Positions 1 through 40,558 of a stretch of 40,558 nucleotides of DNA are shown here, in pieces. Each line of letters begins with the position of its first letter. Position 1 is the stretch's first letter. The position numbers were made by a program, and so were the translations under genes. Source of the stretch: Ruminococcus sp. (GTDB lineage: Bacteria > Bacillota > Clostridia > Oscillospirales > Ruminococcaceae); the NCBI GenBank assembly GCA_024697545.1, contig JAILFN010000038.1, positions 1 to 40,558 of the forward strand. Direction: 5' to 3'. The notes beneath the pieces are model-generated. The model was not told where the DNA came from, made no database searches, and saw only the letters and a program-made list of their open reading frames with translations.

Positions 1-1
1 T

Positions 2-799
2 ATTATGATGAAAAAGATCTCCGAGCTGAAGATACTTGATGTTCAGGCGGCGGTCAATGCAGATCATCGCGACAAGCACAGCTCTCATAAGACGCTGAAA
101 TCCGCGCTTAGTCTTATCAACAGCGCTCTGGTCGTCCAGGGGTTCGACTATCATCTAACCAGAAGGATAACCATACCTGCGCCGAAGGCAAAGAAGCCCG
201 ATCTCCCAACAGCCGCAGAAGTCATCAAGGCAATCAAGGGCACCGAGTTCGAGCTTCCGTGTATGCTTGCGATGTGGCTGTCGCTGAGAGTGTCGGAAGT
301 CAGAGGGCTAAAGTACAGCGACATATCAAGGGACGGCTCGTACATAACCGTCTGCGGTTCAAGGGTATATCTCGGCGGTGAGAATGACGTTAAGCGTGAC
401 GTCAACAAGACCGCCGCAAGCAACAGGACGATAAAGCTGCCGAAGTATCTGTACGATATGATAATGGCTCAGCCCCACAGCAGCGATGAGGATTATATCG
501 TCAACATGACCTACAATCAGGTGTCGCAGAATTTCAGAAGATACATGGCTCGTCAGGGCATCAAGATCACCTTTCATCAGCTGAGGCATCTTTTTGCGAC
601 TACGGCATCCGATCTCGGCGTGCTGGACGGGTATATCCAAAAGCTGGGCGGCTGGTCATCGGACAGCATTCTCAAAACGATCTACACCCACACCACCACC
701 GATTCTGAGGAGAAGTACCAGAAGACCATTGACGATCACTTCATCAAGCTGCTTGAAGGCTGCGATCGGGAGTCCGAAAAGGACGATCAGAAGCCTTAA
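2..799 (+). CDS. Tyrosine recombinase/integrase, C-terminal part (cut by window edge)
   Basis: The frame is open to the left edge, so the ATG pair at 5-10 is probably internal and the N-terminal DNA-binding domain is missing. Numbering from the ATG at 5, residues 1-60 resemble the end of a core-binding domain and 65-264 the catalytic domain. Visible catalytic residues are Arg95 (SLRVSE), probable Lys135, the HxxR box His191-Arg194 (HQLRHLF), Trp217 in GGWSS at the second His/Trp position, and the nucleophile Tyr227 (YTHTTTD). Such enzymes integrate and excise phages, ICEs and islands, often at tRNA genes. An intact tRNA-Ser lies about 320 bp downstream with its 3' end facing this gene, as expected for an int-att arrangement. 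Family assignment is firm; the kind of element is unknown because most of it lies outside the window. Confidence 0.9.
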   Translation: MMMKKISELKILDVQAAVNADHRDKHSSHKTLKSALSLINSALVVQGFDYHLTRRITIPAPKAKKPDLPTAAEVIKAIKGTEFELPCMLAMWLSLRVSEVRGLKYSDISRDGSYITVCGSRVYLGGENDVKRDVNKTAASNRTIKLPKYLYDMIMAQPHSSDEDYIVNMTYNQVSQNFRRYMARQGIKITFHQLRHLFATTASDLGVLDGYIQKLGGWSSDSILKTIYTHTTTDSEEKYQKTIDDHFIKLLEGCDRESEKDDQKP

Positions 800-901
800 A
801 AAAGGATCTCGTGTGATTTTTTCACCGGATTTTAGTGCAAAGACAGGTCATCAGACAAGCGCAAAACGACGTATCTGCGCGGTTTGCGCCGTGTAAAATC
901 C

Positions 902-963
902 GTGTGATTTTGTGTGATTTTTCGTGTGATTTCTCGTGTGATTCCGTGTGATTTCGTGTGATT
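902..963. repeat. Array of GTGTGATT direct repeats beside the integrase
   Basis: Six exact copies of GTGTGATT start at 902, 912, 924, 936, 946 and 956 (spacing 10, 12, 12, 10, 10), and a seventh lies at 811. The spacing is close to one helical turn, so bound proteins would sit on one face of the DNA. The array lies in the 319-bp gap between the integrase stop and the tRNA-Ser gene, where arm-type integrase or excisionase sites would be expected. Nothing else in this gap looks coding. The binding role is inference. Confidence 0.8.
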
Positions 964-1068
964 TTGGGTCGAAAAGCAGTGTTTTTTACAGAAATTGGAT
1001 GTCGAAATTCGACGCCGAATTTCCAAGCAAAATGCCCGCAAACCGCGTAATAGCGTGCTTTTTACAAG

Positions 1069-1105
1069 AAAAATCCCAAGTTATCGAGCATTCAATAACT
1101 TGGGA
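1069..1105 (-). terminator. Intrinsic terminator of tRNA-Ser(GGA)
   Basis: On the minus strand an 11-bp perfect stem (arms 1095-1105 and 1074-1084) with a 10-nt loop is followed by five T (1073-1069). It begins 14 nt after the tRNA 3' end. Confidence 0.8.
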
Positions 1106-1118
1106 AATCTTGGTAAAT

Positions 1119-1211
1119 TGGCGGAGAAGGAGGGATTCGAACCCTCGATGAGCTATTAACCCATACACGAGTTCCAGTCGTGCGCCATAAACCGGGCTAG
1201 GCGACTTCTCC
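1119..1211 (-). tRNA. tRNA-Ser (anticodon GGA)
   Basis: Class II tRNA with all parts visible: acceptor GGAGAAG (1211-1205) pairs perfectly with CTTCTCC (1129-1123), followed by discriminator G and an encoded CCA (1121-1119). The anticodon stem CACGA/TCGTG encloses the loop CTGGAAC, giving anticodon GGA. There is a long serine-type variable arm and a T arm GAGGG-TTCGAAT-CCCTC. It is intact, and its 3' end points at the integrase region, so it probably served as the attachment site of the element to the left. Confidence 0.96.
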
Positions 1212-1335
1212 ACGGTATATCATCGGGCGCTGTTGCTTCCGAACAGATAATATTATACCACACGAATGAGCCTTTGTCAAGCGTTTTTTTGAAATTTTTC
1301 AATGTTTACAAATTCTTTATTTTTTGGCGGACAGG

Positions 1336-1364
1336 TTGAAAATTTCATAAAGATACGTTATAAT
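1336..1364 (+). promoter_or_regulatory. Sigma-70-type promoter for the LRR gene
   Basis: TTGAAA (1336-1341), 17-bp spacer, TATAAT (1359-1364). The downstream ATG at 1398 has a GAAGG ribosome site. Confidence 0.75.
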
Positions 1365-1397
1365 GATGATATAACCCATAACGAAAGAAGGCTTGTC

Positions 1398-3485
1398 ATG
1401 AATACCGAAAAACAACGCCCCGAACTGAAAAAAATAATACAAAACACCGCGCTGATCGCCTGGGCTGTCATATTTTGGACGTATGTTATTCTGACTATCG
1501 TGTTCTGGTACAGGGGTGCTCCCGAACGTTTTTTTGAATACAAGATAACAGAAAGCGGCTCTGTTGAGATAAACTATTGCTCTTCTCCGTTTTTTATGCT
1601 GAATGTCCCCGACACTATTGAGGGCAGACCTGTTACATCAATAGAAACACTCTTCGGTTACTCATACATCGATGACGGGAAATCCAATTTTATGAAACAT
1701 TATGTTACAGCTATCCATCTGCCCGATACCGTTGAGGAGTTACATATTAGCGCATTTGACAAATGCACTAACCTAAGGACGATAAATATGCCTTCAAACC
1801 TCAAATATGCAGGCTGCCGTATCCTTGCCGACACCAAGGTGAGCAAGCTCGTTTTTCCCGAAGGCATCACCGAGATAGGCTGCGGCGAGGACGTTGATTT
1901 AGCCTATGGAGAATGTGTCGAATCATTTGGCGATATGAAATATCTCCGCAAGGTAGTGTTCCCCAAAAGCCTGAAAAAGATAGGCAACAACGCTTTTGCA
2001 GATTGCAGATCTCTTAAAAAGATAAAGATACCCGACGGAGTCGATGAAATTGGATACGGCGCATTTCAGAACAGCGGTATAAAGCAGGCAAATTTCCCGA
2101 AAAGCCTTACGACATATAACGGCTGTATCTTCAGGGGCACTCCGTTTGAGAAAACTCTTGAAAAGCAAGCGAAGGACGGTTTCATCATCTACAATGATGT
2201 GTATCTCTACAAATATGTCGGCGATGATGAAAACGTGGTGATACCCGACGGGATAGAAAACATCTGCGACAGGGCGTTTTGGACAGGCAAAAAGATCAAG
2301 ACTGTTGAGATACCGAAAAGCGTGAAACACATCGACTCCGCTTTTCAGTATTCATCTGTCGAGAGCCTTGATATCCCCGATACTGTCGATACCAAAAGCG
2401 GTATGTCATTCTATGGATGTTCCGGTTTGAAAAAATTAGTTCTTCCCGATAAAATGACAAAAATAGAAAGCTGTGCTTTTGAGGATTGCATATCTCTTGA
2501 AAGCATACATCTTCCGAAAAAAGCAAAGAGCATAGGATACAGCGCTTTTTCGGGCTGTCTTTCCCTTAAAAAGATCACTATCCCTGACAGAGTTGAAGAG
2601 ATAGGTGATGAAGCATTCATCAGATGCATTGCGCTGGAAGAGGTCGTATTCCCCAAAAAGCTGAAAAAGATAGGTAAAAATGCTTTTGAGAGCTGCACCG
2701 CTCTTAAAAGCTTGACCCTTCAGGATAAAGTCGAGGAAATAAACGAGGAATCCTTCACAGAATGCAGTTCTCTGAAGGAGGTAGTATTATCCGACAAAAT
2801 AAAAAAGATCCCGAACGGTGCATTTGCTGAATGTAGATCGCTCGAGCGCATACAACTTCCGAAAAGCACGAAGGTCATTGAAAAATCGGCGTTTTTCAAC
2901 TGTCAATCTCTTGAAAAGATCATCATCCCGGAAGGTGTAAAAGAGATAAACGACAGCGCATTCAGGGAGTGCTGGGCACTAAATGAGATCGTATTTCCCG
3001 AAAGCTTGAAAAAGATAGGCGACAGCGCTTTTGAGAGCTGCAGCAAAATACAAGAGGTCAAATTACCCAAAAAACTGAATAAGATAGGAAAAAGCGCTTT
3101 TGCGGACTGCGTTTCATTAAAAAAGGTCACATTCCCCGAGAGCTTGAAAAAGATAGAAGAAGACGCTTTTTGCAGCTGCCATTCCATTGAGAAGCTCATT
3201 ATCCCCGAAGGCGTCGAAGAGATAGGTGACCAAGCCTTCGCCGGTTGCTGGACAATAAATGAGATCCTATTCCCCGAAAGCTTGAAAAAGATAGGTTACG
3301 ACACATTTTGGGCGTGCGATTCCCTCGAAAAGATCACTATCCCCAAAGGTGTTGAAACTATCGATTGCCGCGCTTTCAGTGATTGCAGATCGCTGGAAGA
3401 AGTCATCATAGAAGGTTCACCGCAAATAGACGACAGGGCTTTCGAGCCCGGTATCAAGGTGATAAACAAACAAAGCGGGTCCTGA
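1398..3485 (+). CDS. BspA-type leucine-rich repeat protein with N-terminal membrane anchor
   Basis: 695 residues from ATG 1398, chosen because GAAGG lies just upstream and the promoter ends at 1364; an upstream in-frame ATG at 1302 precedes the promoter. A short basic N-terminus is followed by one hydrophobic segment (about residues 14-38), so the rest is predicted to be outside the membrane. From about residue 85 to the end the protein is built of ~23-residue repeats of the pattern IGxxAFxxCxSLKKIxIP, typical of the LRR_5/BspA family, with near-identical repeats in the C-terminal half. BspA-like proteins are often surface binding or adhesion proteins, but ligand and role here are unknown. 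No sortase or dockerin motif is visible. cdd starts 16 nt downstream, so the two may be co-transcribed. Confidence 0.88.
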   Translation: MNTEKQRPELKKIIQNTALIAWAVIFWTYVILTIVFWYRGAPERFFEYKITESGSVEINYCSSPFFMLNVPDTIEGRPVTSIETLFGYSYIDDGKSNFMKHYVTAIHLPDTVEELHISAFDKCTNLRTINMPSNLKYAGCRILADTKVSKLVFPEGITEIGCGEDVDLAYGECVESFGDMKYLRKVVFPKSLKKIGNNAFADCRSLKKIKIPDGVDEIGYGAFQNSGIKQANFPKSLTTYNGCIFRGTPFEKTLEKQAKDGFIIYNDVYLYKYVGDDENVVIPDGIENICDRAFWTGKKIKTVEIPKSVKHIDSAFQYSSVESLDIPDTVDTKSGMSFYGCSGLKKLVLPDKMTKIESCAFEDCISLESIHLPKKAKSIGYSAFSGCLSLKKITIPDRVEEIGDEAFIRCIALEEVVFPKKLKKIGKNAFESCTALKSLTLQDKVEEINEESFTECSSLKEVVLSDKIKKIPNGAFAECRSLERIQLPKSTKVIEKSAFFNCQSLEKIIIPEGVKEINDSAFRECWALNEIVFPESLKKIGDSAFESCSKIQEVKLPKKLNKIGKSAFADCVSLKKVTFPESLKKIEEDAFCSCHSIEKLIIPEGVEEIGDQAFAGCWTINEILFPESLKKIGYDTFWACDSLEKITIPKGVETIDCRAFSDCRSLEEVIIEGSPQIDDRAFEPGIKVINKQSGS

Positions 3486-3501
3486 AACAGGAGGAACAAC
3501 C

Positions 3502-3882
3502 ATGACCAACAACGAACTTTTATCACTCGCCGCCGAAGCGGCAGGGCGGGCTTACTGCAAGTATTCGGGATTCTCCGTCGGGGCTGCTCTGCTTTGCAGC
3601 GGCGGGCGGGTGTTCTGCGGCTGCAATATCGAGAACGGCTCATACTCCCTCACCAACTGCGCCGAGCGCACCGCGATATTCAAGGCGGTGTCGGAGGGCT
3701 TCACAGACTTTGAGGCTATCGCCATAGTCGGCAGCGCCGACGGCGACTATTCCCGCCCCTGCTATCCCTGCGGTGCCTGCTTACAGGTCATGAGCGAGTT
3801 CTGCGGCGGCGGGTTCCGCATAATACTCTCCGACGGCGGGCACACCCTTGATGAGCTTATGCCGAAACGGTTCGGGCTGTGA
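3502..3882 (+). CDS. cdd: Cytidine deaminase
   Basis: 126 residues, normal for the homotetrameric bacterial enzyme. It deaminates cytidine and deoxycytidine to uridine forms in pyrimidine salvage in the cytoplasm. Zinc-site motifs are complete: CAE (in NCAERTAIF), where Cys binds zinc and Glu is the proton shuttle, and PCYPCGAC with the other two zinc cysteines. The substrate-binding segment FSVGAAL is near the N-terminus. A strong AGGAGG lies 7 nt before ATG 3502. It starts 16 nt after the LRR gene, probably read-through rather than a functional link. Confidence 0.96.
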   Translation: MTNNELLSLAAEAAGRAYCKYSGFSVGAALLCSGGRVFCGCNIENGSYSLTNCAERTAIFKAVSEGFTDFEAIAIVGSADGDYSRPCYPCGACLQVMSEFCGGGFRIILSDGGHTLDELMPKRFGL

Positions 3883-3895
3883 GAGTAGCGTCCTG

Positions 3896-3957
3896 CTGCA
3901 TACAGCCGCGGTTTTTCTTGGCGTTCAGCTGAGATATCATTGGATAGAGTGAAAGGA
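3896..3957 (+). repeat. 62-bp direct repeat, copy 1 (remnant of small membrane protein gene 3' end)
   Basis: Identical to 4807-4868. In copy 2 the segment is the last 18 codons plus stop of the 76-aa membrane protein and the start of the next ribosome site. Here the same codons are present without the rest of the gene, so this is a 3' remnant of a lost paralogue. It now supplies the AAAGGA ribosome site for the ORF at 3965. Confidence 0.9.
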
Positions 3958-3964
3958 GAAACCC

Positions 3965-4414
3965 ATGATCGCAGGATGGATAAAAACGCTTTTGTTTCCC
4001 GTGCTTAACATTATAGCAATACTTGTATTTTGTGTACTTAGCCTAAGTAGCTCTTTGCAGTTCGTCGTTGTGTTTCTTCTGTGCTCGGTACTGCCGGGGA
4101 TAATTCCGCTGGTGCTGATATTCAGATTCAAGCTCGACCTGTCGGAGTATTTTTTGAAGCAGATCATCTTCACTATGGTCTCGGGATTCTTCTGCGTCGT
4201 GTCATGGGCTTTTGCTTTCACGGGAATACCGCTGATAGCTCCTCCGGCGTTTTTGCTCATTTACTTTATTATAAACTGGCGTACTCTCGGAGATACGCGG
4301 TTTGCCTTTATTGAAGATAAGCTCGCAGTGGCAGCTTCGTGTCTGTCAAGCCCGCTTGTTTTGTACATGGAATCTCTGATAGTTTTTCTCTTAGCGCTTG
4401 CGTATCACAGATAA
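3965..4414 (+). CDS. Multi-pass membrane protein of unknown function
   Basis: 149 residues, about four hydrophobic segments (roughly 7-28, 31-52, 65-87 and 90-105) and a hydrophobic C-terminus ending LLALAYHR. Ribosome site AAAGGAG lies upstream at 3952-3958. No family is recognised. The last codons share the 16-nt sequence at 4389-4404 with 4583-4598, where a decayed frame ends in VILALA, so a second copy once lay downstream. The surrounding duplications suggest a two-gene membrane module that was duplicated and partly deleted. Confidence 0.6.
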   Translation: MIAGWIKTLLFPVLNIIAILVFCVLSLSSSLQFVVVFLLCSVLPGIIPLVLIFRFKLDLSEYFLKQIIFTMVSGFFCVVSWAFAFTGIPLIAPPAFLLIYFIINWRTLGDTRFAFIEDKLAVAASCLSSPLVLYMESLIVFLLALAYHR

Positions 4415-4582
4415 ATGCCGTTAAGTTTAAAAAAAGCATACGGGATATTCAAGGGCGAAGCCCTTGGACTCTCGGAAAGCATACTCTTATCAAAGCTAAA
4501 ACGCCCGCTTTATTTTTTCGTTTGACCGCCCAGCTTAATGGCGCCGCATTCAGACTGAAGATACGGTTTCGGAGCTTTGTTA

Positions 4583-4598
4583 TCTTAGCGCTTGCGTA
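4583..4598 (+). repeat. 16-nt repeat marking a decayed paralogue in the 4415-4632 gap
   Basis: TCTTAGCGCTTGCGTA here equals 4389-4404, the 3' end of the membrane protein gene at 3965. In the same reading context it encodes the ending LALA followed by a stop. The upstream stretch (about 4500-4582) has no intact start or Shine-Dalgarno and looks like gene debris. A small perfect hairpin CAAGGGC-GAA-GCCCTTG lies at 4450-4466 without a T-run, so it is not a normal terminator. Confidence 0.55.
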
Positions 4599-4632
4599 AT
4601 ACTGACGAGAATTATTTGAAAGGATACACCCG

Positions 4633-4863
4633 ATGGAAAAATACACATACGCCTTGACATGGGTGCTTGTCGGTCTTGCCGATATCGGGATATGGCTGGG
4701 GGTCTATTATCTTGTTTCGCGGGCTTTTATGCGCATAGCGGAGCGAAACGGCGGCAGGGCTGACCTCGGAGCCGTCAGGCTGTTTTTTGTAATTGTGTTC
4801 CTGCTTCTGCATACAGCCGCGGTTTTTCTTGGCGTTCAGCTGAGATATCATTGGATAGAGTGA
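4633..4863 (+). CDS. Small two-segment membrane protein, unknown function
   Basis: 76 residues with hydrophobic segments at about 8-30 and 49-67, separated by a polar, arginine-rich loop. Ribosome site GAAAGGA is upstream. The 3' end is the source of the 62-bp repeat also found at 3896-3957. No family is recognised. It lies 19 nt before the TfoX-N gene and may be in the same transcript. Confidence 0.6.
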   Translation: MEKYTYALTWVLVGLADIGIWLGVYYLVSRAFMRIAERNGGRADLGAVRLFFVIVFLLLHTAAVFLGVQLRYHWIE

Positions 4864-4868
4864 AAGGA
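4807..4868 (+). repeat. 62-bp direct repeat, copy 2
   Basis: Exact copy of 3896-3957; forms the 3' end of the 76-aa membrane protein gene and the beginning of the ribosome site of the next gene. Confidence 0.9.
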
Positions 4869-4882
4869 AAGGAGCAAGTAAA

Positions 4883-5200
4883 ATGCCATCAACAAAAGAA
4901 TATCTCGATTTCATACTTGAACAGCTCTCGGGGGCGGAGGAGGTCACTTACCGCGCCATGATGGGCGAGTATATACTATATTATAAGGGACGCATTTTCG
5001 GCGGGGTGTATGACAACAGGCTGCTCGTAAAGCCCGTCGCCGCTGCCCGCTCACTTATGCCCGATGCCGCAGCCGAGCTGCCTTATGAGGGGGCTAAGGA
5101 AATGCTGCTCGTTGACAACTTAGACGACAGAGAGTTCCTCGCCGATCTTTTGGAAGCCGTTTACCCCGAGCTGCCTGCGCCCCGAAAAAATAAGAAATGA
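4883..5200 (+). CDS. TfoX N-terminal domain protein
   Basis: 105 residues matching the stand-alone TfoX_N domain family: an opening EYLDFILEQL, the core YRAMMGEYILYYKGRIFGG, then LLVKP and a lysine-rich tail. The fused protein TfoX/Sxy regulates competence in gamma-proteobacteria. Stand-alone N-domains are common in Firmicutes and their function is not established, so no competence role is claimed. The ribosome site is AAAGGAGC before ATG 4883. The 80 bp after the stop hold no recognisable gene. Confidence 0.85.
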   Translation: MPSTKEYLDFILEQLSGAEEVTYRAMMGEYILYYKGRIFGGVYDNRLLVKPVAAARSLMPDAAAELPYEGAKEMLLVDNLDDREFLADLLEAVYPELPAPRKNKK

Positions 5201-5282
5201 CCGCATAAGTTCAAGCTCCCTGCCGATCTGATCTGCATGAGGCGTGATGTGATAACGGCGGAGCTGACGTATGCTTTCAGCC

Positions 5283-5311
5283 TTGACATTCGAGGTTTTG
5301 TGTGGTAAAAT
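5283..5311 (+). promoter_or_regulatory. Promoter of galE
   Basis: TTGACA (5283-5288), 17-bp spacer, TAAAAT (5306-5311), 69 bp before the galE ATG. Confidence 0.75.
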
Positions 5312-5379
5312 TAAAATGTACCTTTCCCGCCGTTCACGAACGGAGGAATATGAAAATAATTCCGACAGGAGGAATACAA

Positions 5380-6393
5380 ATGGCAAATGTTTTAGTAACT
5401 GGCGGCGCCGGATTTATCGGGAGCCACACCTGCGTTGAGCTTATCGCGGCAGGACACGATATCATCGTTGTAGATAACTTCTCAAACTCCAAGCGCGAGG
5501 CTCTGCTGCGTATCGAGGAGATCTCGGGCAAGAAGCTCAAGTTCGTTGAAGCAGATATCCTCGATCAGTATGCTCTTAAAATGATATTCGACAAGTACAG
5601 GATAGACGCAGTAATACACTTCGCGGGGCTGAAAGCCGTCGGCGAGAGCGTACATATGCCCGTTGAGTACTATCATAACAATATAACAGGCACGCTCATG
5701 CTCATCAAAGCCATGAGGGCGCACAACTGCAAAAAGATCGTATTCTCATCCTCGGCGACCGTTTACGGCGTTGACAATCCCGTGCCTTATGTCGAGACAA
5801 TGCCCACCCACACCTCGACCAACCCCTACGGCTACACAAAGGTAATGATCGAGCAGATACTCCGTGACGTTGCGGTATCAGACCCCGAATGGAGCATAGT
5901 GCTGCTGCGCTACTTCAACCCCATCGGCGCTCACAAGAGCGGTCTGCTGGGCGAAGATCCGAACGGCATACCCAACAATCTGTTCCCCTACATACAGCAG
6001 GTAGCTATCGGCAAGCGCGATTACCTCGGCGTTTTCGGCAACGACTACGACACCCACGACGGCACAGGCGTGCGCGATTATATCCACGTTATGGATCTTG
6101 CGAGAGGACATCTCTGTGCGCTGGACTACGCTCTTTCAAACACGGGCGTTGAAGCCGTGAACCTCGGCACAGGCAAGGGCTCGAGCGTTCTTGATGTGCT
6201 CCACGCCTTTGAGAAAGCCTGCGGCAGAAAGATACCTTATAAGATAATGCCCCGCCGCGCGGGAGACATCGCCAGATGCTATGCGAACACCGACAAGGCA
6301 AAGGAGCTGTTCGGCTGGCAGGCGAGATACGGCATCGAGGAGATGTGCGCCGACGGCTGGAACTTTATACAAAAGAACCCAAACGGACTTTAA
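5380..6393 (+). CDS. galE: UDP-glucose 4-epimerase
   Basis: 337 residues from ATG 5380, which has GGAGG 8 nt upstream; an upstream in-frame start at 5302 lies inside the promoter. Extended SDR enzyme that interconverts UDP-glucose and UDP-galactose with bound NAD in the Leloir pathway and supplies galactose for cell-surface polysaccharide. Seen: the NAD-binding GGAGFIGSH at residues 7-15, the SSSATVYG catalytic Ser/Thr region, and the YxxxK pair in YGYTK. Length and motifs are normal for GalE; sub-specificity (UDP-GlcNAc) cannot be decided by eye. It has its own promoter and no other Leloir genes nearby. Confidence 0.95.
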   Translation: MANVLVTGGAGFIGSHTCVELIAAGHDIIVVDNFSNSKREALLRIEEISGKKLKFVEADILDQYALKMIFDKYRIDAVIHFAGLKAVGESVHMPVEYYHNNITGTLMLIKAMRAHNCKKIVFSSSATVYGVDNPVPYVETMPTHTSTNPYGYTKVMIEQILRDVAVSDPEWSIVLLRYFNPIGAHKSGLLGEDPNGIPNNLFPYIQQVAIGKRDYLGVFGNDYDTHDGTGVRDYIHVMDLARGHLCALDYALSNTGVEAVNLGTGKGSSVLDVLHAFEKACGRKIPYKIMPRRAGDIARCYANTDKAKELFGWQARYGIEEMCADGWNFIQKNPNGL

Positions 6394-6450
6394 TGCAGCA
6401 CCGCTAGATCGGCGGATCGTCCGTCAGAAAAAACATAAGGAGGGCTCACC

Positions 6451-6786
6451 ATGCCATTTATCAACGTTAAGACAAACAAGACCATACCCGCCGAGCAGTC
6501 GCTCAAGGCAAAGCTCGGTCAGGCTATAACCGCTATCCCCGGCAAGTCCGAGGGCTGGCTCATGATAGCGCTCGAGCCTATGGTGAAGATGTACTTTAAG
6601 GGCAGCGACGAGGGCTGCGCTATGGTGCAGATATCCATCTACGGCAGCTGCTCCGCTTCGGCAAAGCAGGATATGACCGCAAGGGTCACGGCGATACTCG
6701 CGGAGGAACTCGGGCTTTCACCCGACCGCATCTATGTCAGCTACTCCGAGACAGCCGACTGGGGCTGGAACGGCAGCAATTTCTGA
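6451..6786 (+). CDS. MIF-like tautomerase (phenylpyruvate tautomerase-related)
   Basis: 111 residues. Pro2, which becomes the N-terminal catalytic proline after Met removal, is present (MPFINV). The C-terminal stretch LSPDRIYVSY followed by DWGWNGSNF closely follows the pattern of macrophage migration inhibitory factor (SPDRVYINY, then VGWNNSTF). The family forms trimers and tautomerises phenylpyruvate-like keto-enols; the physiological role in gut bacteria is unclear. The ribosome site AAGGAGG lies before ATG 6451. It follows galE by 57 bp and may share its transcript. Confidence 0.88.
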   Translation: MPFINVKTNKTIPAEQSLKAKLGQAITAIPGKSEGWLMIALEPMVKMYFKGSDEGCAMVQISIYGSCSASAKQDMTARVTAILAEELGLSPDRIYVSYSETADWGWNGSNF

Positions 6787-6853
6787 TAACAACTCAGCTC
6801 CGACGGGGTCAAAAGGGTCTCGTCGGAGTATCACTTCAACGGGAGAGAAAACA

Positions 6854-7516
6854 ATGGTCAAAGCAATACTGTTCGATATGGACGGACTTATCACCGACAC
6901 CGAAAAGCTGCTCAACCGCTTCTGGCGGCAGGCGGCTGAGGAATACGGCTTTCAGATGAAGCAGGAGCACCTGCTCGGGATACGCTCGCTGTCCGCGAAG
7001 TACGCAGCACCACACCTGCAAAGCATATACGGCGAAGGCTTCGACTACTACGCGATCCGCGACAGGCGCAAGCAGCTGATGAACGACTACATAAAAGCCA
7101 ACGGCATCGAGGCTAAAGCGGGGCTTACCGAACTGCTAGACTATATCAGGGAGCAGAGACTGAAATGTGCAGTATGCACCGCCACCGACCACGAGCGCAC
7201 AAAATGGTACCTCGGCATGATAGGCGTTTACGACCGCTTTGATACATTTGTATGCGGGGATATGATAAAAAACGGCAAGCCCAGGCCCGACACCTATCTT
7301 GAGGGCGCAAGAGCACTGGGGCTGGAGCCCCGCGAGTGCATGGCGCTCGAAGACTCCCCCAACGGTGTGGAATCGGCTTACAACGCCGGCTGCGTCACGG
7401 TCATGGTGCCCGATCTTTCGCAGCCCGATGAGGAGCTCAAACGCAAACTTACCGCCGTGTGCGGCACGCTTGCCGATGTGCGTGAGGTCATAGAACGCTG
7501 CAATAGTGCGAGATAG
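6854..7516 (+). CDS. HAD-family hydrolase, beta-phosphoglucomutase-like
   Basis: 220 residues from ATG 6854 (ribosome site GGGAGAG). All four HAD motifs are present: DMDGLITDTE (nucleophile Asp8 and acid Asp10), CTATDH with motif II Thr, the motif III Lys in GKPRPDTY, and EDSPNGVESA with the metal acidic pair. The inserted helical cap after motif I is the subfamily I type of phosphoglucomutase/phosphatase members. Substrate cannot be told from sequence; a phosphosugar phosphatase is likely. It follows the MIF-like gene by 67 bp. Confidence 0.9.
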   Translation: MVKAILFDMDGLITDTEKLLNRFWRQAAEEYGFQMKQEHLLGIRSLSAKYAAPHLQSIYGEGFDYYAIRDRRKQLMNDYIKANGIEAKAGLTELLDYIREQRLKCAVCTATDHERTKWYLGMIGVYDRFDTFVCGDMIKNGKPRPDTYLEGARALGLEPRECMALEDSPNGVESAYNAGCVTVMVPDLSQPDEELKRKLTAVCGTLADVREVIERCNSAR

Positions 7517-7632
7517 TGCCTGATTTTTCAAAAATTTTACTTTTACATATTGATACGTTCTTTTATTCTGTGTATCATTTAAAGCACAGGTCGTCTTGTA
7601 GGCCTTGAAACTGATCGAAAAGGAGATTTATC

Positions 7633-8058
7633 ATGGCTAAGGTGGTCACCTACCTAATTACGTTCATAATCCTGTTCGGCTTGCTGCCGTACATCGCTTA
7701 TACCGCATATTACAAGCACCAGGATGGACTTTACATATCCCTGTCAGAGGTCGATAGCTACACCACCCTTGATAAAAACTACAGCATAAAGACCATGAAG
7801 TACAACAGCGTCCGCGGCGAGGAGATCTGCACCTTCAAGGTTTATCTCGTCGATGAGAACGGCGGCACGGAATACTTCCTCAAAAACGTCGTCATCAATT
7901 CGGAGGACGCCGAGATAACATACAGCGACACCGAACCCAAGGACGGTATCATAAAGGTCATCTACTCAAACCATGCAGGCACCGAATCAAAGATGGTGCA
8001 GGTAGACTGCAAGACCAAAACACCTCCCGGAAAAAAGCTCAGGAACGGATGGTTCTGA
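7633..8058 (+). CDS. Membrane-anchored protein of unknown function
   Basis: 141 residues with one N-terminal hydrophobic segment (about 4-25) followed by a polar, beta-rich domain rich in Tyr, Thr and Asp, probably extracytoplasmic. Ribosome site AAGGAGAT is upstream of ATG 7633. No lipobox and no recognised domain. A strong terminator follows at once, so the gene ends its transcript. Confidence 0.65.
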   Translation: MAKVVTYLITFIILFGLLPYIAYTAYYKHQDGLYISLSEVDSYTTLDKNYSIKTMKYNSVRGEEICTFKVYLVDENGGTEYFLKNVVINSEDAEITYSDTEPKDGIIKVIYSNHAGTESKMVQVDCKTKTPPGKKLRNGWF

Positions 8059-8079
8059 CAAACGTATATAAAGCTTGAT

Positions 8080-8118
8080 CCCCCCTTTTGCGGCGCCGCG
8101 AAGGGGGGGCTTTTTTTG
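8080..8118 (+). terminator. Strong intrinsic terminator
   Basis: Arms CCCCCCTT (8080-8087) and AAGGGGGG (8101-8108) enclose an inner GCGGC/GCCGC stem; T7 at 8111-8117. The 333-bp gap 8059-8391 also contains AT-rich DNA, the promoter at 8276 and, in the leader at about 8318-8362, a weak imperfect hairpin (TATAAT-TGGCT against AGCC-GATCATTATA). Confidence 0.9.
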
Positions 8119-8275
8119 CCCGTTTTTGAGCAGAAAATAATCATATATCAGCATCAACAGCGCGATGATCCACAGCAAAAATTTGATGTTTGTTAACACT
8201 TAGTTATTATAACTACATATTGTATTAACAATTTAGGCAAATATCCAAAATAAGTTTCAATAATCATGCATATTC

Positions 8276-8304
8276 TTGACAAATTTTGGCACTTGGTGTA
8301 CAAT
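8276..8304 (+). promoter_or_regulatory. Promoter of the acidic peptide/GGDEF pair
   Basis: TTGACA (8276-8281), 17-bp spacer, TACAAT (8299-8304); leader of about 80 nt before ATG 8392. Confidence 0.8.
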
Positions 8305-8391
8305 GAATATAGACATGTTATATATAATTGGCTTACTGCTGAGATGAGCCGATCATTATATGTTAATTAATATGAAAGGTGGTTTAATCGT

Positions 8392-8580
8392 ATGGCAGTG
8401 ACTTCTCCGGGAAAGGATAAAAAGAAGAAGCCCGTGCAACCTGGCAGCTCCAGCGGCGATGCTTTGAAGGACAAAGTCAATAACCTCATGAATATCATCG
8501 ACGATGACGATGAGGATGATGAAGAACTGTTGGAAGAACTGCAAGGTACCAAAAAGAAATTCTTCGGTCTGTTTGGCTGA
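8392..8580 (+). CDS. Small charged protein of unknown function
   Basis: 62 residues: a lysine-rich start (KDKKKKP), a Ser/Gly linker, a helix-like segment (LKDKVNNLMNII), an Asp/Glu run of about a dozen residues, and a hydrophobic tail ending KKFFGLFG. Good ribosome site (GAAAGGTGG) and its own promoter support translation. It lies 69 nt before the dCache-GGDEF gene with no terminator between, so the two are probably co-transcribed. No family is recognised. Confidence 0.7.
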   Translation: MAVTSPGKDKKKKPVQPGSSSGDALKDKVNNLMNIIDDDDEDDEELLEELQGTKKKFFGLFG

Positions 8581-8649
8581 CGGATCTTTTCTTTTTGTCA
8601 AAGGACAGATCATCCTTTAAGAAATTAATTATGAAAGGTCAGAGTAAAG

Positions 8650-10248
8650 ATGAGTAAATCAAATTCAAAAAAAGGCGGTAAGATCGGCTCTTCAGCCACA
8701 CTTAATACCATCCTCATAATCCAGCTTGTCATCATGCTCGGATTATCGTTGTTCATTACAAAAACGGTTAGTTCAAAAACAAGACAAAATGCTATCCAGC
8801 ATATGGGCGCTATCTCCGATGAACGTGCTCATATCATAGAGAGCTACGTTGAAAATTCGGAAAAGACGCTGAGAAACTTCTGCAAGGCTTCTCAGGTAAC
8901 GGATCTCCTTTCCCTTTCAAAGGAAATGGATCTGGGTCAGGCTGTGACGAATCAGGATAACGAAGACTTCATGGCTGCACAGAAGGCTGCTCAGGAATAC
9001 ACCGAAAAGTTCAGCAGCGACGTTGCCCACATCGAAGGCATCTGGATCGGTTCCTGGGATACTTTCGTTCTGACACACACGAATTCCGCAGTAGTCGGAA
9101 TGCAGACCCGTCCCGACGCTGACAAGCAGGAGGCTCTGCATCAGGGCATGGAGAACGGTAAAGACGGTCTTTTCAATACCGGTATCATTATCTCCCCCGC
9201 AAGCCAGAAGCAGTGTCTTTCTATGTACCTCGCTGTATATGACGACCGCACGGGAGAGCCCCTCGGCTTCGTGGGTCTCGGTATATTCACCGACGGTCTG
9301 ATCGACACTCTGAACAGCATCCCGATCCGCGGCGTTGAGAACTCTTATTACAGCATGGCTGACATCAACAGCAACCTGTACATATTCAACGAAGACGATG
9401 AGAGCAAGATCCACACCGAGATCGACAACAAGCAGCTTTCCGACCTGTGCGCTTCCTATAAGGACGGTTCCGAGAAGAAGGAATCCGGAAGCTTTGAGTA
9501 CAAAAAGGGCGGCAAAAAGTATGTATCCATCTACACCTATATGCCCGAGCGCGGCTGGATAGTTACCATCGACGACTACAAGAGCGAGGTTTTCGCACTT
9601 ACCACCACGATGAGGATCTACCTCGGTATATTCGGCGTTGTTATCCTCGGACTGATCCTGGTATTCAACCTGATAAGCAAGCGTCAGGAAAGGATCAACC
9701 AGAAGCTGGTATCTGCCATCGCAAAGAACAACATGACCAAGAAGACCCTGAACACCGCGATGTTCAAGGACGTTCTTACAGGCGTAGACAACCGCGTAAG
9801 CTTCTCGATGAACATAGGCAATTTAGAGCCTTCAAACGAAAACCCCTGCTACTTCGCACTGTTCAATGTAAACAAGTTCAGTGAGATAAACGGTCAGTAC
9901 GGTAACGACGCAGGCGACCGCATACTCGCCCGCACCGCTGAAGCCCTCACCGAAGTATTTGCAGACAACACCATCTACCGCACAGGTTCCGATGAGTTCC
10001 TGGTAGTAGTTCCCACCAGCAACGGCGAGCCTGCTGACAACGATGTCCGTGAGAAGGTGAACCTCGCGTTCCGTCAGATGATAGCTCCCGAAAAGATCGA
10101 GAACGTTGGTACTATCTATCCTCAGTACAAGGTCGCTATGGGCAAGACCATCAGGACCGTTGACTCCTCTGTTGTTACCAAGCTGAAGACCATCATGAAC
10201 AACGAGGATGTGGCTACCTTCGGAATGATCGACTGCGTAGACCTCTGA
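8650..10248 (+). CDS. dCache sensor protein with degenerate GGDEF domain
   Basis: 532 residues. One membrane segment at about 17-39, an extracellular region of about 280 residues with the length and pattern of a double Cache ligand-binding domain, a second membrane segment at about 320-342, and a cytoplasmic GGDEF-family domain (about 370-532). Active diguanylate cyclases have a metal-binding DxD in the first half of the domain; here it is Asn406-Val-Asn408 (FNVNKF), and the signature is GSDEF (446-450) rather than GGDEF. No RxxD inhibitory site is seen. It therefore looks like a signal-binding or scaffold derivative rather than an enzyme, though this is inference. Ribosome site GAAAGG precedes ATG 8650. 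Confidence 0.85.
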   Translation: MSKSNSKKGGKIGSSATLNTILIIQLVIMLGLSLFITKTVSSKTRQNAIQHMGAISDERAHIIESYVENSEKTLRNFCKASQVTDLLSLSKEMDLGQAVTNQDNEDFMAAQKAAQEYTEKFSSDVAHIEGIWIGSWDTFVLTHTNSAVVGMQTRPDADKQEALHQGMENGKDGLFNTGIIISPASQKQCLSMYLAVYDDRTGEPLGFVGLGIFTDGLIDTLNSIPIRGVENSYYSMADINSNLYIFNEDDESKIHTEIDNKQLSDLCASYKDGSEKKESGSFEYKKGGKKYVSIYTYMPERGWIVTIDDYKSEVFALTTTMRIYLGIFGVVILGLILVFNLISKRQERINQKLVSAIAKNNMTKKTLNTAMFKDVLTGVDNRVSFSMNIGNLEPSNENPCYFALFNVNKFSEINGQYGNDAGDRILARTAEALTEVFADNTIYRTGSDEFLVVVPTSNGEPADNDVREKVNLAFRQMIAPEKIENVGTIYPQYKVAMGKTIRTVDSSVVTKLKTIMNNEDVATFGMIDCVDL

Positions 10249-10281
10249 TAGCAGAGAGCAGATCTTAAAAAGTTCACTTAT

Positions 10282-10320
10282 ACGGGCAGATGTACAAAAC
10301 GCATCTGCCCGTTATTTTTT
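10282..10320 (+). terminator. Intrinsic terminator after dCache-GGDEF gene
   Basis: 11-bp perfect stem (10282-10292 with 10302-10312), then TTATTTTTT. Confidence 0.9.
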
Positions 10321-10402
10321 AACAAGATGTATCATCGCCTCCGTGCCGCCTTATGTTATTTGTGAGATATGCACAAAAAAACCGTTCGAAATTAAGAACA
10401 CC

Positions 10403-10416
10403 TACAAAATTTTGTA
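10403..10416. promoter_or_regulatory. Palindrome upstream of araR-like gene (possible AraR operator)
   Basis: TACAAAATTTTGTA is a perfect 14-bp palindrome 18 bp upstream of the -35 box. Half-sites TTTGTA (10463) and TACAAA (10480) also flank the start region. AraR operators of Bacillus are built on TTGTA/TACAA halves, so autoregulation is plausible. Confidence 0.5.
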
Positions 10417-10434
10417 TTGAAACTGTAAAATGTA

Positions 10435-10463
10435 TTTACAAATAGGTTGAAATATGTTATATT
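10435..10463 (+). promoter_or_regulatory. Promoter of araR-like gene
   Basis: TTTACA (10435-10440), 17-bp spacer, TATATT (10458-10463). Confidence 0.65.
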
Positions 10464-10537
10464 TTGTACAGACCAACAATACAAATTAAAAGGTCAACAG
10501 GGATAATAATCATGTTTTTGAAGAAAAGAGGCGCTGC

Positions 10538-11629
10538 ATGGATAATTATAAATATCTGATGATAGTCGATTGGGCAAAGGACTACATCAAAAAGAACAAC
10601 CTGGCTCCCAACAACCGCTTTCTGACGGAAAAACAGCTCTGCGAGATACACGGTGTAAGCAGACAGACTGTGCGTCAGGCGCTTATGAAGCTGGAAAACG
10701 ACGGCGTTATCGTCCGTATGCGCGGAAGCGGAACATTTGTCGCGGAGAAGCATGAAACAGCAAACATCGAGCCCGTACAGATCAAGGGCAGTATCGGAGT
10801 AGTTTCCACCTACTTCAGCGACTACATCTTCCCTCACATCGTGACGGGTATAGAAAGCGTGCTCAACCAGAACGGCTGCTCTATGCAGCTCGCCATCACG
10901 CACGATCAGGTATCAGAGGAACGTCAGGCTCTTGAGACTATGCTGGCAAACGGCGTGCAGGGACTTATCATCGAGCCTTCAAAGAGCGCTCTGCCGAACC
11001 CGAATACCGAGATATATGAGAAGATGCGCCGCAACAATCTTCCCGTTCTGTTCTTTAACGCAAGATACCCCTGGTCGGACTCCCCTATCGCGGCAATGGA
11101 CGATGAGGCTGCGGGAAGGATAGCCACGAACCATCTTTTCGACAGCGGTCACAGGAACATCGCGGGAATATTCGCGCTCGATGACCTTCAGGGACATCTG
11201 AGATACAAGGGATATATGCAGAGCTCGCTGGCGCACGGCGTCACCGACTGCGAAAAGAACGTATACTGGTTCGCCACCTCCGAGCGCAGCGAGATGTTCC
11301 GTTACGCCAAGCAAAGACTTCTCGAACTCATCAACAGCAACACGGCTGTGGTTTGCTACAACGACAAGCTCGCGATACGCCTGCTCAAACTGCTGAGAGA
11401 AAACAACATTAATGTGCCCGAGGATGTATCGGTAGTCAGCATCGACGATTCACGCTACGCCGCGATCTGCGAGGTGCCGCTGACAAGCGTTCACCACCCG
11501 CACAAGAAGCTCGGCGAGGCTGCTGCCGAAATGATACTCGACATGATAAAGAACAACAGCACAACTGCCGAAAACAAGCTGTTCGTTCCGCAGCTCATAG
11601 CAAGAAGCTCGGTAAAGAAGCTGATCTGA
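10538..11629 (+). CDS. araR: GntR/LacI hybrid transcription regulator, AraR-like
   Basis: 363 residues: an N-terminal winged helix-turn-helix of the GntR type (about 5-75; LCEIHGVSRQTVRQAL as the recognition region and GSGTF in the wing), then a LacI/periplasmic-binding-type effector domain (about 85-360; VSIDDSRYA and VHHPHKKLG). This domain order is that of AraR, the arabinose-responsive repressor of Bacillus. It lies directly upstream of an AraC-type gene and a sugar importer with L-arabinose isomerase, which fits arabinose control. The ligand is inferred from context. The ribosome site is modest (AAGAAAAGAGG). Confidence 0.85.
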   Translation: MDNYKYLMIVDWAKDYIKKNNLAPNNRFLTEKQLCEIHGVSRQTVRQALMKLENDGVIVRMRGSGTFVAEKHETANIEPVQIKGSIGVVSTYFSDYIFPHIVTGIESVLNQNGCSMQLAITHDQVSEERQALETMLANGVQGLIIEPSKSALPNPNTEIYEKMRRNNLPVLFFNARYPWSDSPIAAMDDEAAGRIATNHLFDSGHRNIAGIFALDDLQGHLRYKGYMQSSLAHGVTDCEKNVYWFATSERSEMFRYAKQRLLELINSNTAVVCYNDKLAIRLLKLLRENNINVPEDVSVVSIDDSRYAAICEVPLTSVHHPHKKLGEAAAEMILDMIKNNSTTAENKLFVPQLIARSSVKKLI

Positions 11630-11747
11630 AACAGCGCATACAGGGATTTGGAAGAGAAGTTCGGGAATATGATATTTCTGAGACCATTTTGTAATAATGA
11701 TAGCCAAAAAGCTAAGATCCGTTAACCAGAAAAGAAGGTGGTCTGTT

Positions 11748-12446
11748 ATGGAAAAACGTTCTAGCATAGAAGAATGCTGTAACGTAAAAAAACTTGAAGT
11801 CAGAAAAATACAGGATCTGCTCAGGAGCGGAAACCTGGAGAACTACCGCAGCGTGCTTGCCGAAGTGCTGGATGAGATACATTTCCGCGATATCCGCTCA
11901 CTTGTGCTGCGCCTTTACATCGGCGCGGATATCTACATCGAAGCGCACAGCTTCAGCAGGGAGATAGGTGTTGACGACCGCGAGTTCATTCGTCTGTTCG
12001 GCAGCATCGACGAGATAGAGGATCGCCTCAGCACCGTTGAGGATACCGTAAGGTTCTTCGGCGAAATGATCGGACAGTGCATACGCTGGCGGATAGAGAA
12101 CACCCGCGAAAACGGCAACTATATAATAAACAACGCCAAGAGCTATATCGACAAAAATTACATGAGCAGCGAGATATCGCTGACGAACGTTGCCGATGCC
12201 GTAGGCGTCTGTCCCACTTATTTAAGCTCGCTGTTCAAAAAGGAAACGGGACGCAACCTTTCCGAATATATAAACAGCATAAGGATAGAGCGTTCAAAGG
12301 CTCTGCTCTGCTGCACATCAAAGATGATATACGAGATAGCTTATGAAGTGGGATTTCAGGATTACCGCTATTTCAGCCAGATCTTTAAAAAATGTACGGG
12401 GCAGACACCCAGACAATTTCAGAGCAATGCAAACGTGTATGTTTAG
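11748..12446 (+). CDS. AraC-family transcription regulator
   Basis: 232 residues from ATG 11748 (ribosome site AAGAAGGTGG; the in-frame ATG at 11697 lacks one). The C-terminal ~100 residues are a typical double HTH: ISLTNVADAVGVCPTYLSSL, then IYEIAYEVGFQDYRYFSQIF with the family signature, and TGQTPRQF at the end. The N-terminal 130 residues are helical and not a cupin I can recognise. It sits between the AraR-like repressor and the importer operon, so it is probably the activator of that operon. Effector unknown. Confidence 0.88.
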   Translation: MEKRSSIEECCNVKKLEVRKIQDLLRSGNLENYRSVLAEVLDEIHFRDIRSLVLRLYIGADIYIEAHSFSREIGVDDREFIRLFGSIDEIEDRLSTVEDTVRFFGEMIGQCIRWRIENTRENGNYIINNAKSYIDKNYMSSEISLTNVADAVGVCPTYLSSLFKKETGRNLSEYINSIRIERSKALLCCTSKMIYEIAYEVGFQDYRYFSQIFKKCTGQTPRQFQSNANVYV

Positions 12447-12509
12447 ATGAAAGACTGTTGTTCGACAATTTCTTAAAATATTAAACATATTAATTAAGAT
12501 TTTCAGTAT

Positions 12510-12535
12510 AAATGTATGCACAAATTGATTATAAT
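12510..12535 (+). promoter_or_regulatory. Promoter region of the sugar importer with AraR-like operator
   Basis: AAATGTATGCACAAAT (12510-12525) resembles the pseudo-palindrome bound by Bacillus AraR (recalled as close to ATTTGTACGTACAAAT, about 12 of 16 matching). A TATAAT -10 box follows at 12530-12535. There is no good -35 at 17 bp, which suits a promoter needing an activator such as the AraC-type protein. Operator identity is tentative. Confidence 0.5.
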
Positions 12536-12624
12536 GTTAGTACAAGGAAAGAGCATAAAGGCACATCGGGCTCTGACCTATTTATGACTGTTGAAATATA
12601 ATTTACACCAGGGAGGAATTGATC

Positions 12625-13617
12625 ATGAAACTCAAAAAGCTTTTAGCTATGTCTGTCAGTATGGCAATGTGCGCTGCATTGTTCGCAGGCTGCGGAAGCA
12701 CCGAAAGCGGCGGCAGCAAGAAGGGCGACTCGGACGACGGGCTGATAAAGATCGGCATCATCAACAACGACCCCAACGAATCGGGCTATCGTACCGCAAA
12801 CGACAAGGATCTGAAGGAAGCTTTCTCAAAGGAGAATGGTTATGACGCTTCCTTTGCATACAGCTTAAAGAACGACGAGCAGATACAGGCTGCAAACAAG
12901 TTCATTCAGGATGAGGTTGACTACCTGCTTCTCTCCGCTGCCGATACAGCAGGCTGGGACACCGTTCTCAAGGACGCTCAGGCAGCAGGCGTTAAGGTCA
13001 TACTCTTCGACAGAACTATCGACGCTGACGAGAGCCTTTATGAGGCTTCCATCGTTTCGGATATGGCTAAGGAAGGTCAGACCGCCGTTGACTGGCTCAA
13101 GGGTCAGAACCTCAGCGAATACAAGGTCATCCACCTTCAGGGCGTTATGGGCTCCGCTGCACAGAAGGGCCGTTCGCAGGCTCTGACAGATACCGCGGCT
13201 GCCGAAGGCTGGACCATCGTCAATGAGCAGACAGCCGAGTGGAACGCAGAGAAGGCACAGCAGATCGTGCAGTCGGTCATAGATTCGGGCGAATCCTTCA
13301 ACGTTATCTATGCCGAGAACGATGACATGGCTAAGGGCGCAGTTGCTGCACTCGACAAGGCCAACATCTCCCACGGCGTTGGCAAGGACGTTGTTGTAAT
13401 GGGCTTTGACTGCAACAAGTGGGCACTTGAAGAGCTGCTTGCTCAGAACTGGAACTATGACGGTCAGTGCAACCCCTTCCAGTCTTCTTACATAAAGGAC
13501 ATAATAGACAAGCTTGAAGCAGGCGAGACCATTTCCGAAAAGACAATAATCATGGACGAGAAGGGATTTGACGCTTCCACCATCACTCAGGAAGACGTTG
13601 ACAACTACGGTATCTGA
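12625..13617 (+). CDS. Sugar ABC transporter substrate-binding lipoprotein, YtfQ-like
   Basis: 330 residues from ATG 12625 with GGGAGG upstream. A lipoprotein signal peptide ends in the lipobox LFAGC (Cys about residue 23), followed by a Ser/Gly linker, so the protein is tethered outside the membrane. The binding domain opens IKIGIINNDPNESGYRTAND and contains ILFDRTIDADESLY and YAENDDMAKGAV, closely following the pattern of E. coli YtfQ (galactofuranose binding). In context with two permeases and arabinose isomerase the ligand is probably L-arabinose, perhaps its furanose form; this is inferred. First gene of a long operon. Confidence 0.88.
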   Translation: MKLKKLLAMSVSMAMCAALFAGCGSTESGGSKKGDSDDGLIKIGIINNDPNESGYRTANDKDLKEAFSKENGYDASFAYSLKNDEQIQAANKFIQDEVDYLLLSAADTAGWDTVLKDAQAAGVKVILFDRTIDADESLYEASIVSDMAKEGQTAVDWLKGQNLSEYKVIHLQGVMGSAAQKGRSQALTDTAAAEGWTIVNEQTAEWNAEKAQQIVQSVIDSGESFNVIYAENDDMAKGAVAALDKANISHGVGKDVVVMGFDCNKWALEELLAQNWNYDGQCNPFQSSYIKDIIDKLEAGETISEKTIIMDEKGFDASTITQEDVDNYGI

Positions 13618-13673
13618 TACAAAGACCGTGAAATGAAATAAAGCTATAATAAATTTCGGATAATAAAAAGTAG

Positions 13674-13717
13674 GTGCGGTGAAGCATATAACATTCATAT
13701 GCCACCGCACTTATTTT
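13674..13717 (+). terminator. Attenuating hairpin between binding protein and ATPase genes
   Basis: GTGCGGTG (13674-13681) pairs with CACCGCAC (13703-13710) and encloses a second stem GCATAT/ATATGC; followed by TTATTTT. It likely lowers expression of the downstream membrane components relative to the binding protein, a common pattern in importers. Confidence 0.75.
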
Positions 13718-13798
13718 AGGAAAAAATTGGGAAATTCAGATAAATTCATAGTTTTCCTGCATTTTTTCCGCTTCTTTAATTACGCAGGAGGGATATAA

Positions 13799-15325
13799 AT
13801 GCGTGAAAGATCACTGCTGGAAATGCGCGGGATATACAAATCCTTTCCGGGTGTCAAAGCTTTACAGAACGTTGATTTCACCCTTTGCGAGGGCGAGATA
13901 CACGCGCTGATGGGCGAGAACGGCGCGGGCAAATCCACGCTTATCAAAGTGCTTACGGGCGTTCACGTCAAGGACGAAGGCGAGATATTCCTGAAGGGTC
14001 ACGACAAAGCTGTTCAGATACGCTCTCCCAAAGACGCGCAGAAGCTCGGCATAAGTACCGTTTATCAGGAGATCACACTCTGCCCCAACCTTTCGGTGGC
14101 TGAGAACATATTCATCGGACGCGGCGAGGGCAATATGGTCAACTGGCGTGCGATGAACAAAAAGGCTGACGAGCTTCTCGAAAGCCTCGGGATCGCCGTC
14201 AAGGGTTCGCAGCAGCTTGCGAGCTGCTCCATCGCGGTGCAGCAGATGGTCGCTATCGCGAGGGCGGTGGACATGGACTGCTCGGTGCTGATACTCGACG
14301 AACCTACATCCTCGCTCGATGAATCGGAGGTCGCAAAGCTTTTCGTGCTTATGAGAAAGCTGAAAGAACGCGGGGTAGGCATCATATTCGTCACACACTT
14401 CCTCGATCAGGTGTATGAAGTATGCGACAAGATCACCGTTCTCCGCGACGGCAGGCTGGTCGGCGAATACGAGATAGAGAACCTGCCGAGAGTTGAGCTC
14501 GTTTCAAAGATGCTCGGCAAGGAGCTTGACGATATGGCGAGCATAAAATCTGATACCGACGGCTCGGCGGTGGATATGAGCTCCGCTCCCGTATATGAGG
14601 GTAAAGGCCTTTGCAGCACCGAGGGCATCAGCCCATTTGACTTCAATATAAGAAAGGGCGAGATCAACGGCTTCACGGGGCTTCTCGGTTCGGGACGAAG
14701 CGAATGTGTACGCACGATATTCGGCGCTGACAAGGTCACGGGCGGCACCGTGAAAATGAACGGAAAGGAAGTAAAGATCACAAAGCCCATCGACGCTATG
14801 AAAAACGGCATCGCCTATCTTCCCGAGGACAGAAAGCGCGACGGCATCATAGGCGACCTTTCGGTAAAGGACAACATAAAGCTCGCACTTCAGGTAAAGA
14901 CAGGCTTCTTCAAGCCCTTCTCAAACGCCAAGGCTACCGAGTTTGCGAATGAGTACATAAAGCTGCTCGACATAAAAACAGCTTCGGTCAACACGCCGAT
15001 AAAATCGCTTTCGGGCGGAAACCAGCAGAAGGTCATACTTGCACGCTGGCTGCTGACCCACCCCAAGTATCTTATACTTGACGAGCCTACGCGCGGTATA
15101 GACGTAGGCACAAAGGTGGACATACAGAAGCTCATGTTAAAGCTCGCGTCGGAAGGTATGTGCGTGACCTTCATCTCCTCCGAAACGGACGAGATGCTCC
15201 GCACCTGCTCAAGACTGCTCGTAATGCGCGACCGCAAGCTGGTAGGCGAGCTGACAGGCGATCAGCTTACGCAGAAAACTATAATGGATACCATAGCAGG
15301 AGGTGAGAAGGATGGCACAGAATAA
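13799..15325 (+). CDS. Sugar ABC transporter ATP-binding protein (duplicated ATPase, YtfR/AraG/MglA type)
   Basis: 508 residues, two fused ABC domains. The first has Walker A GENGAGKST and Walker B LILDEPTSSLD, with a weak signature in the SCSIAVQQ region. The second has a degenerate Walker A (GLLGSGRSE), a good LSGGNQQKV signature and Walker B LILDEPTRGIDVG. This asymmetry is the family norm. It energises import of pentose/hexose from the cytoplasmic side. Ribosome site AGGAGGG before ATG 13799. It overlaps the next gene by 14 nt, so translation is coupled. Confidence 0.95.
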   Translation: MRERSLLEMRGIYKSFPGVKALQNVDFTLCEGEIHALMGENGAGKSTLIKVLTGVHVKDEGEIFLKGHDKAVQIRSPKDAQKLGISTVYQEITLCPNLSVAENIFIGRGEGNMVNWRAMNKKADELLESLGIAVKGSQQLASCSIAVQQMVAIARAVDMDCSVLILDEPTSSLDESEVAKLFVLMRKLKERGVGIIFVTHFLDQVYEVCDKITVLRDGRLVGEYEIENLPRVELVSKMLGKELDDMASIKSDTDGSAVDMSSAPVYEGKGLCSTEGISPFDFNIRKGEINGFTGLLGSGRSECVRTIFGADKVTGGTVKMNGKEVKITKPIDAMKNGIAYLPEDRKRDGIIGDLSVKDNIKLALQVKTGFFKPFSNAKATEFANEYIKLLDIKTASVNTPIKSLSGGNQQKVILARWLLTHPKYLILDEPTRGIDVGTKVDIQKLMLKLASEGMCVTFISSETDEMLRTCSRLLVMRDRKLVGELTGDQLTQKTIMDTIAGGEKDGTE

Positions 15326-16424
15326 GGCAGCACCGCCTAAGACTTCGTTCTTTGCGGCTCTGATGAGGAATCAGATATTCATACCGATAGCGGCGCTTCT
15401 TCTGCTGACTATCTTCAATCTTATCGCAGACCCCGGGTTCTTTAAGATAACCCTTTCCGAAAATTCAAACGGAGATCCCGTACTGAACGGATACCTCATA
15501 ACCGTTATCGACTACGGCTCTGAGCTTGCGATACTTGCTCTCGGCATGACGCTTGTAACGGCGGCTTCGGGCGGACAGGATATCTCGGTCGGCGCTGCCA
15601 TCGCTATAAGCGGCAGCGTTATGCTCCGCGTGCTCTGCGGCTCAGATGCAAGAGCCGAGACTATGCAGGCTCCCATCATCGTGGCATTTCTTGTAAGTGC
15701 GATAGTAGCGATGCTTTTCGGCGCCTTTAACGGAACGCTTGTCGCCTTCTTCAAGATACAGCCTATGGTCGCGACGCTCATACTCTTTACGGCAGGACGT
15801 TCGATAGCGGCGTGGATAAACCACAACGAGCTGCCTATCGTCAAGGAAGTCTCATTCTCATACTTCGGCAACTATTTCCCCGGCATACCGATACCTACGC
15901 CATTCTTCATCGCGGTGATATGCTTTATCGTGACATGGGCGCTGCTTAAATTCACGACACTGGGACTTTATGTGCAGTCGGTGGGCATCAATGAAAAGAC
16001 CTCACGTCTGAACGGTCTCAACCCCGAGATGATAAAGCTCATGACCTATGTATTCTTAGGACTCTGCGTTGCAGTCGCGGGCTTTATAAAGGTAAGCCGT
16101 CTTTCCACCATCAACTATTCCGTAATAGCCAAGGATATCGAAATGGACGCTATACTTGCAGTAGCTCTGGGCGGGAACGCACTCAGCGGCGGCAAGTTCA
16201 ACATGGGCTCTTCGATACTCGGCGCTTACGTTATACAGTACCTTACCACGACCCTTTACAAGTTCAAGGTAAATGCGGACGCTCTTCCCGCTTACAAGGC
16301 GGTAGTAGTTATACTCCTCGTTATCATGAGCGCTCCCGTAGTCAGAGAAAAGTTTGCTCAGATCACAAAGAAACTCCGTGCAGGCAAAGCTCAGACATCG
16401 GCGGCAAAAGCTGCCTCTAACTGA
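15312..16424 (+). CDS. Sugar ABC transporter permease 1 (YtfT-like)
   Basis: 370 residues from ATG 15312, chosen because AGGAGGTGAG (15298-15307) is correctly placed for it and not for the GTG at 15303. Polytopic BPD_transp_2 family protein with about 8-10 hydrophobic segments; conserved stretches LGMTLVTAASGGQDISVGA and LAVALGGNALSGGKFNMGSS are seen. It pairs with the second permease as a heterodimer, as in the E. coli YtfT/YjfF system. Confidence 0.93.
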   Translation: MAQNKAAPPKTSFFAALMRNQIFIPIAALLLLTIFNLIADPGFFKITLSENSNGDPVLNGYLITVIDYGSELAILALGMTLVTAASGGQDISVGAAIAISGSVMLRVLCGSDARAETMQAPIIVAFLVSAIVAMLFGAFNGTLVAFFKIQPMVATLILFTAGRSIAAWINHNELPIVKEVSFSYFGNYFPGIPIPTPFFIAVICFIVTWALLKFTTLGLYVQSVGINEKTSRLNGLNPEMIKLMTYVFLGLCVAVAGFIKVSRLSTINYSVIAKDIEMDAILAVALGGNALSGGKFNMGSSILGAYVIQYLTTTLYKFKVNADALPAYKAVVVILLVIMSAPVVREKFAQITKKLRAGKAQTSAAKAASN

Positions 16425-16440
16425 AACGGAGGGATAGATA

Positions 16441-17505
16441 ATGGCATCAGAAAAGAGACCGGCGGGCGCTCTGAAGCCGCCCATTAAAATGACAGATACC
16501 AATCTGCTCATGACCATCACCATCGCGGTTTTCATCGTGATGTACCTCGGTGCGATGATATTCCTCGGCGAGGGCTTCTTAAAACCTCAGACGCTGTTCA
16601 ACATGATAAACGCCAATGCCGCGCTTATAATACTCTCCTGCGGAATGAGCCTTGTTATGATAACAGGGGGGATAGATATCTCGGTCGGGGGCGTTACCTC
16701 TTTGGTAGCGATGTCCTGCGCCGTATATCTAGATCTCAAAGGCGGGAACGTCTATGCGGCAATGCTTCTTGCAGTAGCTATCGGTCTGGCATTCGGGCTG
16801 GTACAGGGATATCTCATAGCTTATCTTGATATACAGCCGTTCATCGTAACGCTTGCGGGTATGTTCTTTGCACGCGGCATGACCACCATCGTACACAACA
16901 AGCCCTTCAACGTTGAGAACGAACACTTCGTAAAGCTCAAGGACACAAGAATAAACGTGCCCTTTATGGGTTCTACAAACAGACACGGTATGTATATACC
17001 CGCGTACATCGAGCTCGGCGTAATCGTGGCGCTCGTGGTTGCGGTCACACTCTTTATCGTACTCAAATGGACAAAGGCAGGACGCAATTTCTATGCAGTC
17101 GGCGGCAACCGTCAGAGTGCTCTTATGCTCGGCATAAATGTAAAGAAGACCACCTTTATGTCTTACCTTATCTGCGGACTGCTCGCAGGCGTGGGCGGGT
17201 TCGTATACTTCATGCACGTCGGCTGCGGCTCTCCCTCAAACGCTTCGGGCGCTGAGATGAACGCTATCGCCTCCTCCATCATCGGCGGCACCATGCTGAC
17301 GGGCGGTGTGGGAAACATCATAGGCACCGTATTCGGCGTGCTTTCACTGGCACTTATCCAGAACATCGTTTCATCTGTAGGTCTTGACGACGCATGGTGG
17401 ACGGGTATCACCATCGCAGGTATGCTTTGCCTGTTCCTTGTTGTTCAGTCGATAATAATCGCACGCCGCAAAAAGGCAAACATGGCGGCTTCCAAGGCTA
17501 AGTAA
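16441..17505 (+). CDS. Sugar ABC transporter permease 2 (YjfF-like)
   Basis: 354 residues, polytopic, same superfamily as the preceding gene (SCGMSLVMITGGIDISVGG; later ASSIIGGTMLTGGVGN). Ribosome site CGGAGGGATA before ATG 16441. Two different permeases after one fused ATPase is the arrangement of the YtfQRT-YjfF importer, whereas the araFGH and rbsACB types have a single permease. The loop around residues 150-185 is hydrophilic and probably external. Confidence 0.93.
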   Translation: MASEKRPAGALKPPIKMTDTNLLMTITIAVFIVMYLGAMIFLGEGFLKPQTLFNMINANAALIILSCGMSLVMITGGIDISVGGVTSLVAMSCAVYLDLKGGNVYAAMLLAVAIGLAFGLVQGYLIAYLDIQPFIVTLAGMFFARGMTTIVHNKPFNVENEHFVKLKDTRINVPFMGSTNRHGMYIPAYIELGVIVALVVAVTLFIVLKWTKAGRNFYAVGGNRQSALMLGINVKKTTFMSYLICGLLAGVGGFVYFMHVGCGSPSNASGAEMNAIASSIIGGTMLTGGVGNIIGTVFGVLSLALIQNIVSSVGLDDAWWTGITIAGMLCLFLVVQSIIIARRKKANMAASKAK

Positions 17506-17517
17506 GGGGGCGGCGAT

Positions 17518-19104
17518 ATGAATAAGGAAGAGATCATTAAAAACGGAAAAGGCATCATCGGCATAGAGTTCGGCTCTACCCGCATAAAGGCTGTGCTTAT
17601 CGGAGAGGACAACAAACCGATAGCTTCGGGAGTCCACGACTGGCAGAACAGCCTTGCCGACGGAGTATGGACATATTCACTCGATGACATTCACGGCGGT
17701 CTAAGAGAATGCTTCGGCGATCTGATGAAAAATGTCAGGGAGCAGTATGGAGTCGAGCTGAAAAGCGCTGCGGGACTCGGCATATCGGCTATGATGCACG
17801 GATACCTCGTTTTTGACGAGGACGGCAGACTGCTCACCCCCTTCCGCACATGGCGAAACTCAATCACGGGCGAGGCGGCGGCAAAGCTCACCGAAGCTCT
17901 CGGGTTCAACATCCCCGAGCGCTGGAGTGCGGCGCATCTGTATCAGGCGATACTAAACAAAGAAGAGCACATCCCCCGCGCGGCTTTCATAACAACGCTT
18001 GCGGGATATGTACATATGCTCCTCACGGGAGAAAAGGTCATAGGCATGGGCGACGCTTCGGGAATGTTCCCGATAGACCCCGTGACCCGCGGCTATGATG
18101 AAAAAATGCTCATGAGATTTGATGAACTTACAGCCGATACTACCTTCGGCAGAAAGCTCATCGAAGTGTTACCTAAAATAGTCAAGGTCGGCGAATGCGC
18201 CGGAGCTCTTACCGAGCAAGGCGCAAAGCTCCTTGACCCGAGCGGCACTTTTGGCGCGGGCGTTCCCCTCTGCCCGCCCGAAGGGGACGCTCAGACAGGA
18301 ATGACAGCCACCAACAGCATCACCCCAAAGACGGGAAATGTTTCGGCGGGCACCTCGATATTCTCGATGATAGTGCTTGAGAAGAACCTCTCGGCAGTTC
18401 ACCGCGAGATAGATATAGTCACCACCCCCGACGGCGACCCCGTCGCTATGGTACACTGCAACAACTGCACCACCGACCTTGACGCATGGGTGAAGCTCTT
18501 CGGCGGTCTGCTGGACCGCGCGGGCGCTTCGATGCCAAAGGGCAGACTTTACGACACGCTGTATGAACTCGCGGACGAGGGCGACCCCGACTGCTCGGGC
18601 ATAATCGCATACAACTACTACGCGGGCGAGCAGGTGACGGAGCTTACAGAGGGCAGACCGATGGTCTTCCGCTCTCCCGAATCGAAGTTCACGATACAGA
18701 ACCTTATGAGAAGTCTTGTTTACTCAACGGTAGCCACGCTGAAAATAGGCATGGATATACTCACTTCCGAAGAAAAGGTGAAGCTTGACAGGATATACGC
18801 GCACGGAGGTCTGTTCAAAACTCCCGTCCCGAGCCAGAGCATACTTGCCGCGGCGCTCGGAAGCGATGTAACGCTCATGAATACCGCGGGCGAGGGCGGT
18901 GCGTGGGGCATAGCTCTGCTTGCGGCTTATATGGTGCGAAAGGACAGGTCGGAGACACTCAGCGGGTTCCTGAACGCCCACGTTTTCGCGGGGGCTGAGG
19001 GCAGCACGGTATCTCCCGCAGACTGCGATATCGAAGGGATCGAAAGCTATATGAAGCTTTACAAAGCAGGACTCGGTGCAGAACGCGCCGCAGTACTGGC
19101 ATAG
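17518..19104 (+). CDS. FGGY-family carbohydrate kinase, probable L-ribulokinase
   Basis: 528 residues, actin-like sugar kinase fold. The N-terminal phosphate-binding GIEFGSTRIKAV, the substrate-region ISAMMHGYLVFD, the adenosine motif in GNVSAGTSIFSMI and the C-terminal HGGLFKTP are visible. Its place between the importer and L-arabinose isomerase argues for L-ribulose phosphorylation. The sequence does not look like classical AraB and resembles the xylulokinase-like kinases that accompany araA in some Gram-positives, so the symbol is withheld. No L-ribulose-5-phosphate epimerase gene is in the window. Ribosome site AGGGGG; 12 nt after the permease. Confidence 0.82.
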   Translation: MNKEEIIKNGKGIIGIEFGSTRIKAVLIGEDNKPIASGVHDWQNSLADGVWTYSLDDIHGGLRECFGDLMKNVREQYGVELKSAAGLGISAMMHGYLVFDEDGRLLTPFRTWRNSITGEAAAKLTEALGFNIPERWSAAHLYQAILNKEEHIPRAAFITTLAGYVHMLLTGEKVIGMGDASGMFPIDPVTRGYDEKMLMRFDELTADTTFGRKLIEVLPKIVKVGECAGALTEQGAKLLDPSGTFGAGVPLCPPEGDAQTGMTATNSITPKTGNVSAGTSIFSMIVLEKNLSAVHREIDIVTTPDGDPVAMVHCNNCTTDLDAWVKLFGGLLDRAGASMPKGRLYDTLYELADEGDPDCSGIIAYNYYAGEQVTELTEGRPMVFRSPESKFTIQNLMRSLVYSTVATLKIGMDILTSEEKVKLDRIYAHGGLFKTPVPSQSILAAALGSDVTLMNTAGEGGAWGIALLAAYMVRKDRSETLSGFLNAHVFAGAEGSTVSPADCDIEGIESYMKLYKAGLGAERAAVLA

Positions 19105-19121
19105 AAAGGATAATTGAGGAT

Positions 19122-20555
19122 ATGAAATTTTGGTTTGTCACAGGCTCGCAGTTTCTATACGGCGAGGAAACGCTCAGGCAGGTAGAAGCTGACTCAAAGG
19201 AGATAGTCGCAGGGCTGAAACTTCCCTTCCCTGTTGAGTACAAGCTCACTGCAAAGACAGAAAAAGAGATCGAAAACGCTGTCAAGGAAGCCAATTACGA
19301 CGACGAGTGCGCGGGCATTATCACATTCTGCCACACATTCTCGCCGTCAAAGATGTGGATAAACGGTCTGGCGATGCTGCAAAAGCCCTGGCTGCACTTC
19401 CACACCCAGTTCAACGAGACTATCCCCGATGAGGAGATAGACATGGACTATATGAACCTGCATCAGTCGGCACACGGCGACCGCGAGCACGGATTCATAG
19501 GTTCGAGACTACGCATCCCCCGCGCAGTTGTTGCGGGCTACTGGCGTGACCCCGACGTTCAGCGGCAGATAGCCGAATGGCAGCGTGCAGCTGTCGGAGT
19601 TATGTTCAGCAAGCAGCTGAAGATCATGCGCTTTGGCGATAATATGCGCGAAGTCGCAGTTACCGAGGGCGACAAGGTAGAGGTACAGCTGAAACTCGGC
19701 TGGCAGGTGAACACATGGGCGGTAGGAGATCTGGTCAGAGAGATGAACGCCGTGACCGAAAGCGAGATCGACTCTCTTATGACCGAGTACGCTTCCCTTT
19801 ACAGCTTTGATGAAAAGGATACAGAAAGCGTACGCTATCAGGCCCGCGAGGAGATAGCTATAGAAAAAATGCTCGTCCGCGAGGGCGCACACGCTTTCTC
19901 CAACACATTCCAGGATCTTCACGGAATGAAGCAGCTCCCCGGGCTTGCGGCTCAGCATCTTATGCAGAAGGGCTACGGCTTCGGTGCGGAGGGCGACTGG
20001 AAAACGGCAGGGCTCACAGCTATCATAAAGGCTATGTATCCCGAAGGCTCCGCTTCCTTCATGGAGGACTATACCTACGATTACAAGCAGGGTCTGATAC
20101 TCGGGGCGCATATGCTCGAGGTATGCCCCTCCATAGCCGCCGACAAGCCCCGCATAGAGGTACATCACCTCGGCATAGGCGACAGAGAGCCGCCCGCAAG
20201 ATCAGTATTTGAAGGCAGAGAGGGTGCTGCCAAGGCGCTTTCACTGATAGACATAGGCGGCAGGCTGAGGCTCATCGCGCAGGACGTTGAATGCGTCAAG
20301 CCGATAAGCCCGATGCCCAACCTTCCCGTCGCAAGGACGATGTGGAGACCCGCACCTAACTTTTTGGACGGTCTGAAATGCTGGATCACGGCAGGCGGCG
20401 CACACCACACCGTGCTCTCCTACGACATCACCACACAGACCCTCCGCGACCTTGCAAGGATATTCGGCATAGAGCTGGTCGAGATCACCGACAAGACCGA
20501 CCCGTATACCCTCGAACGCGATCTGAAGCTCGGCGACCTTATCTACGGACGGTAA
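19122..20555 (+). CDS. araA: L-arabinose isomerase
   Basis: 477 residues, slightly shorter than the E. coli enzyme. Converts L-arabinose to L-ribulose in the cytoplasm, Mn-dependent. The family start FWFVTGSQFLYGEETL is seen, with metal/catalytic residues in EGDWKTAG, FMEDYTYDY and GAHMLEVCPS and the late histidine in AGGAHHTVLSYD. ATG 19122 has AGGATAATTGAGG upstream and follows the kinase by 17 nt. It is the last gene of the operon; a terminator follows at 20569. Confidence 0.97.
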   Translation: MKFWFVTGSQFLYGEETLRQVEADSKEIVAGLKLPFPVEYKLTAKTEKEIENAVKEANYDDECAGIITFCHTFSPSKMWINGLAMLQKPWLHFHTQFNETIPDEEIDMDYMNLHQSAHGDREHGFIGSRLRIPRAVVAGYWRDPDVQRQIAEWQRAAVGVMFSKQLKIMRFGDNMREVAVTEGDKVEVQLKLGWQVNTWAVGDLVREMNAVTESEIDSLMTEYASLYSFDEKDTESVRYQAREEIAIEKMLVREGAHAFSNTFQDLHGMKQLPGLAAQHLMQKGYGFGAEGDWKTAGLTAIIKAMYPEGSASFMEDYTYDYKQGLILGAHMLEVCPSIAADKPRIEVHHLGIGDREPPARSVFEGREGAAKALSLIDIGGRLRLIAQDVECVKPISPMPNLPVARTMWRPAPNFLDGLKCWITAGGAHHTVLSYDITTQTLRDLARIFGIELVEITDKTDPYTLERDLKLGDLIYGR

Positions 20556-20568
20556 TAATAACAGCAGT

Positions 20569-20615
20569 AAAAAGCCCGAAGGCAGGCGTAGCGGTCTGTT
20601 TTCGGGCTTTTTTTG
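20569..20615 (+). terminator. Terminator of the arabinose operon
   Basis: AAAAAGCCCGAA (20569-20580) pairs with TTCGGGCTTTTT (20601-20612), then more T. The rest of the 384-bp gap to the cellulase holds AT-rich regulatory DNA (promoter and inverted repeat listed separately); 20616-20800 shows nothing recognisable. Confidence 0.9.
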
Positions 20616-20822
20616 TGTATAAAATGTTACCGCACCGCATGACGGCGTTCGGGCTATGCAGACCGCTGCCGAACCGATATGACAGCCGCAAAAGGAACGA
20701 TACCACACTCTTCCCCGCCATGATCCGCCCTCGGGGAATATTCTTTTACTTTGTAATATGACCCCAAATTTAACCATAAATGATTTAGTTATCGGGAAGA
20801 ATATAATTAATTATTTTAGCTA

Positions 20823-20851
20823 TTGACATATGCCATTTGATGTAGTATATT
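20823..20851 (+). promoter_or_regulatory. Promoter of the GH9 cellulase gene
   Basis: TTGACA (20823-20828), 17-bp spacer, TATATT (20846-20851); 88-nt distance to ATG 20940. Confidence 0.78.
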
Positions 20852-20860
20852 TAAAAATGT

Positions 20861-20884
20861 AGGTATATTATATCTAATATGCCT
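20861..20884. promoter_or_regulatory. Inverted repeat at the cellulase transcription start, possible operator
   Basis: AGGTATATTA (20861-20870) and TAATATGCCT (20875-20884) form a 24-bp palindrome with one mismatched pair. It begins about 10 bp after the -10 box, a place suited to a repressor. The cognate regulator is unknown. Confidence 0.5.
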
Positions 20885-20939
20885 AAACAAGAAACCTTTT
20901 TTTGTTTTACTATTATCATTTCGAGAGGAGAATTGAAAA

Positions 20940-23636
20940 ATGATCTGTAAAAAGATTGCAGCAACAGTTTCGGCTATCGTCCTGGCAGCAGGCATGGCTT
21001 CTGCACTTCCGCAGAACAGCACGGGGGGTGCTGTGATAACTGCAAACGCAGCTTCCGCGTACAACTACGCCGAGGCACTTCAGAAATCCATGTTCTTCTA
21101 TGAGGTGCAGCAGTCAGGAAAGCTTCCCGACTGGAACACCGTACAGTGGAAGGACGACAGCATGGTCGATGAGGACGGCAACGAGACCGACTTTGTAAAG
21201 GGCGGCTGGTTCGACGCAGGCGACCACTTCAAGTTCTGTCTTACAAATGCTTATTCGGCTTCAATGCTCGGATGGGGCTACATTGAGTACCGTGACGCTG
21301 TTGATAAAGCAGGTATGGGCGAGCTTTACAGAAACAATCTCCAGTGGGGACTTGACTATGTTATGGCCTGCGATATGGGCGGCGGCAAGATGGTAGGTAC
21401 CATCGGTGACTTCACAGGCGGTTCTACCGACCATAACATCTGGTGCAGCTCGGAGGTATATCTCCGCAAGCATCATCTCAACAACGGCGACTGGGAGCGT
21501 CCGTATGATGTGATCGAAAACTCTTCCGTTGCAGGTCTTTCCGCTGCTGCTCTTGCTGAGGGTTATATCGTATTCAAAGATTCTCAGCCCGAAAAGGCTG
21601 CCGAATACTTAAAGCACGCAAAAGACCTTTTCAAGGGTGCTGACACGATCAGAGACTGTACAGATATCGGCGGTATGTCAGGTATGTACGATACAAAGTC
21701 ATGGGTAGACGACTGTATGTTCGCTGCTCTCTGGCTTTACAGGGCAACAGGCGATAAGACTTATCTCGATAAGGTAGAGAATGAATATATCCCGCTGTTC
21801 CCGAAGGAAGAACAGGACACTGCACGCAAGTTCACATGGGGACTTTGCTGGGACGATACTTCACAGGGTGCTGCTTTCCTCTATGCTCAGATAACAGGAA
21901 ACGAAGAATGGACTGCTCATGTAAAGCGCCATATCAATTACTGGATGGGCGAGGATTCCAAGCCTTTCTTCGGAAAGATAACACCCAAGGGACTTTCCTG
22001 GCTGTTCCAGTGGGGTTGTCTGCGTCACGCAACAACAACCGCATTCCTTGCAAAGCTCGGTTCCGATACGCTCTTCAAGGGTGCTGATGTTGAAAAGAAG
22101 TTCAGCGACTGGGGCGATCTCCAGATGAACTACTGCTTCGGCGATAATGAGATGGGTTACAGCTATGTTCTCGGCATGGGCGATAAGTCTCCGACAGCTA
22201 TCCACCACAGAAATGCTTCGGGCGTACACGATGACCACTGGAACGAGCTCGGTCAGAAGGACGGCGGCAGCGAAGGCTGGCAGACAGAATATGCTCATAC
22301 TCTCTACGGCGCACTTATCGGCGGTCCCGACAGCTCGGGCGAATACGGCGATTACAAGGTCGCTGACTTCCAGTATACAGAGGTAGCTATCGACTACAAC
22401 GCGGGCTACACCGCCTGCCTCTGCGCTATGATAGATGATTACGGCGGAAAGCCCCTCGCGAACTTCCCCGAGAAGGAAACTCCCAAGTGGGCTGAGTGGG
22501 AGGTTGCCGCAGTTCTCAACGGCAAGGGCAACAGCTATTCCGAGATCAAGGCATGGGCGATGAACCACACCGCATGGCCCGCAAGAGTTGCAAAGGATAT
22601 CGAATACAGATATTACTTTGACGCTTCCGAGATATTCGATGCAGGTCTTTCCATCAACGATATAAAGGTCATCAGCAACAGCCAGCAGTACCGCGAGGGT
22701 GAGCAGGGCTATGCTAACGTTTCAGGTCCTTATGTATACGAAGGCGACAAGTCCGGCAAGACCCTTTATGCGAAGATCAAGTTTGAAGACGGCCGCGCTA
22801 TCCAGCCTACCGGTCAGAGCGAGCACCGCGATGAAGTTCAGTTCAGGATCTCCATCCCCGATGCCATAGACGGCAAGCCTACCACAGGCGCATGGGATCC
22901 CACCAACGACTGGTCCTACAACGGCGGCATATCGTCAACTACCGACATCAAGAGTGCCGACGCTCTCAATGAGAATATAACTATGTATGTAAACGGCGTA
23001 CACGTTTGGGGCACCGAGCCCGACGGCACCAAGGCTACCGAGTCCGATTATGTATTCAAGAGAGACGGCGGCTCGAGCACTACCGTTACCAACCCCACTG
23101 TTACCTGCGGTTCCGTTACCACAAGCGGCGCTAAGCTCAGCTGGAACAAGGTCGACGGCGCTTCAAAGTACGGCGTATTCGGCTACATCAACGGCAAGTG
23201 GACAAAGCTCACAGAGACCACAAGCACCTCCTACACCTTCAGCGGTCTGAAGGAAGGCACAAGCTACAAGGCTGCTGTACTCTGCTATGCTGACGGCAAG
23301 TGGAACGAGGATTATTCCAAGGCTGTTACCTTTACCACCAAGTCTTCTTCTGCTTCATATCCCGTGATCTCCTCGATAGATTACAGCGAGAAGTACCACC
23401 AGATCAGGTTCACATGGAAGCCCGTAAGCGGAGCTCAGAACTACGGTATCGCTGTATACCTCGCAGGCAAGTGGAGAATTCAGACCCAGAGCATTGCGGC
23501 TTCAACTACAAGCTACACCACCCCGAAGAACATGACTCCCGGAAAGACCTACAAGGTAGCCATCGCTGCCAAGGTAAACGGCGAGTGGGGCATTGCAGAT
23601 GCTCTCAAGAACGCCGTTACCGTTACTGTAAAGTAA
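20940..23636 (+). CDS. Secreted endoglucanase: GH9-CBM3c with two C-terminal Fn3-like modules
   Basis: 898 residues. Signal peptide about 1-37 (Ala-rich, predicted cut near ANA-AS). GH9 catalytic domain about 38-500: Asp pair in DAGDHF (92 and 95), HHRN (His422-His423), and the general acid Glu481 in TEVAIDYNAGY. A family 3c carbohydrate-binding module follows (about 555-705), the theme-B arrangement of processive endoglucanases. Two fibronectin-III-like repeats follow (about 717-805 and 811-898), related to each other (YINGKW, YLAGKW). No dockerin and no CBM37 are seen, so cellulosome attachment by a dockerin is not supported. Hydrolyses beta-1,4-glucan outside the cell. Good ribosome site (GAGAGGAG). 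Confidence 0.95.
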   Translation: MICKKIAATVSAIVLAAGMASALPQNSTGGAVITANAASAYNYAEALQKSMFFYEVQQSGKLPDWNTVQWKDDSMVDEDGNETDFVKGGWFDAGDHFKFCLTNAYSASMLGWGYIEYRDAVDKAGMGELYRNNLQWGLDYVMACDMGGGKMVGTIGDFTGGSTDHNIWCSSEVYLRKHHLNNGDWERPYDVIENSSVAGLSAAALAEGYIVFKDSQPEKAAEYLKHAKDLFKGADTIRDCTDIGGMSGMYDTKSWVDDCMFAALWLYRATGDKTYLDKVENEYIPLFPKEEQDTARKFTWGLCWDDTSQGAAFLYAQITGNEEWTAHVKRHINYWMGEDSKPFFGKITPKGLSWLFQWGCLRHATTTAFLAKLGSDTLFKGADVEKKFSDWGDLQMNYCFGDNEMGYSYVLGMGDKSPTAIHHRNASGVHDDHWNELGQKDGGSEGWQTEYAHTLYGALIGGPDSSGEYGDYKVADFQYTEVAIDYNAGYTACLCAMIDDYGGKPLANFPEKETPKWAEWEVAAVLNGKGNSYSEIKAWAMNHTAWPARVAKDIEYRYYFDASEIFDAGLSINDIKVISNSQQYREGEQGYANVSGPYVYEGDKSGKTLYAKIKFEDGRAIQPTGQSEHRDEVQFRISIPDAIDGKPTTGAWDPTNDWSYNGGISSTTDIKSADALNENITMYVNGVHVWGTEPDGTKATESDYVFKRDGGSSTTVTNPTVTCGSVTTSGAKLSWNKVDGASKYGVFGYINGKWTKLTETTSTSYTFSGLKEGTSYKAAVLCYADGKWNEDYSKAVTFTTKSSSASYPVISSIDYSEKYHQIRFTWKPVSGAQNYGIAVYLAGKWRIQTQSIAASTTSYTTPKNMTPGKTYKVAIAAKVNGEWGIADALKNAVTVTVK

Positions 23637-23657
23637 TAACACGATCATAAGATATCA

Positions 23658-23691
23658 AGCCCGACACTTTTTTAGGTGTCGGGCTTTTTTT
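23658..23691 (+). terminator. Terminator of the cellulase gene
   Basis: AGCCCGACAC (23658-23667) pairs with GTGTCGGGCT (23676-23685), then T7. The 313-bp gap 23637-23949 otherwise contains the two operators and promoter of the LacI-type gene. Confidence 0.93.
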
Positions 23692-23750
23692 GCTTAACGG
23701 TCACGCTGCGCGATCCTTTACCGCAGAGGATCACTTTTGTCAAATATTAT

Positions 23751-23764
23751 TGATGACGTTATCA
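23751..23764. promoter_or_regulatory. Candidate LacI-type operator O1
   Basis: TGATGACGTTATCA, one change from the palindrome TGATAACGTTATCA. Centre about 151 bp before the predicted start of the LacI-type gene transcript and 86 bp from O2. Confidence 0.65.
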
Positions 23765-23836
23765 TTTAGACACAAACAGCAACGCCGGCGACGGAAAAAT
23801 ACTAAAAAAGCCGCGGAATATTGCGGTTTTGAGGCA

Positions 23837-23850
23837 TGATAACGTAATCA
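23837..23850. promoter_or_regulatory. Candidate LacI-type operator O2
   Basis: TGATAACGTAATCA, one change from the palindrome, 23 bp before the -35 box of the LacI-type gene; suggests autoregulation. Confidence 0.68.
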
Positions 23851-23873
23851 CAGAAAATTAACAAGTTACCCAC

Positions 23874-23902
23874 TTGACAACTCGGGATCAAAGTGCTATA
23901 AT
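23874..23902 (+). promoter_or_regulatory. Promoter of the LacI-type regulator gene
   Basis: TTGACA (23874-23879), 17-bp spacer, TATAAT (23897-23902): a full consensus promoter. Confidence 0.85.
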
Positions 23903-23949
23903 CATAGTTGTTCGATAGGAATACAAGGGTTTTAAGGGAGTGAGTAGAA

Positions 23950-25026
23950 ATGTCATTGAAAAAGATAGCACAGATGACAGGCGTGTCCGTATCGACAGTC
24001 GGGCGTATACTCAACGACCCCTCACGAAAATGCTCCAGCGAGGAGCTTAGGCGACGGGTGCTTGATGCCGCCCGTGAGATAAACTATATCCCCAACGCCA
24101 GCGCACGCACGCTGCGCTCGGGCGGAGGCAGGAGCGAAGAGAGGATATATCACATAAACATACTGCTGACAAGGTTTGCACACGAGGCTGCCGACCCGTT
24201 CTATGACGAGCTTCTGATGCTTCTTGAAAGAGAGCTGAGGACTAACGGCTGCATCGTCGGGAACGTATGGCGCTGCGCCGAATTTTCCGACGACAAGGCG
24301 GTGCGCGGCGACAAACTCGGCGCACTTGTTGATGAGCTTTACGACAGCTGCGAGCACCGTTCGGACGGACTGATAATCGTAGGCAAGGTAACGGGCAGAT
24401 CATTAAAACAGCTGAAGACCAAGGAAAAGAACATAGTCTCGATCAACCGCAATTCCACAAACTACGAGGTTGACGAGGTGCTCTGCGACGGCAGCAGGAT
24501 CGCGGAAATGGCTGTCATGCACCTTGCAAAGCTTGGTCACACGAAGATAGGCTATGTCGGGGACTGCCACAACGAATCGCGCTTTACGGGATATCAGAAG
24601 ACGCTCTCACAGGGGCATCTTGAGGCGGACATCGACTATATCTTTGACACCGCCCCGAATGAAGCAAACGGCATCTCGGCTCTCGAATACTTCGCTTCCC
24701 TCGCCGACCCTCCCACAGGCATATACTGTGCGAACGATATCCTCGCGGTCGGCATGATAAAAGCGATGGGAAGGCGGAGGTCGCGCGGTTACAGCCCTTC
24801 GGTCATCTCGAGCGACGACATCGACGCGGCGCAGTACACCAAACCAATGCTCACAAGCGTTTCACTTCCGAAGAATGAGATGGTGCGGTTCGCTCTCATG
24901 CTGCTGCTTGACAGGATACGCGGCGGACACAAGATAATCTCACGCCTTGAGGTTCAGGGAACTCTTATAATACGCGAGAGCTGCCGACCTCTGCGGGAAC
25001 TGAACGAACCGGAATATTACATATGA
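23950..25026 (+). CDS. LacI-family transcription regulator of the sulfur/nitrogenase-like locus
   Basis: 358 residues. N-terminal LacI HTH (SLKKIAQMTGVSVSTVGRIL, about 2-21) with hinge helix region (about 48-57, NASARTLRSG), then a periplasmic-binding-type ligand domain with features such as YIFDTAPNEANG, GIYCANDILAVGM and VISSDDIDAAQYT. Ribosome site GGGAGTG before ATG 23950. Two copies of a TGATAACGTTATCA-like site precede it, one lies just after it before the mccB-like operon and three precede metY. That palindrome, with central CG, is typical of LacI-family operators, so this protein is the obvious candidate binder. LacI proteins usually sense sugars; here the genes controlled concern sulfur, and the ligand is unknown. 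Confidence 0.88.
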   Translation: MSLKKIAQMTGVSVSTVGRILNDPSRKCSSEELRRRVLDAAREINYIPNASARTLRSGGGRSEERIYHINILLTRFAHEAADPFYDELLMLLERELRTNGCIVGNVWRCAEFSDDKAVRGDKLGALVDELYDSCEHRSDGLIIVGKVTGRSLKQLKTKEKNIVSINRNSTNYEVDEVLCDGSRIAEMAVMHLAKLGHTKIGYVGDCHNESRFTGYQKTLSQGHLEADIDYIFDTAPNEANGISALEYFASLADPPTGIYCANDILAVGMIKAMGRRRSRGYSPSVISSDDIDAAQYTKPMLTSVSLPKNEMVRFALMLLLDRIRGGHKIISRLEVQGTLIIRESCRPLRELNEPEYYI

Positions 25027-25033
25027 ACCCTCG

Positions 25034-25047
25034 TGACAACGTTATCA
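25034..25047. promoter_or_regulatory. Candidate LacI-type operator O3, in front of the mccB operon
   Basis: TGACAACGTTATCA within the 16-bp GTGACAACGTTATCAC; one change from the palindrome. It ends exactly 10 bp before the -35 box, so its centre is near -52. Confidence 0.75.
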
Positions 25048-25057
25048 CATTTCGGTA

Positions 25058-25086
25058 TTGACAAACAGCGAAAATAGATGTAGAAT
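25058..25086 (+). promoter_or_regulatory. Promoter of the mccB-mccA-nifX-nifB operon
   Basis: TTGACA (25058-25063), 17-bp spacer, TAGAAT (25081-25086). Confidence 0.82.
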
Positions 25087-25145
25087 ATAGTCACATCATA
25101 AATCATAGTTTACTGATATGATAAATATGAAAGGCGATGGAGAAT

Positions 25146-26303
25146 ATGAGTTACAACAACATTGAAACAGCACTGATACACGGCGGCATTTCGACCGACG
25201 AACGCACGGGTGCGGTAAATGTGCCGATATATCAGACATCTACCTTCAAGCAGGACGGCCTCGGAAAGATGCGCGGCTACGAATATTCAAGAACGGGCAA
25301 CCCAACGAGAGAAGCTCTTGAAGCACTGATAGCAGAGCTTGAGGGCGGCTATGCGGGATTCGCTTTCGCGAGCGGACTTGCGGCAGAGACCGCGGTGCTG
25401 AGCCTGCTGAACACGGGCGACAGAGTCCTGATATCCTCCAATGTATACGGCGGAACATTCAGGCTCCTCGATCAGGTGTTCAACCACTTTGATATAAACT
25501 ACACCATCTCGGACACCGAGGATCCCGAGGCTTTTGAAAAGGACATCACCCCCGATGTAAAGGCGGTGCTGATAGAAAGCCCCGCAAACCCGCTGATGAC
25601 GATAACCGACATCCGCGCGGTAGCCGAGATAGCTCACAGGCACGGGCTGCTCGTGATCGTAGATAATACCTTCATGACCCCATACCTGCAAAGACCGCTG
25701 GAGCTTGGTGCTGATATCGTTGTCCACAGCGCGACAAAGTACCTCGGCGGACACAGCGACGTTGTCGCGGGACTTGCGGTGGTAAAGACCAAGGAGCTTG
25801 CCGAAAGGATAGCCTTCATACAGAACTCTACAGGCGGTGTTCTCCCGCCCTTCGACAGCTTCCTGCTCATGAGAGGTATAAAGACCCTCGGCGTAAGGCT
25901 TGACAGACACGTTGCAAACGCCGAAGCTGCTGCGAAGTATCTGAGCGGGCACAGCGCTGTCAAGAGCGTACACTACCCCGGACTTCCGACAGACAAGGGC
26001 TATGAGGTAAACAAGCGTCAGGCGAAAAACGGCGGCGTGATGATATCTTTTGAGCTGAAAGAGGGACACGACATAAACGTATTCTTCGAGAGCCTGAAGC
26101 TGGTGACACTTGCGGAAAGCTTAGGCGGCGTTGAATCGCTGGTATGCCACCCCTCAAGCATGACCCACGCTTCCATCCCCGAGGAGATACGCAAAAAGGT
26201 GGGCATTACCGACGGGCTGATAAGACTTTCGATAGGCATCGAGAATATAGAGGATATCCTCTCAGACATCGAGCAGGCTATCAGGAACAGCGAGGTGAAG
26301 TGA
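25146..26303 (+). CDS. Cys/Met-metabolism PLP enzyme, cystathionine gamma-lyase/synthase type (MccB-like)
   Basis: 385 residues from ATG 25146; an in-frame ATG at 25137 is only 2 nt from AAAGG, so the second start is preferred but not certain. Fold-type I PLP enzyme: YSRTGNPTREALE near the N-terminus, phosphate-binding ASGLAAETAVL, Asp in VDNTFMTPYLQ and the PLP lysine in SATKYLGGHSD. Paired with an MccA-like gene it most likely cleaves cystathionine to cysteine (reverse transsulfuration), but cystathionine gamma-synthase or homocysteine lyase activity cannot be excluded by eye. First gene of an operon that ends in cofactor genes of a nitrogenase-like enzyme; the next start is 1 nt after its stop. 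Confidence 0.85.
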   Translation: MSYNNIETALIHGGISTDERTGAVNVPIYQTSTFKQDGLGKMRGYEYSRTGNPTREALEALIAELEGGYAGFAFASGLAAETAVLSLLNTGDRVLISSNVYGGTFRLLDQVFNHFDINYTISDTEDPEAFEKDITPDVKAVLIESPANPLMTITDIRAVAEIAHRHGLLVIVDNTFMTPYLQRPLELGADIVVHSATKYLGGHSDVVAGLAVVKTKELAERIAFIQNSTGGVLPPFDSFLLMRGIKTLGVRLDRHVANAEAAAKYLSGHSAVKSVHYPGLPTDKGYEVNKRQAKNGGVMISFELKEGHDINVFFESLKLVTLAESLGGVESLVCHPSSMTHASIPEEIRKKVGITDGLIRLSIGIENIEDILSDIEQAIRNSEVK

Positions 26304-26304
26304 T

Positions 26305-27207
26305 ATGCTGTATGAGAATATGCACGACCTTATAGGTCACACTCCGCTTGTGAGGCTCAACAATATGGGGGTCTCCCCCGACGTACACATATATGCAAAG
26401 CTTGAAATGTATAACCCCTCGGGAAGCGTCAAAGACCGTGTCGGAGAGTACATGGTCAGGGCAGCCGAGCAAGAGGGCAGACTTAAAAAAGGCGGTACGA
26501 TAATAGAAGCGACCGCAGGCAACACGGGACTGGGTATAGCATTCGCAGCACTCGGAAGAGGTTACAGAGTGATATTCACCGTCCCTACAAAGTTCTCCGC
26601 CGAAAAGCAGGCGCTGATGCGCGCACTCGGTGCTGAGGTGATAAACACCCCCCGTTCCGAGGGAATGCTGGGTGCGGTGCGAAAAGCCGAAGAGCTGAAA
26701 GCGCAGATACCCGATTCCATCTCACTCGAACAGTTCAAGAACCCGAACAACCCCCTCTCTCACTACGAGGGTACGGGCAGGGAGATCTTTGAAGATCTGA
26801 ACGGCGAGATAGATTATCTTGTAGCGGGCGCGGGAAGCGGCGGCACATACTCGGGCGTTGTGAGATACCTTAAAGAGCACGGGCGTACTCAGGGCGTGCT
26901 CGCGGATCCCGAAGGCTCGACGATAGGCGGCGGCGAACACGCAGACTACAATATCGAAGGCATAGGCAATGATTTTATCCCCGACACGATGGATATATCG
27001 CTGGTGGACAAAGTAATAAAGATAAACGACGACGAAGCATTCTCGACGGTGCGCGACCTCGCAAGGAACGAGGGTATAATCGCGGGTTCGTCATCGGGTG
27101 CGGCAGTTGCGGCGGCATTAAAGCTCGCCAAAACAATTGATAAAGGAAATATCGTGGTCATACTCCCCGACCGGGGCGACAGATATTTCAGCACAGGATT
27201 GTGGTGA
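26305..27207 (+). CDS. Cysteine synthase/cystathionine beta-synthase family enzyme (MccA-like)
   Basis: 300 residues, fold-type II PLP enzyme. The PLP lysine is in NPSGSVKDR, the substrate loop is EATAGNTGLGIAFA and the phosphate cradle is GAGSGGTYSG. The EATAGNTG loop and the EGSTIGGGEH/GIGNDFIPD region follow the Bacillus MccA (YrhA) pattern, an O-acetylserine-dependent cystathionine beta-synthase, rather than the EPTSGNTG of CysK. Predicted reaction: homocysteine plus O-acetylserine to cystathionine, feeding the preceding enzyme. Plain O-acetylserine sulfhydrylase is the alternative. 1-nt gap to the previous gene; the next gene starts 4 nt after its stop. Confidence 0.82.
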   Translation: MLYENMHDLIGHTPLVRLNNMGVSPDVHIYAKLEMYNPSGSVKDRVGEYMVRAAEQEGRLKKGGTIIEATAGNTGLGIAFAALGRGYRVIFTVPTKFSAEKQALMRALGAEVINTPRSEGMLGAVRKAEELKAQIPDSISLEQFKNPNNPLSHYEGTGREIFEDLNGEIDYLVAGAGSGGTYSGVVRYLKEHGRTQGVLADPEGSTIGGGEHADYNIEGIGNDFIPDTMDISLVDKVIKINDDEAFSTVRDLARNEGIIAGSSSGAAVAAALKLAKTIDKGNIVVILPDRGDRYFSTGLW

Positions 27208-27211
27208 TCGA

Positions 27212-27583
27212 ATGATTTACAGGATAGCGCTTGCCAGCTCGGACGGCGAGCATATCGACAGTCACTTCGGTTCGGCAGAGCGGTTTTATATCGCAGAGCT
27301 TGACACCGAAAAGGAAGACTGTGATATCAAAGGATACATAGACGTCAAGCCCCCGTGCAGCGGCGGCTGGCACGAGGTATCAAAGTTTGAAGCGGTACTC
27401 ACGCAGCTCAGCGACGTATCTGCGATAGTTGCACAGAGGATAGGACCCGGTGCCTTGCAGTTCATAAGGGAACAGGGCAAAGCCGCCTATCAGATACCGC
27501 TCACGGCAGAGCAGGCGCTGTGTCTGCTGATAGAAGAAAAACAATGGGAGGTGGACAAATGGCGATCTCATACGAAGAGCTGA
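27212..27583 (+). CDS. NifX/NafY-type iron-molybdenum-cofactor-binding domain protein (first copy)
   Basis: 123 residues from ATG 27212, the first start after mccA; a longer frame from 27137 overlaps mccA. Small Nitro_FeMo-Co family domain: opening IALASSDGEHIDSHFGSAERF with the conserved His-Phe-Gly, and VSAIVAQRIGPGALQFI near the middle. The family binds or carries nitrogenase cofactor precursors such as NifB-co. It overlaps the NifB-like gene by 25 nt, so translation is coupled, which supports a role in handling the NifB product. A second related gene lies after nifK. Confidence 0.85.
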   Translation: MIYRIALASSDGEHIDSHFGSAERFYIAELDTEKEDCDIKGYIDVKPPCSGGWHEVSKFEAVLTQLSDVSAIVAQRIGPGALQFIREQGKAAYQIPLTAEQALCLLIEEKQWEVDKWRSHTKS

Positions 27584-28440
27584 CTACAAAGCACCCCTGC
27601 TTTGCAAAGGGGGAGAAAAACGGCGCGGGACGCATACATCTTCCGATAAGCCCGAGCTGCAATATAGAGTGCAGATTCTGCGAGAGAAGCTTCAACAGCT
27701 ATGAGGTAAGACCGGGTGTCAGCCGCACGGTGATAAAGCCCGAAGAAGCGATCGACGCGATACGCCGCGCACTTGACGTCTGTCCCGAAATACACGTCGC
27801 AGGCATAGCTGGTCCGGGAGACACGCTCGCAAGCCCCTACGCGCTGGAGACATTCAGGCTGATAAAGAATGAGTTCCCCGACCTCGTAAAGTGCATGAGC
27901 ACCAACGGTCTGCTGCTTGCCGAAAAGGCGCAGGAGATCATCGATGTGGGAGTTGATTCGCTGACAGTGACGGTGAATGCCGTAGACCCCGAGATAGAGG
28001 CTCAGCTGAACGACGGAATAGTCTGGCACGGAAAGCATTACACGGGCGTTGAAGCCGCAAAGATACTGATCGAGCAGCAGCTCAAAGGCATACGTCTGAT
28101 AGCAGGCTCGGGCATAACGTTGAAGGTCAACACGGTATTCGTCCCCGAGATAAACGGAGAGCACATCGAAACGGTGGCGAGGACGGTCGCGGAAGCGGGC
28201 GCGGACATTTACAACATCATCCCGCTTATCCCGAACCACAAGCTGAAGGACTGCCGCGAGCCCGACTGCATGGAGCTTGAACGGGCGATCCTCAGAGCCT
28301 CGAAATACATAGACGTATTCAGGCACTGCCAGCGCTGCCGCGCAGACGCCGTCGGCATACCCGGCGGAGAGGATTTCGGCGACAGGATATATATCGACCT
28401 CAAGAGACTGTCACGAAAGGATACATTCTCTCACGGTTGA
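27559..28440 (+). CDS. NifB-like radical SAM protein
   Basis: 293 residues from ATG 27559, which has GGGAGGTG just upstream. Radical SAM Cx3Cx2C cluster at Cys34, Cys38 and Cys41 (SCNIECRFC). NifB hallmarks are clear: HPCF near the N-terminus, GRIHLPISPSCNI, RPGVSR, AGIAGPGDTLA, and the C-terminal RHCQRCRADAVG with His256, Cys257 and Cys260. NifB makes the carbide-centred Fe8S9C precursor (NifB-co). The protein stops after the radical SAM domain with no fused NifX domain, as in compact NifB forms; the separate NifX-like gene immediately upstream replaces it. No nifE/N follows, so NifB-co itself or a direct derivative may be the final cofactor. Confidence 0.9.
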   Translation: MAISYEELTTKHPCFAKGEKNGAGRIHLPISPSCNIECRFCERSFNSYEVRPGVSRTVIKPEEAIDAIRRALDVCPEIHVAGIAGPGDTLASPYALETFRLIKNEFPDLVKCMSTNGLLLAEKAQEIIDVGVDSLTVTVNAVDPEIEAQLNDGIVWHGKHYTGVEAAKILIEQQLKGIRLIAGSGITLKVNTVFVPEINGEHIETVARTVAEAGADIYNIIPLIPNHKLKDCREPDCMELERAILRASKYIDVFRHCQRCRADAVGIPGGEDFGDRIYIDLKRLSRKDTFSHG

Positions 28441-28465
28441 TATAAAATACAACATAATATATATA
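28437..28465 (+). promoter_or_regulatory. Candidate internal promoter for nifHDK-like genes
   Basis: TTGATA (28437-28442, overlapping the nifB stop), 17-bp spacer, TATATA (28460-28465). Confidence 0.55.
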
Positions 28466-28473
28466 CCAATAAT

Positions 28474-28497
28474 TCAAATACCACATATGGTATTTGA
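28474..28497. promoter_or_regulatory. 24-bp palindrome in front of nifH-like gene
   Basis: Inverted repeat with halves TCAAATACCACA and TATGGTATTTGA, one mismatched pair. It lies just after the candidate -10 box, near +2 to +25, where a repressor would block transcription. Its sequence differs from the LacI-type operators, so a second regulator is implied. It could alternatively form an RNA hairpin in the leader. Confidence 0.6.
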
Positions 28498-28526
28498 TAT
28501 ATCAGTAAATATGAGAAAGTAGGTAA

Positions 28527-29390
<864 letters not shown>

Positions 29391-29415
29391 ACTCGGAAAA
29401 AATGTGGAGGTTTTT

Positions 29416-30882
29416 ATGAGCAAAGTAAATTTAGATATACCCGAGGTCGAGATACGCGAGATACGCCTCAACTCTATCACGGGATTTCAGGGAACTGCAA
29501 AGGAGCTTGTTTCAGCCTGCTCGGGCTGCGGCAAGCTGAAAGACAAAAACAGATCGTTCAGCCAATGTCTGGGCTGCGGCACTTCTAACGCCGCCTGTAC
29601 GTTGACGCTTATCCAGGATGCTGCGATAATCTCACACGGTCCCGTCGGCTGCTCCACCTGTCTGCATGAGTTCGCGTTCACATACAGGGTAAACGCATAT
29701 TTAAGACAGCTCGAACACCCGACACAGCGCAAGATCTTCTCGACGAACCTTGAAGAGAAGGACACCATCTACGGCGGCGGAAAGAAGCTTGAAGCTGCCA
29801 TTCATGAGGTATACAAGAGAGCCAAGCCCAAGGCGATATTCGTTATCACCACCTGTGCCGCGGGTATCATCGGCGATGACGTTGAGAGCGTTACCAACAA
29901 CGCCGAAAAGGAACTCGGCATACCTGTAGTAGCTGTCTTCTGCGAGGGCTTCCGCTCAAAGATGTGGACATCGGGCTTTGATGCAGGCTATCACGGCATT
30001 GCAAGAAAGATCATAAAGCCCGCCCGTCAGAAGAGGAACATCATAAACGTCATAAACTTCTGGGGCAGCGATATCTTCCGTGAGTGGTTCGCGGAATTCG
30101 GCTACGAGCCCAACTACATAACTCCCTTTGCAACGGTTGACAGCCTCAGCTATTCGAGCGAGGCGGCACTTACCGTTCAGGCGTGCTCGACCCTTGGAAG
30201 CTATCTGGGCGCGGCACTCGAACAGTCCTTCGGGGTGCCCGAGATACGCAATTCGCCCCCTTACGGCATCGCTCAGACCGACCGCTGGTTCAGAGAACTG
30301 GGTCAGATACTCGGCAAGGAAAAGGAAGTCGAGGAATTCCTCGCACGCAAGAAGGCGGAGTATATGCCTAAGATAGAAGCTCTCCGTGAAAAGCTCAAGG
30401 GCAAGACAGCTTACGTCACCGCTGGCGCATCGCACGGTCACTCGCTGCTGGCACTTCTCAAGGAGCTGGGCATGGAGACGCAGGGCGCTGCGATATTCCA
30501 TCACGACCCGCAGTATGACAACGAGGACGAGCGTGCAGATACCCTCAGACACACCGTTGAAGATTACGGCGATGTTCCCAACTACAACGTCTGCAACAAG
30601 CAGGAGTTTGAGCTTGTGAACGTGCTCAACCGCATCAAGCCCGACATTCTTCTTGCACGCCACGGCGGCATGACGCTCTGGGGCGCAAAGCTCGGCATAC
30701 CCTCGCTCCTTGTCGGCGACGAACACTTCGGCATGGGCTATGAGGGTCTTGTAAATTACGGTGAGCGTATACTTGAGACTATCGAGAACGATGAGTTCGT
30801 AAAGAACCTTGCAAAGCACTCCTCCAACCCCTATACCAAATGGTGGCTGGAGCAGGAACCGTATACATTCTTGGGTAAATAA
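29416..30882 (+). CDS. NifD-like catalytic subunit (methylthio-alkane reductase-like, MarD-type)
   Basis: 488 residues from ATG 29416 with GGAGG 5 nt upstream; the GTG at 29404 overlaps that site and is rejected. Candidate P-cluster ligands: Cys54 (LGCG), Cys79 (HGPVGCS) and Cys147 (ITTCAAGIIGDD), spaced much like Cys62/88/154 of Azotobacter NifD. Extra cysteines at 35, 38, 51, 61 and 82 surround them. Candidate cofactor ligands are Cys257 (VQACSTLGSYLG, like NifD Cys275) and His437 (GDEHFGMGYEGL, like NifD His442). This ligand set distinguishes it from BchN and CfbD, which lack a nitrogenase-type cofactor site. With methionine genes around it, the likely reaction is reductive C-S cleavage of small methylthio compounds. 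Substrate is inferred. Confidence 0.85.
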   Translation: MSKVNLDIPEVEIREIRLNSITGFQGTAKELVSACSGCGKLKDKNRSFSQCLGCGTSNAACTLTLIQDAAIISHGPVGCSTCLHEFAFTYRVNAYLRQLEHPTQRKIFSTNLEEKDTIYGGGKKLEAAIHEVYKRAKPKAIFVITTCAAGIIGDDVESVTNNAEKELGIPVVAVFCEGFRSKMWTSGFDAGYHGIARKIIKPARQKRNIINVINFWGSDIFREWFAEFGYEPNYITPFATVDSLSYSSEAALTVQACSTLGSYLGAALEQSFGVPEIRNSPPYGIAQTDRWFRELGQILGKEKEVEEFLARKKAEYMPKIEALREKLKGKTAYVTAGASHGHSLLALLKELGMETQGAAIFHHDPQYDNEDERADTLRHTVEDYGDVPNYNVCNKQEFELVNVLNRIKPDILLARHGGMTLWGAKLGIPSLLVGDEHFGMGYEGLVNYGERILETIENDEFVKNLAKHSSNPYTKWWLEQEPYTFLGK

Positions 30883-30896
30883 AGGAGAAAAAAGAT

Positions 30897-32237
30897 ATGG
30901 CAGGATTGATTGAACAGGAACGCTACACCTGTGCGATTGGCGCATTGCAGACGGTGGTAGCTATCCCCCGCGCCGTTCCGATACTTCACTCGGGTCCCGG
31001 CTGCGGCGTTATGATAAAGGGCTTCTTTGAGCGCTCGGCAGGCTATGCAGGCGGCGAGACTGCGCCCTGCACCAATTTCAGCGAAAAGGAAGTTGTATTC
31101 GGCGGCACCGACAGGCTCCGCAATATAATCAAGAACACCTACAAGGTCCTCGACACCGACTTGCAGGTGGTAGTTACGGGCTGTACCGCAGGTATAGTCG
31201 GCGATGACGTTGCAAGCGTCACCGATGAGTTCCTCTACGAAGAGGACAGACCCATCGTACACGTTGAGACATCGGGCTTCAAGTCAAACAACTATGTTTC
31301 TCATTCGGCAGTCGTCAATGCGATAATCGACCAGTATGTCAGCCGCTTTGAAGACGACAACCCCGCAAGAAGCGAAAAGAACCTTGTAAACGTCATCGCT
31401 TCAATACCCTATCAGGATCAGTTCTGGAAGGGCAACCTGAAGGAATACAAGAGACTTCTCGAAGGACTGGGACTTAAAGTCAATATCCTCTTCGGACCCC
31501 ATTCGGGCGGCGTAAAGGAATGGCAGACGATCCCGAAGGCTAACTTCAACGTATTCATATCCCCCTGGTACGGTGAGCCTATCGTCAAGAACCTTGAGAG
31601 AAGATACAAGCAGCCTTACTTCAAGTTCGGTTATCTCCCCATCGGTGCGAACGAGACTACCAGGTTCTTGAACGGCGTGGTGGATTTCGCCCTCGAACAG
31701 GGTGCGGAGATCGACGAGAAGAAGGCAAGAAAGTTCATCGCGGAAGAGGAAAAGGCTTACTACGAAGAGCTTGACAACCTCGCGACCTTCCTGCTCGAAT
31801 TCCGCTACGGTCTTCCCTCCTATGTGCATATCCTGCACGATGCAGGCTACGTTACGGGTCTGACCAAGTTCCTGCTGCACGAGACAGGTCTTGTTCCTAA
31901 GGAGCAGTTCATCGTAGACAACGTGCCGAAGAAGTATCAGGAGCAGATAGAAGCCGACATCAAGTCAGCCTCCGACAAGCGCGAGATACCCGTATACTTC
32001 GATCCCGACGCAGGCGCTATGCAGGACGTTATCAGAGGCATCAGACATAAGGGAAAAGGTCTTATCCTCGGCAGCGGCTGGGATAAGGAGCTTGCAGCTG
32101 AGATAGACGCAGACTTCCTCTCTATAGCCTGTCCTACTCCCTATCGCATCGTGCTGACGACAAACTATGTCGGCTATACGGGCGGTCTCAGAGTGATCGA
32201 GGATATCTACAACACCGCACTTGCCGCTTACAAGTAA
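30897..32237 (+). CDS. NifK-like beta subunit (MarK-type)
   Basis: 446 residues; ribosome site AAAGGAGAA before ATG 30897, 14 nt after nifD. The three P-cluster cysteines are present: Cys12 (YTCAIGALQ), Cys36 (SGPGCGVM) and Cys96 (TGCTAGIVGDDV), matching Cys70/95/153 of Azotobacter NifK after removal of its long N-terminal extension. The protein starts directly at the first cysteine motif, as in short NifK forms. It should pair with the NifD-like protein as an alpha2beta2 core. An intrinsic terminator follows 16 nt after the stop. Confidence 0.9.
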   Translation: MAGLIEQERYTCAIGALQTVVAIPRAVPILHSGPGCGVMIKGFFERSAGYAGGETAPCTNFSEKEVVFGGTDRLRNIIKNTYKVLDTDLQVVVTGCTAGIVGDDVASVTDEFLYEEDRPIVHVETSGFKSNNYVSHSAVVNAIIDQYVSRFEDDNPARSEKNLVNVIASIPYQDQFWKGNLKEYKRLLEGLGLKVNILFGPHSGGVKEWQTIPKANFNVFISPWYGEPIVKNLERRYKQPYFKFGYLPIGANETTRFLNGVVDFALEQGAEIDEKKARKFIAEEEKAYYEELDNLATFLLEFRYGLPSYVHILHDAGYVTGLTKFLLHETGLVPKEQFIVDNVPKKYQEQIEADIKSASDKREIPVYFDPDAGAMQDVIRGIRHKGKGLILGSGWDKELAAEIDADFLSIACPTPYRIVLTTNYVGYTGGLRVIEDIYNTALAAYK

Positions 32238-32253
32238 CGGAAGCGATACAATG

Positions 32254-32282
32254 ATCTCCCGTCATACGGCGGGAGATTTTTT
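32254..32282 (+). terminator. Intrinsic terminator/attenuator after nifK-like gene
   Basis: ATCTCCCG (32254-32261) and CGGGAGAT (32270-32277) with T5 after it; the next gene begins 17 nt later, so partial read-through is likely. Confidence 0.85.
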
Positions 32283-32298
32283 GAAAGGAATGATACTC

Positions 32299-32631
32299 AT
32301 GAGCAAGATAGCCATTGCAACCTCAGACGGCTTTACCGTCAACGAGCACTTCGGCCACGCAAAATTCTTCCGCATCTATGAGCTTGGCGAAACAGACTAT
32401 ACCTTTCTCGAGGTGCGCGACGCGGTAGCTGCCTGCCAGCACAGCCTCGGGCACGACACCACCCGCTTTGACAAAATCATAGAGCTGCTTTCAGACTGCG
32501 ATGCCCTGCTTGTGCAGAAGATCGGCGAGGGCGCGGCAGCCTACCTTATATCAAGAAACGTAAGGGTGTTCGAGGTAAGCGGCATGATCGACGCCGTGCT
32601 GAAAAAGTTTATTGAAAGCAAGCTTGTATAA
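32299..32631 (+). CDS. NifX/NafY-type cofactor-binding domain protein (second copy)
   Basis: 110 residues from ATG 32299 (GAAAGGA upstream; longer frame from 32221 overlaps nifK and the terminator). Same small domain as the gene at 27212: IAIATSDGFTVNEHFGHAKFFRI with conserved His-Phe-Gly-His, and CDALLVQKIGEGAAAYL. A cysteine in VAACQHSLGHD may bind metal. It probably binds the cofactor or its precursor for insertion into, or protection of, the apo NifDK-like protein. Separated from nifK by a terminator-like hairpin, so expected at lower level. Confidence 0.83.
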   Translation: MSKIAIATSDGFTVNEHFGHAKFFRIYELGETDYTFLEVRDAVAACQHSLGHDTTRFDKIIELLSDCDALLVQKIGEGAAAYLISRNVRVFEVSGMIDAVLKKFIESKLV

Positions 32632-32702
32632 GATATACCGACCGAAAAAACGTACTGTGATGATACATCTTACTTAACTAACAAGAAAAGGAGAGCGATA
32701 CT

Positions 32703-33605
32703 ATGCCGATAAAACTGAAAGAAAAGCTGCCCGTTATCGAAAGGCTCAAAAAGGAAAACATCTTCGCGATGACAGAAGAACGTGCCATGCATCAGGATAT
32801 CAGAGAGCTCAAGATCGCGGTGCTGAACATTATGCCCGACAAGGAAGATACCGAGCAGCAGATACTTCGTCTGCTCTCCAACTCACCGCTTCAGGTCGAG
32901 GTAACGTTCATAAGGCTCGTGACGCACAAGTACAAGAACACATCCGCGGATTACCTTATCCGCAACTATGTTCCCTTCTATCAGATAGAGCACAAATATT
33001 TCGACGGACTGATAATCACAGGCGCACCCGTTGAGAAGCTGCAATATGAAGACGTTGACTACTGGGGCGAGCTGTCGGCGATATTTGAATGGAGCAGGAT
33101 CCACGTCACCTCTACGCTTTACCTCTGCTGGGCGGCACAGGCGGGTCTTTACTACCACTACGGCGTGCCGAAATATGACCTTGACCGCAAGCTCTCGGGC
33201 ATATTCGAGCATACCGTGCAGGACGCGGGCAATGAGCTTGTGCGCGGCTTTGACAAGCATTTCTATGCTCCGCATTCAAGATACACGGGCATCAGCACCG
33301 AAGAGATCGGCAAGATCTCCGAGCTTTCGGTAGTCGCAGCTTCTGAGACTGCGGGGGCGTATATCGTCACCGACGGCGGCAAGAACATTTTTGTAAACGG
33401 CCACCCCGAGTACGATCTCTACCGCCTTGCCGAGGAATATATCCGCGACACCGACAAGGGGCTCTCGCCCGACATACCCGCAAACTACTTCCCCGACGAC
33501 GACCCCTCACGCGAGCCCGTCAGCCGCTGGCTTTCGGCTTCGAGCCTGCTGTTCTCAAACTGGCTGAACTATTTTGTATATCAGATAACACCCTATGAGT
33601 TTTAA
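32703..33605 (+). CDS. metA: Homoserine O-acetyltransferase of the MetA type
   Basis: 300 residues; ribosome site AAGGAGAG before ATG 32703. Catalytic Cys142 (LYLCWAAQAG), His234 and Glu236 (NGHPEYD) are present. Residue 111 is Glu (TGAPVEKL), the residue reported to select acetyl-CoA over succinyl-CoA in MetA proteins, where E. coli MetA has Gly. The product is therefore predicted to be O-acetylhomoserine, the substrate of the MetY-type enzyme encoded 430 bp downstream. It lies 71 bp after the second nifX-like gene without an obvious promoter, so it may belong to the nifHDK transcript. Confidence 0.94.
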   Translation: MPIKLKEKLPVIERLKKENIFAMTEERAMHQDIRELKIAVLNIMPDKEDTEQQILRLLSNSPLQVEVTFIRLVTHKYKNTSADYLIRNYVPFYQIEHKYFDGLIITGAPVEKLQYEDVDYWGELSAIFEWSRIHVTSTLYLCWAAQAGLYYHYGVPKYDLDRKLSGIFEHTVQDAGNELVRGFDKHFYAPHSRYTGISTEEIGKISELSVVAASETAGAYIVTDGGKNIFVNGHPEYDLYRLAEEYIRDTDKGLSPDIPANYFPDDDPSREPVSRWLSASSLLFSNWLNYFVYQITPYEF

Positions 33606-33614
33606 GGCAATACA

Positions 33615-33655
33615 TGATCCCCGTGCGGGCAGGCATCTGCGCGGGGATCATTTTT
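33615..33655 (+). terminator. Terminator after metA
   Basis: TGATCCCCG (33615-33623) pairs with CGGGGATCA (33642-33650), then T5. The 431-bp gap 33606-34036 holds this terminator, three LacI-type operators and the metY promoter; no gene is seen in it. Confidence 0.88.
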
Positions 33656-33749
33656 CCGCCCGAAAGCGCAGCGCGAGCTCATGACGCGCGGGAACGATAA
33701 ACTGTATTTATCGGATGATATAGAGCGGGTCTATAACGCCCGCCGTTTG

Positions 33750-33763
33750 TGATAACGTATTCT
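33750..33763. promoter_or_regulatory. Candidate LacI-type operator O4 (weak)
   Basis: TGATAACGTATTCT: perfect left half, degenerate right half. Centre 90 bp upstream of O5. Confidence 0.4.
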
Positions 33764-33839
33764 TATCGTGCCGCCGAAATTTTATCAAATAACGCCGCAC
33801 GCCGTGCAAAAGCACCCCGAAACCCGCAGAATACCGAAC

Positions 33840-33853
33840 TGACAACGTTATCT
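33840..33853. promoter_or_regulatory. Candidate LacI-type operator O5
   Basis: TGACAACGTTATCT, 12 of 14 positions of TGATAACGTTATCA. Its first twelve bases are the same as O3. Centre 105 bp (about ten helical turns) upstream of O6. Confidence 0.65.
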
Positions 33854-33944
33854 CCATTTGCCCGCGGCAGGCTCCTGCACGGGCTGTCTGTCCGCATTAT
33901 AAGGGCTGATATCTGTGATATGCGGGCAGATGTATCACGCCGCG

Positions 33945-33958
33945 AGATAACGTTATCA
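33945..33958. promoter_or_regulatory. Candidate LacI-type operator O6, in front of metY
   Basis: AGATAACGTTATCA, 13 of 14 positions of the palindrome. It ends exactly 10 bp before the -35 box, the same geometry as O3 in front of the mccB operon. Confidence 0.75.
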
Positions 33959-33968
33959 GCTTTTTTCA

Positions 33969-33997
33969 TTGACCTTTTTCAAATTTTGCGGTAAACT
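33969..33997 (+). promoter_or_regulatory. Promoter of metY
   Basis: TTGACC (33969-33974), 17-bp spacer, TAAACT (33992-33997). Confidence 0.7.
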
Positions 33998-34036
33998 TTA
34001 ATCATCGAAAAAACAATACCGAAAGGAAAGATCATC

Positions 34037-35326
34037 ATGGCAGAACTCAGATTTGACACAAAGAAGATCAAAGCAGGATATGACCCCAAAAGCAACAATC
34101 AGGCGATCTCACCTCCCATCTATCAGACCGCGGCTTACGACTTCAGAGACACCGAGCACGCACAGAACCTTTTCACCTATAAAGAGGAAGGCTATCTTTA
34201 CACCCGCGTAGGCAACCCGACTGTCACATACTTCACCGAGCGCGTCAAGGCACTTGACGGTGCAAAGAATGCCGTTGCGGTCGGCTCGGGAATGGCGGCT
34301 ATCAGTTACACGCTCCTGAACCTTGCGGTCGGCGGCGGAACGATACTTGCATCGCCTTATCTCTACGGCGGCACGATCGACGCTTTCGACAGGCTCTTCC
34401 CCGAGTTCGGAGTAAAGATAAAGATCACCGATGCGATACTCGATCCCGAAAAGCTTGCAGATGAGATCACCGATGACGTTAAGGCGATATATGTAGAGTC
34501 GATAAGCAACCCCAACGCTTACCTGCTCGACATCGACGCTATATCGGAAGCGGCTCACAAGAAGGGCGTGCCTGTAGTAGTTGACAACACGCTTGCCACC
34601 CCCTACCTCTACCGCCCCTTTGAGCACGGCGCGGATATAGTTGTTTACTCCGCCACCAAGGCGCTCACGGGTCACGGCAACATCATCGCGGGCGTTATCC
34701 TCGATAACGGCGACATGAGCCTTTACACAAAGGAGCGCTACCCGCAGTTCTATGAGCCTATCGTAATGCTCGGCGGCAAGTCCCCTGCCGATATATTCCC
34801 AGGCAATCTGTTCATATTCAGACTGATACTCGTCTACCTCAATCTGCTGGGCGCAGCGCTCTCCCCGCAGGACGCTTACCTCGGCATCATCGGTCTTGAA
34901 ACGCTTTCCGAGCGCGTGGCAAAGCAGTCAAAGAATGCTGCAAAGATCGCCGCATACCTCGAAAGCTCCCCCGCTGTTGAGTGGGTACGTCACCCGAGCC
35001 TTGAAAGCTACAAGTTCAAAGCTCTCGCCGACAAGTATCTTACAAACGGCGGCGGCGGAGTGCTTTCCTTCGGCATAAAGGGCACTCCCGAGCAGGAAGC
35101 CGAATTCCTCAACAATATAAAGCTGTTCCACTATCATGTAAACTTAGGCGATGCACGTTCGCTGATCGTTGACTCGCCGAACACCACCCATTCCGAGCTG
35201 AACGATGAGGAGTTCGTTCTTGCGGATATCCCGAAGAACCTGATACGCATCTCCGCAGGCCTTGAGGACGCCGATGATCTTATCGCAGACCTCGAGCAGG
35301 CGTTCAAGGCGGCAAGGCTGCTCTGA
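34037..35326 (+). CDS. metY: O-acetylhomoserine sulfhydrylase (aminocarboxypropyltransferase)
   Basis: 429 residues, the length typical of MetY and longer than MetB/MetC. Fold-type I PLP enzyme: YTRVGNPTVTYFTERV, phosphate-binding GSGMAAISYTLL, VDNTLATPYLYRPFEHG and the PLP lysine in YSATKALTGHG; ISAGLEDADDLIADLEQA closes the C-terminus. It joins O-acetylhomoserine with sulfide to give homocysteine or with methanethiol to give methionine directly; the second reaction is the one that would use the product of a methylthio-alkane reductase. Ribosome site GAAAGGAAAG before ATG 34037. It has its own promoter preceded by three LacI-type operators and its own terminator. Confidence 0.94.
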   Translation: MAELRFDTKKIKAGYDPKSNNQAISPPIYQTAAYDFRDTEHAQNLFTYKEEGYLYTRVGNPTVTYFTERVKALDGAKNAVAVGSGMAAISYTLLNLAVGGGTILASPYLYGGTIDAFDRLFPEFGVKIKITDAILDPEKLADEITDDVKAIYVESISNPNAYLLDIDAISEAAHKKGVPVVVDNTLATPYLYRPFEHGADIVVYSATKALTGHGNIIAGVILDNGDMSLYTKERYPQFYEPIVMLGGKSPADIFPGNLFIFRLILVYLNLLGAALSPQDAYLGIIGLETLSERVAKQSKNAAKIAAYLESSPAVEWVRHPSLESYKFKALADKYLTNGGGGVLSFGIKGTPEQEAEFLNNIKLFHYHVNLGDARSLIVDSPNTTHSELNDEEFVLADIPKNLIRISAGLEDADDLIADLEQAFKAARLL

Positions 35327-35387
35327 TGACAACACCGACAGCTGTGCAGACTGTATCTCCAAATCAGTGACTTTTATATATTTTCCC

Positions 35388-35423
35388 CCGAGACCGTTCA
35401 ATAAGGCGGTCCCGGTTTTTTTT
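35388..35423 (+). terminator. Terminator after metY
   Basis: CCGAGACCG (35388-35396) and CGGTCCCGG (35407-35415) pair with one mismatch, followed by T8. Confidence 0.88.
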
Positions 35424-35451
35424 GCCAGTTCATTATTTTTTAAGAAAATAC

Positions 35452-35480
35452 TTGAAATTACAAAAAATATGTGCTATAAT
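35452..35480 (+). promoter_or_regulatory. Promoter of GAF-GGDEF gene
   Basis: TTGAAA (35452-35457), 17-bp spacer, TATAAT (35475-35480). Confidence 0.8.
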
Positions 35481-35519
35481 AAAAAATGGAAAATATTTCA
35501 AATCTTAGGAGGGTGGATC

Positions 35520-36935
35520 ATGGACTTTCAATCAGTCGTTGACCACATAGGCGTTGCAGCCTGTGTTGTTTCTGTCGAAAAGCTTAAAGACGGCGGTATC
35601 GGAAAGTTCCGAATTGTTTGCGGCAACCGTGCGTATACCGACAGCATCGAAAGACCGATGAACGGCGTGGTGATGCTGAAAAGAAAATTTGTGCCGAACT
35701 CAGAGTATACCGACTATATGACCCGTGATATGAATTTTGAGGATTCCTGCTATCAGGCAGCCGTACTCAAAAAATGTCTTCACGCTTATGTTCATCCTGA
35801 AAGATATGATGTCTGGTTCGATCTGTCATTCCTGCCGCTGACACCCGATGAAGGCGATCTCTGTTACTGTCTTTATATAATGGAGTTCAGCATCAGACCC
35901 AACGCCAAGAGGATGTCTACCATATCTTCCGATATCGCAACATCTGTCCTTGAGACCTGTATCAAGCTCAGAAGTCCCGATGACCTTAAAAAAACGATGC
36001 ACGAGGTCTGCGATGACATACGCGAGCTTTGCGGCTCTGAGCATTGCTGTATCTTTCTTATGGACACCGAAAAGCGCACCTGCTCGGTACTGGCAGAAGC
36101 GTTTTCAAAGGACACGGAGCTTATTTCCATGAAGAATTATGTCGATGACAAGTTCTATGACATAGCCGACAGCTGGAAGGATACGATCTCGGGCAGCAAC
36201 TGCATAATTGCCAAGAACGAGCACGACTGGGCTATCGTAAAAGAGCGTAATCCCGCCTGGTATGACTCGATCAGCAAAGCAGGCGGCAGGTCGATAGTTC
36301 TCTTCCCGCTTGAATTCAAGGGCGAGCTGCTCGGGTACATATGGGCGATAAATTTCAACGCCGATGCAGCGGATACCATCAAGGAGACGATAGAGCTTAC
36401 CGCCTTCGTTCTGGCTTCCGAGATATACAGCTACCGTTCGATCGAAAGGCTGCACGTTTTAAGCTCGCGCGATATGCTTACGGGCGTCATGAACCGAAAC
36501 GAGATGAACTCCTACGTCGATTCCCTTGCCGACCGCACAGACCACAGGACGGCAGGCGTGGTGTTTGTCGATCTGAACGGGCTGAAGGTCGTAAACGACA
36601 GCAAGGGACACCACGCGGGAGACAGGCTGCTCAGGAACGCGGCGAGAGTGCTGAAGACCGTTTTCTCACCGAATGAGATATTCCGTGCGGGCGGCGATGA
36701 GTTCGTTGTTATAAGCACCGACATCACCGAGGACGAGCTTGCCGTCAGAGCCGAGCAGATCAGGAAGATCTCAAAAGAGTATGATAACCTCGTGTTTGCG
36801 GTAGGAACTGCATTTGCCGACGACACTGCGGATATCCGCACAGCTCTCCGCATCGCCGACGAGCGTATGTATGAGGACAAAAGGCGCTATTACGAGCTGC
36901 ACCCCGAGAAAAAGCGCAGCACATCAGCCGTCTGA
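35520..36935 (+). CDS. Cytoplasmic diguanylate cyclase with PAS-like and GAF-like regions
   Basis: 471 residues from ATG 35520 (TAGGAGGGTGG upstream; the frame extends upstream to 35262 but passes through the metY terminator). No membrane segment. Residues 1-130 look PAS-like and 145-300 GAF-like, with several Cys (CGSEHCCIFL) that might sense metal or redox. The GGDEF domain (about 310-465) is complete: LTGVMNRNEM, metal site VDLNGLKVVND, GHHAGDRLLR and GGDEF at 391-395. No RxxD inhibitory site. Predicted to make c-di-GMP, unlike the degenerate dCache protein at 8650. No functional link to the sulfur genes is evident. Confidence 0.88.
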   Translation: MDFQSVVDHIGVAACVVSVEKLKDGGIGKFRIVCGNRAYTDSIERPMNGVVMLKRKFVPNSEYTDYMTRDMNFEDSCYQAAVLKKCLHAYVHPERYDVWFDLSFLPLTPDEGDLCYCLYIMEFSIRPNAKRMSTISSDIATSVLETCIKLRSPDDLKKTMHEVCDDIRELCGSEHCCIFLMDTEKRTCSVLAEAFSKDTELISMKNYVDDKFYDIADSWKDTISGSNCIIAKNEHDWAIVKERNPAWYDSISKAGGRSIVLFPLEFKGELLGYIWAINFNADAADTIKETIELTAFVLASEIYSYRSIERLHVLSSRDMLTGVMNRNEMNSYVDSLADRTDHRTAGVVFVDLNGLKVVNDSKGHHAGDRLLRNAARVLKTVFSPNEIFRAGGDEFVVISTDITEDELAVRAEQIRKISKEYDNLVFAVGTAFADDTADIRTALRIADERMYEDKRRYYELHPEKKRSTSAV

Positions 36936-36966
36936 CCGCGCACCTTCTCATAGATATCAAGGCATA

Positions 36967-37004
36967 AAAAAAGCTGCCGCACCATCACAGTGCAGCAGCT
37001 TTTT
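36967..37004. terminator. Bidirectional terminator
   Basis: AAAAGCTGC-C-GCAC pairs with GTGC-A-GCAGCTTTT around the loop CATCACA, with one C/A mismatch; A-run on one side and T-run on the other. It serves the GGDEF gene and would also serve the tRNA-Ser on the minus strand. Confidence 0.85.
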
Positions 37005-37011
37005 ACGATTA

Positions 37012-37069
37012 TGGCGGAGACGGAGAGATTCGAACTCTCGAGCCCGTTTAAGGGCTAACGCATTTCGAG
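37012..37069 (-). pseudogene. 3' fragment of tRNA-Ser(CGA), probable attachment-site remnant
   Basis: On the minus strand the sequence from the anticodon loop CTCGAAA to the encoded CCA is a normal serine tRNA 3' half: 3' anticodon arm TGCGT, variable-arm stem AGCCC/GGGCT, T arm GAGAG-TTCGAAT-CTCTC, acceptor CGTCTCC and discriminator G. Upstream of the loop (37070 onward) the bases cannot form the anticodon stem (AATGG against TGCGT) or a D arm. GAGACG at 37097-37092 could pair with the acceptor but sits about 3 nt too close, probably by chance. The 5' half has thus been replaced, as when an element integrates at the anticodon loop and the gene is restored at its far end. The 36936-37247 gap holds this fragment, the terminator and the repeats, and no gene. 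Confidence 0.8.
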
Positions 37070-37145
37070 CCATTGGAGCATCTTCCCGATTCGTCTCTGA
37101 GCGTCTCTTTGGAACGCCGTTTTTCACTAGAAATTGCCAATTTTC

Positions 37146-37193
37146 TGCGAGAATTGGGAAATTTGCGAGAATTTTGCGAGAAAACTGCGAGAA
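37146..37193. repeat. Four TGCGAGAA direct repeats beside the tRNA fragment
   Basis: Exact copies start at 37146, 37164, 37175 and 37186 (spacing 18, 11, 11). Helical phasing and position next to the presumed attachment site parallel the GTGTGATT array at 902-963 and suggest recombinase or excisionase binding. Confidence 0.75.
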
Positions 37194-37247
37194 AAAAATA
37201 CGATTTTTTTCGGATCCTGACCTCATATCAGAAAGGAAAATCGAATA

Positions 37248-37511
37248 ATGACTAATGACGAAAAGCGAAAAGAGCTGGAACGTATGATGAAGCATTGTCC
37301 CGAGATACTCACTCCCGGAAAGGTCGCAAAATGGAGTCCCTTCGGCAAGAACAGAGTCTATGCGTTGCTAAAAACCGGCGAGCTGCGCTCATTTATATAT
37401 CAGGGTGGATACATAGTGGCAAAAGCAGACCTTATAGACTATCTGATAGAGCACAGCAATGACAAAAGCAACCGAAGATACACGATAGATCATGAGCACT
37501 CCGAAGATTGA
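37248..37511 (+). CDS. Small helix-turn-helix protein, excisionase-like
   Basis: 87 residues; ribosome site AGAAAGGA before ATG 37248. The middle (ILTPGKVAKWSPFGKNRVYAL, shown here as two overlapping parts: LTPGKVAKWS and GKNRVYALLK) fits a HTH_17/MerR-like winged helix as in excisionases, followed by a wing-like FIYQGGYIVAKADLIDYL. It is the first gene of the element beyond the truncated tRNA and overlaps the next gene by 20 nt. Could be a recombination directionality factor or a regulator. Confidence 0.7.
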   Translation: MTNDEKRKELERMMKHCPEILTPGKVAKWSPFGKNRVYALLKTGELRSFIYQGGYIVAKADLIDYLIEHSNDKSNRRYTIDHEHSED

Positions 37512-38049
37512 TACGATACGGCAGGATTACCCAGACACCATATCCAGCGAGCAGCTCCGCAAGCTGCTGCACGTCAGCAAGCGCAGGTGCGTGTGGCTGA
37601 TGAAGCATTACATACCATACACAGACAACGGCAACAAAACACGGCGCTATACCATTAGACTTGAAGATGCGATCAGCTTCATGCAGAATTTCAAATTCTG
37701 CACCGAGCTATATACCGCACCTGCTGAGAAATCCAGCAGCAAACCATACATAGAACCGCCCTCAAGCTCGGAAGCTCTCCAGCTGATACTTGAGTCCAAA
37801 TGGGAAAATGAACCAGACCTGCTCGATGTCGCCGCAGTCAGCCGATTGACAAGCTATTCCGATGAAGCTGTCAACCGCTGGCTGGACAAAGGCAGCCTGC
37901 GCTCGATCAAGATACAATACGGCAGAGTCACAAGCAAAACGTGGCTGATAGAGTATCTGTGCGGAGAGGGTATGCGTATAGCTAAGAAAAATGGGTGGCA
38001 TTTGGAGATGCTGGAGGAGGCGGCTAAAGAAACCGTCCGAAGTGGTTAG
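37492..38049 (+). CDS. DNA-binding protein with two helix-turn-helix modules
   Basis: 185 residues. The N-terminal part (about 15-65; ISSEQLRKLLHVSKRRCVWL, then KTRRYTIRLEDAI) and the C-terminal part (about 110-155; LLDVAAVSRLTSYSDEAV, then GRVTSKTWLIEYL) each look like the excisionase-type HTH with a wing of the preceding 87-aa protein, separated by a Ser/Pro-rich linker. Overlap with the previous gene implies coupled translation. Likely regulates or assists recombination of the element; no exact family recognised. Its codon use is like the core genome, unlike the AT-rich genes after 38.1 kb. Confidence 0.65.
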   Translation: MSTPKIDTIRQDYPDTISSEQLRKLLHVSKRRCVWLMKHYIPYTDNGNKTRRYTIRLEDAISFMQNFKFCTELYTAPAEKSSSKPYIEPPSSSEALQLILESKWENEPDLLDVAAVSRLTSYSDEAVNRWLDKGSLRSIKIQYGRVTSKTWLIEYLCGEGMRIAKKNGWHLEMLEEAAKETVRSG

Positions 38050-38166
38050 GATCTATGAAAAGAGTTATACCGTAACCATTATAATTCCAATAACAATATC
38101 AGGGAATGCAACTTTTAGTGTTGATTTAAATTACCGACATGTAAACATCAAATAAACCATTCATGT

Positions 38167-38209
38167 AGATAAGGTCGCCTTCGTGAAGAGAAGGCGACCT
38201 TATCTTTTT
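38167..38209 (+). terminator. Long-stem terminator after the HTH pair
   Basis: AGATAAGGTCGCCTTC (38167-38182) pairs perfectly with GAAGGCGACCTTATCT (38190-38205), loop 7 nt, then T4. The rest of the 358-bp gap 38050-38407 is AT-rich with no clear gene; a TATAAT at 38340 lacks a proper -35. Confidence 0.9.
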
Positions 38210-38407
38210 ATTTTGTTTGCGTGAACTTTACTATTTCAAACCTATGTTTCAGTCTCACTTACGAGTATCTTTAATGAAATTGTGCAGAAATTATTTGGAA
38301 TAAGAGGACTTGACATCATGCAGTTAAATTCCTTTTTATGATATAATATGAGTAGCGATTGAAATTACATAGTAGTGAGTGCGAATCGTAGAAAGGAAAG
38401 TGGTTTT

Positions 38408-38632
38408 ATGAAACGTAAAATTCCGTACACTAACGATGAAATTGAAACTATTTACGGCGAACGTAAAGTTACTATGAAAGAGTTCCAGAAAATTCTTTCA
38501 AAAGCTATAGATCCAAACGAGGACTGGGATACGGTGCAGCGACTTGTTGATAAGCAAAGATATATTGTTACAGATCATAAGCCAAGCAATAAGAGTTGGG
38601 CAACTATTAAGGAGGAGAGAAAAAAGATTTAA
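38408..38632 (+). CDS. Small hypothetical protein
   Basis: 74 residues from ATG 38408; the ribosome site GAAAGGAAAGTGG is well placed, whereas the GTG at 38375 has none. Charged, no membrane segment: begins MKRKIPYTNDEIETIYGERK and has WDTVQRLVDKQRYIV in the middle. AT-rich codons differ from the core genome, suggesting recent transfer. No family recognised; size and position would fit a phage or ICE accessory protein. Confidence 0.55.
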   Translation: MKRKIPYTNDEIETIYGERKVTMKEFQKILSKAIDPNEDWDTVQRLVDKQRYIVTDHKPSNKSWATIKEERKKI

Positions 38633-38643
38633 GAATATATGGC

Positions 38644-38672
38644 TTGACAAATACTACATTTTATGTTATAAT
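38644..38672 (+). promoter_or_regulatory. Consensus promoter of a short transcript
   Basis: TTGACA (38644-38649), 17-bp spacer, TATAAT (38667-38672). A terminator follows only about 30 bp after the predicted start. Confidence 0.82.
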
Positions 38673-38678
38673 TTATGT

Positions 38679-38736
38679 GTCAAGTGAAATATGTGTAAGT
38701 GCGGAGTTTCTTTATATGGGAAAACTCCGCTTTTTT
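38679..38736 (+). ncRNA. Candidate small RNA of about 58 nt
   Basis: The promoter at 38644 would start RNA near 38679. A hairpin GCGGAGTTT (38701-38709) / AAACTCCGC (38722-38730) with T6 ends it. No ORF with a ribosome site fits between. A second consensus promoter follows at 38748, so this is not simply a leader of the next gene. Could be a regulatory RNA of the element; unverified. Confidence 0.5.
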
Positions 38737-38747
38737 ATACAGCTTAC

Positions 38748-38776
38748 TTGACAAAAAAGCTAAAATGATGTATAAT
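38748..38776 (+). promoter_or_regulatory. Consensus promoter of the PRTase/SLOG-like pair
   Basis: TTGACA (38748-38753), 17-bp spacer, TATAAT (38771-38776), 21 bp before ATG 38798. Confidence 0.85.
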
Positions 38777-38797
38777 TAATGGAAGGGGAGACAATTA

Positions 38798-39367
38798 ATG
38801 TTAGAAGAAACATTTGTTACAGGTTTATGGGATGAAGGATATACATTGAGTCCTCATTTGATTAAATCTGTTTATATAGGTGAAGACCCGTTTGGCAACA
38901 AGTTGTTTGACAACCAAAGATCTGAACTTGGACAGTTATTATATGATCTAAAATATGGCGGGGATAAAACAAAAGTGGCTGACATTGTTGCTATGATATC
39001 ACAGCCTATTTTAAATATGTTTTCTGATCGTAAGATTAACTGTGTTATCCCTATACCTGCGAGTAAGGAACGGGATTTCCAACCTGTTTATGAACTGGCA
39101 AAAGGTATTGCCGAAGTGTTGGACTGTTATTATGTGGACAACATACTGAAAAAGACCAACAACATTCAATCAAAAAACTTGGACGAAAAAAGTCTTATTT
39201 CAGAAAGTATTATACAGCAAAAAAAGGCAAAACGCTCAATAAATGTACTTTTAGTTGATGACGTTTTTGATACTGGAACTACAGCGAATGCCTGTGCTTC
39301 CGTACTGCGTGAGGATCCTAACATCAAAAAAATCTTTTTTGTGGCATTGACTCGCACAAAGGGGTGA
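38798..39367 (+). CDS. ComF-like phosphoribosyltransferase-fold protein
   Basis: 189 residues; ribosome site AAGGGGAG before ATG 38798. The PRPP-binding motif VLLVDDVFDTGTT lies at about 150-162. Upstream LGQLLYDLKYGGD (45-56) and VIPIPASKERDFQPVYELA (83-101) are the ComF-type landmarks. The N-terminal zinc-finger cysteines of true ComF are absent, so a DNA-uptake role is not implied. AT-rich codons. The next gene, a SLOG-like protein, begins 5 nt after its stop, so the two form a tight pair. Substrate unknown. Confidence 0.8.
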   Translation: MLEETFVTGLWDEGYTLSPHLIKSVYIGEDPFGNKLFDNQRSELGQLLYDLKYGGDKTKVADIVAMISQPILNMFSDRKINCVIPIPASKERDFQPVYELAKGIAEVLDCYYVDNILKKTNNIQSKNLDEKSLISESIIQQKKAKRSINVLLVDDVFDTGTTANACASVLREDPNIKKIFFVALTRTKG

Positions 39368-39372
39368 TTGTT

Positions 39373-39891
39373 ATGAAAATTTTCATTGCCGGAGCAAGAG
39401 CAATAAAAACACTGCCGAAAGTAGTAGAGGAACGATTAAATAATATTCAGCAAAAACGTTATTCGGTTATAATTGGTGATGCCGACGGAATTGATAAAGC
39501 AGTTCAGCTATACTATTTCAACAGTAAATATCAAGATGTTACTGTATACGCTTCTAACGGGAAAACAAGAAACAATGTAGGAGCGTGGAGGACAAAGGCA
39601 GTTAGTGTGGCCGATAATGTTAAAGGATTTGAATTTTATTCCATGAAAGATAGGCAAATGGCAATTGATGCTGACTATGGATTTATGATCTGGAATGGCA
39701 AAAGTCGAGGCACATATAATAATATCGTAAATCTTGTTGAACAAGAAAAGAAATCCTTGGTATTTCTAACAATTCTTCAGGATTTTATTGTCGTAGATTC
39801 TAAAGAGGGTTTAAAAGAAATGACATCTCTTATATCTAATATATCTAAACCTTGTAATAACGAGGTCTACGAACAACTGAAAATATTTTAA
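39373..39891 (+). CDS. SLOG/Rossmann-like nucleotide-binding protein (DprA/DUF2493-like)
   Basis: 172 residues from ATG 39373, placed 6 nt after AAAGGGGTG; the GTG at 39364 lies inside that site. The start MKIFIAGARAIKTLP is a beta strand plus glycine loop, then VIIGDADGIDKAVQLYY (32-48) matches the GxADGxD pattern of SLOG-superfamily pockets, and VTVYASNGKTRNNVG and WRTKAV fit the later strand and helix. The last third (AIDADYGFMIWNGKSRGTYNNI) gives the typical D-x-G-x-x-x-W-G-x-S-x-G-T motif. The superfamily binds nucleotides and appears in conflict systems. Pairing with a phosphoribosyltransferase-fold protein suggests nucleotide sensing or processing. Confidence 0.7.
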   Translation: MKIFIAGARAIKTLPKVVEERLNNIQQKRYSVIIGDADGIDKAVQLYYFNSKYQDVTVYASNGKTRNNVGAWRTKAVSVADNVKGFEFYSMKDRQMAIDADYGFMIWNGKSRGTYNNIVNLVEQEKKSLVFLTILQDFIVVDSKEGLKEMTSLISNISKPCNNEVYEQLKIF

Positions 39892-39898
39892 TTTAATT

Positions 39899-39931
39899 AA
39901 TCGCCATCTTCAACGTGTGAGGCTGGCGATT
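39899..39931. terminator. Hairpin between convergent genes
   Basis: AATCGCCA (39899-39906) pairs with TGGCGATT (39924-39931). T-runs are short on both sides, so termination strength is uncertain. Confidence 0.55.
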
Positions 39932-39934
39932 GTT

Positions 39935-40195
39935 TCATAAATCCAGTAGATTGTCCTTGCCATTTAGAATTTCAATTAGACAATTGATATCTGCTCCGGA
40001 ACCATATAGTAATTCTTGTTCTGGAAATGAAAAATGTGTAAAACCATAAGATATACCTTTTCTGTCATAGATTTCTAAACTGTTTTTCTTGGTATATGAA
40101 TACTTAGGTGTAACTTTAGCTTTACCAAAAAGGACTTTAGCACGTAGAACATCAAACGAATATCCCCTCCCTGCTCTTACCAAACACTTTATCAC
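39935..40195 (-). CDS. Hypothetical protein, possibly a gene fragment
   Basis: 86 residues from a GTG start; the open frame continues upstream to an in-frame TAG near 40260 without an ATG (reading SLERYKFNSNIK, then TGSSFNVIK). No ribosome site is clear at the GTG. The sequence has a basic, RGYSFDVLR-containing start and an acidic end. The missing start suggests a truncated gene or a frameshift. No family recognised. Confidence 0.35.
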   Translation of the reverse strand: MIKCLVRAGRGYSFDVLRAKVLFGKAKVTPKYSYTKKNSLEIYDRKGISYGFTHFSFPEQELLYGSGADINCLIEILNGKDNLLDL

Positions 40196-40271
40196 ATTAA
40201 AGGAACTGCCGGTCTTTATATTGCTATTGAATTTGTATCTTTCTAATGACCAACTCTACCGGTGTGAAAAC

Positions 40272-40558
40272 TTATTTGTTATTCTCGAACCGGGCAGGAG
40301 ATAAGAAAATAGAGCCATCGAAGTAGAGAGAGCACATATTCTCGCCATCATTGATCATTTTATCTTTTAAAGAAACAGTGTATTCCGTACCTGTTTCAAC
40401 ATTGGTTATTTTCAGGTAGGAGTTAAGATCACCGACACCGGGAGTTTTCTGCCTGATACCGAACTGCATAGAACCGCCGTTCGATGCACAGATATGTCTG
40501 GGCAGAGTTTGCTGAGCGGTATTGTTCTTGTTGCTGTCGAAGAACTCGAAGTACTGTG
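40272..40558 (-). CDS. C-terminal part of an unidentified protein (continues past right edge)
   Basis: On the minus strand the frame is open from the window edge (reading QYFEFFDSNKNNTAQQ) to the stop at 40274-40272, 94 residues visible. The ATG at 40469 is probably internal because coding-like sequence continues upstream of it. Beta-rich, with ITNVETGTEYTVSLKDK, then CSLYFDGSIFLSP. No domain recognised; could be a surface or phage structural protein. Confidence 0.55.
   Translation of the reverse strand, partial: QYFEFFDSNKNNTAQQTLPRHICASNGGSMQFGIRQKTPGVGDLNSYLKITNVETGTEYTVSLKDKMINDGENMCSLYFDGSIFLSPARFENNK

What the first reader, a model, noticed from the sequence alone, without database searches (positions are those of the whole stretch)
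25034..35326. Nitrogenase-like enzyme locus embedded in methionine/cysteine genes (Mar-like system in a Ruminococcus-type Firmicute)
Seen: nifB-, nifH-, nifD- and nifK-like genes with two nifX-like genes, flanked by mccB/mccA-like genes on one side and metA and metY on the other, all on one strand. Known: the methylthio-alkane reductase of Rhodospirillum rubrum is a nitrogenase-like enzyme that releases methanethiol from methylthio compounds and feeds methionine synthesis through MetY. Inferred: this locus lets an anaerobic fibre degrader scavenge organic sulfur (such as dimethyl sulfide or methylthioethanol) and would also release hydrocarbons such as methane or ethylene. Whether this lineage is already described I cannot check.
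Basis: partly seen in the sequence, partly recalled or inferred. Interest (0 to 1): 0.93.

Follow-up and report, generated by a model that had tools for sequence, protein, structure and literature searches.

The report
Nitrogenase-like sulfur-scavenging operon
A Ruminococcus-type gut bacterium carries a nitrogenase-like gene cluster set among cysteine and methionine genes that likely strips sulfur from organic compounds rather than fixing nitrogen, and its relative in Endomicrobium proavitum, reported to fix nitrogen, lies among the same sulfur genes.

Summary
In detail: ten same-strand genes (25137-35326) read mccB, cysK, nifX-like, nifB-like, nifH, nifD-like, nifK-like, nifX-like, metA, metY. 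D and K match the solved R. rubrum methylthio-alkane reductase (MAR) far better than any nitrogenase and keep its cluster ligands. (1) D lies not in the characterised MarD clade but in a sister clade (66 of 66 aligned members lack MAR's His194) that contains NfaD of Endomicrobium proavitum, cited in print as a working group IV nitrogenase. (2) E. proavitum's only D/K pair sits in a matching sulfur operon. Met/Cys genes lie near D in 43 of 43 clade loci with at least 5 kb on each side, 0 of 19 control windows and 0 of 7 nif loci. (3) The reductase here is nitrogenase-type NifH (79% to C. pasteurianum NifH, 51% to MarH); E. proavitum's is MarH-type: partners have been swapped. No NifEN, NifV or sulfite reductase was found in this 87% complete genome. 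Best reading: an Fe-only nitrogenase-like C-S bond reductase releasing methanethiol or sulfide for MetY and CysK. Substrate and activity are untested; N2 fixation is the main rival.

The parts
23950..25026 (+). LacI-family regulator gene, probable local regulator
   Evidence: PF00356 and PF13377; its relatives are immediately upstream of mccB in 18 of 25 cases in Ruminococcus-group loci
25137..26303 (+). mccB-like cystathionine gamma-lyase/synthase family PLP enzyme
   Evidence: PF01053 5.6e-154; best NCBIfam NF005810 556 bits, cut-off 594 not reached; 63% to the E. proavitum operon copy
26305..27207 (+). cysK/mccA-like cysteine or cystathionine beta-synthase
   Evidence: PF00291 1.3e-74; TIGR01136 342 bits, cut-off 344 not reached; 59% to the E. 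proavitum copy
27212..27583 (+). NifX-like cofactor-binding protein 1
   Evidence: PF02579 7.3e-16
27559..28440 (+). NifB-like radical SAM protein (no NifX domain), predicted maker of the Fe8S9C precursor cluster
   Evidence: TIGR01290 263 bits, below cut-off 344, over the radical-SAM part; NifB structure 7jma 7.9e-78 with HPCF, CNIxCxFC, KCMSTNG and CxxCRADA stretches shared; the only match of NifB's radical SAM part in the genome
28533..29390 (+). NifH-type iron protein (reductase)
   Evidence: TIGR01287 461.5 bits over cut-off 394; 1cp2 NifH 467 bits vs R. rubrum MarH 283; tree; 79% vs 51% identity
29416..30882 (+). D subunit, NfaD/MarD-like catalytic alpha chain (predicted ligands Cys257, His416; also Arg415, Trp184, His362; Met183 where MAR has His194; numbered from the ATG at 29416, one lower than, whose sequence began one codon earlier)
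30897..32237 (+). K subunit, NfaK/MarK-like beta chain with the three P-cluster cysteines (12, 36, 96)
   Evidence: 9d9u_C 8.6e-113 with the cysteines aligned; Cys positions
32299..32631 (+). NifX-like cofactor-binding protein 2
   Evidence: PF02579 2.5e-22; TIGR02663 57 bits, below cut-off
32703..33605 (+). metA, homoserine O-acetyl/succinyltransferase
   Evidence: PF04204 1.3e-127; NF047918 MetA_acetyl 437 bits, cut-off 460.5 not reached
34037..35326 (+). metY, O-acetylhomoserine sulfhydrylase
   Evidence: TIGR01326 457 bits, cut-off 495 not reached; 52% to E. proavitum MetY

Best explanation
The operon encodes a nitrogenase-superfamily enzyme of the NfaDK clade, sister to methylthio-alkane reductase, that is predicted to break carbon-sulfur bonds of organic sulfur compounds by ATP-driven reduction and would hand the released methanethiol or sulfide to the co-encoded MetY and CysK. 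Shown by sequence: MAR-type cluster ligands and all six P-cluster cysteines, a NifB-like maturase with two NifX-like proteins, a NifH-type reductase, the four sulfur amino-acid genes, and a sulfur-gene setting in the clade loci examined. Inferred: NifB and the NifX-like proteins build and carry an Fe8S9C cluster; NifH passes electrons through the P-cluster to it; a small thioether is cut to a thiol (or to sulfide) plus a hydrocarbon or reduced carbon fragment; MetA and MetY make methionine or homocysteine from it, and MccB with CysK move sulfur to cysteine. Most likely use: sulfur scavenging in anaerobes, many of which lack assimilatory sulfite reductase. The exact substrate is open and may differ from that of R. 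rubrum MAR, because the pocket is rebuilt.
For: Best PDB matches of D and K are R. rubrum MAR; the AlphaFold2 model fits MAR 9fmg_A at query-normalised TM 0.90 against 0.71 or less for the nitrogenase chains among the 50 rows shown (the alignment held MAR sequences, so this is not independent). Cys270, His429, Arg428, Trp195, Phe199 and His375 of MAR are kept in 66 of 66 clade II sequences; PMC12552129 gives their roles. Met/Cys genes lie within 10 kb in 43 of 43 clade II loci with at least 5 kb on each side (and by the control's own rule; 66 or 67 of all 80) and in 18 of 18 loci of a further set on the clade II side, four of which repeat loci of the 80, against 0 of 19 control windows and 0 of 7 nif loci. 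E. proavitum has the same gene set apart from metA. Own genome: PF00148 genes at three places only, no NifV over cut-off, one NifB. NIR_SIR sulfite reductase was not found in 12 of 17 clade II genomes, own included.
Against: No activity, expression or substrate data. His194 of MAR is V/I/M in 66 of 66 clade II sequences, Gln74 is M, T, V or A, Tyr353 is His, so the chemistry could differ. E. proavitum, in the same clade, is reported to incorporate 15N2 (PMC9147875; PMC11257099; original paper not held). A homocysteine methyltransferase domain (PF02574, as in methionine synthase) is present in 17 of 17 genomes, so methanethiol is not the only route to methionine. Sulfite reductase is present in 5 of 17. 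An SsuABC-like transporter in 22 of 43 loci could point to a sulfonate. One clade II locus, L109, has two ammonium-transporter-like stretches 6 to 9 kb downstream of D. Own genome is 87% complete, so absences there are provisional.
Confidence: 0.7

Rival explanations
1. A minimal Fe-only nitrogenase: the NfaDK clade fixes N2, as reported for E. proavitum, and the sulfur genes supply or respond to the sulfur demand of cluster building.
For: E. proavitum's single D/K pair is in this clade (100 support, 70 rows; only two PF00148 matches in its genome) and the strain is reported to incorporate 15N2. The window's NifH passes the NifH equivalog cut-off. L109, a clade II locus, has ammonium-transporter-like genes nearby.
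Against: Nitrogenase residues Val70, Gln191, His195 and Gly424 (roles) are C, W, F and R here, and the predicted His ligand sits in MAR's loop I, not in the loop of nitrogenase His442. No NifEN or NifV found. No P-II gene found by BLAST in 101 sequences including the window. Met/Cys genes in 43 of 43 loci vs 0 of 7 nif loci. R. rubrum MAR, with the same ligands, does not reduce N2 (abstract and section 4 of PMC12552129).
Confidence: 0.15
2. An ordinary methylthio-alkane reductase: same substrates as in R. rubrum (dimethyl sulfide, ethyl methyl sulfide, 2-methylthioethanol), releasing methane, ethane or ethylene. A narrower form of the best explanation.
For: Same ligands and fold, NifB-like partner, MetY.
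Against: Sister clade, 41-42% identity; His194 and Gln74 changed, loop I around the His ligand rewritten in 66 of 66; a clade I D occurs in 8 of the 16 class-level genomes with a D on the clade II side, which suggests different jobs.
Confidence: 0.2
3. An isethionate-reductase-like enzyme (Isr) that releases sulfite from a sulfonate brought in by the SsuABC-like transporter.
For: SsuABC-like transporter genes in 22 of 43 loci and in E. proavitum; Isr is a nitrogenase-like C-S enzyme (PMC11423573, abstract and passages).
Against: IsrD keeps one of three P-cluster cysteines and IsrB is not NifB-like; here all three are kept (66 of 66) and the radical SAM partner is NifB-like. Sulfite would be of no use in the 12 of 17 genomes without a found NIR_SIR gene. 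No such transporter gene is among the ten genes of the window locus.
Confidence: 0.07
4. A cofactor scaffold, or a reductase for selenium or another small molecule, not a sulfur-supply enzyme.
For: NifX-like proteins and NifB also go with NifEN scaffolds (recalled); the published mlp clusters link such genes to methyl-sulfur and methyl-selenium metabolism (PMC10418091, passages).
Against: The only other D/K pair of this type in the genome is on C103; the sulfur setting is constant in the loci examined.
Confidence: 0.05

Closest known systems
NfaDK, group IV-A nitrogenase-like enzyme of Endomicrobium proavitum
   Same: Same D clade, 70% D and 64% K identity, same neighbours metY, mccB, cysK, nifB, two nifX; same state at 14 of the 16 tabulated D positions, Met for Ile at 194 among the differences
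   Different: E. proavitum pairs it with a MarH-type reductase (78% to R. rubrum MarH) and an SsuABC-like transporter; the window has a NifH-type reductase, metA, a LacI-family gene and no transporter gene in the operon
Methylthio-alkane reductase MarBHDK of Rhodospirillum rubrum
   Same: Cluster ligands, Arg-His hallmark, P-cluster cysteines, NifB-type partner, predicted fold
   Different: Sister clade; His194, Gln74 and loop I changed; reductase not MarH-type
MarHDK-like group IV-A genes near mlp methyltransferase clusters of anaerobes (PMC10418091)
   Same: Reported in print as lying near sulfur genes such as MetY and CysK (passages and a figure legend); the paper names H. thermocellum, and A. 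thermocellus D is in the same clade here
   Different: mlp methyltransferases were not searched for here; the passages seen give no residue or reductase-type analysis
Isethionate reductase IsrBHDK of Rhodobacter capsulatus (PMC11423573)
   Same: Nitrogenase-like C-S enzyme for sulfur supply
   Different: One of three D-side P-cluster cysteines, radical SAM partner not NifB-like
Mo-nitrogenase NifHDK of clostridia
   Same: NifH 78-80% identical to NifH of nif loci in the same family and of C. pasteurianum
   Different: D and K distant, no NifEN/NifV, no P-II genes seen

Membership tests
Methylthio-alkane reductase (R. rubrum MarHDK) | Cluster ligands Cys270 and His429 with Arg428 (loop I) | tested here: met
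   Cys257, His416, Arg415 in the window; 66 of 66 clade II
Methylthio-alkane reductase (R. rubrum MarHDK) | Six P-cluster cysteines | tested here: met
   D: 66/91/158 kept in 66 of 66; K of the window: cysteines 12, 36, 96
Methylthio-alkane reductase (R. rubrum MarHDK) | Full active-site lining, including His194 and Gln74 | tested here: not met
   Met183 and Thr62; position 194 is H in 20 of 20 clade I, V/I/M in 66 of 66 clade II
Methylthio-alkane reductase (R. rubrum MarHDK) | D inside the MarD clade of R. rubrum | tested here: not met
   Sister clade
Methylthio-alkane reductase (R. rubrum MarHDK) | MarH-type reductase | tested here: not met
   NifH-type
Methylthio-alkane reductase (R. rubrum MarHDK) | Releases methanethiol and hydrocarbon from methylthio compounds | not testable with these tools
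   needs purified enzyme
NfaDK (group IV-A) | D in one clade with E. proavitum NfaD | tested here: met
   70-row clade, SH-aLRT 100
NfaDK (group IV-A) | Operon make-up of E. proavitum | tested here: met
   metY, D, K, nifX, mccB, cysK, nifB, nifX, H in both; order differs, and each has genes that the other lacks
NfaDK (group IV-A) | NfaH in one clade with MarH (PMC9147875) | tested here: not met
   window H is NifH-type; E. proavitum H is 78% to MarH
NfaDK (group IV-A) | N2 reduction (reported for E. proavitum) | not testable with these tools
   original paper not held
Mo-nitrogenase NifHDK | D and K with NifD/NifK | tested here: not met
   D separated at 100 support; best PDB match of K is MarK; no K tree was built
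Mo-nitrogenase NifHDK | NifE, NifN and NifV in the genome | tested here: not met
   genome 87% complete
Isethionate reductase IsrBHDK | Only one P-cluster cysteine in D and a non-NifB radical SAM partner | tested here: not met
   three cysteines, NifB-like partner; feature

The most novel reading that the evidence does not exclude
The whole NfaDK (group IV-A) clade, including the Endomicrobium proavitum enzyme cited as a group IV nitrogenase, is a family of sulfur-assimilation C-S reductases with its own substrate; in Ruminococcus and most sampled Clostridia it has captured a canonical NifH as its electron donor, so a true-looking nifH there marks sulfur scavenging, and the reported 15N2 incorporation is a side activity or needs another source.
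Probability: 0.45. Interest if true: 0.87.

Novelty: new variant of a known kind. Interest (0 to 1): 0.73.

Why it matters
It puts two lines of published work in direct conflict and makes the conflict testable: group IV-A enzymes as nitrogenases (E. proavitum) against the same enzymes in sulfur operons with MAR-type active sites. It also gives one concrete source of possible false diazotroph signals. Pseudo-nifH is common in Clostridia (abstract and passages of PMC8597730), but here the NifH-type gene has D/K neighbours whose relatives are named nitrogenase wherever a source gives a name in the list, so even a check for adjacent nifD and nifK could pass. The missing nifEN and the D-subunit residues give it away. 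If the enzyme works as proposed, rumen and other anaerobic fibre degraders without sulfite reductase have an ATP-costly route to organic sulfur that may release small hydrocarbons.

Tried and rejected
Riboswitch or other RNA control: no Rfam match at gathering score in the locus, in L014 or in L015; one weak chance-like hit at E 0.13. Plain MarHDK orthology: rejected on tree, H type and His194. Isr: rejected on cysteines and NifB. NifH left over from a lost nitrogenase: not excluded as an origin. Of 32 NifH-type rows from MAR-type loci in the tree, 29 form one clade (97/95) beside NifH of nif loci, but three (L140, L142, L145) fall elsewhere among NifH, so the recruitment need not be a single event. 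A different His ligand (DEH near residue 437): my first guess from recall, dropped after reading PMC12552129. Print: searches for methylthio-alkane reductase, the same plus Ruminococcus, marBHDK, nitrogenase-like plus Ruminococcus or methanethiol, Ruminococcus albus plus nitrogenase, pseudo-nifH, rumen nifH, C. thermocellum plus nitrogenase, E. proavitum plus nitrogenase found no paper joining Ruminococcus to MAR (0 papers); North 2020 and Zheng 2016 are not held and are known here only through citations. Results that weaken the story: PF02574 in 17 of 17 genomes; sulfite reductase in 5 of 17; ammonium-transporter-like stretches near one clade II locus, L109 (only one such query was used, so others may have been missed); only 4 of 11 clade I loci looked at had Met/Cys genes, two of them loci shared with clade II.

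Rows dropped: 37 of 80 loci left out of the 43 of 43 count for short flanks (66 of 80 overall by gene clusters; 67 of 80 by the control's rule). MetN-like hits were ignored as generic ATPases in the control windows. Ruminococcus near-copies and D-like rows under 36% identity were left out of the tree. One class-level fragment (G437, 52%) was not placed. Three protein searches listed only their best 120 hits.

Full report
What is there. The window holds one same-strand block: mccB-like, cysK-like, nifX-like, nifB-like, nifH, D, K, nifX-like, metA, metY (25137-35326). From mccB to metA the neighbouring genes overlap or lie at most 92 bp apart; metY follows after 431 bp. A LacI-family gene lies upstream and is kept directly before mccB in 18 of 25 cases in Ruminococcus-group loci.

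What D and K are. Against solved structures the best match of D is R. rubrum MAR (448 bits; best nitrogenase 143) and of K likewise (381 against 70). A predicted model of D (mean pLDDT 84.7; 21-sequence alignment that included MAR sequences, so not independent) fits MAR at query-normalised TM 0.90 and the nitrogenase chains among the 50 rows shown at 0.71 or less. In a 62-row tree, D lies far from NifD and NifE (100) and in a 30-row clade (99) beside the 17-row clade of R. rubrum MarD (100). A 107-row tree repeats this: a 66-row clade II with support 100 and a 20-row clade I with support 100. These are quick trees with SH-aLRT support only.

The active site. PMC12552129 (sections 4, 8, 9, 12 and part of 5) names Cys270 and His429 as cluster ligands, Arg428 with His429 as a possible MAR hallmark, and His194, Trp195 and His375 around one belt sulfur. 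In 66 of 66 clade II sequences (a few rows are identical) Cys270, Arg428, His429, Trp195, Phe199, His375 and D-side P-cluster cysteines 66, 91 and 158 are kept. His194 is H in 20 of 20 clade I but V, I or M in 66 of 66 clade II; Tyr353 is His in 66 of 66; of the loop I positions tabulated after the His ligand, 430, 432, 433 and 436 are each fixed in clade II at another residue than the commonest of clade I. So the cluster and its holder look like MAR, but the pocket is rebuilt.

The reductase. The window's H passes the NifH equivalog cut-off, matches C. pasteurianum NifH at 467 bits and R. rubrum MarH at 283, with 79% and 51% identity. In a 50-row tree with bootstraps it lies on the NifH side (98/94), within a 29-row clade (97/95) made up of reductases from MAR-type loci, beside NifH of nif loci; three more NifH-type rows from MAR-type loci fall outside that clade. 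R. rubrum MarH is in another clade (100/98). Of the 80 clade II loci, 47 have a NifH-type reductase on the locus, 7 a MarH-type one, and 26 none, many of these on short contigs. On the D tree of all clades the reductase type changes at least five times (57 labelled rows). D/K has kept its sulfur setting while changing its electron donor.

The setting. Met/Cys genes (MetY, MccB, CysK, MetI, MetQ or MetA) lie within 10 kb of D in 43 of 43 loci with at least 5 kb on each side, by gene clusters and again by the tblastn rule used for the controls; overall 66 and 67 of 80. Nineteen of the 43 are Ruminococcus-group near relatives and 24 are not. Controls: 0 of 19 windows of 20 kb from a genome that holds the operon (G113; Fisher p 2e-16, which ignores relatedness) and 0 of 7 nif loci, three of them only 8 to 9 kb long and one (L183) recognised by NifE. 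A further set of 18 loci on the clade II side gave 18 of 18, four of them repeating loci of the 80. An SsuABC-like transporter occurs in 22 of 43, MetI/MetQ genes in 13 of 43 (names, where the SsuA_fam and MetQ scores are below cut-off). A BLAST search with P-II genes from ten regions found none in 101 sequences; the one hit, in L109, came from a neighbouring ammonium transporter frame, so L109 has ammonium-transporter-like stretches 6 to 9 kb downstream of D.

The Endomicrobium link. A third protein search returned E. proavitum's nitrogenase alpha subunit, P0242. It is 70% identical to the window's D and lies inside clade II (70 rows, 100), with MAR's ligands and a clade II pocket. I found the genome among relatives of the genome of L095: G572 has a contig of 1,588,979 bp, the published chromosome length (whole text of PMC4505116). 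It holds one D and one K only. The order there is metY, SsuA-like, SsuC-like, ATPase, D, K, nifX, mccB, cysK, nifB, nifX, H, and H is 78% identical to R. rubrum MarH. PMC9147875 (part 1 of section 3.5) reports 15N2 incorporation by this species and calls the enzyme NfaDK; [quoted passage not shown] The original paper is not held. PMC10418091 (passages) already notes group IV-A MarHDK-like genes near sulfur genes in other anaerobes, so the sulfur link of the group is not new; what I add is the E. proavitum operon, the fixed residue pattern and the reductase swap.

Genome background. Own genome (87% complete): eight PF00148 matches, two here, two on C103, four on C28; one match of NifB's radical SAM part; no NifV over cut-off. 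The C103 pair is 54% identical to the window's D, keeps the ligands and follows metN-, metI- and metQ-like genes directly with no H or B beside it, so the window's H and B may serve both pairs (inference). NIR_SIR sulfite reductase was not found in 12 of 17 clade II genomes, own, three R. albus records and E. proavitum among them, which argues for a product at the thiol or sulfide level. PF02574, the homocysteine methyltransferase domain of methionine synthase, is present in 17 of 17, so methanethiol need not be the only product.

How common. Within the family, 4 of 148 genomes (own included) hold a copy at 96% or more. At class level, 24 of 391 genomes match at E 1e-60; 16 (own included) have a D on the clade II side, 8 of these also a clade I D; one fragment was not placed. 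Co-residence suggests that the two clades do different jobs.

Verdict. A real, conserved sulfur operon around a nitrogenase-like enzyme. It works most likely like MAR, but D is a member of the NfaDK clade and not of the R. rubrum MarD clade. The claim of methane or ethylene release is untested. The sharpest open question it raises is whether group IV-A enzymes fix N2 at all.

Noticed in passing
L015 (own genome contig C28) 770-12872: HydE (547 bits), then two nitrogenase-like HDK sets, then hypF (728 bits), hypD (401 bits) and a hypE-like gene (AIRS domains), with no [NiFe]-hydrogenase large subunit found in the 87% complete genome. Nitrogenase-like reductases beside CN/CO-ligand maturases may make an unknown metal cofactor.
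   Followed up: partly
L014 (own genome contig C103) 657-5793: metN-, metI-, metQ-like genes directly followed by a second D/K pair (54% to the window's D) without its own H or B; its D groups with a plasmid-borne copy of Chlorohelix on the clade II side, outside strict clade II.
   Followed up: partly
L127 1775-12782: A plasmid of Candidatus Chlorohelix allophototropha carries genes annotated nifB and nifH for nitrogen fixation that are a MAR-like set with a MetY-type gene and ABC transporter genes close by.
   Followed up: partly
L074, L098, L141: Loci with a clade I and a clade II-side D/K pair close together (Ruminococcus sp. UBA7013, Pectinatus cerevisiiphilus, G356), natural pairs for comparing substrates.
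   Followed up: partly
L115 782, L151 1154, L154 4738: Further D-like genes at 28-31% identity next to MAR-type loci: another nitrogenase-like branch of unknown role.
   Followed up: no
L151, L156, L157 (also L023, L024): A third D clade with the Arg-His pair but no Cys73; L151, L156 and L157 lie beside NifH-type and CysK-like genes, two of them also beside NifB.
   Followed up: no
P0251, P0264: Treponema primitia and a Treponema endosymbiont carry clade II D proteins with E. proavitum's pocket residues; nifH surveys of termite guts might count such loci as diazotrophs.
   Followed up: no
L109 17467-21400: Two ammonium-transporter-like stretches downstream of a clade II operon in Sinanaerobacter, the one nitrogen-related neighbour seen.
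   Followed up: no
window 19122-23636 and 35262-36935: Upstream lie an L-arabinose isomerase and a GH9 cellulase with CBM3, downstream a GGDEF protein: a fibre degrader's surroundings.
   Followed up: partly
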